This document shows positions 1 to 64,000 of a stretch of 64,000 nucleotides of DNA, one piece after another. Position 1 is the first letter of the stretch, and each line of letters opens with the position of its first letter. The position numbers were made by a program, and so were the translations under genes. The stretch is from Loripinus fragilis (lineage: Eukaryota; Mollusca; Bivalvia; Lucinida; Lucinidae), in assembly GCA_964019695.1 (NCBI GenBank), contig OZ026524.1, positions 64,363,066 to 64,427,065 of the forward strand. The letters run 5' to 3'. The notes beneath the pieces were generated by a model that worked only from the letters and a program-made list of their open reading frames with translations, was not told where the DNA came from and ran no database searches.

Positions 1-160
1 TTAATCTCCTTTTTGAAGATTGGAAAAACATTCACCTCCTTCCAGTCATTGGGCGTCTTTCCTTGTTTGAGTGATGCTGAGAAAATCAGAGTCAGTATAG
101 GAGTGAGTGGCTCTGCCATTTCCTTGAGGAACCTCGGAGATATGTCGTCCACCATGGGCA
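1..160 (-). mobile_element. LINE reverse transcriptase fragment, cut by the window edge
   Basis: The reverse complement reads about 50 codons with the pattern of the N-terminal half of a non-LTR reverse transcriptase. It has a DDISPRFLKE stretch, then PILTLIFSASLKQGKTP, then NDWKEVNVFPIFKK. These match the family blocks DGIp..LKe, PiL..iFn.Sl..G..P and W....v.PifKKG. An in-frame stop lies just upstream of the block, and the rest of the domain lies beyond position 1. It is a dead fragment. The clade is uncertain (CR1, Jockey or RTE-like). It differs from the RTE element at 14183-17672, whose sequence here is different. Nothing recognisable lies between about 241 and 533. Confidence 0.75.
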
Positions 161-547
161 TCTTTCAGTCTGTCTTTCCTCACCTGGCAACGAAACTAAT
201 TTCTGGTGGAAGAATCTCCCTCTCACTGATGCCAGGTTGAAGCCAAGGTTATCAAGTATTGATGTTATAACTGTATAAGACGATTCCACATGAAAAAAAT
301 GGATAACTATTACTAAATGTTTAGGGGATGTCCTATTGTGCAACCTACCCCTTTGGTAGCATCTCCTGGTTTGTCATAGGGATCTGCCTGTCTAAACAGT
401 GTTTTCCCTGGCACACAAAATCCTACGTTTTGGCATACTTTCAATCAAAATGAAATGACCCCCAAAAATTAATATGTGCGTCCTCTTGACACAATTAAAA
501 AAAACAACAGCAAGAAATCTCTCGTAAGTTTCCTCAACTGTGAAATT

Positions 548-876
548 ACCGGGCCTTGTAGCGTAGTCGGTAACGTGTCTGGCAACAGATGCAAGTCTGC
601 CTGCAGATCAAGGGGTCGCGCGGTAGATCACGGCCCGGTCCCATACTTTCGTGGAGATTGATCATGAAATAATTTCAATGGTCATTCTCCTCCCTTCCGC
701 TGAATCATTTAAGAATTGTTGTTGTCGGTTACAGCGATAGTATGTGCACGAAGTACTGGTAAACTGCTTGTTCAAGCTTGCCCAGGAAAAAAGTGTAATT
801 GGGTGAACTGACCGTCCCGCCATGACCATAGCTGTTGACTTGGGACATAAAGCAAAAAAATAAAAGAAAGAAAAGA
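548..876 (+). mobile_element. tRNA-derived SINE, family A, copy 1
   Basis: A tRNA-like head (box A-like TAGCGTAGTCGG, box B-like GGGGTCGCGCGGTAGATC) is followed by a body that recurs at 4581 and 4930 and contains CTGCTTGTTCAAGCTTGCCC. The tail is A-rich. A 14-bp direct repeat TCAACTGTGAAATT flanks the element at 534-547 and 877-890, as expected for a LINE-mobilised insertion. It lies upstream of the first visible ZC3H13 exon, probably in an intron. Confidence 0.85.
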
Positions 877-890
877 TCAACTGTGAAATT

Positions 891-1513
891 GTACTTTCAA
901 AGCGTATCAGGGTTTTTCTGTGGCTAATTATAGATAATTTTATCAATAACGTCCCATTCGCAACATGTGTATTGCCTCAAACTCCCTAACATTGGTGTCT
1001 CCTGCAATATCTTTTTGGAAAAAGACTGCGCAAGACAACTTGGGGATGCAATTGTTGGGGAGTTAGATACTTCATTCATTCTTGTAGGTATCAAGCTTGA
1101 ATGAGTTTGAATTTTGATCTGGTCCCACCACTTACTATGGAGTTAGCTGCCCTTGAGGGTCTGAAAATATCATTTTCCCAGCTTTTTCTGCCATTTTAAT
1201 TCAGATATTTTGGATATTTATTAATTGCAGATAAGCAGAGCTGGCACAATACCTTGTGTTTGAAGTTAGACCTGATCGCTGTTTAAAGTTCAGAATTACC
1301 TGCCTTTGAAGTTCATTGTAAAATATTGTGTCATCAAACATGCTAGCTCTCTTGTGTGCGACTGTTGCCAAATTGGCTACTTGTTTATGAAAGGTCTTTT
1401 TTCAAGGGGATACCAGTGAATCTTAAGCATATGGATGTTTTGGGGACACTCTGAAAAATAGGCAAAATCACTGTATCAAAGTGTCAGAGGTCCTTGCAAT
1501 ATTGGTACATTAA
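891..1513. other. No recognisable feature
   Basis: AT-rich sequence with no open frame of note, no tRNA and no inverted repeat that I could identify. It is presumably intron or 5' flank of the ZC3H13-like gene. Confidence 0.5.
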
Positions 1514-3577
1514 CAGGGCTCTCACACCCCTTTTTGGGAATGGGGCCAGGGTCCATGGAATTGGGAAAATTAGTGGGGTTTTGACTAAAATTGGGAAATT
1601 TGACATAGTCCTTTTCCATTGCTTGATTGATTCCAATAATTAAACTGCTATAATGAATGTTAAAATGTCAATCAGTGTACTATGAGAGAAGCAATTGTGA
1701 TTGTATTCTATTCTGTGAAATTGTAAATATGTAACAATATGTTCTGTATGTGTATTAATGAAATAAAAATGGAGAATCAAAAAAAAAATATATATATATA
1801 GCTCCACTTTGAAAAAGTTGGAGCTATATTTGATTTGGGTTGTCTGTCTATCATTTCGTCCGTCCCTCTGTCCGTCATAATTTTGTTTCCGCTCAATATC
1901 TTGAGAAATACTTTATAGAATCTAACTAATTTTTAGATATATATTGATATGATCTACCTTGGGATTGTTACACAAAATTTTTTGAACATTTGTACCAGAG
2001 TTATGTTCCTTGATTTACACCGAAATTTTGTTTCCAATCAATATCTTGAGAAGAACTTGACATATTTTCAGCAAATTTTATATGCATTCATATTGACAAG
2101 ATCTAGCTTGGGATTGTTACACATCATTTTTCGAAAATTTGTACCAGAGTTATGGTCCTTTATTTACGTCAAAATTTTGTTTCCGCTCAATATCTCGAGA
2201 ACCAATTGGTAGAATTTCACCAAATTTTATAAAGGCATTCATCTTGGCAAAATCTCGCTTGGGATTGTTACACATCATTTTTTGGCAAAATTGTACCAGA
2301 TTTACACGGAAATTTCGTTTCCGCTCAATATCTTAAGAACAGCTTGACATATTTGCACCAAATTTAATATGTGCATTCATATTGACAAGATCTAGCTTGG
2401 GATTGTTATATGTCATTTTTCGGAAATTTTTGTTCCAGAGTTTTGTCCCTTTATTTACTCCAAAATTTTGTTTCCGCTCAATATCTTGAGAACCAAATGG
2501 TAGAATTTCACCAAATTTTATATATGCATTTTCTTGGCAAAATCTAGCTTGGGATTGTTACACTTCATTTTTCGGAAATTTGTACCAGAGTTATGGCCCT
2601 TTATTTACTCCAAAATTTCATTTCTGCTCAATATCTTGAGAACCAATTGGTAGAATTTTTACCAAATTTTATATATGCATCCAACTTGGCAAGATCTAGC
2701 TCGGGATTGTTACATGTCATTTTTTGCAATTTTTTACCAGAGTTATGTATGGCCCTTGATTTACGTTTAAATTTTATTTCCATTCAATATCTTGAGGACA
2801 AATGGACAGAATTTCACCAAATTTTTATATATGCATTCATATTGACAAGATCTACGTTGGGATTGTTACACATCATTTTTTAGCATATTTGTACCAGAGT
2901 TATAGCCCTTGATTTACGCCAAAATTTCGTTCCGTTCAATATCTTGAGAGCAAATGGACAGAATTTCAACAAATTTTATTAATGCATTCATATTGACAAG
3001 ATCTACGTTGGGATTGTTACACATCATTTTTCGCACATTTGTACCAGAGTTATGGCCCTTGATTTAGACAAAATTTTGTTTCCGTTCAATATCTTGAGAA
3101 CAAATGGGCTGAACTTCACCAAATTTTATATATGCAATCTTATTGACAAGATCTACGTCGGGATTGTTACACATCATTTTTTGCTCATTTGTACCAGAGT
3201 TATGGCCCTTGATTTACTCCAAAATTCCGTTTCCTTTCTATATCTTTAGAACAAATAGACAGATTTTGATCAAACTTTATATAACTATTAATACTGACAA
3301 GATCTACATTGGGATTGTTAGCTGTCATTTTTCGCAAATTTGTTAGAGAGTTATGGCCCCTTGATTGATGTCAGTATTGCTTAGCACTCAATATCCTGAG
3401 AAACTCTGGTCTTTTGCTGCATGCACAGCACTGTAGCGAGGCTATAGTCAGATTCTCTGACAATTATATTTTTTTTGCCAAATTCAGAATTTGTTTGTTG
3501 AATTGGGAAAAAACATACTTTTGGCATTGGGAATGGGACCGAATTTCGGCCCCAAAATCGGATGATCGAGAGCCCTG
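1514..3577. mobile_element. CAGGGCTCTC MITE split by a tandem-array element
   Basis: The left end CAGGGCTCTCACACCCC and the right end ATCGAGAGCCCTG are inverted. Inside them, GGGAATGGGGCC on the left faces GGCCCCAAAATC on the right. The two halves of this small element are separated by the 150-bp array at about 1795-3400, so the array-bearing element inserted into the MITE. No coding sequence is seen. Confidence 0.55.
1795..3400. repeat. Tandem array, about ten 150-bp units, Pearl/Helentron-like
   Basis: The head is a short palindrome (TAGCTCCACTTT ... TTGGAGCTA), then a CCGTCC-rich microsatellite, then about ten diverged units. The landmark GGGATTGTTA recurs at 1961, 2110, 2261, 2399, 2551, 2703, 2859, 3010, 3160 and 3311, a spacing of 138-156 bp. 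Palindromic head, microsatellite and central minisatellite are the layout of bivalve Pearl elements and of Helentron-associated elements. The short open frames inside are by-products of the repeat. Confidence 0.8.
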
Positions 3578-3686
3578 TAAGATGTTTCTTTCACATAAAA
3601 TGCAAAACTGGTGCTTATGCAATTGATTAGCATCATTTATTATGATTATTTGTTGCTTATTTCAAATTTTTCATTGTGTGTTGCAG

Positions 3687-3796
3687 AGGGAAGCAGTGCC
3701 ACAGAAATGTTTGAACTGGTTTCGTGAAGGAAACTGTCCATATGGCAGCAAGTGTAAATTTCAGCATGGCCCTTTCTCAGGATCAAAAGGAAAAGG
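3687..3796 (+). CDS. ZC3H13: ZC3H13-like, window exon 1: CCCH zinc finger
   Basis: The exon lies between TGTGTGTTGCAG and a GTAAG donor. It reads REAVPQK, then a CCCH finger with the exact spacing C-x8-C-x5-C-x3-H (CLNWFREGNC, PYGSKC, KFQH), then GPFSGSKGKG. In ZC3H13 the single CCCH finger is near the N terminus and is followed by a GP..GKG stretch, as here. The finger is of the RNA-binding type. The exon ends two bases into a glycine codon, which exon 2 completes. There is no ATG in frame upstream of the acceptor, so the start codon must be in an exon to the left of the window. Confidence 0.92.
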
Positions 3797-3915
3797 GTAA
3801 GATTCCTCACAACAGTTTTATGACCTCAACAGGGATTTTTTTTTTGTAAATTTTGGGGCCCAAAAGCTTGGCACTTTGACTTTCTGAGAATTAAAAGCCT
3901 AAAAGGAAAAGGGTA

Positions 3916-4176
3916 CTGGGGACAAAAATATTTCTATATTGCACTTGTCCTGCAGGACGAGTGACTTACAATTCTCACTTGTCCTGCAAACACATTCACC
4001 ATCCTTTAAAAGAATATGCAATAAAGAATATAAATGGGAGTTATATGTAATATGACTTCCCCGAGTAATTCATCCCAAAGCACTCGTCCTACAGGACGAG
4101 GGCTGTGGAGAGAATTACTCGTCCTTTCTAGATTTCACTCGTAACTATGAGCGGACGAGTGGATTTTTTGTCCCCT
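3916..4176. mobile_element. CAGGGGACAAAA-type MITE, internally deleted
   Basis: Terminal inverted repeats CTGGGGACAAAAA and TTTTTGTCCCCTG enclose short motifs (ACTCGTCC, TGCAGGACGAGTG) shared with the copies at 34058-34418 and 39487-40093. The flanks GGGTA and GGGTT suggest a 5-bp target duplication with one change. It is non-coding and sits 120 bp into the intron after window exon 1. Confidence 0.7.
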
Positions 4177-4302
4177 GGGGTTAGATTCCAGTGGCTCACT
4201 AGCATCTTTGGTCACAAGTTTGGTGCTTGCAGTATAGTAAATGTTCTTAAATTTCGAACACTGTAGCTAGTTGCCTGCCAGAAATGCCTATACAAACAGT
4301 GT

Positions 4303-4349
4303 AGACCCAGATCAGACTGCTTCTGAAGAAGCAGTCTGATAAGGGTCTT
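4303..4349. repeat. Hairpin repeat, AGACCCAGATCAGACTGCTTC arms
   Basis: Near-perfect inverted repeat: CAGATCAGACTGCTTCTG faces AGAAGCAGTCTGATAAGGG. Related hairpins lie at 5232, 7167, 10556, 32918, 40670, 44856 and 51418. It looks like the core of a small MITE family. No gene is present. Confidence 0.6.
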
Positions 4350-4580
4350 CCCTATTTGTTATTCTGACAAGCATTTTGTGAAAACCAGGGTGATAACCAA
4401 CATTTTAGTTGAAAACAGAAATAATAAAGTGCTCGAAATTTTAGAGCATTAACTACCATACATACATTCCGCTACTAGATTGCTAGCTACTTCACATGGC
4501 TGTTTAAAGAGGACCTTGTACTTTGAATATGCCATAAGTATCAATTGACTAGGCCAAAACACATATATATATTCTTTGCC

Positions 4581-4891
4581 ACCGGGCCGCGTAGCACAGT
4601 TGGTAACATGTCTGGCTACAGATGGGTGTCTGACTGCAGATCCAGGGGTCGCGAGTTTGATCTCAACCTGGTCCAATACTTTTGTGGAGATTGATCTATG
4701 GTCATTCTCCTCCCTTCCGCTGATTCATTCAAGAAGGGTTGTTGTCCATTACAAGCCAAAGTATGTGCATGAAGTACTGGTAAACTGCTTGTTCAAGCTT
4801 GCCCAGGAAAAAGTGTGGTTAGGTGAACTGACCGTCCTGACATGACCATAGCTGTTGCATGGGAGGTAAAGCAACAAACCAAACCAAAAAC
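4581..4891 (+). mobile_element. tRNA-derived SINE, family A, copy 2
   Basis: The head has box A-like TAGCACAGTTGG and box B-like GGTCGCGAGTTTGATCTC. The body is shared with 548-876 and the tail is AAACCAAACCAAAAA. TCTTTGCC occurs on both sides (4573-4580 and 4892-4899), a likely short target duplication. The head is not a tRNA gene: it runs straight into SINE body. Confidence 0.85.
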
Positions 4892-4929
4892 TCTTTGCCT
4901 GCTAGTGTTGTCTACTGATAACCTTTGCA

Positions 4930-5215
4930 AATATAGCCAGTTGGTAGCGAGTCCGACTGCAGATCCAGGGGTCGTGAGTTCGATCCCGGCCTGGTACCAT
5001 ACTTTAGCGTAATTGATCAAGAAATAATTTCTACGGTTATTCTCCTCCTTCCGCTGATTCAAGAAGGGTTGTTTTCAATTACAAGCGAAAAAAGGTGCAC
5101 AAAGTAAGTTTGTTAACGGCTTAGTCAAGCTTGCCCAGGAAAAAGTGTGGTTAAGTGAACTGACATGACCATAGCTGTTGACTGAGACGTCAAGAATCAA
5201 ACCAAACAAAAACAA
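4930..5215 (+). mobile_element. tRNA-derived SINE, family A, copy 3, 5' end damaged
   Basis: It retains the tRNA-like TAGCCAGTTGG and GGTCGTGAGTTCGATCCC boxes and the family A body with CAAGCTTGCCCAGG, ending in an AAACCAAACAAAAAC tail. The 5' end joins unrelated sequence without the usual ACCGGGCC start. It follows copy 2 by about 40 bp in the same orientation. Confidence 0.8.
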
Positions 5216-5231
5216 AAATTTTGTAAATGGT

Positions 5232-5290
5232 TTGAACCCAGATCAGGCCTGACAAAATCAGACCTGATCTGGATCCAAACTGTTTGTCAC
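5232..5290. repeat. Hairpin repeat, CCCAGATCAGGCCTGAC arms
   Basis: ACCCAGATCAGGCCTGACA is followed by the inverted partner CAGACCTGATCTGGATCC. The flanking ACTGTTTGTCACTGATTGTA and a GCATGCGAGG motif recur near 44856, 51418 and 60450, marking one repeat family. Confidence 0.55.
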
Positions 5291-5502
5291 TGATTGTATT
5301 CCTGAAAAGGATTTTTTGTAAAAAGATTCATTTTGAAAAAAAGGTGCAACATTACCCTGGAACCCAGCATGCGAGGAATTAAAGAAAGTATTCTTAGGAA
5401 AAGTTGGTGTTCACAAAATAACTTGTACCATTGTTATTACCACATTACAGATAATTTAATACCTCATGACCTTTTTTCTAAGGAGCAACTCTGAAAAATA
5501 TA

Positions 5503-5680
5503 CAGGCCTCCAAATAAGAGTGCGTAGTTGAAAAATTATTTTCTTATTTCTCAACCAAAACATATATTGTGGGTACTCAAAAGAACCGTCTCAATGAGAC
5601 GGTTCTTTTGAGCACCCAAACACATGTTAAAACTGATTGATAAAAAAACAAACGCAATTTTACGCTAAAAAATTTTGTTA
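5503..5680 (+). mobile_element. Hairpin MITE copy 1 (family H)
   Basis: Family H has ends close to CAGGCCTCCAGATAAGAG and CTTATCTGAACCTGTG and a central perfect hairpin GAACCGTCTCA/TGAGACGGTTC. This copy has the left end and the hairpin at about 5584-5608. The right end is replaced by the Pearl-like element that starts at 5681. Confidence 0.85.
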
Positions 5681-6773
5681 TACCCCCCGCAAATTTGTTT
5701 GTGGTGGGTATACTGTTTTCACGTTGTCCGTCCGTGCGTGTGTGCGTCCGTCCGTCCGTAACGTTTTGTTTTTTTAATATCTTGAAGAGTCATTGCTGGA
5801 TTTTTTATCAAACCTTGCAAATTTGTTCATATATGCAAGACAAATACTTTAGACAAAAAAGTAAGGGCTAGGGGCCAATTCTATTAGAGTTATTTCCCTT
5901 TGTAGTTCTAAATGGCTTTTAATATAGGGTTTTATGCTTATGCTATTATAGGCCATACAAGGGCCGATCAACTCCTACTACAGCTTTTGATGGAACACTT
6001 TGATACTTTGCCTATACAATGTAGACACATTGAACATATGCATGAAGGAGTTTGGTTCAGAAAAAATAATATTTGACAAAATGACAGCTGTGAGAACTTA
6101 GACAATTTTACCCTAATAGGGCTTTTGTATATGCATAGATGGTGCCTTCATGGGCCGATCAACTCCTAGTACAGCTTTTGATGGAACAATTCAATACTTT
6201 GCCTATACAATGAAGACACATTGAACATATGCATGAAGGAGTTTGGCTCAGAAAAAATAATTTTTGACAATATGACAGCTGTGAGAACTTAGACAATTTT
6301 TCCCCAATAAGGCTTTTGTATATGCATAGATGGTGCCTTCATGGACTGATCAAATCCTACCACAGCTTTTAATGTAGCAATTTGATACTTTTCCTATACA
6401 ATATAGACACATTGCACATATGCATGAAGGAGTCTGGTTGAAAAAAATTTTTTTTTGACAAAATGACAGCTATTAGAACTTAGACAATTATTACCTTATA
6501 TGACTTTTGTATATGCATGGATAGTGCCTTTATGGGCCGCTCAACTCCTACCACAGCTTTTGATGGAGCAATTCGATACTTTGCGGATATAATGTAGGCA
6601 TATTGAACATATGCATGAAGGAGTTTATAATTTTTGTTTGCACAGATTCTGCTGAAATCTTCTTTTCAAAACTTAGGTCTGCTTGTTTGAACTATAACTT
6701 GCCAAGTTTTTTCACTGAATCTTACTGTGCGGGGGGTATCTAATAAGCATTGCTTATTGACTTTTTTCATTTA
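5681..6773 (+). mobile_element. Pearl/Helentron-like element, copy 1
   Basis: It starts TACCCCCCGCAAATTTG, with a GTCCGTCC microsatellite, then about 3.4 units of a 191-bp repeat (ATGACAGCTG landmarks at 6081, 6272, 6463). It ends GTGCGGGGGGTATC followed by the palindrome AATAAGCATTGCTTATT. The 19491-20965 copy shares both ends. Terminal CCCCCCGC/GCGGGGGG pairing, a 3' palindrome and internal minisatellite fit non-autonomous Helentron-type elements. It stops only about 14 bp before the acceptor of window exon 2 and supplies the T-run CTTTTTTC upstream of that splice site. Confidence 0.75.
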
Positions 6774-6787
6774 TATTTTGTTACCAG

Positions 6788-6900
6788 GAGACATGAGGCA
6801 GACAACACTGAAGATTTGAGATTACGGGTAAAGCGCAAAGACAAGGCTATTGAAAAGGCAGGAAGTGACACGGATGAGTCTGAAGCGAGTAGACTTCGAG
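6788..6900 (+). CDS. ZC3H13: ZC3H13-like, window exon 2
   Basis: Acceptor ATTTTGTTACCAG, donor GAG|GTAT. The first base completes a glycine codon. The exon then reads RHEADNTEDLRLRVKRKDKA, IEKAGSDTDESEASRLR. It is charged, with an acidic SDTDESE patch, as in the region after the finger in ZC3H13. It ends with one base of the glutamate codon finished by exon 3. Mobile DNA crowds it: a Pearl-like element ends just upstream, and a SINE has inserted at its donor, duplicating the last nine exon bases plus GTAT. Confidence 0.88.
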
Positions 6901-6904
6901 GTAT

Positions 6905-7113
6905 TTTTTGTTATTTTTTTTTATTTCATTTTTTACGTCCCATCGACAATCTTTCAGTTATTAAGGGACAAGTCTTCCTGGGGTGAACCAGTACTAAGCT
7001 AGGATAAATATGTCTTTCTCAAGGACTACAACGCAGTGACGCCGGTGAGGCTCGACCCCGCGGCCCCTCGGTCTCGAGTCAAGCTCTCTACCACTAAGCC
7101 ACTGCGCTCCCCG
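6905..7113 (-). mobile_element. tRNA-derived SINE, family B, inserted at the exon 2 donor
   Basis: On the minus strand the element has a tRNA-like head (CAGTGGCTTAGTGGTAGAG, box B-like GGGTCGAGCCTC), a body with GTCCTTGAG and CTAGCTTAGTACTGGTTCA, and a 3' end ACGTAAAAAATG with an A-rich tail. The 13-bp direct repeat GACTTCGAGGTAT lies at 6892-6904 and 7114-7126. The repeat contains the exon 2 splice junction, so two copies of the donor now exist. Use of the outer one would add 222 bp, in frame but with a stop codon inside the SINE. Confidence 0.92.
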
Positions 7114-7166
7114 GACTTCGAGGTATAATATTACCCGTTTAAGCCTAGCGTCCTTTTTGTGGTACA

Positions 7167-7225
7167 TAGACAAACAGTGCAGACCCAGATCAGACGCCGC
7201 AGAATGCATCGTCTGATCAGGGTCT
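7167..7225. repeat. Hairpin repeat, CAGACCCAGATCAGACG arms
   Basis: CAGTGCAGACCCAGATCAGA faces CGTCTGATCAGGGTCTCCAC. It is the same hairpin family as 4303-4349, without coding content. Confidence 0.6.
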
Positions 7226-7229
7226 CCAC

Positions 7230-8970
7230 TGTTTGCTAACAGATAGTTCTTTTAGATTTTTGATAAAAAATGAAAAATACAACCTAACAACCCTTAAAAT
7301 GTAAATGGACAGGTCCAATTGATAATAATAGGAATTCCATTCGGCTTATTATAAATGGGTTAAGAAGGGGCTAAGGGTATTTGGTTCATTAATATAACTA
7401 CAAATGACCTTTTTTGTCACAAATGATCAAATAGAGGTTTGCTTTGAAATTATGATTATTAATGTACCACAAGGCCTAGAGCCTTGATATTTGGTATGTA
7501 GGATCATCTAGTGGTGCCATACTCTACCAAGTTTGTTCAAATTGTGGTTTTGGGTCTAAAAATGGCACCACCTACATTGTAGGTGTCACATGTCAGCATA
7601 TATTTTTTTGAAAATCAGACTTGGTTATTCTGAACACTATATGGTTCAAAAGGTAATGTCAGTTAGAAATGTTATAATATACATGTATCGAAATGAAACT
7701 GAAGTGTTCTTGATTAAAATTATTTTTACCTGGACAAAATCAACACATTTTACAGATTCATTGCAGAGTTGTTTAAACAAATATACTATGCACAATAACT
7801 TTAGCAATTGTATTGTATGGGTGAGCCCATCCACATCATATCTCAAGTTTCATTTGCTGTCATGGAGATACAAGCGCCGATCATCTGACAAGAATTTCCA
7901 TTTAAAAAAATACTGAATTACCAAAGGCAGCGGCCGTGCTAAAGTGACGTTAAATTTTAAGACTAGCGGCTAACGTGGGTATTTCTGATCATTGGGGGGA
8001 AGCCAAAAACATTTTCAAGCGATTGTTTGGTCACTGAAAACCAAAAAAGCATAGAAAATGTTGCAATATTCTGAACTTTCTCAGAGAAATAAAGGACCAT
8101 TTTTTCACATTTTGACGTTTTTATTAATGTGTAAATGTTAATGCCTTTAAACGGTGTTTCTAGTCGTTTTTTCTTGAACCACATTGACAAGTTAAACTGT
8201 TAGATGCCTTCCAACACATTCAGGCACATAATGTTGAATGAAACATCTTCATGGCTATAGAGCCAAGCAGAAAGATAAAAGCTAATGTCACCGTTATCTC
8301 GCAAATGTGTCACACCATTTTCCAGCAACTTGAGGTTTTAATCAACCATAAGATGAGTTACATTGTAAGCTTATGACACGTTTTGATGTCAATGATGGCA
8401 GCTGATTTCAACATGAAATCTCTATCACATCTGTCAAATAACCAATAGTTTCTATAGGCGTATGATGCATGAGGAACATGTAAGATCACCAAACGAAAAT
8501 CACATGGTTATCATTTTAGCATTACTTACAACCGATATGATTTTTTATTTACTGACCCCTCCTGCAATTCTTGCTCTCCCCAAATGCCTATTTAAAGGAT
8601 GGCGTCTGTAAATTGGTGGTTTCATTTGCCTAAGATCCTGTTCTCGTCATTGTAATTGAAATTGTTCAATATTGCACAAAGATGAGCACATAAAGATGCG
8701 AAACATAAGAAATTGCTAAACTTATTGTGCATAGTATACATAAAGACTTACAAACTACAATAGATACATAGTCCAGAAAGGCAAACTATATCTGTGTGCA
8801 GTGATTTTTTGGGCCATTTTTACCGTCTTATATGGGAGTCATTCCCAATCCAAAAATGGCCTTTACTTTCCCATTTTTATGTATTTTAGTACTTATTTTC
8901 CCAATTTTTATGATATATTTTCCCAAATGTAAAGAAAAAGGTAGCTTCCCAAAATCCAAAATATTATCAC
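7230..8970. other. Intron sequence with no recognised gene
   Basis: AT-rich. A 108-codon open frame at 7590-7916 has no recognisable domain, no splice-site support and poor codon character. A stretch at about 8815-8965 is rich in TTTCCCA and resembles the inner part of the 1514-3577 MITE. I see no tRNA or other RNA gene. Confidence 0.45.
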
Positions 8971-8974
8971 TGGT

Positions 8975-9140
8975 GTGTAAAATTTTGATTATTTTATTAT
9001 TCATCAGTTTAAGCATGTATTTTGGGTTCTCGAAAGAACCGTCTCAATGAGACGGTTCTTTTGAGTACCCACAAAATATTTTTGGTTGAGAAATAAATTT
9101 TAAAAAATCAAATGCACACTCTTATCTGGACACGCCTGTA
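8975..9140 (-). mobile_element. Hairpin MITE copy 2 (family H)
   Basis: Reverse orientation. The hairpin GAACCGTCTCA/TGAGACGGTTC lies at about 9037-9060 and is perfect. The GTACCCACAAAATAT and TGGTTGAGAAATAA motifs and a CACTCTTATCTGGACACGCCTG end follow. Confidence 0.85.
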
Positions 9141-9570
9141 TTACATCCAGGCATCTAGCAATTTAGCAATATACTCCAATGAAACATCTCAAGATAAGCT
9201 GCCAGAAGCATGAACTAGACAGTCTATTATTGTCATCCAGTTGCATGACAAACTACATGAAAAGTTGTTCATTTCTACATGCTCATTTCTTTGAATAAAT
9301 GAAAGTGGTTGAGATTTTGTTTAAAAAAAGCTTATGGTGTAAAACTCATTGAAAAGACATGTGCTGTAGGTAAACATTTTTTTGAAATTGCCTCATTGAG
9401 GCAAATCCAATGTGTACCTACAACATATGTTACTGAAAATAAGGATGAACACTATTTAGAAATTTACATTTTCCAAGTATCATGTCCATTGTCTTTACCT
9501 CTTTTAAATGCTATGACAGCTCTATCTCCAAATTTGAGTTCATGAACTACCTCTTTGCTAACCTGCTAGT

Positions 9571-9660
9571 TGCATGGTTCAACCCAGGAAGACCGTCCCG
9601 CATAACTGAAAGATTGTTGAGTGGACGTAAAGAATCAAATCAAACAAACAAACAAACAAG
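9571..9660 (+). mobile_element. SINE family B, 3' fragment
   Basis: Only the 3' portion is present: GGTTCAACCCAGGAAGACCG, then TGAAAGATTGTTGAGTGGAC and an (AAAC)n tail. It is 5'-truncated, with no tRNA-like head. Confidence 0.75.
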
Positions 9661-9707
9661 TAAGCAGGTACTTTGGTCTATCAGGACCTCAGTTAGTGAG
9701 AGTTTTG

Positions 9708-9902
9708 ATTTGTTTGTTTGATTTGATTCTTTGGGTCCTATCAACAATCTCTTTTATAAAGGGACGGGTCTTCCTGGGTTGAACCAGTTCTAAGCTAGGA
9801 TAATGTGTCTTGCTCAAGGACCACAACGCAGTGGCGCCGGTGAGGCTCGAACCCGCGGCCCTTCGGGCTCGAGTCAAACACTCTACCACTGAGCCACTGC
9901 GT
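9708..9902 (-). mobile_element. SINE family B ending at the exon 3 acceptor
   Basis: A nearly full minus-strand copy with head CAGTGGCTCAGTGGTAGAG and box B GGGTTCGAGCCTC. GTTTTG occurs on both sides (9702-9707 and 9901-9906), a possible short target duplication. The SINE head stops about ten bases before the AG of window exon 3, so the polypyrimidine tract TTTTGTTTCAG directly abuts SINE DNA. Any branch point must be inside the SINE or be very close. Confidence 0.85.
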
Positions 9903-9912
9903 TTTGTTTCAG

Positions 9913-10052
9913 AGCTTGATTTTAAGAAAGAGTTACAGTTGGAGCAAGAGAGACAAAGAATACAGAGGGAGTTGAGTCAGCTCGATGACGAAGAGAACGT
10001 ACGAGGGGGGCGTGAAAATTTCATCATTGAGAAGAAAATTATGGCAGCAAAG
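9913..10052 (+). CDS. ZC3H13: ZC3H13-like, window exon 3: RxxIQREL helix
   Basis: Acceptor GTTTTGTTTCAG, donor AAG|GTAGG. It reads ELDFKKELQLEQERQRIQRE, LSQLDDEENVRGGRENF, IIEKKIMAAK. The RQRIQRELSQLD...IIEKK run matches in order the RQKIQRELMKLE...IIIKK helix that vertebrate ZC3H13 has after its finger, which is the best single argument for orthology besides the finger. It is probably an alpha-helical or coiled segment. The exon ends in phase 0. Confidence 0.92.
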
Positions 10053-10106
10053 GTAGGAACTAGGAAGGCAGGGATAATTCTGTCTCAGAATATCACAAAA
10101 GAAAAT

Positions 10107-10372
10107 GTCCCATTCAGCCACAGAGGAAAAAAATCCCACTCGTCCACTTGTTTTTTTAGGGAGACTCATTTTCATTCTGTCACCACACAAACACAAGCTG
10201 TGGTGACAATCTACTACCACTGCATCATATTTCTCTTTCCATTTATTAGCTATAGTATGTGTAATGGCTAATTTGCTTCTAAACTGATAGAAAATGCTTT
10301 AATTTTGGGCTATAACTCCCTATCTGACTGTCACTTCTCCCTAATTTTCCTGTCAGGGCCCAGCTTGAACCC
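10107..10372 (-). repeat. Interspersed repeat, inverted copy of 46133-46380
   Basis: The stretch contains CTCATTTTCATTCTGTCACC, GTGGTGACAATCTACTACCA, CTGCATCATAT and CTTCTCCCTAATTTTCCTG. The reverse complement of each occurs in the same order at 46133-46380. It is non-coding and MITE-like, located 55 bp after the exon 3 donor. Confidence 0.65.
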
Positions 10373-10790
10373 TGGGGTGTGGAAATAGCAAAATTTGATA
10401 CTTGTCCAGGGACAAGTGAATGGTCATAATTTATTGTCCAAAGAAAACTACTTGTCCAAAAGAAAAGATATCTTAGTTTAGCCATTTCTGTGCTGTAGCA
10501 TCATATATAAGCTCTTTTGAAACAGTATGAAAACAGATACATACTCTATTGAAAGCAGTGTAGATCCAGATCAGAAGCCAGCTGATCAGGATCTACACTG
10601 CTTTCCATACAACATGTGAGTTCATAAAAATAAGTCTTAACATGAAGTACATTTATAATTGTATTACCTTTCTGTTTTTACTTGTCCCAGGGCAAGTAAA
10701 TTGAAATTTCTTACTTGTCCTGAATGAACTGGGACCAGGTCAGACAAGTCTGGCATAGTATTTCCACACACCTGAATTTTATGAATACTT
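10373..10790. mobile_element. MITE with TGGAAATA ends and a nested hairpin
   Basis: The left end GGTGTGGAAATAGCAAAATT and the right end AGTATTTCCACACACCTG are inverted. ACTTGTCC and GGACAAGT motifs repeat inside. A perfect-looking hairpin AGTGTAGATCCAGATCAGA/CTGATCAGGATCTACACT sits at about 10556-10606. Confidence 0.6.
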
Positions 10791-10799
10791 TGGAAACCT

Positions 10800-11570
10800 C
10801 AGAATGGGTGAATGGGAGTCAGAGAGGCTCTTGATAACTCATTATTCAGGCGCATAGCTAGGCCTCTACTGATGAGGATTCACACTCCTACTTAGGGGGT
10901 CGGGTCATGCTCCCCCACAAAATTGTGATAAAACGGTGCAACCTGGTGCAGTCTGAGCATTTTGAGGTGTGCGATTAACTACCTAAAAATCAAGAATTTT
11001 AAGAATAATATTAAGATCAACAAAACAAATATTTTCGCCATATTTTTTTCTGATACCATTCTAAACATAGCAACAATATTCAGTCTAAATTGCAATATCC
11101 GTCCCAAGCTGTCAGAACACAGGAGAGGCATGGTCAATATTGAAAATATATTTTACTTTTCAAAGAGACCATTAATCAATCATGTACGCTTATGTTGGAC
11201 AGAAAACAAAACAGCAGAATAATTATTTCCCAAACTTCACTTGGCATACAGACAAGTTTGTTTAACGTTTGCTTGATGAGTTTGAAAACAGTTTGAGGTT
11301 GCCTTAAAGTATTTTTATTGCGAAGAGGTATTACAATGATTGTATATAATGAAAAACTGCAAGAAATACTATTCTGTGGGAATAACAGTCGATAGCCATA
11401 TTTGTGAATCTTGACTGATTTTTTTTGTCAAAATCATGTGGATTTATCTGCATACTCACGTAGGCATAGGTAGCTACGCACCTGTTATTGAGGGAAACGC
11501 TATCTTATCTGAAGTGGAGGTTTTACTTTTGCTTTTTACTTTGCTTTTATGTATAAATGTATAATTTAGT
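10800..11570. other. Intron sequence with no recognised feature
   Basis: AT-rich and without a convincing frame. An 86-codon open frame at 10962-11222 has no recognisable motif and no splice support. Confidence 0.4.
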
Positions 11571-11572
11571 AT

Positions 11573-11818
11573 ATGAGCCTCAACGTGAGAAAACCTGTCT
11601 TCGGGGGGGTTTCTGACAAAACGACACTCAAACCAGTCTGCTCAGCTTCAGAGACTAGCTAGAAAATTGAAATTTTACCAGTATCAAGATTGGATATGCT
11701 ACTTTCCAATAAGTGAATGACAAAGGAGCTGATCAGACTGCATGGATGCGCAGGCTGGTCTGCAGCTTTGTTGCTAGCAAATCCCCGAAGACAGGTTTTT
11801 TCATGTCATGGCCCATAT
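11573..11818. mobile_element. MITE with GAGAAAACCTGTCTT ends
   Basis: The left end CTCAACGTGAGAAAACCTGT and the right end GACAGGTTTTTTCATGTCAT are inverted. Internal GATCAGACTGCATGGATGCG and CAGGCTGGTCTGCAGC recur at 30234, 33864 and 34968. It is non-coding. Confidence 0.7.
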
Positions 11819-11869
11819 ATCAACTCATAGAATGTGCTTATTTAGTTTTTGGTTTGTAAATATTTCCAG

Positions 11870-11925
11870 GTGAGCAGTTCCGACTCTGACAGTGATAGAA
11901 GTAGAAATAGAAGCCATAAGAAAGG
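11870..11925 (+). CDS. ZC3H13: ZC3H13-like, window exon 4 (56-nt microexon, starts GTGAGC)
   Basis: Acceptor TAAATATTTCCAG, donor AAAGG|GTAGGT. It reads VSSSDSDSDRSRNRSHKK, a Ser/Asp then RS-type stretch, entered in phase 0 and left in phase 2. The exon's own first six bases, GTGAGC, form a consensus 5' splice site next to the acceptor AG, the arrangement of a recursive splice site. Skipping the 56-nt exon would shift the frame. A SINE insertion has duplicated the donor region, as at exon 2. Confidence 0.82.
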
Positions 11926-11933
11926 GTAGGTAT

Positions 11934-12129
11934 TTGTTTTATTTGATTCTTTTAGTCCCATCAACAATCTTTCAGTTATAAAGGGACAGGTCTTCCTGGG
12001 TTGTACCAGTACTAAGCTACGATTAATGTTCTTCCTCAAGGACACAACGCAGTGTCGCCGGGTGAGGCTCGAACCCACGGCCCTTCTGTCTTGAGTCAAG
12101 CACTCTACCACTGAGCCACTGCACTCCCT
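11934..12129 (-). mobile_element. SINE family B inserted at the exon 4 donor
   Basis: A minus-strand copy with the full tRNA-like head (CAGTGGCTCAGTGGTAGAG, GGGTTCGAGCCTC). The flanking 13-mers are AAAGGGTAGGTAT at 11921-11933 and AAAGGGAAGGTAT at 12130-12142. They differ at one base, which is the T of the donor GT. The duplication therefore spans the exon 4 splice junction, and the outer copy has lost its primary GT. Confidence 0.9.
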
Positions 12130-12146
12130 AAAGGGAAGGTATCTAC

Positions 12147-13232
12147 AAGGTTCACACAGGCTTGAAAAGTACTTGATACAGGTCAACCTCGCTATGTCAA
12201 ACTTGCTTATCTCGAATACACGGCATATGTCATAGTGATCATCCATTCCTGAGTATTTCCCCTATATTGCTTTGTATTTCAAACCTGTTTATGTCGAATT
12301 TGGTTATCACGAAATCTCGGCTACATCGAAGTGGTTTTTCACGCCCGAAAAGTAGTTTTCGGCTTCTTTACCACTACTTGTGTCGAAGTAAATTTTGTGC
12401 TGGTCAAAAAATTAAACAATATGAATGTCAAACAAAGTAATTAACCTTCAGACATCGAACAATAGCCTTTAATTCAGTCCAGTATAATCCATTGTTGTGG
12501 GTAATCGCCAATTAGTTATAGCGTGGAGGCGGCCATTGTTCATTGTTCAGCTGTTTGTGTATAAATAATTGCATCGATTGACCTTGACAGAGCATAACAA
12601 CCCAGGCGTGCTTGATTTGAACATCAGAAAATTATCAGTTAGATATGTTCGACAGTCTTTACTTATACAACTTGGTTTGGTTTTTATGTTTGCTTACTCT
12701 ATTGATTTTTTTTTCGGAAATTTCAATAATTAAAGCCTGTTTTCACCATTTCCCTATTCATTACCAGTAATTTAAAAAAATCAACGTTTCGGCAATATTG
12801 TTTATCCCTCGCCAAGGCTGTGGCGTTATGGCAGTCCACAATGCCATTAAAGTGGAAATAAAACAAACTAAAATGAATTTCTTTTGTTTTTATTTCAATC
12901 CGGTTTTCAGTAGGAACAGTTTGACTACACATATACTGCAAAAGTATGTCTTGGAGAAATTGAACATGTACATCATATTTGGGTGACATCACATTTTGCT
13001 TATGTCATTTTTGTGCATAATGCTGCACCAAATAAAGGCACCATAGTTTTACACTGATTCTCTAAAATTTATTTCTTTAGTAATGGACTCTAGCATTTTA
13101 GAAGTAGAATTTTAATGTGTAAACCAGTATTTTTCATAAGTTTTCAGTCTTTGAAAACAGTAAGAAAGTCTTTTAGAAGTCCTTGAAAAGTCCTTGAATT
13201 TTACACGAACTTGCTGGTATGAAGCATGAACT
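12147..13232. mobile_element. CTTGAAAAGT-family MITE interrupted by a pogo-like fragment
   Basis: The outer element starts GGTTCACACAGGCTTGAAAA and resumes at about 13022 with GCTGCACCAAATAAAGGCAC. It runs through CTTGAAAAGTCCTTGAATTT to CTTGCTGGTATGAAG. The uninterrupted family member is 59343-59758. The inserted part begins TACAGGTCAACCTCGCTATG with repeated TCGAA motifs, like pogo/Tigger ends, but I could not find its matching right end. No transposase frame is visible. Confidence 0.6.
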
Positions 13233-13928
13233 AGGTATTGCCTCACATTCTTTTCCATAGGTCTAAATAAAGAACAAATTGTCAGAGTGTAATATAGGGG
13301 TTCCCACAAGCTCTGGAAATCAAGGAAATGGAAAATCACCAAAAAAAGTTCCATGTATGGAGAAATCATGGAATTTTAAAAAAAAACTTGAATAATCATG
13401 GAAAAATCATGGAATTTTGTGAAATAATTTGACGAAACCACTTGTGTGTCTGACAGCTAGTTTTCTGGCTACTGGTGTTTTCAAGTTTTAATTATTTCAA
13501 AATGCATGCAGGGTCCACAAGCATGCTTGTTTAAATACATTACTGATGCTGCATTCCACATTTATGCTCAGTGTGGTGAAGATGCCCCTAAAAGGTGAGG
13601 TTTGAGGCCATGCATTAAATAGTCATGGAAATTATACACTGACCCAAATTGAAACTTTACACTTTATTTCTTTGAATAACTGTTTTGTTAGTATACATGT
13701 CATTGCAAGATTTATGCATGCTTATCGAGACGTCGTTGCAGATAACGATTCTGCAATTTCTATTCAAATCCCAGGTCTATTCAAGTCTCAACGCCTGAAA
13801 AAGGTGTTCCTTACTTTGCACGTGCCGAGGAACAGGTGGCTCATTGACAGCTTTAAAACCGACAAGAAAACATTTGCCGTGAGTACTGGTAATAAAAATA
13901 ATTTATTGTTTTAAAATGCTTCCATTTA

Positions 13929-14182
13929 GTGACGGCAAGTCTTTCAAAAGATCAAAGAAACCAAGTTATTGACATGGTTAAGGCGGGGTCTATGGTAAAT
14001 TATATCGCACATCATTTTGGCTGCTCTAGAAAGACTATTCATTATCTTATGAACCGGTACAACAAAACTGAGTATGTCAGAGTTTGTGCAAGACCTAGTC
14101 GCGCATGTGTGACAATGTTACATTTCTTTTAGCGTTAACACGTTAATTCACCCATGTAATCATTTTAAACGGCAACCATTAT
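13929..14182 (+). pseudogene. Tc1-like transposase, N-terminal part
   Basis: The frame reads TASLSKDQRNQVIDMVKAGS, then MVNYIAHHFGCSRKTIHYL, then MNRYNKTEYVRVCARPSRAC. This is the paired-like helix-turn-helix DNA-binding region of Tc1 transposases, with the RTI-type recognition helix and the RPxR linker. Stops follow, although traces (a TATI tetrapeptide at about 14171-14182) continue until the LINE begins. The catalytic core with the first Asp is missing. The C-terminal part is at 17683-17960. Confidence 0.82.
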
Positions 14183-17100
14183 TGCTCATCCTGGGTATGA
14201 CGTTAAACTGCATCCCCCACCTCTGGGTTAAGAGGCTGCCACAGCCTGGGTGGCAGAGCTAGATGGCAGCCATCTACACACCGATGGTTTGGCATCCTAG
14301 CTTTTGTGGCTTGGCGGACGACTCTGTATAAGAACAACGGCAAGGCACACTGCCCGAGTGAGGGAACGGCGGAATCTCAGAGGCCGTCAAAGATCTGAGT
14401 TGGGATGTCAGCTAGGACAGGCGATCCCAGAAAAACCTTAGTTCCAAAAACAATCATGGCAGAATCAACAAATGAAGTCACGTTAGGCGATGCTGGCAGA
14501 AACCAGATTTCTGTCAGTGGTGTCTCCGGCTTGGCCCCCTCTCAGGTGTGGGGGGCAGGGTCGGGCCATTGCGGCAAATCCAGCAAGCATCTGAGAAATT
14601 TCAGGGTGGGCACTCTTAATGTGAACACTCTAAAAGGGAGGGTCTGCGAGGTGGTGGAAACACTATCTCGTAGAAAAGTAGACCTTTGTTGTGTCCAAGA
14701 GACCAGATACCGGGGTGGTCATTGCCGTATAATAACGGGCAAAGACTCAAGGTACAAACTGTTCTGGTCTGGAAACAACAAGGGTACTGCTGGTGTTGGA
14801 GTGTTTGTGGCGGAGAAGTGGATAGAGAAGGTATTTGAGGTCAAGCGAGTCTCCGACCGGATCATCCTGGTGAAGATCATAGTCGGTCAGCGGGTGCTTT
14901 GTCTTCTGTCTGTCTATGCCCCACAGTGTGGTCTCAGTGATTCTGTAAAGGATCTATTCTACGACCAACTTAGGGCCGTGACTGCAATGATCCCAGCATC
15001 GGAATTCCTCATCCCATGTGGTGATTGGAATGGCCATGTAGGCAGTACAGGCTCCGGTTACAAAGAAGTTCATGGAGGCTATGGGTATGGCAAGCCAGAC
15101 CCTGATAGTGAGGGTGAGAGGATCCTGGAATATGCACTAGCATATGACCTGTTCCTCGGTAACACATGTTTCAAGAAACGTGACAGTCACCTCATCACAT
15201 ACAGGTCCGGTAATACAGCAACCCAGATAGACTTCATGTTATTTCGAAAGAGCCTGCGCAAACTTGTTATGGATGTGAAGGTGATTCCTGGAGAGGAGGT
15301 TGCTCTGCAGCATCAGCTCCTTGTGTGCGACATGATGATTGATATGCCGCCCCAAATCAAGCGCAAATTCACCCCACGTCCAAAAGTGTGGAAGCTCAGA
15401 GATCCTCAAACCTGTAGCCGATTCCAGGAAGTCTTCAAGGCACATGTGCCCGCTGTGGAAACTGAAGCGGCTACTACTACTGAGGAAATCTGGGCGAAAC
15501 TCAAGACAGGTTTGCTGAAGACAACAGAGGAGGTGTGCGGCACAACAAAGCCCCACCGATGGCGACGTGAAACTTGGTGGTGGAATAAGGAAGTAGATGA
15601 TGCCATCACAGCCAAGCGCCAAGCTTTCAAAGCATGGAAGGCTGGCAAATGCACACGAGCATCATATAACACTGCCAAGCGCATCTCCAGACGTGTGGTG
15701 CACCATGCACGCCACGAAGCAGACAAGGTGGTCTATGAGGGCATTGACCACAAGTCGTCTGATATCTTCCGCCTTGCCAACCAGATGAGGAAAGAGAATG
15801 TTGATGTTGTAGGCGACAAGCCAGTGAAGAATGACTCTGGGGAAATGTCAATGAGCGAGGAGGCAAAGCAGAATGCATGGGCTGAACATTATGAAAGGCT
15901 TCTCAACGTTGAATTTGATTGGGACCCTGATCACCTGTCCAATGAACCTCCCTTAGAAGGCCCGCCTATCCCAATCACTATTGACATGGTGAAGAAGGCC
16001 ATCTCAAAGATGAAGTCGGGCAAAGCTGCAGGTCCATCAGGCATAGTGGTGGAGATGATCAAGGCAGCAGGTGATACAGGGGCCACCATGATCCGAGATC
16101 TTGCTACTGCGATTATCCGTGACGGCAAGGTCCCAACTGACTGGGAGGAAAGTTTCATTGTCTGCCTTTACAAGGGCAAGGGTGATGCTTTGGATAGAGG
16201 CAACTATCAAGGCCTCAAGCTGACTGAGCAGGCCATGAAGATCCTAGAGAGGATTGTCGATGGTCTCATAAGACAGGTGGTGTCTATTGATGACTCCCAG
16301 TTTGGCTTTGTCCCAGGAAGAGGCACTACAGATGCAATCTTTGTGGTCCGGCAGCTGCAGGAGAAATACCTAGCAGTGAACAAGAGGCTTTATATGGCCT
16401 TCGTGGACCTAGAGAAAGCATTTGACCGTGTCCCTCGGAAGGTTATCTGGTGGGCCCTGAGAAAGCTAGGCGTTGAGGAATGGATTGTGCGGTTAGTCCA
16501 GGGAATGTACGCTAATGCACGAAGCAGGGTTCGTGTTGGCGAGGGTTTCAGCAAAGAGTTTGAGGTGAAGGTCGGGGTCCATCAGGGATCCGTACTCAGT
16601 CCCTTGCTCTTCATCATTGTGCTGGAGGCCTTGTCACTTGAGTTTCGGGCTGGTGTTCCCTGGGAGGACCTATATGCAGATGATCTTGTCATCATTGCTG
16701 ACTCCCTAGAGGCTCTTGATATGGAAAGAAGCCATGGAGAAGAAGGGATTGAGGGTGAATGCAGGAAAGACAAAAGTCATGATCTGTGGTACAGGCCTGG
16801 ACCTCTTGCAGAGTTCAGGCGAATACCCATGCGCTGTCTGTCGTACAGGAGTAGGCAACAACAGCATCTACTGCAATGGCTGCAAACTTTGGGTGCATAA
16901 GAAATGCAGTGGGCTACAAAGACTGACACCAAATCCTGATTATAGGTGTGCACGGTGCATGGGAAATGCTCGCCCTATTGACGGCAGACCACAGAGTGAA
17001 GTCCAGGTCGGACCTGATAAGCTTGAGGTGGTAGCTTCCTTCTGCTACCTAGGTGACATGCTTTCTGCGGGTGGAGGCTGTGAAATGGCGGTCACTACTC

Positions 17101-17672
17101 GTGTGAAAACCGCCTGGAAGAAGTTCAGGGAGCTACTACCAGTTCTCACATCCTGCCACCTCTCTTACAAGACCCGTGGCCATGTGTACAGATCTTGCGT
17201 GCGGAGCGCCATGCACCATGCCAGTGAAACTTGGCCACTTACCAAGACGAACCTGCAGCGCTTGCAACGCAATGATAGGGCCATGATCAGACAGATCTGC
17301 AGTATCAAGCCAGAGGATGTGGCCAGGGTAAGGTCAAGCGAGCTACTGGCAAAGCTTCAGCTTGAGGACCTCGACCTCATTTTGAGAGAGAGAAGGCTTC
17401 GCTGGTTTGGACATGTGGCGCGTTCCAGTGGTGCAATCAGAACAGCATATGATATGCAGATTGACGGCAAGCGGGGGGCAGGGAGGCCCAAGCAAACATG
17501 GAAGAAACTGACAGAGAAAGACTGCCGTGAGTGGAAGCTCACTACAGTTGACCCTCTGGAGATCAGGTGTGAGATCTGCTATGCGTGCAGCTAGCCAGTT
17601 ACCTGGAAAGGGGCCCACTGATGTGGATGATGCCCCTGCACCTGCACGTTAATAAAAAATCCGATTATGATG
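14183..17672 (+). mobile_element. RTE-type LINE, nearly full length
   Basis: The element includes a 5' leader, one long reading frame with endonuclease and reverse transcriptase, a zinc-finger region and a C-terminal part. It ends in a short ATTATGATGATGAT run, the kind of microsatellite 3' tail seen in RTE elements instead of poly(A). It lies inside the Tc1 transposase gene. About 130 codons of that gene are absent at the insertion point. Related fragments lie at 35992-36352 (minus) and 49962-50612 (plus). The exact 5' end is uncertain by tens of bases. Confidence 0.85.
14405..17594 (+). pseudogene. RTE endonuclease-reverse transcriptase with PHD-like finger, one frameshift
   Basis: Frame 1 (14405-16720) has an APE endonuclease: RVGTLNVNTL, VQETR, CGDWNGHVG and a QIDFML end. 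It also has a reverse transcriptase: GKAAGPSGI, SQFGFVPGRGTTDAIF, YMAFVDLEKAFDRVP, HQGSVLSPLLF and the catalytic YADD. About 14 bases between two GAGG repeats are missing just after YADD, compared with the 49962 copy, so the rest lies in another frame (from 16716). That part has NAGKTKVM, a Cys/His finger C-x2-C-x10-C-x2-C-x4-H-x2-C-x13-C-x2-C, then a LRWFGHVAR region common to RTE C termini. Apart from the deletion, both frames are open. Confidence 0.88.
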
Positions 17673-17682
17673 ATGATATGAT

Positions 17683-17960
17683 TTACATGGTTAATGCACA
17701 AAAGATAATTAGTTATTTCATGCAAAATAACGGACCTGGCATTTTCAAGCATGATAATGCAAGGCCTCACACAACACGTAAATAACCTCATAATTCCATG
17801 CTAAAAATAATGTCAACCTTTTGCCTTGGCCTGCTTCATCCCGGGCCATGAGCCCCATAGACCACATATAGGATGAATTGGGTGGGAGGGTCAGGTCCAA
17901 TCGCCAAATGGATGCATTAAATGACTCCAATATGCACCTCTGTTAGCATTACATGCATAT
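17683..17960 (+). pseudogene. Tc1-like transposase, C-terminal part
   Basis: VNAQKIISYFMQNNGPGIFK is followed by HDNARPHTTRK, the motif holding the second catalytic Asp of Tc1 transposases. After a frame change, MSPIDH and DELGGRVRS correspond to the SPDLNPIEH..WDELGRRV block, with a stop inside. The sequence continues the transposase interrupted at 14182. Confidence 0.82.
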
Positions 17961-18394
17961 CCCTAATGTGCTCATACAACGTTACGTAAATTCATGAGGC
18001 GACATATTCTACTAAGCATTCGTAAAAATGGAGGTCACACTGGTTACTGATGATCTTTTTAACATCACGCAGTCAGTAATTTCTTGTTTCCAAAATCTGT
18101 GTGACTGTTTTAATTGTTTTTAGAAATTTTCATTTTGACCCCTCTGATCTGAATTATTCATAAAAATTATGCAATTTATGATTTTCATCAAATAATTTTT
18201 TTTCAGAGACATCGATAAGGCATTGAAGATTCGATGACCGAAAAAATTAACCCAGAAAATAAATTTTCATCAAAATATATACTTTTGAATACTGTGTAAA
18301 GTTTTCATTTTTGGTCAGTGTATTCAATTTATTGATCTTGGAAAATCATGGAAAAATCGTGGAATTGTGTTTTTGAATTTCTGTGGGAACCCTG

Positions 18395-18530
18395 TTTTGA
18401 GTACCCACAACATAAATTGTTTATTTTTAATTAAACACTTTTGTCTAACAGTGAAGGCTCAGGCGAGTCTGCGCAAATGCTGTGCACATAAACCAACGTT
18501 TAGAGATAGATGATATAGATTGAACCAGAA
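18395..18530. repeat. Family H MITE fragment and short filler
   Basis: TTTTGAGTACCCACAACATA is the right half of family H without its hairpin. It abuts the end of the 13299-18394 element. The rest is unassigned. Confidence 0.45.
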
Positions 18531-18539
18531 AGACGAATC

Positions 18540-18752
18540 CATTAGTTAGGCCTTTAGTTAAGTGCTTAATAGAAAAATAAATTTCTTATTTCTCATTTAA
18601 AACATGTTGTGGGTACTCAAAGAACCATCTCAAGGAGATGGTTTTATGAAAGAATCGTCTCAATGAAATGGTTCTTTTGATGCTGAAAATTATGGGTAAG
18701 AAAATATTTATAATAATAATTGTACCCTGAAAATTTTTGTTTATCTAAACCT
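18540..18752 (+). mobile_element. Hairpin MITE copy 3 (family H), two hairpin arms sets
   Basis: GAACCATCTCA and GGAGATGGTTT pair with each other although both differ from the family consensus, a compensatory A-T for G-C change. A second, damaged hairpin GAATCGTCTCA/TGAAATGGTTC follows. Confidence 0.75.
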
Positions 18753-19077
18753 ATGATTAATAGTGCATAAAGAGTCACCTAGCATAATTCCTATGACTTG
18801 ATATGATTCTCCTCATGAGAATTTTGGGAAGGTCATTCCTCAGCCAAAAGGTAAAAAAGTTTCAAAAATGCTCTTATTTAGAGGCTGTAAATTTGACAAT
18901 TCTTGTTTGGAATCAGGCCAGCTTGAGAGGTTGTATACCTCGCATATATGCAGGGGACATGCAACACCTGAAAAAAAAATTCGGAATGTTCAACTTCTTT
19001 TGAATTTTTCACATAAAATTTGTTTGAATGGATGTGGTCATATATGAGCTAGTGCACAATGTGAAGATTGTACACAG

Positions 19078-19264
19078 GTTTAGATAAACAAAAAAATTTC
19101 AGCATAAACTTGTAAAGATTTTTTTACCAATAACTTTAAGCATATGTTTTGGGTGCTCAAAAGAACAGTCTCATTGAGACAGTCCTTTTGAGTACCCACA
19201 ACATATGTTTTGTTTGAGAAATAAAAACATTATTTTTCTGGTAAGCACTCTTAACTAAAGGCCT
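19078..19264 (-). mobile_element. Hairpin MITE copy 4 (family H)
   Basis: Reverse orientation. It starts GGTTTAGATAAACAAAA and ends CTCTTAACTAAAGGCCTG. Its hairpin GAACAGTCTCA/TGAGACAGTCC has mismatches. It sits 65 bp upstream of window exon 5. Confidence 0.8.
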
Positions 19265-19329
19265 GTTGTATTTGGCATTTGTTAACAGCTAACAGCATAT
19301 AAACCCTGGATGGATATTCTTTTTTACAG

Positions 19330-19401
19330 GAAGAAGAAAAAGAAAAGAAAAATATCTAAGTCTCCCAGTAAAAGATCTCCCAGTCCAGGTGCAATAGACA
19401 G
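19330..19401 (+). CDS. ZC3H13: ZC3H13-like, window exon 5: Lys/Ser-Pro block
   Basis: Acceptor CTTTTTTACAG, donor ACAG|GTAAG. It reads GKKKKKRKISKSPSKRSPSP followed by GAIDR, a basic nuclear-localisation-like run followed by SP repeats. The vertebrate protein has a KSPKRKSSPKSS-type block at this place. It enters and leaves in phase 2. Confidence 0.85.
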
Positions 19402-19490
19402 GTAAGAAAACAAGCTGCTTCAGTAGTTTTCACTGCTTTCTCATTACAGTAGCATAATATTTTTGCACACCGGATGAGGATATCTGATAT

Positions 19491-20965
19491 TTATACCCCC
19501 CGCAAACTTTGTTTGTAGGGGGTATACTGTTTTCACGTTGTCCGTCCGTGCGTCCGTCCGTGTGTCCGTCCGTGCGTCCGTTCGTCCGTCCGTCCGTAAC
19601 GCTTTGTTTCCTTAATAACTCGAAGAGTCATTGCTGGATTTTCATCAAACCTTGCAAACATGTTCATATATGCAAGACAAATACTTTAGACAAAAAAGTA
19701 AGGGCTAGGGGCCAATTCTATTAGAGTTATTTCCCTTTGTAGTTCTAAATGGCTTTTAATATAGTGCTTTTTCCTTAATAACTCGAAGAGTCATTGCTGG
19801 ATTTTCATCAAGCCTTGCAAACATGTTCATATATGCAAGACAAATACTTGAGACAAAAAGTAAGGGCTAGGGGCCAATTCTATTAGAGTTATTTCCCTTT
19901 GTAGTTCTAAATGGCTTTTAATATAGTGCTTTGTGCTTATGCTATTATAGGCCATATACGGGCCAATCAACTCCTACCACAGCTTTCGATGGAACAATTT
20001 GATACTTTTCCTATACAATGTAGACACATTGAACATATGCATGAAGGAGTTTAGTTCAGAAAAGATAATTTTTGACAAAATGACAGCTGTGAGAACTTAG
20101 ACAATTTTTCCCTAATAAGGTGTTTGTATATGGATAGACAGTGCCTTTATGGGCTGATCAACTCCTACCACAGCTTTTTATGGAGCAATTTGATACTTTG
20201 CCTATACAATGTAGACACATTTAACATATGCATGAAGAAGTTTGGGTTAGAAAAAATATTTTTTGACAAAATGACAGCTGTGAGAACTTAGACAATTCTC
20301 CCTAATAAGGCTTTTGTATATGCATAGATGGTGCTTTCATGGGCTGATCAACTCCTACCACAGCTTTTGATGGAACAATTTGAGACTTTGCCTATACAAT
20401 TTAAACACATTGAACATATGCATGAAGGAGTTTTGTTCAGAAAAAATAATTTTTGACGAAATGACAGCTGTGAGAACTTAGACAATTTTTCCCTTATTAG
20501 GCTTTTGTATATGCATAGATGGTGCCTTCATGGGCTGATCAACTCCTACTACAGCTTTTGATGGAACAATTTGATACTTTGCTGATACAATGCAGACACA
20601 TTGAACATATGCATGAAGGAGTTTGGTTCACAAAAAAAATAATTTTGACAAAATGACAACTGTGAGAACTTAGACAATTATTCCCTTATATGGCTTTTGT
20701 ATATGCATGGATAGTGCCTTTATGGGCCGATCAACTCCTACTACAGCTTTTGATGGAGCAATTTGATACTTTGCGGATACAATGTAGACACATTGAACAT
20801 ATGCATGAAGGAGTTTATAATTTTTGTTTGCACAGATTCTACTGAAATCTTCTTATCAAAACTAAGGTCTTTTTGTTCGAACTATAACTTGCCAAGTTTT
20901 TCCACTGACTCTTACTGTGCGGGGGGTATCTAATAAGCATTGCTTATTGACTTTTTTCATTTACC
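19491..20965 (+). mobile_element. Pearl/Helentron-like element, copy 2
   Basis: It shares the start TACCCCCCGCAAAC and the end GTGCGGGGGGTATC plus the palindrome AATAAGCATTGCTTATT with 5681-6773. It has about 4.4 units of the 191-bp repeat (ATGACAGCTG landmarks at 20080, 20271, 20461, 20653) and a second copy of a 161-bp segment near the start (19609 and 19770). The GTCCGTCC run lies at 19540-19600. Confidence 0.78.
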
Positions 20966-20969
20966 TTGG

Positions 20970-21330
20970 GATAGAAAATCTTATCTTACCATGCTATCCT
21001 ACCCAGGCGGTCACGTGAGGGCTACATACATTGGTTGTATTGGAACTCACGCAGGTCATGGTCATCAAGTGACGTCATTGTTATGTTAAACTGACATCAT
21101 CATGTAAAATTACATATTAGCGTATTCAGGAACTTATGGAAGCTTATTTTTACACTAAAAAACAGTGGCGAGCAAGAAAAAGAATCCATTAATTGTGTGA
21201 GGGTGGGATAGAAAAAACTGTCTCTTGGGATCACCATTGTCATCACTCGGCAAGCTCGTGATGCCAAACAGTAATCCTCGGGACAGATTTTTCTATCCTA
21301 CCCTTCATACTCATGATATGTTCTTATATT
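20970..21330. repeat. Interspersed repeat with GGGATAGAAAA ends
   Basis: GCGAGCAAGAAAAAGAATCC, GTGGGATAGAAAAAACTGTC and GACAGATTTTTCTATCCTAC form an inverted pair. The same organisation recurs at 59165-59335. The CTTGGGATAGAAAATC start at 20967 may belong to it. Confidence 0.6.
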
Positions 21331-22224
21331 CCATAGATCCAGATAGACTAAATTTTTGAGCATAAAATTATAATTATTTTCTTATCCATCAGTTTAAACA
21401 TGCACTGAACTGAAGTTATAAGTTGCCACCTTACATTTTTTGTGCCTGTTCAGAAAGTAACAATCACTCTTACAAAATTTTAATTCTATAAAAAAATTCA
21501 AGGCTTTGTTGAGACTGCAAATTATGCCATTTCAAAATGATTGGTAGATCTTAAACTGACAAAGTCCAAGTAAAGGTAGCCTCATTTCAAAAAGTCATAC
21601 TTTTAAGTGTGATATAAAATATTCCTCAGAAACCTTATCCTTTTGTATTTTGATTAGTTTGAAGCTGTTAATAACAGCTGTGATATAAGATGAAAAAAGA
21701 ATCAAAAGTTTTGGTGGGAATGGAACTCTCCATTTCTCTTCTTCGTTAACATGAAGACACCCCATCAGCAGCTAAATCAAAGATTTTTAGCTTTAACCAT
21801 GCAATTTACTTACACACTTTACATTGCTCTGTACCATTTATTATCTGCGGCACCGCATTGAAATTTTCAGTGATTATTCATTATGACTAGGCGTCACTGT
21901 TCTACTTAAAATTTTTAAAGAATCTTTTACATATGCCATTTAAATAACCTTTAAAGTTTCACATTAAAACAGGAATTGGACACCAGTCTTGAAAAAAGTA
22001 TTGTAAGAAAATCAAGTTTAGTAAAACTGAAACCTGTCCACATGAATAAAACACATACAATGATTTTAGTATGTGCTGCTAATGATTTTCATAAATATTG
22101 GAAAAAGCGGAAAATGAGTGTTGTTTTTTTTAAAAATTCATGAAAAATGTGTCATAAGCAAAAATTCAAGTGTTTGATGTTTTGTCAAGTTCCCACAACA
22201 TTATTTCGTTGATAAATTAGGGGA
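21331..22224. other. Intron sequence with no recognised feature
   Basis: AT-rich, with frequent stops in all frames. I see no repeat boundary or RNA gene. Confidence 0.4.
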
Positions 22225-22390
22225 TAACTGTATTCAAAATTTTCATTTGGGGAGGTATATCGCCGGATATACGGTCGGAAACTTAGTTTTACGGAAACGC
22301 GTAAGCGGAGCCATAAAACGTGATTTCCGAACGTATATCCTACGATATACCTCCCCAAATGAAAATTTCGAATATGGTTATCCCCATTCT
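22225..22390. repeat. Long foldback repeat
   Basis: ATTTTCATTTGGGGAGGTAT on the left faces ATACCTCCCCAAATGAAAAT on the right. Outer arms also pair (GGGGATAACTGTATTC with GAATATGGTTATCCCC). The centre contains GTCGGAAAC and TTTCCGAAC. A related GTTTCCGACAGTATATC/GATATACTGTCGCAAA pair lies at 22542-22580. It would fold strongly as RNA or as a cruciform. The 90-codon open frame across it is an artefact of the foldback. Confidence 0.8.
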
Positions 22391-22819
22391 AATGCACTAT
22401 TAACATTTTCCCTTCAAAAAGAAAGTGAAAATGTACTTGTTGCGCCTTTACGTCCAGCGGCTGCAAGCTGCATAAAAACGCTTGCCAGCTGCATATATTC
22501 ACTTGTCAACCAATGAAAAGCGACGTTACATAATGAGGTCGGGTTTCCGACAGTATATCACAGGATATACTGTCGCAAATTTATGACGTTATCCAATCAG
22601 AAGTCGCGTTGCATTTGCAAGTGCATTAGAATAAAAACTATAATTTTTTATTAGGCACTCTTACCTGTAGGCCTGGCTTTTCCAAATTTCTGCCTTTCCC
22701 TAAGGTTTGAGATTTGTTAGAATTAAAAAAAAAGCAATCTTTTTCAGACACAGAAATATAGAATTTATTTTTATGAAAGGAAACTCCACCTTCTCACTGA
22801 TAGTTAAGGTTAATATCTG

Positions 22820-25800
22820 CTTTTTAGCTCAATTAAGTCTAAGTCTCAAGTGAGGTATTGCCCCGTATAAGTATGCCATTGGTCTGTAGTCATCCATCCA
22901 CATTTTCAAAGACGTATATCTCTGGAAGTCAGTTGGCCTTTTAAAGGGTCATAATGATATTTTGTAATCAAGATAATTCAAAAATTTTAACAGCTATGAG
23001 CTTCAAACATAGTCAGCTAATAGAGGATAATGAGTAGATAACCTAGTGAAAATTTTAAAAATTAAATTATTTTAGTTAATGCCCTTTGCAAATTTTGGCA
23101 TTGAAAACTAGGTATCTCGAAAACTGTAACATCTATGAGCTTCAAACTTGGTCTTTAATAGAGGATAATGAGTAGATAACCTAAGAAAATTAAAAAAAAA
23201 AGTTATTTTATTTTTTCTAGTTATTGCCCTTTGCAAATTTTAGCATCAAGATATTTCAAAAAACTGTTCCAGCAAGTAGCTTCAAACTTGGTCAGCTGAT
23301 AGAAGATAATGAGTAGATTTCCTGGTGAAAATTTAAAAAAAAGTTTATTTTTTGAGTAATTGCCCTTTTAGTAGAGGAGCCAGGGTTCAAAAATGTCAAA
23401 AATAAGCATTTAGGTATGCCCCCTTTTTAGCAGAATTTTCACTTGTTTTATCCTTTAGTACATAGTATTGACAGTATGAAACCAGATATTGCACTCAATT
23501 TAAGTCTTGCAAACATACCTGTAACAGTGTGTTTAATACGTTACTCCTAATTTTCTTAAAAACAAAAATATGTAATTAAGTCTATTTAGGTAGAAGTTAA
23601 AATGTTTAAAAGAACAAAACATTTATGCAATCTGTAAGAACATGCTATTTTCCACACATCTTGATGTTTATAAAAGTTGTTTGGGTCCATTATAATATCA
23701 TTTATGTTACATTTTCAAGTATACCCTTAAAAGTATTGATATTTTGTCAAAAAGTTTCATTTGACAAAATTTTCAATATGTGTTTAACTTCATGATAACT
23801 TGTATTTAAAAGAGTATTAAATGACCATTTTAAAACTGCAAACAGATAGAATCTAACATAAATACTTTGTCAGTTATAAGCTGTTTAATTAGATGACCAT
23901 TGATAAACCTATATATAAGTTTAGAACCTCTTAAGTTTGAAAATAAGCATGCAATTTTTTCTGTTAGCTTTTAAACATCTTATGATAATTGTTTTGATAT
24001 CACCGACTTCAGAGTAATACTTACCAACGTTTCTGAGGTAAAATATCATTTTGTTGTTCGATTTTCAATATGTAACGTATAAAACAAAGTTGAAGACAAA
24101 CAAATATTGCTTAATAGCTTAAATTATACATCACTGGAAAGTTTATTTTATTAAAAAAATGGGCGGGGGGGGGGGGGGGGGGGGTGCTGTGTTCGATAGG
24201 CATGAAAAGAGCATTTGTCCCAAAAGAAGAAGTTACCAGTACTAATTAGGAGACTGTGTATATGGTTGTAAATTTTTCTTTAAGAAATGGGATACTTCTT
24301 GACTTAAAACAAAACACATTGTTTGCTAATTTTTCTATGATATGTTATGCAATCTATTAACTTATAGAATGATAAGTCTGATGCAACATTTCAACTAGGA
24401 TACATTCCCTATGCTTGTTCAGTCAAATTTGCTAAAGTAACATATATAACTATAAATAAACGAAATATATATCATGATTATATATTTGTCTCAACCGTTT
24501 TCCATATACAACTGAGCCTGAAAACCTATAATAAAATTTTGATATTTGCACATTTTTTTCTTTTAATTGAACAAAACAATCTAATAAGCTATTCAGAAGC
24601 AGCCAAAGCTTTGTGTCGAATCTGCTCACACTCATCACAATATATAAAATAGTAAATAACATATCTGTTCTATAAAATCAGATTCATTTATGATAAAATA
24701 TCTAAGAATTTCTGAAATGATGTGTGGGTGTTGGAAACTTTGTTTATTGTTGTTCCTATTGGTTGTGGGAGTTTTGTATTGGGCCTTTGTTTTCTTATTT
24801 GTTTCTAGTTTAGCAATCACCTTGACAAGGAAGAGAGCTGGTTGCTTCACTTTAATTATATTGTATATATCTGTCCCTTCCTTAAGGTGCAGTTGGTCAG
24901 TCAAGAGTCTGTGATTGTGACATTTCCTAGTCATGTTCACTTATAGAAAGAAGACGTTTGCTGGCAATCTAGACAGCATCACTCCTTTATGAATATATAG
25001 AATAAAATGTTGTTTACGTTTCATTTAAATTTAAGGAAACATAAGTGTTTGTTATCATTTACTCTTTAAGAGAGTGGCACATTTTTGCAAATTGTTTCAG
25101 CCACATCTGTTTATGCATATATCAAAACTCAGAAGGTAACTTTTGAATTTATTCTAGCTATGAAATTTAATTTCAGCTCATTTTTAACATGGCTATCATT
25201 GTTTGATTAATGAAACGGATAGTCATTTTAACTTAACACTACTTATCATTTAACAAAGCAATGCAAACTTTAAAACTGAATGGGTTATTCAAAATGAATT
25301 ATTGCTGTTGAAATTGGAGGAATCATCCATAAGGATGTGTTTTACATGGCAGGGCAGTGATCATATCCAAGACATCTAGATTTCTTCAGTTGTAATTTAC
25401 CATGCCAAACTTACTTTATAAAATTTCAACAGAGAGAAAATGTTTAAGCCAAATTTAACTAGGACACATTAAAATTACCGTTTAAAAGATTATTTACGTT
25501 AATCAGAATGTTGATAGGAATAGCAATATCTTAGAGTAAAATAGCAGTCTTAAGATCAGACTTAGCTTTAGCACTAAGCTGATGTTAAGCTCTATCATAA
25601 TACCATAGCAGTCATTGGACCCCATTTTAAACAAACTGTTGCAGGAATCCTGTCAGTTGATTCCTTTTATGTGCGCTAAATAATAGATGAGTTGTAAACA
25701 CATCAGGGTATAGAGACAAAACGGCATACATTAAATTATCTACTGTGCTAATAAAATAATAATAATATGGACAATAGAGAAGGCACAATAGTTAGTATCA

Positions 25801-28500
25801 TTGCTTTACACAAATAAAAAATTTACATGTTATGCTAAGAAAGTATGCATAAACTTAACATAAACTTAACAAATATGCATGTTTAATTTATCTGTCGCTC
25901 TTTTTTATCAATCATCTGCATAAGAAATTGTATTTCTTTCGATTTGTAAAAGTATCATGATACATCTCAGATAGTGATAACATTGTCTCTATTGCCAATT
26001 GCACTTTATGTAAGTATGATACAGCATAGCATTTGTTGAGTATACTATCTGAAAGTATTCTTTGAAAGTAGCATAAGTATGGATTTTGTTTCTATTACAT
26101 GCACTATCAATATACCATAAATATAGCATCGTTTAACAAGTTGGTACATGTTTTATGGGTATTAATTAGTTAGTTTTAAGGACTGAATGACGGTTGTTAT
26201 GATAACTTATTGTAAGGGTAAAAAATAAACAGTGTCCTGCTGAATAAAACAAACATTAAAGCAGATTCTATCACGTATGCTGATAAGCTATATAGCTAAA
26301 AAGCAAACATCTGCAAACATTCTGGAATAGATGATCAATCAAGTCCTATTCTAGAAAGTTGTTTGCTCAAGATCCTGATTATCGAAGTCTAATCATTTAG
26401 AAATGTCTACAATACTAACAATGCAAGGAAGCTTTTCCAACTTATTAACAGACATAAGTCTGTTTCTAAATTATTAAAATGGTAATTTAGAATAAATACT
26501 GTCCTGTTTCGATGCTTCACAAACGTGTAGAACCAGGCAACACAATGATTAAAGGAATGATCTTTATATTTTTGTTATATACGTTACCAACATAAATAAT
26601 ACTCCTTTTCCAAAGCCGACACGCTGTAGATACTAAATTATTTTAACCCCAAGGATAGCTAAGGGGGGTGCTAAATCGAGACAGAAATCATCACGATTTC
26701 CACAAACTTCAGTTTTGTTTCATATGACACAGATGAAGGTATCTTCAATGTTTCACTTCTTGATTTGGACTTCTGCTTGGAATATCTTACATTTTTAGAG
26801 TTTTAAGGTATATTTTGTGCCTTATTGATTTAAATATAGCTGCTGTAACGAATAACTGTTTATAAATGCATATATTTGATGGCTTTTACAATGTGTGATA
26901 GATCTGACTATGTTACTGCATGCTTTTTATTTATTCATTGAGCTGTTGGCAGTGAAAGTAAGTGTCTTGTATATGTCATTTAATGCATAAAAAGAAGCAA
27001 ATACATGATAGTAGCACAGATTTTCAAGAATCATTTAAGCTTTTTGAAACAATTTAGTTATGAATAATAAATAGGTATCAATTATCCTATTTACATGATT
27101 CCTAGAACATATACTTAATGGCATTTATGTGCTTTATTTTCAAGTTTATTCCTTTAAACCAAATATGATTTTGTTGATTTTGCATCTCATTCATATTAAA
27201 TGTTTAAAAATACAATATTTCAAATCTAATTTTGAGCCCTAAGATGGTTGTCAATTTCATTTTCACCTACTAGCTGTTTGAACGCATATACACATAACAT
27301 TGCACAAAAATATTGTTTTAAAAGAAAATAACGTATATAACTGAACTTCCAGGTGCCTAAACTAATATTATTATTCTGCTACTAAGCTGCATCTAATTAA
27401 AATACCAATCATAACAATATGTAAGAAAATGATGCAAATGATAATAACACTATACTAGGAGTTTCCTTATTATCTAATGGTAACGTATTAGACTTGGCTA
27501 TTGCATGGTAAATGCACATGTTCATCAAAAGCTAACAGACATTTTATAATATATAAAGTAGCTGAGAAAATCGTAATGTACAAAAATTCCCTCCACAAGT
27601 CTTTGGCAGCCCTTGGCCAAGTAAACAATAGTAATTTATTTGAATGTAAGTAACGTATATAACAATTACGTAAGTGTTAGTCATTTAAACATATTGTCAG
27701 TTTAGTGCTTTTAATTAAGTGACTGTAAAGCAATATGCAGGTAGTAGGAAATGTGATCTATCTGGTCTAAATAACTTTTCTTTTCAGTAATTTAGCAAAT
27801 AGCCTACAACATGAAACCTGCATGAGGGTAGCTATGGTTACCCCATAAATAAACATCTTTTGCAAGACTTAAAATTTGTGCAATATCTGTTTTCACACTT
27901 TTGAAACATCATACTAACATAGGATAAAGTCTAAAATTCTGCTACTTTCTGGCCACTTTTTTCCAATTTTTGAATCTCTGGCTCCCCTACTATTTGCAAA
28001 TTTTAGCATTGAAAACTTGTAGTCAAGATATCTTAAAAACTATTACAGCTAGTACCTTAAACTTTGTCAGCTGATAGAGAATAATGAGTAGATTACCTTG
28101 TCAAAATTAAAAAATGTTTTTTTTTTTTTTTTTTTACTTTTTTTTTAGTTATTGCCCTTTGCATATTTGGGCATAGGAAACTTGTAATCAAGATATCTCA
28201 AAAATTATTATAGCGAGCAGCTTCAAATGATGATGAGTAGATTACCTGGTAAAAAAAAAAAAAAAAAAAGTCATTTTATTTTTTTAAGTTATTGCCCTTT
28301 GTAAAGTTGGGCATTGAAAACTTTAATCAAGATACATGTATCTAGAAACATATTATAAGGAGCAGCTTCAAACTTTGCCAGCTGATTACTGGATGACATT
28401 ATTTTTTTTATTTTAGTTCAAATTAGGTCAGCTGATAGAGGATGATGAGAAGTATAGTTAGAAGCTTTAAACTTAAAATGACCCTTATGTTATATAAACC
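22820..28500. repeat. Tandem array (about 140-bp units), split by a 4.6-kb insertion
   Basis: The two halves, 22820-23368 and 27993-28500, are made of the same unit: ATTGCCCTTTGCAAATTTTG, then ATCAAGATATCTCAAAAACT, then AGCTTCAAACTTGGTCAGCT and GATAATGAGTAGATTACCT. The start (TTTTAGCTCAATTAAG) and end (AAAGGGTTGGGGGCATAG) look like an element of the Pearl type. The inserted element is described separately. Confidence 0.8.
23369..27992. mobile_element. 4.6-kb element with long terminal inverted repeats and TTT target duplication
   Basis: The left end TAGTAGAGGAGCCAGGGTTC and the complement of the right end TAGTAGGGGAGCCAGAGATT match. The similarity continues for about 150 bp (TAGCAGAATTTT, ACAGATATTGCAC and TTTAAGTCTTGCAAA occur in order on both). 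The insertion is inside the tandem unit ATTGCCCTTTGCAAA. The left flank reads ATTGCCCTTT and the right flank TTTGCAAATTTT, so the target duplication is TTT (23366-23368 and 27993-27995). The interior is AT-rich, with a poly-G run at about 24162-24185 and no transposase frame. A 24730-24930 segment resembles 46486-47040. Superfamily unknown. Confidence 0.85.
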
Positions 28501-28571
28501 CTTCTCGACAAGCAAAGGGTTGGGGGCATAGTGTTTCATAAACATTTTTTCTAGTTTTATTTTATTTCTAG

Positions 28572-29458
28572 TGATGACCATCACAAAAGCAAACACAAGA
28601 AAAAGGGCAAAAGCTCTGGTAAGAAGAAGAGACGAGAGTCGTTGGAAGAGATTCCTAAGATGATAGAGCCAGATATCAAAGGTCGCAAACTATTAAGTCC
28701 ACTGAAATTCAAAAAATCTCACAAACCTATGATGTCTCAGAAAATATCAGCATTCCACTCGGAAGAGGAGGAAGAACCGCCGCAGCAGCCTCAGCCAAAG
28801 CCAAGACTTCAGAGGTCGTTGTCAAGCTCGAGTGACGACCTTATACGGGCACATGCATCACGAAGGTCAAAAGAAAAGAGATCCCTTTCTCCTGTTAAGA
28901 AGAAGAAGCAGGAGAGGAAAATATCTCCAGAATACATGAAGGAAGTTAAGAGGAAACATGCTAAAGGCCTTGAAAGGTCAATCTCAAAGGGCAGGGAAAG
29001 GTCAAGGTCAAGTTCTATTGATGAGAAAAAGGTGAAAAAAATGGAGAAAAAGAAGCTAAAGAAAGAAGAGTACTATGAACGGAGAAAAGATGTTGATTTT
29101 GCTCAGAGACCGCCTATAATGGCACAGACAGAAAAAGATAGGGATCACACACCTATGTCGGACTTTAGGGATTTTTCTCCCGGCCCGGAGTTAGTGAAGA
29201 AGAAAAAGGAGAAAAAGAAGGATAAGAAAAAGAAAGACAGGGATTTGTCTATCAGTCGAGAAGAATTTGAAAGAAAACATAAAAAAGACAAACTAAAGAA
29301 TCGTGAGCGGACTCCTTCTCCGTCGACAAGATATGCACAGAAGATGGAGAAAAGGGCCTTGGAGAGAAGTCTAGAAAGAGGCTCAAGACGGGAGATAGAT
29401 CCTAGGGTACGCTCACCAGCAGCTAAGGGCTTGAGGGACCCTTACGCAGAGAGGAGAG
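28572..29458 (+). CDS. ZC3H13: ZC3H13-like, window exon 6: large Lys/Ser/Arg-rich exon
   Basis: Acceptor TTTTATTTCTAG, donor AGAG|GTAAA; 887 nt, open throughout. It begins SDDHHKSKHKKKGKSSGKKK and holds RSLSSSSDDLIRAH, KRSLSPVKKKKQERKISPE, SKGRERSRSSSIDEKKVKK, VKKKKEKKKDKKKKDRD and RERTPSPSTRYAQKMEKRA. The content is basic, with many RS and SP dipeptides that are likely phosphorylation sites, and predicted largely disordered. It corresponds to the Lys/Ser-rich region between the IQREL helix and the RD repeats of ZC3H13. It is by far the largest exon. Confidence 0.9.
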
Positions 29459-29494
29459 GTAAACTGATTTATATATAACCCATAAAGCCACACC

Positions 29495-30070
29495 AAAGAG
29501 CTATGTGCATTAAGGGGCTATTTTGGCCACCCTGTGAGGCTAAAAAATAAAATTGTTTTTTTTTCACAAATTTCATACCAGTTTATGTGAATAATAGTCC
29601 AAGTCTTAAAGTCTGGTATTAATTTGACTTTTACTGTTGCTATGGTAACAAAATTGGCTGCCAAAGTAGGCTGAAAATAGAAAAGTGACCATTTTGGGGC
29701 AAATTTGAGACATTTGACAGAGAAATTAACATAGAGAACAAGCAAATACCAAAAAGATATTTTAACAGATGATGAGAATTATCATGGCACACAACTTTTG
29801 AAAAGTTTTTAATTTAGCTGTGCTGATATCTAATTCATAAAAATTGTCTCCCAAAGCCTTAGATTTGCTCAAAAATGGCAGTTTCTCTATTTTAAGCCTA
29901 TTTGTTGGCCATTTTTGTAATTATAGCAATGGTAAAAGTTATATAAATGCCAGACTTTTATACTCGGGTTATTCTTCTAATAATCCAAACAGATGAAATT
30001 TGTGAAAAGCAACTTTCAGTTTTTGGCTCCAGATGAGGCCATATTAGCCCCTTAATGCACGTAGCTCTTT
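29495..30070. mobile_element. Foldback MITE with long inverted arms, next to the exon 6 donor
   Basis: The left arm AAAGAGCTATGTGCATTAAG faces the right arm CTTAATGCACGTAGCTCTTT. The arms extend for at least 100 bp: GGGGCTATTTTGGCC with GGCCATATTAGCCCC, and AATTTCATACCAG with a later partner. It starts 36 bp after the donor, so it is transcribed in the pre-mRNA and could form a long stem. Confidence 0.8.
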
Positions 30071-30233
30071 AATTTGTTAGTTCTTTTTGAACAATAAACT
30101 GCTTGTCTCTTGTGAATCATCTCATAACTGTCCTATTTTGCATCTATTATGCACACTATTTTCATGCTTAAAGGTTTTGAAATGTTTATGAAATTGAATA
30201 TGTAATGCTGATAGATTGTGTAACTTGATTTAG

Positions 30234-30475
30234 GCCTCAACAAGAGAAAACCTGTCTTTAGGGGTTCGCGAACACCAAAGGCGCAGACCAGCCTGCGTAT
30301 CCACACCGTCTGATCAGTGCCTTTGCCATTTGCTAAATATGGGAAAGTATAATATCTAGACTGCATAGTTGCTTCAAGCAAAATTTCAATTTTCTAACTA
30401 GTCTCTGTAGCTGAGCAGAGTGTTGAATCTCACCATATAGGAAACACCGAAGACATGTTTTCTCGCATCACAGCC
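30234..30475. mobile_element. MITE with GAGAAAACCTGTCTT ends, copy 2
   Basis: The left end CTCAACAAGAGAAAACCTGT is inverted relative to GAAGACATGTTTTCTCGCAT. The inner CAGACCAGCCTGCGTATCC and CCGTCTGATCAGTGCCTTTG match the 11573 family. Confidence 0.7.
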
Positions 30476-30487
30476 CATTTGTAGTGT

Positions 30488-30948
30488 CTATTCGCAAGAG
30501 ACCTGAAGTATTCATGATTCCATGAAGAGATCAAAAATTGAATTTATTGCTTATATTTACATTTTATTATAATTATCTAAAATATAAAAAAATATTTTTA
30601 ATTTAGGAATTTAAACAGTTTTGTATTTAAGATATAATTGTATTAACAGTTGTTTGGGAGTGTAAAATGGAAAAGCGGAACAGCCAGCTTGTACACTGAC
30701 AACCAATGGAGCAAACAAGAGACTTGTTTTGCATGTGCAACTTGGATGTGGCACGCTGTCAATTACAATACAAGTGTCACTTCTGGTGAATGAGTTTGAT
30801 GTTCGAAGCGTATTGCACGGGAAAGTGAGCTTGGCAGCTGTCAATCAATTTTGTGTAATTCATGAGGCTATGAACGGTTGCAAAAATCTAAAGATTTAAT
30901 AAAGGATTGCTTCGAAAATGTAAATATGTTGTGATAACAATTCAAAAT
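30488..30948 (+). repeat. Interspersed repeat, inverted copy at 56488-56965
   Basis: AGAGACCTGAAGTATTCATG, GGAAAAGCGGAACAGCCAGC, GAGCAAACAAGAGACTTGTT, GTCACTTCTGGTGAATGAGT and CATGAGGCTATGAACGGTTG all occur, complemented and in reverse order, at 56488-56965. Neither copy has a conserved reading frame, so I call it a non-coding element. Confidence 0.75.
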
Positions 30949-31348
30949 TTAGTCTGATAAAAAACAGAGTTCAAACTAAAAACAGCAAATTCTTCTTAAG
31001 AGCTGGAAATTTAGAGAATAGTCCTTCTTATAAAGCCCAGAATTCACTTCTGTGGCAAATGGAAAGTCCAGTTTTACACAGAAAGTCAGTGGGTAAAATC
31101 CACTCTTTTGTTTTACAAGAATCCTTACAGACAGTAATATCCAGCCTGAGTTAAAGGAAATAGGACAGCAATTCAGAAAATATACCCTGTAAGCTTAATC
31201 CAATATGTAAACTAAATGTATTTCCAAGTAGCAGAGACTTTGAGCAAGTTGATTTTTTCCAGGTTTAACTGGACGCTGTGGGTACTCATCGGAAGCATCT
31301 CATGCAAGCTTCCAGTGAGCATCACAACAAATGCCCTTGTTACTCTCA

Positions 31349-31535
31349 GGACTTTAGTTAAGAGTGTGTAACAGAAAAATAACTTACTTATTTCTCAATC
31401 AAGACATATGTTGTGGTTACTCAAAAGAACCGTCTCAATGAGACGGTTCTTTTGAGCACCCATAACATATGTTTAAAGTTATGGTTAAGAAAATATTTAC
31501 AATTTTACGCTGAAATTATTTGCTTATCTGAACGT
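31349..31535 (+). mobile_element. Hairpin MITE copy 5 (family H)
   Basis: Near-complete copy with a perfect hairpin GAACCGTCTCA/TGAGACGGTTC and both ends recognisable (CTTTAGTTAAGAGTG and GCTTATCTGAACG). Confidence 0.88.
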
Positions 31536-31582
31536 CTGTTACTTGGTTAAAAATGGTCTTAACTCTTTTCCTGCTCAATACA

Positions 31583-31727
31583 CAGGTTTAGATGAACAAA
31601 AATGTTCAGTGTAAAATTGTTATTATTTTCTTACCCATAATTTTAATCATATGTTTTTGGTGCTCATATGTTTCGGCTGAGAAATAAGAAAATTATGCTC
31701 CTGTTACTCTTAACTAAAGGCCTGTCA
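31583..31727 (-). mobile_element. Hairpin MITE copy 6 (family H), hairpin deleted
   Basis: Both flanks of family H are present (CACAGGTTTAGATGAACAAA and CTCTTAACTAAAGGCCTG), but the whole central hairpin is missing. It ends 15 bp before the acceptor of window exon 7. Confidence 0.8.
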
Positions 31728-31742
31728 ATAAATTAATTTCAG

Positions 31743-32190
31743 AAGATAGATCACCAACAGCAAGATATAAAGATGAAATCAGAAAGGAGCGTGAGAGAGA
31801 GCTGCGAGATCCACGAGCTCTACGAGATCCCAGGGAACTGTCGAGAGAAGGACGTGAACTAAGAGAAGGTCGCGACCCAAGAGAGGGTTGTGACATCAGG
31901 GAGAGGGATCCCCGAGAATTGAGAGAGGCTAGAGATCCCAGGGATCCATCTAGAGGTCGGGAAGGTGAACGGTTGGAGTTTGATAAAGATCGGGAGCGTG
32001 AGAGAGAGTATGAGCGCAGAGCTAGAGAAGCCAGAGAGCCTCATGCTAGTGAAGCCAGAGGGCGACCCCCAGCTCCTCCAGGGTCTTTCAGGGAGCCACC
32101 CCCTGGGAGAGGGGAATATGAAAGGGCTGGAGAGGTGCCACCTAGGGAACCTGGACAAGAGAGATACCCCCCTGAATTCAGAGATGACAG
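31743..32190 (+). CDS. ZC3H13: ZC3H13-like, window exon 7: RD/RE repeats
   Basis: Acceptor AAATTAATTTCAG, donor GACAG|GTTAGT. It reads EDRSPTARYKDEIRKERERE, then RDPRALRDPRELSREGRELR, EGRDPREGCDIRERDPREL, REARDPRDPSRGREGERL, then a DREREREYERRAREAREP stretch and a Pro/Gly-rich tail. The RDxR/RELR repeats closely resemble the RDTRDRRELRDSRD region of vertebrate ZC3H13. Alternating Arg and Asp/Glu side chains suggest a charged single helix or a disordered polyampholyte. Phase in 1, out 2. Confidence 0.92.
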
Positions 32191-32329
32191 GTTAGTACTA
32201 GTCTCTGTAGAGTTTCTTGGGTTGGGCAGGTTGGGGGAACCATTTAGCATGATAAGAAACCACACAATTGTCACAGGGTAAAGATTCTGGTATTACCAGG
32301 GATCTCAACGACAGATGAGTTTGTGTTAT

Positions 32330-32670
32330 TTATTTACAACAGTAAAAGAAGGGTGTCCTACAATGCAAAACAAACAATGAAACAGTACAGACAACACAGA
32401 CAGACAAACGAACAAACATGGACAAGGGAATACATTGCACCCCTATGCAATACATATTTACATCACAGACAGACAAACAATCGGACACGGACAGCAAAAT
32501 ATACTGCAACTGGCTTGCAGTACAATATTGTGTATACATACACAATTCAGTCGGTACACGACATGTCTATTTTTAGACATGGGTATTTGCAGTGATAAAA
32601 TCATGTACATAGAGATTAAAATATAAAACTACATCTTTTGCATTTAGCTTACATCATATGCGTGAGTCAA
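32330..32670. other. Intron sequence, ACAGACA-rich
   Basis: Short ACAGACAGACAAAC-like runs around 32395 and 32465, otherwise no recognisable feature. The open frames here have no domain or splice support. Confidence 0.4.
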
Positions 32671-32681
32671 CTTTACTAATT

Positions 32682-33139
32682 CAGGGCTCACCCTGCCATT
32701 AGCCATTGTAGCCATTTGCTGCTAAAAATGTAGAGTGGCTACAAATATAAGTCATTGGCTAAAAGTACACTCTAGGTCACACCAGGTTCAAAAATTACAT
32801 ATTTGCCAAAAAGTGTATTTTGATCAGCTGATTTTCCAACGTTGCTTTTATTGTTTATTGTGCCATATTTTACTTTTTGGATGCTGGATTTTTTCAATAC
32901 CATCAAGTACAGTTAGGATCCGGGATCTGGCCCGACATTTTGTCGGGCCTGATCTGGGTCCAAACTGTTTGCAAAGGTCATCAGCAGATGACAAAAGTTG
33001 CCACTAGCTGGCAAAGAGTTAAATACAGAACAGCTTCTTGATACCATTTTCTGGCTAAAACATTGGCTATTTGGCTCCAACTTTTTCCATTTTGGCTAAA
33101 GTGTTGGCTACAACAAATTCTGAGCCAGGGTAAGCCCTG
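32682..33139. mobile_element. CAGGG-type MITE with CTAATT target duplication
   Basis: The left end CAGGGCTCACCCTGCC and the complement of the right end CAGGGCTTACCCTGGC match. CTAATT lies on both sides (32676-32681 and 33140-33145). TTGGCTA-type motifs repeat inside on both arms. A hairpin (GGATCTGGCCCGAC/GTCGGGCCTGATC) at 32918-33020 belongs to the family also seen at 51418. CAGGG/CCCTG ends are hAT-like, but a 6-bp duplication is shorter than the usual 8. Confidence 0.78.
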
Positions 33140-33376
33140 CTAATTCCTCCATATGCAATATCCCTAAAGAATCAAACGATGGCCATGCCTTCAAGAAGAG
33201 GAACAAACCGAAAGCAACAAGATTAAACTACATGTACTTTGTGTAATACGTCATACCGAAATATTATGTGTTCTACATCACAGGAAGTAAACAGAATGAT
33301 TCTCATTGTATTCATTTGTTTAGTATTAAAAAAGCGTGTTTTGACCATATATTGTCTAAAATTCCCTTTGATTTAG

Positions 33377-33603
33377 GCGTGGTGAGAGATATGGTCCAGA
33401 AAGAGACCCACACTACCCACCACCCCCTCCAGGTTACGAAGAGAGAGGCTATAGCAGAGACCGGTACCCAAAGCCAGGGGAGAGAGATTCCTATGGGAGA
33501 CCAGAGAGGCCACCAGACAGGGAACCAATGGAGAGGAGAGATCCTGGGGACAGATACGACAGATATGGTGATCCCCGAGGAAGAGGAGAGCCGAGGTTTG
33601 AAG
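33377..33603 (+). CDS. ZC3H13: ZC3H13-like, window exon 8: Arg/Tyr/Pro-rich
   Basis: Acceptor TTTGATTTAG, donor GAAG|GTAAT. With the carried-over AG it reads RRGERYGPERDPHYPPPPPG, YEERGYSRDRYPKPGERDS, YGRPERPPDREPMERRDPGD, RYDRYGDPRGRGEPRFE. Tyr in an Arg/Asp background and RGRG near the end suggest an RNA-binding, phase-separating low-complexity stretch. A longer open frame at 33268-33651 is in the wrong phase and has no such composition. Confidence 0.88.
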
Positions 33604-33863
33604 GTAATCGTTTTTACCGTACTCTTTGAATACCCGTTCAAAGCCATGTGATATTATATACTTATTGCTAAAGTGTAAAACTGTTAAGCACTCATATTCA
33701 GTCATGGCTTGAACAGCTGAAAAGAACTTGAATATAGATATAGAGGAAATGCCCTTGAAAATTAAATCTGTCTTATCATATGCTGTTGCTTCTGTGAGTG
33801 ATATGTCATGTAATAAAATCAATAAACTATTAGTGGTTTGTATATTTAGTAACGTTACATCAG

Positions 33864-34440
33864 GTTTCCGACAAAACAATGTTCAAACCAGTCTCCTGAG
33901 CTACATAGACTAGCTAGAAAATTAAAAAAAGAATGTTTGTAGCAAGTTTAGATATGATATTTTCCAGTATTTAAAGAGAATAGCAAAGGCACTGGCCAGA
34001 CTGTGCAGAACCACAGGTTGTTCTGCACCTTTGTTGCTCACAAACACCAAAGACAGCCAGGGGACAAAAATTTCACTTGCCCACTTGTAATTACGAGTGA
34101 AATCTAGAAAGGACGAGTGCTTTGGGGAGAATTAATCGACTGTGAGGGTGAAAAATTTGAGGGTGAAACTAGCATTTTCTTAGTATTGACTGTGAAATCT
34201 TGTTGTCAGTATATGGGATGCAGTTATGAAACTGACTGGGTAAATATCATTTAAGCAGTGATATAAAGAACTTTATAAGTCATATTACATATTACTCTCT
34301 TATGTTCTTTATTGCATACACTTTTAAAGGACAAGTGCATGCCTTTGCAGGATGATTGAAAATTGTAAGTCACTCGTCCTGCAGGACAAGTACAATATTG
34401 AAATATTTTTGTCCCCTCGTTGAGGCCCATATGATGTTTT
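33864..34440. mobile_element. GAGAAAACCTGTCTT MITE, copy 3, carrying a CAGGGGACAAAA MITE
   Basis: The host element is recognised by CAAACCAGTCTCCTGAGCTA, CACTGGCCAGACTGTGCAGA and the end TTGAGGCCCATATG. It is interrupted at about 34058 inside its AAGACAGG end motif by a CAGGGGACAAAA...TTTTTGTCCCCT element (34058-34418), a minus-orientation relative of 3916-4176 and 39487-40093. Confidence 0.72.
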
Positions 34441-34476
34441 GTATTCATTAGTAAGATATTCCCGTTGTTTTTTCAG

Positions 34477-34590
34477 GAGCTACACTGGGCCCAAGACCCC
34501 CCTATGATTATAGGGATCCTAACTGGGACAGGGGAAGGGGCAGAGGTGGACCACATTCAAGACCTTGGGGCAGAGGAGGGCCTCCAGACA
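34477..34590 (+). CDS. ZC3H13: ZC3H13-like, window exon 9: Gly/Arg/Pro-rich
   Basis: Acceptor GTTGTTTTTTCAG, donor GACA|GTAAG. It reads GATLGPRPPYDYRDPNWDRG, RGRGGPHSRPWGRGGPPD. The RGRGG and WGRGG motifs are RGG-like and may bind RNA. Entered with one carried base, left with one. Confidence 0.85.
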
Positions 34591-34965
34591 GTAAGTAGTC
34601 AGATACAGTGGAAATCAATGGTTTAATCAGGCCTCATACTTTTCAGGCTTCTACAAGATTTTAGGTTTTCACATCTTGAATTTTATTATGATTTCAGGCC
34701 TTGATTTTTAATTTTCAGTGTTTATATTGCTTAAAAAAGGGCTATTTTCAGGCTTGGTAAAGCTTTATCAGTATGTGGCCTGTTAAATATAGGTCCACAG
34801 TGATTAGCTGTCTGTATTTGATAAGTATTTATTAATATCAAAGCTATTTTTGATTTATCACAACAATTTTTAGAATCATACACAAATTTCGTTTTAATTA
34901 AAATGGGTGACAACCAAAGAAAACCTGATTTTGTTGCATGCAACCAATATCCATGCAAAATGATT
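34591..34965. other. Intron sequence with no recognised feature
   Basis: AT-rich sequence containing TTTCAGGC motifs. No gene or repeat boundary seen. Confidence 0.4.
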
Positions 34966-34967
34966 TT

Positions 34968-35205
34968 TCATAAAAGAAAACATGTCTTTGGGGTTTTGAC
35001 AAAGTAAGATTCAAACGAGCTTGCTCAGCTACAGAGACTGGCTAGAAATTGAAATTTTTATCATAGCAATTATGGATATGATACTTAACAATAAGTGAAA
35101 ATAACAAAGGTGCTGATCAGACTGCGAGGAAGCACAGGCTGGTCTGGACCTTTTTTGTTCACAAGCCCCCAAAGACAGGTTTTCTTGTGTCAAGGCCCAT
35201 ATGTG
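34968..35205. mobile_element. GAGAAAACCTGTCTT MITE, copy 4
   Basis: The left end AAAAGAAAACATGTCTTTGG is inverted relative to AAGACAGGTTTTCTTGTGTC. The inner TGATCAGACTGCGAGGAAGC and ACAGGCTGGTCTGGACC match 11573. Confidence 0.7.
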
Positions 35206-35285
35206 AGTCAAAAAAGAACCTAAAATTTAGGATTTATTTTGAACACTCAGCACAGGGAAGTGAGAGGCACAGGGACACAGATTTA

Positions 35286-35460
35286 GAAAAAAATAGAGCG
35301 TAAAAATTGTTAATATTTTCTTACCCATCAATTTATTCATACGTTTTGGGTGCTCAAAAGAACCGTCTCATTGAGAGGGTTCTTTTGAGTACCTACAACA
35401 TATGTTTTGGTTGAGAAATAAGAAAATTGATTTTCTGTTACGCACTCTTAACCAGAGGAC
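35286..35460 (-). mobile_element. Hairpin MITE copy 7 (family H)
   Basis: Reverse orientation. Hairpin GAACCGTCTCA/TGAGAGGGTTC with one mismatch. It has GTTTTGGTTGAGAAATAAG and GCACTCTTAACCAGAGGAC at the end. Confidence 0.82.
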
Positions 35461-35546
35461 TTAAAACTTGCTATTGAGGGAAAACCTGGTATATGATTGG
35501 GTCTGGCTAAATGCAGTGTTTATTGCATGATATTTTGTATCTGTAG

Positions 35547-35682
35547 GAAGGTATGACGAAAGGTCAAGTCGAAGGTCAGAATTTGAGAATCGACGGGATG
35601 AGTTTTACATCCCTGAAAGAAGGGATTGGCCGAATAGACGAGAAGGAGAAGAAAGGAGGGAAGACAGAAAAGATCAGCCAAG
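35547..35682 (+). CDS. ZC3H13: ZC3H13-like, window exon 10: Arg-rich
   Basis: Acceptor TTTGTATCTGTAG, donor CCAAG|GTAGG. It reads RRYDERSSRRSEFENRRDEF, YIPERRDWPNRREGEERR, EDRKDQPR. The composition is Arg/Glu/Asp with aromatic residues. It continues the RE-rich low complexity. Phase 2 at the end. Confidence 0.86.
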
Positions 35683-35991
35683 GTAGGATTATAATTAGCA
35701 GGGTTTGCCCTAAGCAATGAGTTTTAAGAGTCCCTGTGAAGTAAAAGATCAGACAAGGTATGATTATGATTAGCACGGTTTGCCCTTTGCAATGAGTATT
35801 AAGAGTCTCTGCGACTGTTCCCATGTCTCTGAATCTAGGGTCCCAAAGTGTAAATCAAGGGTCCTTTCAAAACAGTGCTTTTTAGTTATCACAATGATTG
35901 GCCGGACTGTCATATACAAGACTGAATAAGAAAAAATCAAATTGCCTCTATTTTTCATGAAAACTGTGAGAAGCTTTTGCACTATGCCATG

Positions 35992-36352
35992 TTCATTATC
36001 ATAATATCATAATCGGATTTTTGATTAAGGTGCAGGTGCAGGGCCATCATCCAGATCAATGTGCTCCCTTCAAGGCAACTGGCAAATGCACACATAGCAG
36101 ATCTCATACCTGATCTCCAGGTGCTCCTTTCTTGAGGGTCAACTGTCGTGAGCTTCCACTCATGGCAGTCTTTCTCCATCAATTTCTTCCATGTTAGCTT
36201 GGCCTCCCTGCCCCCCGGCCTGCCATCAATCTGTAAATCACATGCTGTTCTGACTGCACCACTAGAACACTCCACATCTAGAACACTCCACATGCCCAAA
36301 CTGCAAAGCATTCTCTCTCAAAATGAGGTCGTGGTCCTCAAGCTCACGCTTT
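35992..36352 (-). pseudogene. RTE LINE 3' fragment
   Basis: The minus strand reads SGAVRTACDLQIDGRPGGRE, then KLTWKKLMEKDCHEWKLTTV, then frame-shifted 3' sequence ending at a CATAATCGGATTTTT terminus. This is the C-terminal block and 3' end of the element at 14183-17672. It is 5'-truncated and in the opposite orientation to the host gene. Confidence 0.85.
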
Positions 36353-36563
36353 GTTTATCAGCCTTTTCATATATTAGCACACAAAAGTTCAGTCAAAAAT
36401 GCTTTGCGCATAAGGTCCCTGATTTAAAATACAATTTAATTTGAGTTGAGATTTGAATATATTTTGGGGGTCCAAGACAGGGATTTGGGAGTCTAGGGCT
36501 CAATATAGAGAGTCAGAGAAAACCATGATTAGGATGACTTGGTAAGCATAAGGCCAGTTAAGC

Positions 36564-36776
36564 AAAAAAAAATTCAACGTAAAATTGTGATTATTTTCTT
36601 AAATATCAGTTTAAACATGTGTTTTGGGTGCTCAAAAGAACTGTCTCATTGAGACAGTTCTTTTGAGTACCCACAACGTCTCATTGAGACGGTTCTTTTG
36701 AGTACCCACAACATATGTTTTGGTTGAGAAATAAGAAAAATAATTTTCAGCTACGCACTTTTATCTGGGGGCCTGC
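36564..36776 (-). mobile_element. Hairpin MITE copy 8 (family H), duplicated hairpin arm, compensatory change
   Basis: The hairpin GAACTGTCTCA/TGAGACAGTTC is perfect although both arms differ from the family consensus. A second right arm GTCTCATTGAGACGGTTC with consensus bases follows 20 bp later, so part of the core is duplicated. Confidence 0.85.
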
Positions 36777-36837
36777 GTAAGGGCAAGGAAAAGATATAAA
36801 GGTACAATGTAGTTAAACTGACAATATCTAACAAGCC

Positions 36838-37018
36838 CCAAGATAATAGTATGTAAATTGATTTTTTTCTTACTTCTCAACCAAAACAAATATTGTGGGT
36901 ATTCAAAAGAACCCTCTCAATGAGACGGTTCTTTTGAGCTCCCAAAACATATACTTAAAATGATGGGTAAGAAAATAATGACAATTTAACTCTCAAAAAG
37001 TTTCCTTACCTGGATCTA
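36838..37018 (+). mobile_element. Hairpin MITE copy 9 (family H)
   Basis: Forward copy. Hairpin GAACCCTCTCA/TGAGACGGTTC with one mismatch, then GATGGGTAAGAAAATAATGA. Confidence 0.82.
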
Positions 37019-37096
37019 TGCTGACAGGTAAATCTAGGTCAAGCAAATGCTGTACATAAGCCAGTTTGTTTGATTTCAGGCTAAGCACAGGCTTGA

Positions 37097-38445
37097 ATAT
37101 TGAGGGCTTCCTTGAAAAGTCCTTGAAAATTAAATGTGTCTCCAAAAGTATTGGAAAATCACTCTAAGGTCCTGAAAAGTCCTTGAATTTAACTGTTTTT
37201 ATAGGACCTATCTAACACTGTTAATGGAGACCTAAATCGGTATAAAATTGTTGTGCCTTTATTTGAAGCATATGCTGCACCAAATAAAGGCACTAAAATT
37301 CTATACCTATTTTCATTTACTAATTTCTCTATTACAGTCTACTCTCGATACCTCGAATTTCAAGGGACTGGGCAAAATATGTCAAGTTATCAGTAGTTCG
37401 AGGTAACCAAATCATGACGTATACCTACCATTTTGGGGCGAAATAATTCACGTTCAACTCGTCCATAGATCGTTTTACAGAGCTATTTCATTAATAAACT
37501 ACGGGATGAATTGACCCAAGAATCAATTGACATTTGAAATTGAAACATTAGAATTTCTCAGGTACCGCTACAGTCCTGACATTATGACTTTTTTTTCACT
37601 TTCTAAGACAAAATAAAATAAACATAGCGTTTTAAGTCGGCAACTGGTCCCGCATTCGCAGGTTTTACCCTTCCGTAAGTCGTCATATTTTAAGCCCCAA
37701 CAGTGTACATGCACGTTTTAATTTTCGTCGGCTTGATGTGCATATGCCTTCCTAATCTAAATTTGTCATGACATGACCAATGTCCGAAAATAGCATTAAA
37801 TGCACAAGTCTGTTTTCAAAATAAAAAAAAAATGGCCTGAGAAACAATTAAATTATACTTTGGCCTTATTTAAAACGAGCAGTCATCGGACAGAGATTGC
37901 TCAAATATGACACATTAGCTCATGTAGCGGCTTTGAAGTTGTACCACAATCGGCGACCGCGGTCAATCATGTAATTATACATATACAACACACTCATTTA
38001 CAACTGCAAGTGTCACACACGTGGACCAAGGTGGTTTTAATGGAGATAATTAACGTTGAAAGTGGTGGATTAATTGGATAAAGGTAATTTTTTATGGAAT
38101 GGAATCGAGTTAGGCGTTGTAAAATACACTAAAATTGATCAGCGGGACCAGTTTTTCGTAAGGAGTTATCAGTTTTATTGACTTAGCCGTTGTCGAGATA
38201 AACATTGTGGAATTGCAATAATAAATAGGGGAAAATACCGGGACTGGGCCGTCAGGTCGAGATAAGTGATAGTATTGAGTTATGCATAGTTGAGTTAACG
38301 AGAGTCGACTGTATCTAGTCTAGCATTTCTGAAGTAAGATTTTAAAATGTGAATCAGTATAGTTTTGTGAACTTCTAGTCCTTGAAAATCATGGGAGAGT
38401 CTTTAAGAAGTCCTTGAAAAATGCTTGAATTTTACACATACTTAC
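37097..38445. mobile_element. CTTGAAAAGT-family MITE carrying a pogo-like element
   Basis: The left part has AGGGCTTCCTTGAAAAGTCC and the palindrome-type GCATATGCTGCACCAAATAA. The right part from about 38314 has TCTAGCATTTCTGAAGTAAG and AAGTCCTTGAAAAATGCTTG. The family's intact copy is 59343-59758. The two parts are separated by the pogo-like element at 37335-38311. Confidence 0.75.
37335..38311. mobile_element. pogo/Tigger-like element, non-coding, TA-flanked
   Basis: The left end CAGTCTACTCTCGATACCTC and the complement of the right end CAGTCGACTCTCGTTAACTC match, and both are flanked by TA (37333-37334 and 38312-38313). CAGTnnACTCTCG with TCGAA-type motifs is the known form of pogo/Tigger ends. 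The interior (about 0.98 kb) has no transposase frame. It inserted inside the CTTGAAAAGT-family MITE. Confidence 0.85.
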
Positions 38446-39080
38446 CTGTATTTAAATTTTTGGCAGTCTTTAAGCATAAAATCACTGCTATCTAGTGGGG
38501 GAGATGCCTAAATTTTGGATTGGGCCTTCATTTTGAATTCAGAATGAGGCTCTGCTATAAATAATGATTTACGGTTTTCCCAAAATCGATTTGCTGGGTA
38601 AAAATGGTGTTTGCCTCGAGGATTCACTCTAAAAACATTTAAATAACTTAATAAAGTTAATTCTGAAGCCAATATTATCACAATTAAATGTTTTGTCTGT
38701 TAAAAAATGTGTTCACAGGCATGTTCAGCGATTTTCAATAGGCACATGTAAAATAATCTTGTTCTAGAGCGTCAAGTAAAGACTTTTCAAAAGCAAAGAA
38801 GTTTAATAGTCAAAGACTCCATCACTGCTAAGTCTGCTTCTTTCTTTCTTTTTTCAACTGATCGTCAATCACTTAGTGTAAACTGAAAATGTTTGAGATT
38901 AAAGTTAACTGATACTTTTAGCTAACTTCTTTGAGTTTTAACATCGCAAAAAAAAAAAAAATTATCGGTTGCGAAACTAAACCTTCTGGGACTCAGTTAA
39001 ATTTAGATGGGACTCAACTATTGTAGATGCCCTGGGTCCCAGGGATGCAATAGAAATCAAGCCTAAATCTAGCGCTGATT
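38446..39080. other. Intron sequence with no recognised feature
   Basis: AT-rich. I see no gene or clear repeat end before the acceptor of window exon 11. Confidence 0.4.
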
Positions 39081-39101
39081 TATGTGTTATTTCCTTTACA
39101 G

Positions 39102-39275
39102 AGCTGAGGACAAGGACAGACCAGAAGAGAAGAAGGAAGAAGAGAAGACAGATCAAGAAAATAGAGAGAGAAAAGTAGAAGCTGATGAGAAAGACAGAAG
39201 GAAGGAAGAACCAGACAGACAGAAGGAGGAAGATAGAGAGAAGAAAGAAACAGATGAGAGCAGAGACAGATCAAG
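39102..39275 (+). CDS. ZC3H13: ZC3H13-like, window exon 11: KE/ER-rich helix
   Basis: Acceptor TTTCCTTTACAG, donor TCAAG|GTAAG. It reads RAEDKDRPEEKKEEEKTDQE, NRERKVEADEKDRRKEEPD, RQKEEDREKKETDESRDRSR. Nearly every residue is charged. It corresponds to the long RE/KE tract of ZC3H13, which is much longer in vertebrates. It probably forms a single alpha-helix or a coiled stretch. Phase 2 in and out. Confidence 0.88.
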
Positions 39276-39486
39276 GTAAGGTCAAATAAAAAGGGCACAT
39301 CACTTTAGAACTCTAGACTGGCTCCAGTCCTTAAAACAATTTTTCATCAATGTGTCATATCATATACTGGCACATCACTTCAGAACTCCTGACTGCGTAA
39401 TTGAAAATTATTTCTCTTACTTTTCAACGAAAACAATGTTGTGGGAGAACTGTCTCAATGAGACGTTTTTTTTGTGCACCCAAAAC

Positions 39487-40093
39487 CAGGGGACAAAATT
39501 ATTTCAATATATTGCACTTGTCTTGCAAGAAGAGTGACTTACAGTTTTCACTCATCCTTCAAACACATGCACTTGTCCTTTTAAAGTGTATGCAATAGAG
39601 AACATAAGGGAGTAATATGTAATATGACTTATAAAAAACCTTATATCACTGCTAAAATGATATTTACCCAGTCAGTTTCATAACTGCATCCCATATAATG
39701 AAAACAGTCAATACTCAGAAAATGCAGGGAGCGCAGTGGCTCAGTGGTAGAGTGCTTGACTCGTGACCGAAGGGTAGCGGGTTCGAGCCTCATCGGCGTC
39801 ACTGTGTTGTGGTCCTTGAGCAAGACACATTTATCCTAGCTTAGTACTGGTTAAACCCAGGAAGAACCGTCCCGCATAACTGAAAGATTGTTGAGTGGAC
39901 GTAAAGAATCAAATAAAACAAAAAACAAAAAACTCAGAAAATGCTAGTTTCACCCTCAGATTTTTCACCCTCACCCTCGAGTAATTCTTCCCAAAGCACT
40001 CGTCCTATAGGATGAGTGCTTTGGGAAGAATTATTTGTCTTTTCTAGATTTCACTTGTAATTACGAGCAGAGGAGTGGAATTTTTGTCCCCTG
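39487..40093 (+). mobile_element. CAGGGGACAAAA MITE with AAAAC target duplication
   Basis: The ends are CAGGGGACAAAATT and TTTTTGTCCCCTG. The 5-bp AAAAC lies on both sides (39482-39486 and 40094-40098). ACTCGTCC/GGACGAGT-type inner motifs are shared with 3916 and 34058. A SINE (39726-39931) sits inside it. Confidence 0.85.
39726..39931 (+). mobile_element. SINE family B, full length
   Basis: Head AGGGAGCGCAGTGGCTCAG, box B GGGTTCGAGCCTC, 3' end TGGACGTAAAGAATCAAAT and an A-rich tail. The 13-bp duplication ACTCAGAAAATGC lies at 39713-39725 and 39932-39944. It is the youngest of three nested insertions here. Confidence 0.92.
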
Positions 40094-40199
40094 AAAACAC
40101 ATGTCAAAACTGATGGATAAAGATATAACAATTTTATGCTAAAAATATTGCTAATCTTGACCTAGCAATGTTTTTGGTAAGATAATTGCGACAATTTTA

Positions 40200-40665
40200 C
40201 GCTCAAAAAGTTTCCTTATCTATTGTTGAACTTATCACATATGAACACACGCCTACTTTAAATACCCATGCTAGTGTTCTCTATTTTGAGGCTTCTTCTA
40301 CATACATACTTTGTGTATGTGAGCAGCGACGGCTCTGGTATAAGTACTCACAGACTCGCTTGAGCCTTTCTTGCTTAAGATTGTGATAAGTACCAAAATC
40401 TCAAGTGCTGGCTCAAATTATGTTAGTTACATGCGGAAGATATGAGGTATACTTTGACTTTTCGCTTACTGTAAAGGGGGCACCTCATGAATGCGTAATT
40501 AGGACTGGTCAATGTTAGACATAGGTAAAAGCTGAAAAGGAGGCGTGGTTTTATTCGAAAGTAACAGTATCATATTGCACCATTACCTCAGTCTTTATTT
40601 AGTCCTTAAAACGCCAGCAAGAAGACTGCATCTGAAAATGTCTATTTAACCTAAGCATAGAGCCA
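40200..40665. other. Intron sequence with no recognised feature
   Basis: A short open frame at 40186-40386 has no recognisable motif. No RNA gene is seen. Confidence 0.35.
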
Positions 40666-40669
40666 AAAC

Positions 40670-40905
40670 ATTGTGGACCCAGACCAGACTGCTCTGCTCC
40701 TACAGGAGCAGTCTGATCTGGGTCCACACTATTTAAGAAATAGATCAGCTCCAGCAGTGAATTGTTGAGTAATTATTTACTGTTTGGAGGTCAGTTGTAA
40801 AGAAGATCAAATCACGAGCGCGCAGCATGAGTGATTATCTTCGTACAACTGACCGACAGTGAATTATTACTCAACAATTCACGCACTAGAGCTGATCTAT
40901 TTTTG
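40670..40905. repeat. Two adjacent hairpins (MITE-like palindromes)
   Basis: TGGACCCAGACCAGACTGCT faces AGCAGTCTGATCTGGGTCCA at 40675-40727. It is followed by a longer palindrome in which AATAGATCAGCTC and GTGAATTGTTGAGTAAT face ATTACTCAACAATTCAC and GAGCTGATCTATTTT (40738-40903), with GTCAGTTGT/ACAACTGAC further in. Confidence 0.75.
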
Positions 40906-41099
40906 TTTCTAACACACAATAAACGACGAAAACACATTCGAAGTTTTCAGCTTCTTCCAACTTTCCGCCATTGCACTGAAGAACTCCAGCCAATACTTAG
41001 AATACGTCGCATATGTTTACATGTAATTGTAACGTCTTTCAAGGGTAAAAATGATGTTACACTGTCTAACGCCATGAATGACGTCATTTTCCAGTGACG

Positions 41100-41636
41100 T
41101 CAGCTATCACACACTTTAGCTGTGAATTAATGTCCGATATATCACAGTTTGTTACCGTTGGCTCTATAGGGGAGGTGTGTTAGAATTATCTATAAGGCTT
41201 CAAATAGTTTAGTGGACAAAAAAAAAAAAACATATAGTTTGTGATAATGCGCTTTAAGGGCTAATAAATGTGAGTTCAGTGTGTATATTATTAGGATTTT
41301 CATGAAATGCACGCACATTTGCGCAGCTCAAAAAGCTTATTACCTCTTTACCAAATTATAAATAAAACCTGATTTCCCTTCCTTAGCTGATGAATAGCCG
41401 AACCACGCCAAGATATGAATATTAAAGTTGCCGCCTTTACAGTTAGCGAAAAGTCTATTAATAGAAATTTTTATGTTCCCCAAAGGGAGAGCATATAAGT
41501 TTTTTTCTTTGTCTACCCCCATACTTGTAGATATGACATAAAGGTGTTCAACTTGTATTTGAGAACTTTCTTATTATGATCAGGGTCTGAGTTGCAGGGT
41601 AACAACACATTATATTCTGTAAAGTGTGTGTGTTGT
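41100..41636. other. Intron sequence with no recognised feature
   Basis: Mixed AT-rich sequence. Nothing supports a gene. Confidence 0.35.
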
Positions 41637-41790
41637 TGCTTTACATCCCAAATTTCCTGTCATGTCGGGACAATTTCCTGTCTTCCTGGGTTACACCGGT
41701 ACTAAGCAGAGGATAAAGTGTCTTGCTCAAGGACACAACCCAGTGCCTCTTGTGAGTCTCAAACCAGAGACCCTTCGATCTCAAGTTTAA
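41637..41790 (-). mobile_element. Old SINE family B relative
   Basis: TTCCTGGGTTACACCGGTAC, TGTCTTGCTCAAGGACACAA and CAAACCAGAGACCCTTCGAT follow the order of a minus-strand family B SINE, but with many changes. The head is degraded. Confidence 0.6.
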
Positions 41791-42961
41791 AACTACGGTA
41801 AATCTTGTATTAGTTCGTACAGTAAAAAATAATTATTTTTCGCTGTGTACGAACTAATAAAAATTATTTTTCTGAGAAACGGGACTGTACGAACTAATAA
41901 AATGAAATTCTGAAGATCGAAAAACGGGACCAAAAACATGCGAACATTGCCAAAGAGGGAGGAATTTCTGTTTATCCTTTTAGCCTAATTACAGGCTGAA
42001 TGTCTGATCAGTATTTTCAATTAAACTAACATTCTTAATAGCATGTGAAAGATTGAAAAGAAACAACCAAACAAAAAAGTCCGGATTGCCCTTTCAACCG
42101 ACTCGCATGCAATGTGCGTTATACCCGGCGATATCACCCGGTTACAGGCCAACTTTACATAGGCCTGCTTTACGGAAGAGATGTCACCTCGGACTTTTTC
42201 TACGACGATTGTCTTGATTGGAATCATACTCGGACCCACTGGGTCCGAGGAATCATAACAAAAATACAACTTCTGTTCACTATCGACGGCTAGCTCTACA
42301 ACGTAACAAAGCAATGTATATCGCAGCTTTCATTTTTGGTCATGATGTAGATTCTTATTTTCTTAGAGCCCTCGAAAGTGCAGCATAGTAGTAGACAAGA
42401 CAATACATGTACGTACATTCAGTGTACGCGTACACTCATTGATTCGGAATGAAAACTGAAAATGAAAATGGCGACTTCTAAGTATGAAATATGAACAACT
42501 GGAATGCAGAACTCTCATGAATCAGAGTAGTACATTTCTCTGCCTTCATATTGTAAAAGACCCACAACTTACGATTTTGCGAATGCTTATTCCATTTAAA
42601 GGCTTTGTATGAACACCTATATTTCTGCATAGGTTGGTTGGTCCGAGTCTCCATCATACGTCGTATTCCTTGTGGCGACATAACATGCTCAGCTTGTTCG
42701 CACACCCCCTTACGTGTTAGCTCGGACCCAATATAGCTCGGTGTTAGGCTGTTAGCATTTTAAGATTATGATAATGGCAATCAATGTAGAACCAGATTCC
42801 TGTACTTTGTCATCTTCGGTAGCTTGACCATGGAAAAGTCATTACATGAGAAAATCTGTCTTTCGTGATTGAGGCTGACTGACTCTTTTACATGGATGCA
42901 CATGCTAGTCTTTGCACTGCTAACTGAACGCCATGCTATCTCGTGTACACCTTGCTTTCCA

Positions 42962-43235
42962 TGCGCGGATCCAGGATTTTATGTCAGGGGGGGGGGTCCG
43001 GGTCAATCTGACAAAAAAGCCCTGACAACGTTTATTTTTAGTCCTCAGCTTATTTTACTGAAGTCAAATGGTTAATTTCGAAGAAAACCATCATTTTTCA
43101 AGGTTCCAGAGGGGGTCCAACATTTTCCATGGGGGTCCAAATTTTTCCAGGGGGGTCTAATTGCTTATACCTTATAGAAACCCATATAACTTGTAATTTT
43201 CCAGGGGGTCCGGACCCCCCCTCTGGATCCGCACT
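42962..43235 (+). mobile_element. GGATCCAGGA MITE with G-runs, copy 1
   Basis: It begins TGCGCGGATCCAGGATTTTA, contains GTCAGGGGGGGGGGTCCGG and repeated GGGGGTCCAA, and ends CCCCCTCTGGATCCGCA. Ends are inverted. An inverted copy lies 130 bp downstream. Confidence 0.78.
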
Positions 43236-43361
43236 TGCTATCTCGACCAGCAGGAGATAGCTTTTTTCCGTTAAGTCGTCGTTGGGTGGTATTTTTCAGT
43301 TTTATTTAAATTTTGATAGACCATGATTCTGTAAGCAAACAGTGGCGTCAGGCGACCCCAC

Positions 43362-43638
43362 ATGCTGATCCAGAGGGGGATTAGGGGGTCCGGACCCCCC
43401 CCCCCCCCCCTCTGGAAAATCACAAGTTATATGGGTTTCTATGGACACCCCCACCCCCTGGAAGAAGTTGGACCCCCTCCTCCCCTCTGTAATAAAACCA
43501 TTGGATCCACTCTGTAAACTGTAAAATAAGTTGATGACTAAAAAAAGCATTGTCCTGACTGTTTTCTGGCCGTCGAGCCTCGACCGCATCCCCACCACCC
43601 CCACCCCCCGCCTGACAAAAATTCCTGGATCCGCGCAT
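43362..43638 (-). mobile_element. GGATCCAGGA MITE with C-runs, copy 2 (inverted)
   Basis: In complement it follows 42962-43235 (GTTATATGGGTTTCTATGG, AATAAGTTGATGACTAAAAA and the TTCCTGGATCCGCGCATG end). It holds a run of about 17 C. The two copies face each other inside the 41796-44783 element. Confidence 0.78.
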
Positions 43639-44855
43639 GAACCCTATTCGACTTGTTCATAACGTGCAGGCCACTGTTTAATGTGTAATGTACATTTTCT
43701 TGCGTCAAGGCCATCATCACGTGCGACCCAAAACTTAACAACACGTGGCCAGAAAGACTGTGTGGATGTGCAGGCTTGTCTGAGCCTTCGCTGGTTGCAT
43801 GTGCGAGAGGTACCATAATCTCATGAACTGGCTCGTTTCATAGACAGCCCAATGTAAAGTATGATTCAGAAGCATGTATAAATCACTTTTCATCTTGGTT
43901 TGTGCGTCTGTGCGAACGTGTGATGATCCACAGGAATCATTTAATGTGTAAGACCGATAATACAATTTCATGAGAGCGCCGCGCTAGGCTCATCAGTGTC
44001 GTCTTTGTTTGATAAAAAGTTCCAACGGATATACAATGTATAATAGTTATTTTATTAGGCTTATTGCGTGCGCCTTTATGTGAAACTTAGAAATGAAATT
44101 GATGCACGCACATTTAAAGCACAGCTAATTAGTGGGGGTACGTAGGTGTCTAGATTCTTCATCCACTCCAAAACTTTGAGTTACCCGACGAGATTGCACA
44201 AAAGCACAGGCTCCCCTGAGCCTTCGCTGATAACATTTGTGATAAACACCAGCCGATATGGTTTTGTCATGCTCGGATCCAGTGATTCAAAAATTTTAAG
44301 ACGCTTGGGCATATTTATGACACAGAAAGACCAGAAAGGCTCAATGATCACAGACACGTAGGACGACACTGTGTGCATGCGCGCGTGGTTGTGTACGTGT
44401 ATTTGATTTTTATCATGACTGGACAAAATATCTCCGCGATTTGCATCAGTCAGACGTTCATTGAACCTAGCATTTATCATTGAATAAAAGTTTGGCATGC
44501 ATCAATGCTGGATGCACGCGCATAAGCGACACTGACGATCGCACTGACAGGCGAAACGCTCCTGTTCCGCTGATATGTTTGTTAACTGACGTGCTCGACG
44601 AAAAACGAAAGCATCGTAGATTGACCAAATGAACGGAAAAAACGTTGTGTACGAACTATTAAAATTACAAATAGGAAAAATGACCACTGTACGAACTAAT
44701 ACATGACATTTTGTGCTGACCGGTCATGAATAATTTATGGTGTACGAACTATTCGAGTGTACAAACTAATACAAGATTTACCGTATTAATTCTTTAATTG
44801 CTTGTGTCAATTTTATTTTGTTGTCTGCAGATAACCATTACAAACAATTTTCACT

Positions 44856-44912
44856 CAGATCAGGCATGACAAATTTTCAGGCCTGATCTAGATCAAAACT
44901 GTATGACTTTGT
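44856..44912. repeat. Hairpin repeat, CAGATCAGGC arms
   Basis: CTCAGATCAGGCATGACAAA faces TTCAGGCCTGATCTAGATC. It belongs to the 5232 family. Confidence 0.5.
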
Positions 44913-45030
44913 GATTGTATTCCTGAAAGTTTTTTGAAAAATTTAATATCGAAAAAAAGTTGGCAGACGACAAAAATGCATGCAAATTTACCCGGCATGC
45001 AAAGAGTAAGGCCTACCTATGGTATAATTC

Positions 45031-45205
45031 AAGCCTCCAGATAAGAGTGTGTAATCAAAAAGTGTTTTTCTTATTTCTCAACCAAAACATTTGTTGTGGG
45101 TACTCAGAAGAACCGTCTTAATGAGCACCCAAAACACGTGTTAAAACTGATGGATAAGAAAATAATCACAATTTTATGCTAAAAAATTTGTTTATCTAAA
45201 CCTGT
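45031..45205 (+). mobile_element. Hairpin MITE copy 11 (family H), right arm lost
   Basis: CCTCCAGATAAGAGTGTGTA, CTCAACCAAAACATTTGTTG, then GAACCGTCTTAATGAGCACC, where most of the right hairpin arm is deleted. The right end is intact (GTTTATCTAAACCTGTGG). Confidence 0.8.
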
Positions 45206-45329
45206 GGTGTAAGTATGAGAGCATGTGTGCTTAAGGGGATATATCTTTCAAAAGCTCTTACTTGCTTGAAATTATTCCTGTATAAACAAAAATTGCTTTT
45301 TTATGGAGGATACGGATACCTTTGGCCAC

Positions 45330-45412
45330 ATTTTGAGCACCCAAAACACATGTTAAAACAAATGGAAAAGAAAATAACCACAATTTAATGCTAAAATATT
45401 GCTAATCTTGAT
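45330..45412 (+). mobile_element. Hairpin MITE fragment (family H) next to the exon 12 acceptor
   Basis: The right half only: GAGCACCCAAAACACATGTT through ATGCTAAAATATTGC. It ends within about 10 bp of the acceptor TCTTTTGTAG, so the sequence just upstream of the splice site derives from the MITE. Confidence 0.75.
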
Positions 45413-45421
45413 CTTTTGTAG

Positions 45422-45575
45422 AAAACGACCAGCCTCTCATGAAGAACCCGCACAGTCTCCAGTTTCAAAGCGAACAAGAGAGGGATCTCCCGCACTGTCA
45501 ACACACAGTAGGAAATCAGGGAAGTCCGGAAGAAATCTGGATAAAGAGGGAGATCTTGACAAGCTCAGCGATAGG
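45422..45575 (+). CDS. ZC3H13: ZC3H13-like, window exon 12: KR-SP block
   Basis: Acceptor TGATCTTTTGTAG, donor ATAGG|GTATG. It reads RKRPASHEEPAQSPVSKRTR, EGSPALSTHSRKSGKSGRN, LDKEGDLDKLSDR. Vertebrate ZC3H13 has a KKRYRNEGSPSPRQSPKRRR block after the RE tract, and this exon is in the same position with the same SP and KR pattern. It is a likely nuclear-localisation and phosphorylation segment. Ends in phase 0. Confidence 0.87.
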
Positions 45576-45637
45576 GTATGTACTTGAGGTCAAGATAAAC
45601 AAAAATTAATCCAATTATAAACCCAATCACCTTTTAT

Positions 45638-45841
45638 AGTAAAACCTGTCCTAAGCGGCCAGTCAAAAAGAAGACAAAAATTGGTTTTCAATACCTATTA
45701 TCACTTAATGTAGGTCGAAAGTATTGCAGAATGCTCCAAGAGAGCATTCTGCAATACTTGCGATCTTCATTAAACTACCATTTGTCTTTAAGACCTTTGT
45801 TTTGTCTGCTTTTGAGTGGCCACTTAAGACAGGTTTTACTG
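45638..45841. mobile_element. AGTAAAACCTGTC MITE, copy 1
   Basis: The left end AGTAAAACCTGTCCTAAGCG and the complement of the right end AGTAAAACCTGTCTTAAGTG match, and both are flanked by TA. The centre is a hairpin GTATTGCAGAATGCTCCAAG/AGAGCATTCTGCAATAC. TA sites suggest Tc1/mariner-type mobilisation. It lies 62 bp after the exon 12 donor. Confidence 0.85.
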
Positions 45842-45844
45842 TAT

Positions 45845-46130
45845 AGCTATGGTTTCCTCTTTAATGGCATGATAGTGGGTCAGTCCTGAGGCTCGATGAC
45901 AACCTCAACATAAACTTTCATCGGTGGAGTGGTGCCTGATGCATGTCTTTGACTGGGCTCGCCGTGGCTCAACTTGAGGTTTTCTTTAGCTCTGAATGTC
46001 TGTGATCAATGATTCAAGGGGCTTCTTCTTTGTTTCATTATTCTATGATTGTTTGTTTCTCTGTGATTAGCATTGCATAAGTGAAGAAGGCTTCATGCAA
46101 GCTAAATAATTTCTGTGTTTTAACATAGGG
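45845..46130. other. Intron sequence with no recognised feature
   Basis: No open frame, hairpin or repeat boundary recognised. Confidence 0.35.
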
Positions 46131-46132
46131 TT

Positions 46133-46380
46133 CAAGCTGGGCCCTGTCAGTAGGAAGAAGTGACTTCTCCCTCCAGGAAAATTAGGGAGAAGTCACTATC
46201 AGACAGGTAGAAGTTATAGCGCAAAATTACGACATTTTCTGTCAGTTTAGAAGCAAATTAGTCATTACACATACTATTGCCATTAAATGGAAGGAGAATA
46301 CGATGCAGTGGTGGTAGATTGTCACCACAGTTTGTGTGGTGACAGAATGAAAATGAGTCTTCCCTGGGTCCCATTTAGGG
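46133..46380 (+). repeat. Interspersed repeat, inverted relative to 10107-10372
   Basis: AGGGTTCAAGCTGGGCCCTG, AATTAGGGAGAAGTCACTAT, TGGTAGATTGTCACCACAGT and GAATGAAAATGAGTCTTCCC match the complement of the earlier copy in order. Confidence 0.65.
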
Positions 46381-46485
46381 GAAAATTTCAGCCCATAGGT
46401 GACTATTTTGCCCTAGTCACCTTCTAACTTATTCCCTTTAAATTACGAGCAGCAGAGTATAGGGAGAAGATTTCACACCCTCCTC

Positions 46486-47040
46486 CCTATTGTTGTTGCT
46501 ACCATTGTGTGTGGGAGCTTTGTGTCGGGTCTTTGCTTTAGGGTACAGGGTGGCCAATCACATGGTCTGCCTGATTGGGTTCACAGACTTTACAAGCCAG
46601 TAATTGCTGCAGTTTTCCAGATTACCTCGAACAATAAAGTGTGTACCCGATTGCGGAGAATTTCCCATTTTTTCTTCAGTTGTTTGAGGTCATCTGAGAA
46701 ACAACGGCAAACCCAGGAGAAACTTTGCCACAGTCTTGTGCTGAAAAACATGAGGGTTTTTTTTGCACTTTACGGGATGAAATTTGACTTAGTCTTGGTA
46801 TTAGGAATTACTGGTTCAGGAAATCCCTGAACCCAATCATGCTGACCACCTGATTGGCCACCTTGTGGTATGTTTTTTGGCATCCTTTCTAGTTTACCAA
46901 TCATCTTGCTGAGGAAGAGTGAGCTGGTTGCTTTACTTTTAATTGTGTTGAGGCTGTCTGTGTTCTGTGTTTGTTTCTCACGATGCCGTGGGTTGATCTG
47001 CAGTCTGCGATTGTGGCAGCTCCTGGTCACAAACAGTAGA
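46486..47040. repeat. Repeat with GGTGGCCAATCA inverted inner segments
   Basis: AGGGTGGCCAATCACATGGT faces CACCTGATTGGCCACCTTG. Also CTGATTGGGTTCA faces TGAACCCAATCATG. The outer TGTGTGGGAGCTTTGTGTCG and GCTGGTTGCTTTACTTTTAA parts resemble a segment inside the 4.6-kb element at about 24730-24930, so one sequence family occurs in both places. Confidence 0.55.
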
Positions 47041-47234
47041 ACTTCAGTGGCTTGAACTCTGATGGCTCATTCACCTGCGTTGGCTAGAACTATCATTATG
47101 ATCACCACAGGTCATTTTTTGCATAATCCACCCTGGATGGCTGGAACTACTCTTGGTTAGAACTACTTTTCATGGACCGAAGCATGTTCGGACCATTGAA
47201 GTTCTACTGTACTTAATTTTTTATCGTTTGTAAT

Positions 47235-47745
47235 ATATTCTCATGCTAATAAAAGAAGGTCACCCCAAATTCACCGGTTTTGTTGAAAGTAAAACAGATA
47301 TGAACATGTTATGAATATAAATTTATATATTGTAAGTCATATCTTGTATGACCGCCACCTTTATGAATGCATTCTATGAGGCTTTTGCACATGCTTGAAA
47401 GAAGCCGGGGGTTGTACCCCACCCCCTTGTTGAAAACATTGCCATTGATCAACCAGCTAGCTAAAGTGTTCGAATTCGGGAAATATGGCAGCTGGGAAGG
47501 GATAAAATCATGTATCCGCCGGCCTAGAATATCCCGGGGGTGGCTGATCATAGATGGATCGGCACCAGAAGGCCAATCAAAGGGGTATGACATGACCACC
47601 AAACAGTTCCTTGCAGGTATGCTGGCATTATCTTGCTGGAAGAGAAAATTGTTTCCAGCATTCTGATAAATTTGGAGGACGTGTGGGTGAAGGGCTTCAT
47701 CTACATAGCGTGGCCTGTAAGTGACCCCCGAATTACTATGCAAAT
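47235..47745 (-). pseudogene. Tc1/mariner transposase C-terminal remnant
   Basis: The minus-strand frame contains NSGVTYRPRYVDEALHPHVL, FLFQQDNASIPARN (the QxDNAxxHxA motif with the second catalytic Asp), DILGRRI and a terminal GGGHTRYD. These are in the order of a Tc1/mariner C-terminal half. The WPA.SPDLNPIEH block is recognisable but broken. The gene is 5'-truncated and not functional. Confidence 0.8.
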
Positions 47746-47812
47746 TAAACGAACCTTATACAAAGCTCGAGTTGGCCTTTTTTTTAGCATGAGTATATAA
47801 TATCTCTTACAG

Positions 47813-47869
47813 GGCAGTGACAGATCAAGACATACAGCAAGAAGTAAGGGGAGAGAGGACAAACTTGGG
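47813..47869 (+). CDS. ZC3H13: ZC3H13-like, window exon 13 (57 nt)
   Basis: Acceptor AATATCTCTTACAG, donor TTGGG|GTGAG. It reads GSDRSRHTARSKGREDKLG, 19 codons in phase 0 on both sides, so it could be skipped without a frameshift. RS-type composition fits its neighbours, but the exon is short and rests on splice sites, frame and composition only. Confidence 0.72.
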
Positions 47870-47882
47870 GTGAGTATATATA

Positions 47883-48088
47883 GCAAAACCTGCATAAAAC
47901 GGCCACTCAAAAAAAAGACAAAACAAAGACCTAAATGACAAATGGTAGCTTAATGAAGGTCAAAAGTGTTGCAGAATGATCCCCCTTGGAGCATTCTGCA
48001 ATACTTTTTACCTGCATTAAGCGATAATTGGTCTTGAAACCCAATTTTCAGCCATTTTGAGAGTGGCCGTTTTACACGGGTTTTACTG
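47883..48088. mobile_element. AGTAAAACCTGTC MITE, copy 2
   Basis: Left end AGCAAAACCTGCATAAAACG, right end CGTTTTACACGGGTTTTACT, TA-flanked. Inner hairpin GTTGCAGAATGATCC/GGAGCATTCTGCAATAC. It starts only about 12 bases after the donor of window exon 13. Confidence 0.82.
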
Positions 48089-48166
48089 TATACATATAGA
48101 ACATAGCAGCTATATCGCTAGATCTGCATTAGCTTAGCTCAAGAATAGCAGTTCACTTGATAAGCA

Positions 48167-48364
48167 TGGAGCACAGTGGCTCAGTGGTAGAGTGCCTGTC
48201 TTGAGGCCGAGGGGCCGCGGGTTCGAGCCTCACCAGCCTTACTGCGTTGTGGTCCTTGAGCAAGACACAATTATCCTAGCTTAGTACTTGTCAACCCAGG
48301 AAGACCCGTCCCTGTTTAACTGAAAGATTGTTGATTGGACGTAAAGAATCAAATCAAACAAAAA
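48167..48364 (+). mobile_element. SINE family B, full length
   Basis: Head GGAGCACAGTGGCTCAGTGG, box B GGGTTCGAGCCTC, 3' end TGGACGTAAAGAATCAAATC. The 12-bp duplication ACTTGATAAGCA lies at 48155-48166 and 48365-48376. Confidence 0.92.
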
Positions 48365-48399
48365 ACTTGATAAGCACACTTGCTCTTATACTTACACCA

Positions 48400-48527
48400 C
48401 AGGTTTAGATAAACAATTTTTTTAGCATAAAATGGTTAATATTTTGTTGCCCATCAGTTTTAACATACGTTTTGGGTGCTCAAAAGAACCGTCTCATTGA
48501 GACGGTTCTTTTGAGTACCAACAACAG
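48400..48527 (-). mobile_element. Hairpin MITE copy 13 (family H), truncated
   Basis: CACAGGTTTAGATAAACAAT to a perfect hairpin GAACCGTCTCA/TGAGACGGTTC and GAGTACCAACAACAG, where it stops. The right third is missing. Confidence 0.82.
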
Positions 48528-48574
48528 CCTGTTGATCTGGATCTACATTGTTAATATAGGAATGAAATTTTATT

Positions 48575-48690
48575 TGTTGGTTTTTATCTATGTGTAAACT
48601 CTGGCAAATCACTCACCGATTGAATAAAGCCCAAAGGGCTTTATGTTAAATTTGTGAGTGATACGCCGAAATTTACACATGAATAAAAAA
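48575..48690. repeat. Palindromic repeat
   Basis: ATGTGTAAACTCTGGCAAAT and CACTCAC face GTGAGTG and GAAATTTACACAT. The centre AAGCCCAAAGGGCTTTA is itself a hairpin. Confidence 0.6.
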
Positions 48691-48699
48691 ACACAATAA

Positions 48700-49670
48700 T
48701 AATTTTTTTTCCTTATAATTCCAACAAAACAGCACATTTATGAAGCCTAAAGTGTTGTTGACAACATTTCAAACACAAAAGCCCACTGAAGGAAAATAGT
48801 TTGTAACCTCTGTCTATGAAAGATGGGGCAGCCATCTTGAAACTTCTGTCAGTTCAAAACTTTGTTTTGCTAAATAATGATTAAAATTGCACTCTATCTG
48901 GAGCGAATATGTGAGTATGAGATCAAAAACAACTCCATTTAGTTTGGAATTGTTTTCTTTAGCTGGCTGGGCTCTTTGAAGAACATTTATATTTAGGCCC
49001 TACCACAGATGGGGTTAACGAAGCACTTACCTTCCATATTAATAGGATGTTAGCGTGAATTTAAAAAAAAAGTGTGATTTGACATGTTCAAACTGCGTTG
49101 AAACAATTCGTTGTTGATGTAGCCTAGGCATTGTTTTGATGGTGATTCTCTTCAATGAGGTGACTGTTTGTTAAGTGACATCACATAACTTGTCATCCAT
49201 TTCCTTTCTTAGAGTTCCCCCCCGTTGCTTTGAAGATGCACCAGCATGTATAGGGTAAAGGCTTTCACATAAGCTTTCGAACATGCTTAACTATATTAAA
49301 ACTGGTGAAAATTTTATAGTATTATGTACAGTTTGTTATTATCAACACAATCTACTACTGTGAAATCAAGGCAGGTATCAAATATTCCTGCGCATGGGGT
49401 TTTATCGAAGTGTAAAAACAATTTAATTTTGCCAACGGACATTCAAAATCTTTGGAAAAATGATAAAAACATTGAGTTGGAATTACAAGAAAACAACAAC
49501 AGAATAATTAAATTCTGAGGATGATAGATAAATAAGCACTTGCGAGTAAAAAGTCAAATATTGGGGATATTACTCAAATAGTATAGTATAGTCCAAATAC
49601 CAGATGTTATATTTGCAAGTGTTTATTATGACTATCTGGAGTATTATAAAGTTATTAAAACACACTTTTT
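48700..49670. other. Intron sequence with no recognised feature
   Basis: AT-rich. The 64-codon open frame at 49324-49518 has no domain and no splice support. Confidence 0.4.
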
Positions 49671-49674
49671 CCAG

Positions 49675-49860
49675 GCCTCCAGATAAGAGTGCGTACCTGA
49701 AAATTATTTTTCTTATTTCTCAACCAAAACATATGTTGTGGGTACTCAAAAGAACCGTCTCGATGAGACGTTACTTTTGAGCACCCAAAACTTATGTTTA
49801 AATAGATAGGGTAGAAAATAATCGCAATTTTACGCTAAATTTTTTTGCTTAACTGGCCCT
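49675..49860 (+). mobile_element. Hairpin MITE copy 14 (family H)
   Basis: CAGGCCTCCAGATAAGAGTG start, hairpin GAACCGTCTCG/TGAGACGTTAC with two changes, end TTGCTTAACTGGCCC. Confidence 0.82.
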
Positions 49861-49961
49861 ATGTTTTTCTTGAACTAAGCTACTGGTATTTCTACATACT
49901 TTTACCATTATTTTAATAGACTGTAGGGATAGTTTCATAATTCTCTTCTTCGGTCATCCGG

Positions 49962-50612
49962 GTATTTTAGGCTTGATTTCACATTGAAGAGATCCGCTGA
50001 ACTATTCCTGACACAAGAGGAATGTGTCGGGAGGCTTTTGCTATGGAAAGAGGCCATTGAGAAGAAGGGGTTGAGGGTAAATGCAGGAAAGACAAAGGTC
50101 ATGATCTGTGGTACAGGCCTGGACCTCTTGCAGAGTTCAGGCAAATACCCATGCGCTGTCTGTCGTACAGGAGTAGGCAACAACAGGATCTACTGCAATG
50201 GCTGCAAAATTTGGGTGCATAAGAAATGCAGTGGGCTACAAGGACTGACACCAAATCCTGATTATAGGTGTGCAAGGTGCATGGAAAATGCCCGCCCTAT
50301 TGATGGTAGGCCACAGAATGAAGTCCAGGTCGGACCTGATAAGCTTGAGGTGGTAGCTTCCTTCTGCTACCTGGGTGACATGCTTTCTGCTGGTGGAGGC
50401 TGTGAAATAGCGGTCACTACTCGTGTGGAAACAGCCTGGAAGAAGTTCAGGGAGCTACTACCAGTTCTCACATCCCGCCACCTCTCTTACAAGACACGTG
50501 GCCATGTATACACTCTTGCGTATGGAGCGCCATGCTCGATGCCAGTGAAACTTGGCCACTGACCAAGAAGAACCTGCAGCTCTTGCAGCGCAATGATAGG
50601 GCCATGAGGATT
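49962..50612 (+). pseudogene. RTE LINE fragment with PHD-like finger
   Basis: The frame from 49984 has QEECVGRLLLWKEAIEKKGL, NAGKTKVMICG and the same C4-H-C3 finger as 16716-17594 (CAVC, CNGC, WVHKKC, CARC), then the VASFCYLGDMLSAGGGCE block. It is truncated at both ends: the endonuclease and most of the RT are absent, and sequence similarity stops after QRNDRAM. It still carries the bases that are missing after YADD in the 14183 copy. Confidence 0.86.
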
Positions 50613-50619
50613 CTCATGA

Positions 50620-51100
50620 AATATCATGCCGTATTTGTTATTTTTGAAAAAGTGGCAAAATTTGCAATTGTCGTCTGCTACAAATTATAGGTTGCGCTTA
50701 AAGGATAGGTGGCGCTTTAAGGGTTAAGAGAATCGCTTGTTTATTTTTTTAAGATACACACATGCACAAACAGCCTTTATAAAACATTTTATGATGTCAC
50801 ATTTTGAACAGGAATATGGCCTTTGTCACCAATTTAGTAAGAGTTGCCTCTCTTAGTAAGTGTGCAATTCTAGTTAGTTCCCTTGGATTTTTTTTAACTC
50901 CTTTAGAAGAATTAATTTTCTAGTTAGCTCCCTTAACAGACTTCACATATTGTAGATGAATTTATAATTTAAAAACATCTTCTTTACCCGTTTCTTTGGG
51001 GTCTAGAATATAATTTATGTTAAAATATAATATAAAACATATTAATTTTATTGAAGAATGATTATTTTGTGTAAAGCTGTACAAATAAAATTGAAAGGAA
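50620..51100. other. Intron sequence with no recognised feature
   Basis: AT-rich. The region upstream of 51107 holds no open frame of note. Confidence 0.35.
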
Positions 51101-51106
51101 CTCAAT

Positions 51107-51159
51107 ATGCAAATATGGGAAATTGAAAATATGCATCAGTATAAAAGCAGGTTTATAAA
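51107..51159 (+). promoter_or_regulatory. Upstream promoter region of tRNA-Sec (octamer and TATA)
   Basis: TATAAA at 51154-51159 lies 24-29 bases upstream of the tRNA. An octamer ATGCAAAT lies at 51107-51114. tRNA-Sec genes of animals use a type 3 RNA polymerase III promoter with a TATA box near -30 and a PSE further up. The TATA spacing fits. I cannot define the PSE, and the octamer could be chance. Confidence 0.6.
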
Positions 51160-51182
51160 GAGTTGGGAATCAGGAGGATTAT

Positions 51183-51269
51183 GCCTGAATGATCCTCAGT
51201 GGTCTGGGGTGCAGGCTTCAAACCTGTAGCTGATTGACGTCAGAGTGGTTCAATTCCACCTTTCGGGCG
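51183..51269 (+). tRNA. tRNA-Sec (anticodon TCA)
   Basis: The 87 bases fold as selenocysteine tRNA. The acceptor GCCTGAA pairs with TTTCGGGC, including one G-U pair. The six-base D stem CCTCAG/CTGGGG, anticodon arm GCAGG-CTTCAAA-CCTGT with TCA at 51218-51220, long variable arm CTGAT/GTCAG, and T arm GTGG-TTCAATT-CCAC follow. The central part is the same as in human tRNA-Sec as I remember it. The variable arm differs from it by paired changes that keep the stem, so the gene looks intact and under selection. It decodes UGA for selenoproteins. It lies in the sense orientation in the intron between window exons 13 and 14. Confidence 0.96.
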
Positions 51270-51270
51270 G

Positions 51271-51274
51271 TTTT
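51271..51274 (+). terminator. RNA polymerase III terminator of tRNA-Sec
   Basis: TTTT directly follows the tRNA 3' end with one G between. A run of four T on the non-template strand is sufficient for Pol III termination. Confidence 0.75.
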
Positions 51275-51417
51275 ATCAATTCATGAAATTATTTTTTTTT
51301 AAAGGCATGAGTTTAACTTTGCATGCTTGGTAATTTTGGATGTTTTTTCTGTTATCTGCTGATCTTTTTCAAAATAAACTGTTTCAAAAAATTCCTTCAT
51401 GAATACCATAAGAGTGT

Positions 51418-51530
51418 AAAACAGTTTGGATCAGGATCAGGCCCAACATTTTGTTGGGTCTGATCTGGGTCCAAGCTGTTTGCAAAGGTTATCAGCAGAT
51501 AACAAAAGTCACCACAAGCGGGGAAAGTTT
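51418..51530. repeat. Hairpin repeat, GATCAGGCCCAACA arms
   Basis: GGATCAGGCCCAACATTTTG faces TTGGGTCTGATCTGGGTCC, followed by TTTGCAAAGGTTATCAGCAG. It is the same unit as 32918-33020. Confidence 0.65.
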
Positions 51531-51931
51531 TAAACTAATTGATAAGAAATAAATTTCAATTAACAATTTGCGCAGAGTGTTTGCTTATCTGGGCCTATAT
51601 GAAAAACAATCAGCAGGCCCCGAGGTTATTAAACTTTTTTCATGCTCAACTCTATTGAGCACGAAATTTCAACTGCTCACAGGGTTTGTACAGACCTTGA
51701 AAAGTCCTTGAATTTGACCTTGGTCCTGGAAAACTCCTGGAATTTGACAAATTGTGCCTTTTATCCTGAAATTGTCCTGGAATTTTGTGAAATTATCCTT
51801 GAAAATATTAATTAGTCCATGAAAAATAAAATACAACAAGTCTCTTCGTATTTATGGGATGCGCAAAAAAACTGTGAAAATCGCAAAAAAACTGAGTGAA
51901 AATCGCTAGATAGACGTGGAAGAGCGAGGTA

Positions 51932-53314
51932 TGTAGGACCTGTTAGTGTAAACGCTCCCGTTGGTGTAAACGTTGACAACAACAGGAGATATTGCTCTTG
52001 TTACTGTAAACATGTTTATTTATAATAATGGTACCGTTAGTGTAAACATTGACAGTAATGGGAGCGATCTCTCCCGTTATTGCCAACGCTTACACTCACA
52101 GGAGCGTGTGATGATAATATTTTTGATATCAACGCTTTTTGTTAAAAATGTTGGATTTTATTTCTTTTCGTTTAATGATAGAAGTTTGGGTCCTTAAAAA
52201 TATAAGGCAACATTATTTAACCATGAAATATAGGTCAGAATGACCTGTATTAATTTTAGGACAACTTTCATGTATAATCAAGTATCATATTCACAAGCAA
52301 ATTTAATCACTTATAAGATTCCACACTGGTTACATCTCATTTGGGTTTGTACTATTTGCTAATATCATATTTGCATGGCAGAATTCTGCAGTTGTAGATA
52401 TACTTAAATATGGACAATGTAATGTAATTCTATAGACCATAGATGTAGAGGGTGCAGCTGAATTTACCAATAGACACGTACCTAAGCGCTCCCTTGAGTG
52501 TTACCATTACCCACGATCAACGTGGTTTGAAGCCAAGACCTCCAATGTTTGGACCCCCCACTTCCACCAAAATGCTCATAAACTATTAAGCTGTCTATGT
52601 GAGATGCACAAATTGGCATCATTACATTTTCTATTGCTTTGAAATGGACTATTCACTCCGGTAGTACCTCGGTAGATAAAGACTGAGCTTTTATGTAAGT
52701 AAGCAGGACAGACTCCGATGTGACATTACCTTTAATCACCTTTTACATGGGTCTACATTGTTATGTTCTCTGATTCCACATTTGCAGTACAGCTGCCTGA
52801 TTCCCCTGTGAGAATGCTTGGAGTTGCGTGAACCACATATGCAGTTGTAGATTTACTATGTTTTACGGAAAATGCAAATCATTGATATTTGATTACATAT
52901 ATTTGTATGTGGTGTCTTGTTGGTTTCAACTCTGTTATCATATGTTGTTTTACAATATTGGATATGCACATGTCAAGATAATAAAACACTTGCTCACTTA
53001 CTAACTATTCATGGTTCAAATATGAGTAGTTACCAAGGTATAAGGCAAAATCACTGGAACTTAATTAAGTAGGTTAGACTGGTCTTAATCCAGTAGTCAA
53101 TGTCAAAAAGTTGGTTCATATGTCTGCAAAAAAGGTCATCTTTTGCATTTTTTTCTTTTTTTCATAATGTAGACACTTATGGTTGAAACTGTTTTTTGGT
53201 CTGCATTATCGCCGCTTAGTGTAAACATGGTCCTGTTTACAGTAACGGGAGCGATATCTCCTGTTATTGTAAACATTTACACTAACGGGAGCGTTTACAC
53301 TAACAGGTGCTACA
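51932..53314. mobile_element. 1.4-kb element with GTGTAAACGCTCCCGTTA-rich ends, GAGGTA duplication
   Basis: The left end TGTAGGACCTGTTAGTGTAA and the complement of the right end TGTAGCACCTGTTAGTGTAA match. GAGGTA flanks both (51926-51931 and 53315-53320). GTGTAAAC alternates with GGGAGCG or CTCCCGTTA several times over the first 170 and last 110 bases. The interior has no recognised frame. It is nested in the 51680-55006 element. Confidence 0.82.
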
Positions 53315-54225
53315 GAGGTATGACTCATATTCTATTCTATTCAATTTGTGCAGTAGTCCTGGTTTTTATCACCAGAATCAGAATCAAAGAAAACGAGTGC
53401 GCCTTTTTCTATTTCCACTTCAACGTTTACGGCGGAAAAAAGTGTGTTTTTTGCGGCGGCTTTGCCGACGCTCTATTATCGCTTTGAACCTAAATTTTAT
53501 GCAAATTTTCGCCAATCAGAAGTATTCTTAAATTGTAATATTCATCACACCAGCTAGAAAACTATGCCCTCATTGGTTAATGCTCAGACTGACCACACGA
53601 TCTTATTATAGATGCAATTTAACTTGAAAATTTCCATGTAAATGGCCGAGAACCAGTCTGTGCACTATTCCTAACAATGGACATTGATCTGGAATATAGG
53701 TCAACTCCCGCTGTACACCATTTCTAATTTGCTTTATTACCATTATTTGCATGCCTTGCTTAATTGCACATAGTAAATAAGTGCAATATAAAATAACTAC
53801 CTAAATCCTATAGGACTTTAACAGCATTATATAAAGCAAATCTTTGTATTTTTTATTTAAGCCATAATGGTTTCCCATATCAAATGCATTACACGATTAT
53901 AGTTATAAATAGTTATGGTGCGTTATAAATAGACAGCCAAAAAACCCACGTTGTAATGTTTATTAATAGCACTTAACAAGATACATCTTTTTAAAAGATG
54001 TATCTTAAAAAAGAGGTTATAATGGGGATGGATATTTAATGTAAATAATGGCACATAATTTCCTACAATTTGAATGTGCCTGCAACCCACAATCCCACAC
54101 TTAGACTCAGATCAACCTGCGCAGCTGTACATGTATCAGGGATTTTGCTATTTCCTTTAGGAAGATGACAAGCACATGCTCTAGTTTCTTTAACTACATG
54201 TATGTCAGACGAACATGTATCACCA

Positions 54226-54310
54226 AATCTCGGGCCACTATGGGCCCGCCAGCGAAACACTTTTCGGATGGTGTTTTTCTGGCGGGCCGAGAGTGGCCCG
54301 ATTTTACGTG
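54226..54310. repeat. GC-rich palindrome
   Basis: CGGGCCACTATGGGCCCGCC faces GGCGGGCCGAGAGTGGCCCG across a loop containing CGAAACACTTTTCGGATGG. It lies inside the 51680-55006 element. Its GC content stands out from the AT-rich surroundings. Confidence 0.75.
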
Positions 54311-55009
54311 CAGTTTTTGAGTCTACATGCATTTATTCCCCCAACCCCGGCTATGGCGAGGTGCCACAGGAAACAGAATGGTTATAGGAGTTAGTCCCAC
54401 ACAAAAGCGATTTGGTATATCAGCATTTCTCTGTAAATAGAGACATTCATAATATGTAAATAGAGTGGTGGAAGTGTAAACCATTTAAGACTTGAAAACT
54501 ACTCCAAGTTGAGATCCGAGACGGGCAGAATCTAGCCTATGTGACAACAACAACAATATGGCATGTTTTTTCCGGGTTTTAAGTTTGTTTCAGTACATGC
54601 ATTTATCGTCAAAATCTCCCGTTTTCTTAAAAACTTTAGGACTAATAACATTGATCCCTAGCCTTTGCTGGTGAAGTGCCTAAAATTTGTAACGATTCAG
54701 ATGCATATCGCTCAACAAAAAGAGCACCAAGTAAAAGAGAGACTAGAAACATAACCACAACTTCCAAATTCTCTGGTTTTAGATCGAACATCCTTTTCCA
54801 GCATGCAAAGACAGGGGGTATAAGGAGATTTCGTCATTTAGTTGTGTTAAAATTGTAAGTATTTGAGAGCCGCCGAATATCTTTTTAAAGATAATTCTTG
54901 TTCGCATTGTATTATACAAATTTGGAAAAAATTGAGAACCTGAAAAATGAAAAAAAATCCTGGAAAAGTTCTGGAATTCTGTTTTCCCATTTCCGTACTA
55001 ACCCTGGCT

Positions 55010-55540
55010 CATTGAAACTAAAATACCGACAAATAAAGAAGTTTCTTGCTTTAAGTCTCTCAGATGTTGTATTTATCATGCTCATAAATGCATTTCACAG
55101 CATGCAAAGAGTTAATGTAAAACTAATACCTGAGGCGAGTGCTTTTGGGTACATTTTGTATTGATGTCAGGCTTTACAAATTCAAGTAAAGATAGGTACC
55201 AGAACCATGAGCTCCTGTGAGCACTGGGGTACAATTCTTTGCGATCTTGCAATCATAGGAGCAATTCATATGTATGCTCATAAGGAAAAGTTTAGTCAGT
55301 ACAGACACTATGTGCAATAATTTTGCTAGACAGTCTTAATATTGACAAAAACCTTACTCAACATGAAATTCTTTTAATTTCCTATAAATCTGAACATTTT
55401 CAACAAAACACTTTGGAACTAAACCCCTTAACTTCATCAAAATCACGCAAAGGCATAAATATCAAAATTCAAATTTCAAAACTCAAAAATCAGTCTAGCG
55501 CGTATAGAAGGGAATTCTCATACCTGCTGCATGTCTAAGA
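55010..55540. other. Intron sequence with no recognised feature
   Basis: AT-rich, with short open frames lacking motifs. Confidence 0.35.
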
Positions 55541-55544
55541 CCTT

Positions 55545-55775
55545 TAAGAAGTTTCCAAGCGGCCATGAAGTGATTACGTCATGTGGAAGTCACTATAACC
55601 CTAACTTCAAGTGGCGTCGTTATCCATGGTCTTCCTGACCGAGGTTTGTCATTTTTACGGCCAGACTGTCGAAAACGTGTTTGCAGACGATAAATTGTTC
55701 GTTCATTATGTCCAAAACTAAGTGGCACATTAGCAACATGTGTACCTGCTTCTAGAAGTCCAAATGCTGTATTTG
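55545..55775 (-). pseudogene. Tc1-like transposase N-terminal remnant
   Basis: The minus strand reads GLLEAGTHVANVPLSFGHNE, RTIYRLQTRFRQSGRKND, KPRSGRPWITTP. This is the Tc1 transposase pattern of a helix-turn-helix with RTI.RL..RF, then the PRSGRPR.TTP linker. A stop follows shortly after. It differs from the copy at 13929 and is a separate degenerate insertion. Confidence 0.85.
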
Positions 55776-56224
55776 TGTAATTTGTCGATAGCCTGGACTT
55801 AAATTTGCTAACACTGAATTTTCTCCAAATTATTGCAATAGGAACAACTCTCTTTCAAAATCGAACAGCATATGAGACAATAGCCCTTCCAGTTTACCGC
55901 AGTACGTGCACATCGTGTATTTTGAAATTTAGTTGATACAGTCTAATAGAGGCATTTTTTGTCACACAATAAACAGATACATGTAAAGTTACAATTAGAC
56001 AACTCATGTATACAATTTGACATATATACATTGTACATGGCGTATATCCAGTATTGTTGATTTTATCAGAAAACATAAATACTGACTAAACTTTTTCTTC
56101 TGAGTATACTCTGAGTATACGCATACTCATAAACTTCTGACCTAGATTTCAGACTGAAAGGCCTTACTGCATTGCTAGCTTGCCCTTGCTCAAGCCTATA
56201 AGAAATTAATAATTCTATATCTAC

Positions 56225-56432
56225 TGTCATAGCTGAATATCATCATTTTCGGGTTTTGATATTCATATAAGTATAAAAAAATAGCATAAAATTGTTGTTA
56301 TTTTCTTGTTTAAGCATGAGTTTTTGGGTGCTCAAAAGAACCATCTCATTGAGACGCTTCTTTTGAGCATCTAAAACATGTGTTTTGGTTGAAAAACAAG
56401 AAAATTTATGTTCAATTATTTTTATCTGAAAG
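56225..56432 (-). mobile_element. Hairpin MITE copy 15 (family H)
   Basis: Reverse orientation. Hairpin GAACCATCTCA/TGAGACGCTTC with two uncompensated changes. ACATGTGTTTTGGTTGAAAA follows. Confidence 0.8.
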
Positions 56433-56487
56433 CCTATGTTCTGTAGCCAGACAGGGAACCAAACTCGTAACCCCAACCCCAAGATTT

Positions 56488-56965
56488 TTAAATAGTCAAT
56501 TCATAACACTATATTTACATTTCAAAGCAATCCTTAAATGAATCTTTAGATTTTTGCGACCGTTCATAGCCTCATGAATTATACAAATTTGATTGACAGC
56601 TGCCAATTTCACTAGCCTGTGCAACACCCTTTGAACATCAAACTCATTCGCCAGAAGTGACACTGGTGTTGCGATTGACAGCGAGCCACACCAGAGTCGC
56701 ACATGCAAAACAAGCCTTTTGTTTGCTCCATTGGCTGTCCATGTTCAAGCTGGCTGTTCCGCTTTTCCGTTTTACACTCCGACAAAACTGTTAAAACAAT
56801 TATATTTTAAATACAATACTGTTTTAATTCCCAAATTAAAAATGATTTTTATATATTTATAATAAAATGTAAATATAAGCAATAAATTCCGCCTTGCTTC
56901 ACTTACTTTGCAAGAGACCCGAAGTATTCATGATTCCATGAACATTCCAAAAATTGAATTAATTG
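56488..56965 (-). repeat. Interspersed repeat, inverted copy of 30488-30948
   Basis: CAACCGTTCATAGCC-type sequence, GAAGTGACACTGGTGTTGCG, GGCTGTTCCGCTTTTCCGTT and GACCCGAAGTATTCATGATT match the complement of the other copy. It lies 85 bp upstream of window exon 14. Confidence 0.75.
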
Positions 56966-57050
56966 CTTAAATAATAATGCACTGTCTACTGCACCCACAT
57001 GCCCTGCCATTAGAAAAGGCTCATTTTGGTAAACCATTTTTCATAACTAG

Positions 57051-57186
57051 GATGTGGATGAAGGAAAGGGAGAGAGTAAAAAGTCAAGGACCCCGGAGAG
57101 GAAAAGGTCGCGGTCACGATCTGTTGATGGGTCAGCCAGTGGTGATAGTAAGAGAAGAAAAACTTCAGATAAACTGGCCAAGGCTG
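57051..57186 (+). CDS. ZC3H13: ZC3H13-like, window exon 14: basic RS/SP block
   Basis: Acceptor TTTCATAACTAG, donor GCTG|GTAAG. It reads DVDEGKGESKKSRTPERKRS, RSRSVDGSASGDSKRRKTSD, KLAKA. It holds a bipartite-like basic nuclear signal and an RSRSRS run. The equivalent vertebrate region is a KKKSIEKKRKKSKGDSD stretch just before FSDWSD. Entered in phase 0, left with one base. Confidence 0.85.
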
Positions 57187-57214
57187 GTAAGCACGTGAGA
57201 TTTTGGTACATATT

Positions 57215-57400
57215 CATAGGTCCAGATAAAAAAAGATTTGAGCGTAAAATTATGAATATTTTCTGACCCGTCAGTTTAAGCATACTTTTTGTGTGCTCAA
57301 AAGAACCATCTCATAGAGACGGTTCTTTTGAGTACGCACAACATATGTTTTGGTTTAAAAATAAGAAAATTAATTTTTGATTACGCTTATCTGGAGATAA
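57215..57400 (-). mobile_element. Hairpin MITE copy 16 (family H)
   Basis: It begins 30 bp after the exon 14 donor (CATAGGTCCAGATAAAAAAA). Hairpin GAACCATCTCA/AGAGACGGTTC with changes on one arm. Confidence 0.82.
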
Positions 57401-57839
57401 CAGTACATTTGTAAGTGAGTATGACCAGAAAACGCCACAATTACATACATACTACAGACCAACCTATGGCACCACGAGGAAGAGTTAAAGAAAGATGACA
57501 GCGATACCACATTCAGGTTTAGATAAACAAAAAATTTGATTATAAAAGTGTGAATTTATTTTTTGAAAAGATAATTTCTATTAAGTTCCTAGAATTTTTT
57601 TTAATTTCATCAACATTACTTACAAAAATTCATAGCTGGAATGTTTGGAGCCTGGCCTTATAAATAGCCATTTTCAGATGAGCCACCCAGGGCCCGAGTC
57701 CCTCTTGTATTATAACATTAGCTAGCCTCTGATAAAGCCAGTTATCAGGATCTACACTGTTTTTCATCCACACGATCAATCCATTATTGTAATGAAATTG
57801 TGCCACTTGACTGGCTGGAAATTTGAAGATGATCAGGCC

Positions 57840-58022
57840 TTTATTTAAAAATGCGTAACTAAGAGTTAATTTTCTTATTTCTCAATGAAAACATATGTTG
57901 TGGGTACTCAAAAGAACCGTCTCAATGAGACGGTTCTTTTGAGCAACAAAAACATTCATTCAATCTGATGGGTAAGAAAATATTTACAGTTTAACGCTTG
58001 AAATTTTTGTTTGTCTAAACCT
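57840..58022 (+). mobile_element. Hairpin MITE copy 17 (family H)
   Basis: Perfect hairpin GAACCGTCTCA/TGAGACGGTTC, right end GTTTGTCTAAACCTGTG. Confidence 0.85.
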
Positions 58023-58377
58023 GTGAATGATATAGCATTCTTGCATGAGAATTTGTTACGTGAAGCTGTTAGAAGCCGCAAAATCCATGTTCGAATCATG
58101 AGATTCACATGCTTTAACTTGAAAAAGCCTAAACTGGGCCCTGATTTGTATGTATGACATGACACTGGAAAGCATTGGGGCTGTGACTGATCATTTTGCC
58201 GATGCTTTCGTTCGCGAAAGTGTTGCACGCGTATATATGACATTGTGGGGACATAAAAACGTTCAAAAGTTTGACACTGACGCCATTTTGTTTTGAGAAA
58301 TCATGTTTAATAAAAGGGATATTTAACATTTTCAGCGCGGTTTATACTGAAATCAGGTAAAATATGCAAGAATAACG

Positions 58378-58516
58378 ATCACACATGTTTGTTTTATTGC
58401 ATTAACACTTGCCGGGTCCCTTGCACGATGTTGCACACTCGGCCTGACGGCTTCATGTTCAAACAGCTTCCTCGGGACCAGGCAAATGTTAATGCATGAA
58501 AAACATGTGTGATCCC
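58378..58516. repeat. Palindromic repeat
   Basis: GATCACACATGTTTGTTTTA and GCATTAACACTTGCCGGGTC face CTCGGGACCAGGCAAATGTT, AATGCATGAAAAACATGTGT and GATC. It folds over about 135 bases. No coding content. Confidence 0.7.
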
Positions 58517-58565
58517 TATATTCATAACTCAAAAAGAAGTCTGAGTGCCCTTATACGAGCATTTG

Positions 58566-58870
58566 CGGATAGAAAAAAAAAATTCAGCATACATATTTTT
58601 TGGTTGAGAAATAATGTGATTATTTCTTTTTATTACACACTCTTAACCAAAGGCCTGCAGTATGTTTGGTAAATACAGTGCCCTCCAACCAAGATAAGGC
58701 CTTCGTGATGCTTAAATTTGTGAATATTTTCTTACCTATCATTTTTTACATACCTTTTGGGTGCCCAAAAGAACCGTCTAATTGAGATGCTTCTTTTGAG
58801 TACCCACAACATATGTTTTGGTTGAGAAATAAGATTTTTTTTTTATTACACACTCTTAACTAAAGCCTGC
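58566..58870 (-). mobile_element. Hairpin MITE copies 18a/18b (family H), adjacent
   Basis: A partial copy (58566-58660, GTTGAGAAATAATGTG and CTCTTAACCAAAGGCCTG) lacks a hairpin. It is followed by a second copy at 58715-58870 with GAACCGTCTAA/TGAGATGCTTC and CTCTTAACTAAAGCCTG. Confidence 0.75.
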
Positions 58871-58914
58871 AGTATGTTGGGTAAATACAGTGCCTTCCAA
58901 GTAAGATTAGGCAT

Positions 58915-59095
58915 AGGTCAAGATAAATGAAAAATTTGTGCTTAAATTTGTGAATACTTTATGATCCATCAAGTTTAACATTTATTTTGGGTGATCATTG
59001 AGACGGTTCTTTCGAGTATCCACAACATATGTTTTGGTTGAGAAATAAGAATTTTTTTCTTCAAGTTTTAGTTATGCACTCTTATCTAGAGGTCA
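58915..59095 (-). mobile_element. Hairpin MITE copy 19 (family H), left arm lost
   Basis: AGGTCAAGATAAATGAAAAA to GGGTGATCATTGAGACGGTT; the left hairpin arm is deleted. It ends CTCTTATCTAGAGGTC. Confidence 0.78.
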
Positions 59096-59164
59096 GATTA
59101 GGGTCCCCAAGGATATTGTTTAAGGCTTAATAGTATCTACTTTCATTCTAGAAATCACTAAATT

Positions 59165-59335
59165 GCTACTCAATTGTGAGCAAGAAAAAGAATCCATTTT
59201 TTGTGTGAGACTGGGATAGAAAAATCTGTCCCTCGCAATCACCGTTTGTCATCGCTTGCCAAGCCTCATGATGCCAATTGGTGATCTGGAGTACAAATGT
59301 TTCTATCCCACCGTCACACTGGTGCTAGATTTTTA
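59165..59335. repeat. Repeat with GGGATAGAAAA ends, copy 2
   Basis: GAGCAAGAAAAAGAATCCAT, CTGGGATAGAAAAATCTGTC and AATGTTTCTATCCCACCGTC match 21157-21330. Confidence 0.65.
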
Positions 59336-59342
59336 TATTGTT

Positions 59343-59758
59343 CAGGTTTTGCGCAGGCTTGAAAAGTACTTAAATATACAGGACTGTCTTGAAAAGTCTT
59401 TGAAAATTAAATTTGCCTTGAAAAGTACTTGGAAAAACACTCAAAGGTTTTGAAAAGTCCTTGAATTTTACCATTTACAGTGGGATTCAACAGTGTTTGT
59501 GGAGACCTAAATCAGTATAAAATTGTGGTGCCTTTATTTGGTGCAGCATATGCTGCACCAAATGAAGTCAACACAATTTTATACTAATTTTCTTAAACTA
59601 ATATCTGTAGTAATGGACTCTAGCATTTCAGAAGTAGAATTTTAATGTGTAAATCAGTATTTTTTTTTAAGTTTTCAGTCCTTGAAAACAGTAGGAAAGT
59701 CTTTTAGAAGTCCTTGAAAAGTCCTTGAATTTTACACAATCTTGCCTGTATGAACCCT
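59343..59758. mobile_element. CTTGAAAAGT-family MITE, intact copy
   Basis: It runs from CAGGTTTTGCGCAGGCTTGA to CTTGCCTGTATGAACCCTG with no insertion. The centre is the palindrome TTTGGTGCAGCATATGCTGC followed by ACCAAA. AGTCCTTGAAAAGTCCTTGA occurs in both arms. It ends 18 bp before the acceptor of window exon 15. Confidence 0.78.
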
Positions 59759-59776
59759 GTGGTTGTTTGTTTTCAG

Positions 59777-59877
59777 AGGGAGGTGAGACTGGAGCAGGGT
59801 TTGACAGTATAGAACAACATTTCAGTGACTGGTCAGATAATGATTCAGATGATGATATTCTTAATCAACCAGATCAG
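59777..59877 (+). CDS. ZC3H13: ZC3H13-like, window exon 15: acidic FSDWSD motif
   Basis: Acceptor GTTTGTTTTCAG, donor ATCAG|GTAAA. It reads EGGETGAGFDSIEQHFSDWS, DNDSDDDILNQPDQ. FSDWSD followed by acidic residues is also present in vertebrate ZC3H13 (FSDWSDED) downstream of the Lys-rich region, which anchors the orthology near the C-terminal third. Ends in phase 0. Confidence 0.9.
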
Positions 59878-59879
59878 GT

Positions 59880-60600
59880 AAATTAAATATAAAATGAGGA
59901 GAATATAAGAATTTATGAGTGTAAGGGGCAGATAGAAAAAAAAACATCTACAGGATCACTGAGCTAAAACCAATGTAATATCTACATGGGTGGTAACTGT
60001 GGAAGGAGCTCCAAAAGGAGGTATCAGTATTTTGTTCTAACAGTATATCCGGTAACTTTCGAGATCGGTCCAAAGGACAAAAAGGTATATCTCATTGGCT
60101 TTTGTGAAACATTGGAAGTATTAAGCAACAGTTGTTTAATTATCGCGATGCTATTCCATGTAGGAATAGTTTCTCTCTGTGTGTGGCCCGAAAATTCAGT
60201 GTAATTGAAATAGTTTCCACATGAAACCCATAACCGAGTTGAACAAAAGTTGCTTTTCCCCAGCTTTTTGTCAACAAAGACACATCTGTGCATAATTTAT
60301 TGTTTTACAGGAACAATACAGGCCTGGTACTTTAGTCCTGGTTGTACAAGCCCTCTGGTTAAAAAAGACAATGATGAGAACTATTTAAACAAATGGTGGA
60401 GAAAATACGGTTGGAGATCGTTCCAACGGCCGGAGCTCGTCTACATCCAAACTGTTTACACCTTGATAGTTTTTCTGAAAGAATGTTTTGAAAAAGTCAT
60501 TTCTGAAAAAATCAGCAGACGACAACAAACACATGAAAAATTACCAAGCATGCAAAGAATTAAAAGATGAGTACCAATGCCTCATGATGTGGCTCTTGTT
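59880..60600. other. Intron with no recognised gene
   Basis: A 106-codon open frame (60250-60570) overlaps repeat-like sequence (CATCCAAACTGTTTACACC, GCATGCAAAGAATTA) and has no domain. Rejected as a gene. Confidence 0.4.
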
Positions 60601-60626
60601 TGGATTTAATTATTTGGATATTGTAG

Positions 60627-60712
60627 GGTCCACCACCGGGAGCTATTCCATTTGAGCGTGGTCCAAGCCCAGGAAGAATACCTGAAACGGGTCCACAGAA
60701 ACTTGAAGAAAG
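60627..60712 (+). CDS. ZC3H13: ZC3H13-like, window exon 16
   Basis: Acceptor TTTGGATATTGTAG, donor GAAAG|GTTAG. It reads GPPPGAIPFERGPSPGRIPE, TGPQKLEER, a Pro/Gly-rich linker. The frame continues from exon 15 in phase 0 and leaves in phase 2. I recognise no domain. Support is from splice sites, frame and composition. Confidence 0.78.
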
Positions 60713-60720
60713 GTTAGTGC

Positions 60721-61216
60721 ATTCAAAAATCAACCCATTTCAGACCAATGGAATTTCCCATAAAGCTACATACAATAAGGTCAAGTGGTCCATTTTAGGT
60801 ATTTAGGGGTTACAGCGTTTAACTTCCAAAATTGAATGGTTTTTACTGTTAGTACTCTAAACATTCAAAAATCAACCCTTTTCAGACCAATGGAATTTTC
60901 CATTAAGCTACATTCAATAAGGTCAAGATGTTCCATTATAGGTATTTTCACCGGCGTCACTGCGTTGTGGTCCTTGAGCAAGACACATTTATCCTAGCTT
61001 AGTACTGGTTCAACCCAGGAAGACCCGTCCCTGTTTAACTGAAAGATTGTTGATGGGACGTAAAGAATTAAATCAAACAAACAAACAAACATTATAGGTA
61101 TTTAGGGGTTACAGGTTATAACTTCCAAAATTGAAAGGTTTGTACTGTTAGTACTTTAAACATTCAAAAATCCACCCTTTTCAGACCAATGGAGTTTTCC
61201 ATAAAGCTACATTATG
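60721..61216. repeat. Tandem repeat, 142-bp unit, about 2.4 copies, with SINE inside
   Basis: Units start ATTCAAAAATCAACCC at 60721, 60863 and 61162. Units 1 and 2 are 142 and 143 bp once the SINE and its duplicated target are removed. TTTAGGGGTTACAG and GTTAGTACTCTAAAC are shared landmarks. It begins 8 bp after the exon 16 splice junction. Confidence 0.85.
60948..61089 (+). mobile_element. SINE family B, 5'-truncated
   Basis: It starts at CACCGGCGTCACTGCGTTGT, so the tRNA-like head is missing, and ends in an (AAAC)n tail. The 14-bp duplication CATTATAGGTATTT lies at 60934-60947 and 61090-61103. The neighbouring unit of the tandem repeat shows the unoccupied site. Confidence 0.92.
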
Positions 61217-61329
61217 TTTAATTTATATTTTGGGTAAGCATGCTTGCCGACTCAATTTACAGTTTATGTTGTTTCTTCTGAAAATGCTGCTTTAATTTAA
61301 GAATATATTTGCAGATATGGTAAAATCAG

Positions 61330-61520
61330 ACCTCTAGATAAATGTGCGAAATCGAAAAATTATTTCTCTTTTTTCAGCCAAACCATATGTTATGGGTGCT
61401 CAAAAGAACCCTCTCAATGAGACAGTTCTATTGAGTACCCAAAATGCATGTTTAAGCTGAAAGGATAAGAAAATAATTAGAATTTTATACTGACAGATTT
61501 TGCTTACCAGGCTCTTTGGA
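61330..61520 (+). mobile_element. Hairpin MITE copy 20 (family H)
   Basis: CAGACCTCTAGATAAATGTG start, hairpin GAACCCTCTCA/TGAGACAGTTC with two changes, end TGCTTACCAGGCTC. Confidence 0.8.
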
Positions 61521-61610
61521 AAAGTATCAAAATGTTATGGGCTACTGTCCTGCCAGCCAAGAGTGACAGTGACATCATGTTTTGTTTACAAAGTTATTAG
61601 GGACTTATAA

Positions 61611-61673
61611 TAGATAGATCACATGTGTATTAATCCTATCCACAGGATAGGATTAATACACACGTGATCTATC
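61611..61673. repeat. Near-perfect 27-bp hairpin
   Basis: TAGATCACATGTGTATTAAT and CCTATCC face GGATAGG and ATTAATACACACGTGATCTA, with a three-base loop and one or two mismatches. It is probably a recent foldback or the core of a MITE. Confidence 0.85.
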
Positions 61674-61790
61674 AATTCATGTTAGCTCAAGGGGAGTGTA
61701 CAAGTTAATCTTTTACTTAACCATTCTAAACAAAATATTATGTCACTGTCACTCTTGGTTGGTACGACAGTAGTTTTTTTTCCTTTTCAG

Positions 61791-61834
61791 CAGAGAAATA
61801 AAGAAAGAGTTAGTACCTGGGGTACCTGAACAAG
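61791..61834 (+). CDS. ZC3H13: ZC3H13-like, window exon 17 (44 nt, tandem acceptor)
   Basis: Acceptor CCTTTTCAG|CAG, donor CAAG|GTAAAG. It reads SREIKKELVPGVPEQ, or REIKKELVPGVPEQ if the second AG is used. CAGCAG is a NAGNAG acceptor, and both choices keep the frame and differ by one serine/arginine junction. The exon is short, so confidence rests on frame and splice sites. Confidence 0.72.
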
Positions 61835-61839
61835 GTAAA

Positions 61840-62360
61840 GTGTTTGAATATTACCTATATCTCTCTGAATATTACCCATGTCTCAGTGAATATTGCCTAT
61901 GTCCCACTGAATATTACCCATGTCTCACTGAATATTACCCATGTCTTAGTGAATATTGCCCATGTCTCAGTGAATATTACCCATGTCTCGTTGCATATTA
62001 ACCATGTCCCATTGAATGTCCCATTGAACATTGCCAATGGCCCACTGAAAATTACTGATGACTCACTGAATATTGCCCATGTCTCACTGAATATTGCCCA
62101 TGTTTTGATGAATATTGCCCTTGTCTCAGTGAATATTGCCTATGTCTCAATGAATATTGCCCATGTCTCACTGAATATTGCCCTTGTTTTGATGAATATT
62201 GCCTTTGTCTCAGTGAATATTGCCTATGTCTCAATGAATATTACCCATGTCTCGGTGCATATTACCCATGTCCCACTGAACATTGTCAATGGCCCACTGA
62301 AAATTACTGATGACTCACTGAATATTGCATATGTCTCACTGAATATTATCATCCATGTCT
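61840..62360. repeat. 21-bp minisatellite, about 25 units
   Basis: The unit is close to TGAATATTACCCATGTCTCAC, with variants (GCCCATG, TTTTGATG, CCCAC). It fills almost the entire intron between window exons 17 and 18. The unit length is a multiple of three, so one frame stays open from 61844 to 62383 as a heptad NITHVSL repeat. I regard that as a by-product. Confidence 0.92.
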
Positions 62361-62407
62361 TTCTGAATACACTGGAGTGTTGATTTAGCGTGGTACTTTT
62401 GTTTCAG

Positions 62408-62481
62408 GATCTGTGACAGCAAAAGAGATCAGATCGCTATATCGCAGTCTATTTCTTGACTCTTTTACCTTGATTGGATAG
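62408..62481 (+). CDS. ZC3H13: ZC3H13-like, possible window exon 18 with stop
   Basis: Acceptor TTTTGTTTCAG. The frame from exon 17 reads GSVTAKEIRSLYRSLFLDSF, TLIG, then TAG at 62479-62481. It is phase-correct and has protein-like composition. However, the C-terminal domain that follows FSDWSD in vertebrate ZC3H13 is absent, and no clear poly(A) signal is close (AATAAA at 62919, beyond a SINE). It may be an alternative terminal exon or a chance frame. Confidence 0.35.
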
Positions 62482-62621
62482 CACACTACCCCACCCACTA
62501 TTTTATAAGCAATTCAGTATTCCTTATCATTGTATTCCAACTTACAATGAAAAACAAATATAGTGCTGAGAAGAAATTAGAATTAAAAGGAGAATAACTT
62601 GTTTTCATCACTGTTTTTTTT

Positions 62622-62819
62622 ATGAGGGGAGCGCAGTGGTAGAGTGCTTGACTCGAGACCGAGGGGCCGCGGGTTGAGCCTCACCGGCATCACTGCGTTG
62701 TGGTCCTTGAGCAAGACACAATTATCCTAGCTTAGTACTGGTTCAACCCAGGAAGACCCATCCCTGTTTAGCTGAAAGATTGTTGATCGGACGTAAAGAA
62801 TCAAATCAAACAAAACAAA
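62622..62819 (+). mobile_element. SINE family B, nearly full length
   Basis: GGGGAGCGCAGTGGTAGAGT head (a short deletion in the box A region), GGGTTGAGCCTC, 3' end CGGACGTAAAGAATCAAATC. The flanks TCATCACTGTTTT and TCATCGCTGTTTT form a 13-bp duplication with one change. Confidence 0.88.
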
Positions 62820-62834
62820 TCATCGCTGTTTTAG

Positions 62835-63370
62835 TGACCTACAATGTGTGGTCTTTGTTCATTTAACTGTGGGGGACTTGATTTGTGTATGCAATTTTTC
62901 ACACCTTACTGCAATAACAATAAAGGACCTCGGACAGTTTCCTATTCAATCTGCCCAAAATTTGACAGCCTGTGGCTAGGATAATGCATAACTGACAACT
63001 ATAGTTTTGTGCTTAAATCAAACCCTTACATTTAGTGAACCTAGCAATATAAAAATATTCTGAAAATATTGCTTAACTATGCCAGGAATTTAGGGTTTAG
63101 GGGGTGGGGGTAATCTTTGTGACCAAATTTCATTTCACAGAAAGTCAAAGATTCGTCGAGTATTCACCTAAATACATGTAAATATTATGTTTGCGGCATA
63201 AAAATTGAGACGAAAGTGATGCGTTTGCATAAAATTTGGGTTGAGAAGATTACATTGTTTCATCTAAAGATGTGTGCTGTCAATGACTTTTGACTATTAC
63301 CTGTAATGTTCCAAGTTCATCCAGTTGACTTGTGCACTGAGGTGTATCATATCTGCATACTGTATAAATC
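62835..63370. other. No recognised gene
   Basis: AT-rich. AATAAA occurs at 62919-62924. I see no ZC3H13-type exon, tRNA or repeat end. Confidence 0.35.
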
Positions 63371-63374
63371 ATAG

Positions 63375-63560
63375 TCTAGATAAACACAGATGTTGAGCGT
63401 AAAATCGTTAATATTTTTCTTACACATCAGATTTTATCTATAATTTGGTGCTTAAAAGAACCGTCTCTTTGCGACGGTTCTTTTGAGTACCCACAACATA
63501 TGTTTTGGTTGAGAAATGAGACAATTAATTACTTTGTAAGCACTCATAACTAAAGCTCTG
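63375..63560 (-). mobile_element. Hairpin MITE copy 21 (family H)
   Basis: CTAGATAAACACAGATGTTG to GCACTCATAACTAAAG. Hairpin GAACCGTCTCT/TGCGACGGTTC with a changed apex. Confidence 0.82.
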
Positions 63561-63639
63561 ATACATGCCATTTACCTACAGGTCTTTACAAAATAAGTTT
63601 CTAATAAGGTTTTATAATAAAGCGTTTTTGAGCATTTTG

Positions 63640-63745
63640 ACATCGTTCCCCCCCGTGACCAATCATGCCGTTTTTATATGATGTGTGAAATGTAAAACTA
63701 CAACTGTATGCAAAAGGATTAGTTTGGTCACGGGGGGGAAAGCAC
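63640..63745. repeat. Palindrome with GGTCACGGGGGGG arms
   Basis: TTCCCCCCCGTGACCAA faces TTGGTCACGGGGGGGAA, about 60 bp apart. No other feature is seen to the end of the window. Confidence 0.75.
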
Positions 63746-64000
63746 TTCAGTAAAACTTTTTCTATTTTCTATATGTTGAATAGCAAAAACAGAGTTTGAA
63801 GCCCATATTTTTCAATAGGTACTTGTCCAATGAGAAAACGGTTTTTGTGGAGAAGTCGAGGATTGAACCTACTATCTTTCTCATAGAAAAAATATCATTT
63901 TCTTTGAAACTTTTCTCTGGTCATTTTTATGGGCAATCCTTCATTAAGACTGTCCGAGGTCCTTAACAATGTTAATCGAATGTACTTTTAACAATAAGAC

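What the first reader, a model, noticed from the sequence alone, without database searches (positions are those of the whole stretch)
51107..51274. Intact selenocysteine tRNA gene inside an intron of an m6A-writer gene
The 87-base sequence has every structural hallmark of tRNA-Sec. Its variable arm differs from human (as I recall it) by paired changes that keep the stem, which argues for selection. A TATA element at -29 to -24 and a TTTT stop at the 3' end suggest independent Pol III transcription, sense to the host gene. A selenoprotein decoding gene hosted by ZC3H13 might couple or interfere with host transcription.
Basis: partly seen in the sequence, partly recalled or inferred. Interest (0 to 1): 0.8.

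Follow-up and report, generated by a model that had tools for sequence, protein, structure and literature searches.

The report
Ordinary selenocysteine tRNA gene in intron
This is a normal, complete gene for the tRNA that inserts the amino acid selenocysteine, sitting inside an intron of a ZC3H13-like gene in what is probably a bivalve mollusc; such nesting of tRNA genes is common.

Summary
An intact eukaryotic tRNA-Sec gene lies at 51183-51269 (+): ARAGORN calls it, Rfam RF01852 scores it 77.8 bits against a cut-off of 47, full length, E = 2.8e-14, and its unconstrained minimum-energy fold is the expected cloverleaf. The six positions reported as invariant in 553 eukaryotic tRNA-Sec genes, the UCA anticodon and G73 are present. 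A TATA box at -29 and a TTTT stretch just 3' of the gene occur together, at that spacing, at only 27 of 63,099 control positions. So a separate Pol III unit is likely; no expression data were available. The host is a + strand chain of 17 exons (1018 aa, open across 16 junctions) whose best relative is a Dreissena 'zinc finger CCCH domain-containing protein 13-like' protein (40% identity over 45% of the query). The tRNA lies in its 9.2-kb phase-0 intron 47870-57050. The suggested coupling to the m6A writer has no support here: in Drosophila 46% of cytosolic tRNA genes lie in introns of protein-coding genes. Copy number and conservation of the nesting could not be tested. Verdict: new member of a known kind, low interest.

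The parts
51183..51269 (+). tRNA-Sec gene, anticodon TCA at 51218-51220, discriminator G73 at 51269; no encoded CCA
   Evidence: ARAGORN; Rfam RF01852 77.8 bits, full model 1-91; MFE fold gives the cloverleaf, z = -2.63; invariant residues present
51154..51159 (+). TATA box TATAAA at -29 to -24
   Evidence: a TATAAA starting at -32 to -24 occurs at 432 of 63,099 control positions in the window
51271..51274 (+). TTTT, probable Pol III terminator, one base beyond the gene's last base; a run of nine T starts at 51292
   Evidence: TATA and T run together at 27 of 63,099 control positions in the window and 5 of 8,399 in 48100-56899 of the intron
51107..51114 (+). octamer ATGCAAAT at -76, possible Oct-type activator site (weak)
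   Evidence: but octamers are not enriched in the window (9 found, 7.43 expected), and the usual distal element lies about 200 bases upstream
51112..51130 (+). possible proximal sequence element (weak): 12 of 19 matches to a human U6 PSE that I recalled
   Evidence: 3.9% of 5,000 random places score as high, and no molluscan PSE was available
51247..51257 (+). internal B-box-like GGTTCAATTCC within the T arm (consensus recalled)
   Evidence: motif found in the gene, position
47870..57050 (+). host intron, phase 0, 9.2 kb, holding the tRNA-Sec gene in sense orientation
   Evidence: GT...AG borders and continuous reading frame
47813..47869 (+). host exon upstream of the intron
57051..57186 (+). 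host exon downstream of the intron
3687..61834 (+). partial ZC3H13-like gene, 17 exons, 1018 aa in frame, CCCH zinc finger in the first identified exon; the gene's ends lie outside the window or were not identified
   Evidence: PF00642 E = 3.8e-06; Dreissena ZC3H13-like protein E = 3.7e-71

Best explanation
This is a functional nuclear tRNA-Sec gene, probably of a bivalve, that came to lie in a large intron of a ZC3H13 homologue. It is transcribed on its own by Pol III from a TATA-type upstream promoter with internal tRNA boxes, and transcription ends at the TTTT just downstream. The product would be charged with serine, converted to selenocysteine and used at UGA codons of selenoprotein mRNAs. 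Shown here: the gene's sequence, structure and invariant residues, the TATA/TTTT signals, and its place in the intron. Inferred: Pol III transcription, charging and decoding, from established knowledge of the family.
For: RF01852 77.8 bits, full length; ARAGORN; cloverleaf as unconstrained MFE, 1 of 200 shuffles as stable; all six positions reported invariant in 553 eukaryotic genes plus UCA and G73 present (list, check; the mapping of standard numbers onto the sequence is mine). PMC5330540 concludes that G73 is essential and gives C73 and broken acceptor pairs as marks of the human pseudogene. TATA and TTTT at the right spacing together: 27 of 63,099 control positions. Human tRNA-Sec uses upstream PSE/DSE-type elements plus internal boxes and the BRF2 form of TFIIIB (PMC8362101, passages). 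No CCA tail, and at E up to 1e-3 no repeat of the window overlaps 50901-51311. Intron placement from a 17-exon open chain.
Against: No expression, Pol III occupancy or small-RNA data were available. Whether a second copy exists in the genome is unknown (genome search did not complete). G73 alone is no proof of function: the same paper found 145 extra G73 copies with structure-breaking changes. PSE and octamer evidence is weak, and the octamer at -76 is not at the usual distal-element distance.
Confidence: 0.9

Rival explanations
1. The tRNA-Sec is made from the host's Pol II transcript and cut out of the intron, as RNase P RNA is in insects and crustaceans.
For: Same orientation as the host. 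Precedents: Drosophila RNase P RNA is made from a host intron (PMC4287351, passages including the abstract); [quoted passage not shown]
Against: The Drosophila RNase P RNA gene lacks Pol III signals, whereas here TATA and TTTT sit at proper spacing. In that paper the two molluscs examined have RNase P RNA genes with typical Pol III signals.
Confidence: 0.05
2. It is a silent or retroposed extra copy, the true tRNA-Sec gene lying elsewhere.
For: The human second copy lies in an intron, of PARVB, and is a retroposed pseudogene (PMC5330540, section 11). Copy number could not be tested here.
Against: The human pseudogene has lost G73 and several acceptor pairs; this one keeps G73 and all acceptor pairs but the U-U. 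It has upstream TATA and a T run, which a copy of the mature RNA would not bring along; no shared flanking word of 6 bases or more was found between the 40 bases on either side.
Confidence: 0.05
3. The nesting is functional: tRNA-Sec and ZC3H13 expression are coupled or interfere with each other (compatible with the best explanation, so its odds are not additive).
For: Only position and orientation.
Against: Intronic tRNA genes are common (46% in Drosophila). No conservation of the nesting was shown; human tRNA-Sec lies between FOSB and RTN2. The paper search for ZC3H13 with selenocysteine returned 4 papers, none about this by title or start of abstract.
Confidence: 0.03

Closest known systems
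Eukaryotic tRNA-Sec (Rfam RF01852)
   Same: Full-length model match, UCA anticodon, 9-bp acceptor, 6-bp D stem, 4-bp T stem, long variable arm, G73
   Different: No difference seen beyond ordinary variation in stems; host locus not compared with other molluscs
Intron-nested tRNA genes of animals
   Same: A tRNA gene inside an intron of a protein-coding gene; 46% of cytosolic tRNA genes in Drosophila
   Different: Here the tRNA is Sec, with a TATA box upstream, and the host is ZC3H13-like
Human tRNA-Sec 2 (TRNAU2) in an intron of PARVB
   Same: tRNA-Sec sequence in an intron
   Different: TRNAU2 is described as a pseudogene with C73 and broken acceptor pairs; this copy is intact
Intronic RNase P RNA of insects and crustaceans (PMC4287351)
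   Same: Essential small RNA in a host intron; same orientation in Drosophila
   Different: Those lack Pol III signals, and in Drosophila the host promoter is used; this one has TATA and TTTT

Membership tests
Eukaryotic tRNA-Sec (RF01852) | Covariance-model score above the curated cut-off | tested here: met
   77.8 bits against 47, positions 1-91 of 91
Eukaryotic tRNA-Sec (RF01852) | UCA anticodon | tested here: met
Eukaryotic tRNA-Sec (RF01852) | G at position 73 | tested here: met
   importance from PMC5330540 section 11
Eukaryotic tRNA-Sec (RF01852) | Six invariant positions (G18, G19, U33, U55, C61, C66) | tested here: met
   list, check; numbering mapped by me
Eukaryotic tRNA-Sec (RF01852) | 9-bp acceptor, 6-bp D stem, long variable arm | tested here: met
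   8 of 9 acceptor pairs are standard (one of them G-U), the eighth is U-U
Eukaryotic tRNA-Sec (RF01852) | Expressed, charged and used at UGA codons | not testable with these tools
   no RNA data; the genome search did not complete
Pol III gene with external (type 3 or hybrid) promoter | TATA box near -30 | tested here: met
   -29 to -24
Pol III gene with external (type 3 or hybrid) promoter | Proximal sequence element | tested here: inconclusive
   12 of 19 to a recalled human U6 PSE, 3.9% of 5,000 random places as good
Pol III gene with external (type 3 or hybrid) promoter | Distal element (octamer or STAF site) about 200 bases upstream | tested here: inconclusive
   the only octamer within 500 bases upstream is at -76 and octamers are not enriched in the window; STAF site not tested
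Pol III gene with external (type 3 or hybrid) promoter | T-run terminator | tested here: met
   TTTT at 51271
ZC3H13 homologue (host) | CCCH zinc finger and long similarity to a ZC3H13 protein | tested here: met
   PF00642; Dreissena protein named ZC3H13-like, 40% identity over 45% of the query; the part next to the tRNA intron aligns only weakly by BLAST
ZC3H13 homologue (host) | m6A writer complex subunit | not testable with these tools
   recalled for the human protein

The most novel reading that the evidence does not exclude
The nesting of tRNA-Sec in ZC3H13 is old and kept by selection in bivalves, and transcription of the two genes is coupled, linking selenoprotein decoding capacity to m6A writer levels.
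Probability: 0.03. Interest if true: 0.55.

Novelty: new member of a known kind. Interest (0 to 1): 0.17.

Why it matters
It places a selenocysteine-decoding gene, probably of a bivalve, and its likely promoter. That is useful for annotation, since general tRNA predictors are said to fail on tRNA-Sec (PMC5330540, abstract), though ARAGORN found this one. If the nesting proved conserved it would give a synteny marker; beyond that it changes nothing known.

Tried and rejected
Other RNAs in the host intron: a permissive Rfam scan of 44000-58000 gave 14 matches with E up to 1; one is the tRNA-Sec, the other 13 are miRNA families, all below their gathering scores, several matching on both strands as palindromes do.

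Retroposed copy: no CCA, no shared word of 6 bases or more between the 40 bases on each side, and no second copy in the window beyond short matches of up to 18 bases.

The bacterial-type promoter scan does not apply to this organism. Tandem repeats in the intron: three short arrays, none overlapping the gene.

Solved structures: the first 121 residues of the host protein hit only CCCH-finger proteins of other families (9 sequences with E up to 1); the exons from 57051 on gave two chance-level cytochrome matches (E 0.44). tblastn of the two bivalve proteins at E up to 0.01 found only exons between 3.7 and 29.5 kb, none near the tRNA intron. The BLASTP piece that spans the intron is weak (E 14, 27% identity, composition-adjusted), although by eye it carries the matching stretches GSPALSTHS and IEQ.FSDWSD...DDILN. 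The host assignment across the intron therefore rests on reading frame plus those motifs.

Literature: the 31-base tRNA core string is in no held paper. The U6/oyster/PSE search listed 20 of 52 papers, none of the 20 holding the word oyster. Molluscan selenium searches (3 and 9 papers; 20 of 60 listed) led to one snail genome paper with one tRNA-Sec (PMC10075465, passage). Passages of PMC9652321 and PMC8007984 were seen and add nothing decisive.

Full report
What is there. The window holds an 87-base tRNA-Sec gene at 51183-51269 on the + strand (ARAGORN). Rfam's RF01852 matches it over the whole model with 77.8 bits against a gathering score of 47 (E = 2.8e-14 for both strands of the window and 4227 families); it was the only match in the window at gathering thresholds. 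Folded on its own without constraint it gives the five helices of tRNA-Sec at -33.3 kcal/mol, z = -2.63, with 1 of 200 shuffles as stable. The acceptor arm has nine pairs of which the eighth is U-U. The anticodon is UCA, position 73 is G, and the six positions reported as 100% conserved among 553 eukaryotic tRNA-Sec genes (PMC5330540, section 16) are all as expected (mapping of standard numbering mine).

Against human as I recall it (no call supplies the human sequence), the variable arm differs by one pair changed on both sides and one pair turned into G-U. The variable arm is also the most variable one among eukaryotes. This fits selection on pairing but is thin evidence alone.

Expression signals. 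TATAAA lies at -29 to -24, and TTTT begins at 51271, one base beyond the gene's last base. Taking + strand positions 200-63699 of the window as starts of a mock 87-base gene (leaving out 200 bases on either side of the real start), TATAAA starting at -32 to -24 occurs at 432 of 63,099, a run of four or more T within the eight bases after the mock gene at 4,128, and both at 27; none of the 27 also has an octamer upstream within the stretch scanned. In 48100-56899 of the host intron both occur at 5 of 8,399. An octamer lies at -76, but octamers are no commoner in the window than in shuffles (9 against 7.43), and distal elements usually lie about 200 bases upstream. A PSE-like stretch at 51112-51130 is matched by 3.9% of 5,000 random places. 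An internal B-box-like motif is intact. In humans the tRNA-Sec promoter combines upstream PSE and DSE with internal boxes and recruits the BRF2 form of TFIIIB (PMC8362101, passages). The window's signals are thus of the expected kind, with TATA and T run well supported and the rest open.

Host gene. Seventeen + strand exons between 3687 and 61834 with AG/GT borders (chosen so) join into 1018 codons without a stop. The first identified exon codes for a CCCH zinc finger (PF00642, E = 3.8e-06). Of 7,975 candidates scored, two proteins passed E 0.001: 'zinc finger CCCH domain-containing protein 13-like isoform X2' of Dreissena polymorpha (E = 3.7e-71, 40% identity over 45% of the query) and a 'hypothetical protein' of Sinanodonta woodiana (E = 1.5e-48), both bivalves. 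Residues 4-464 align well to the Dreissena protein (E = 3e-33); the part with the exons around the tRNA aligns weakly (E 14), with clear short motifs only, and tblastn found no exon there. The intron 47870-57050 is phase 0 and holds the tRNA gene in sense orientation about 3.3 kb from its 5' end.

Surroundings. A non-LTR retrotransposon fragment, 93.8% identical over 578 bases to another copy at 16709-17286, has its matched part at 50031-50607, ending 576 bases before the tRNA gene. The stretch 50901-51311 has no other match in the window at E up to 1e-3; repeats begin again at 51312. So the tRNA gene is not part of a repeat family seen here.

How it most likely works. A separate Pol III unit inside a Pol II intron yields tRNA-Sec, which serves UGA decoding in selenoproteins. 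The structure and signals are shown; transcription and function are inferred. Pol II excision from the host intron, as for RNase P RNA in Drosophila (PMC4287351, passages including the abstract), is possible, but the insect and crustacean genes of that kind lack Pol III signals. A dead copy as in human PARVB (PMC5330540, section 11) is unlikely because G73 and the acceptor pairs are intact, though that paper also lists G73 copies that are probably not functional.

What is known. tRNA-Sec is generally assumed to be a single-copy gene, though some genomes have several. One tRNA-Sec is recorded in the snail Biomphalaria pfeifferi (PMC10075465, passage). In Drosophila 46% of cytosolic tRNA genes lie in introns of protein-coding genes (PMC9249942, passage). 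Nesting in ZC3H13 is therefore unremarkable in kind. I found no paper on this pairing (listings, the last showing 20 of 60 papers), which does not show that none exists.

Limits. The own-genome search was asked six times and never answered, so copy number is untested, as are expression and synteny. The species is not established.

Noticed in passing
window 9831-9903 (-): ARAGORN's 'tRNA-Ser (CGA)' is the head of a tRNA-derived SINE-like repeat; BLAST with this copy (9731-9910) finds 9 matches in the window including itself, six of them at 87-91% identity.
   Followed up: partly
window 14399-17594 and 49933-50690: Non-LTR retrotransposon with reverse transcriptase (PF00078 E = 6e-22) and a sub-threshold endonuclease match, and a cysteine-rich, PHD-like stretch by eye; a second truncated copy, 93.8% identical over 578 bases, lies upstream of the tRNA-Sec gene.
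   Followed up: partly
window, many places, e.g. near 5580-5610, 31425-31455, 57910-57940: Recurrent short palindrome containing GAACCGTCTCA...TGAGACGGTTC, possibly a MITE; 6 and 8 exact matches to the two arms were counted on the + strand.
   Followed up: partly
window 51312-51534: Repeats downstream of the tRNA gene: 51421-51534 resembles 32909-33023 (85%), 51312-51431 resembles 60445-60564 inverted (80%), and 51365-51486 resembles 5220-5340 inverted (76%); weak miRNA-family matches at 51409-51491 are below cut-off.
   Followed up: partly
window 61814-62383: Repetitive frame with units of the type NIAHVSLNI, by eye, overlapping and following the last identified host exon, which ends at 61834; not tested as a tandem array.
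   Followed up: no
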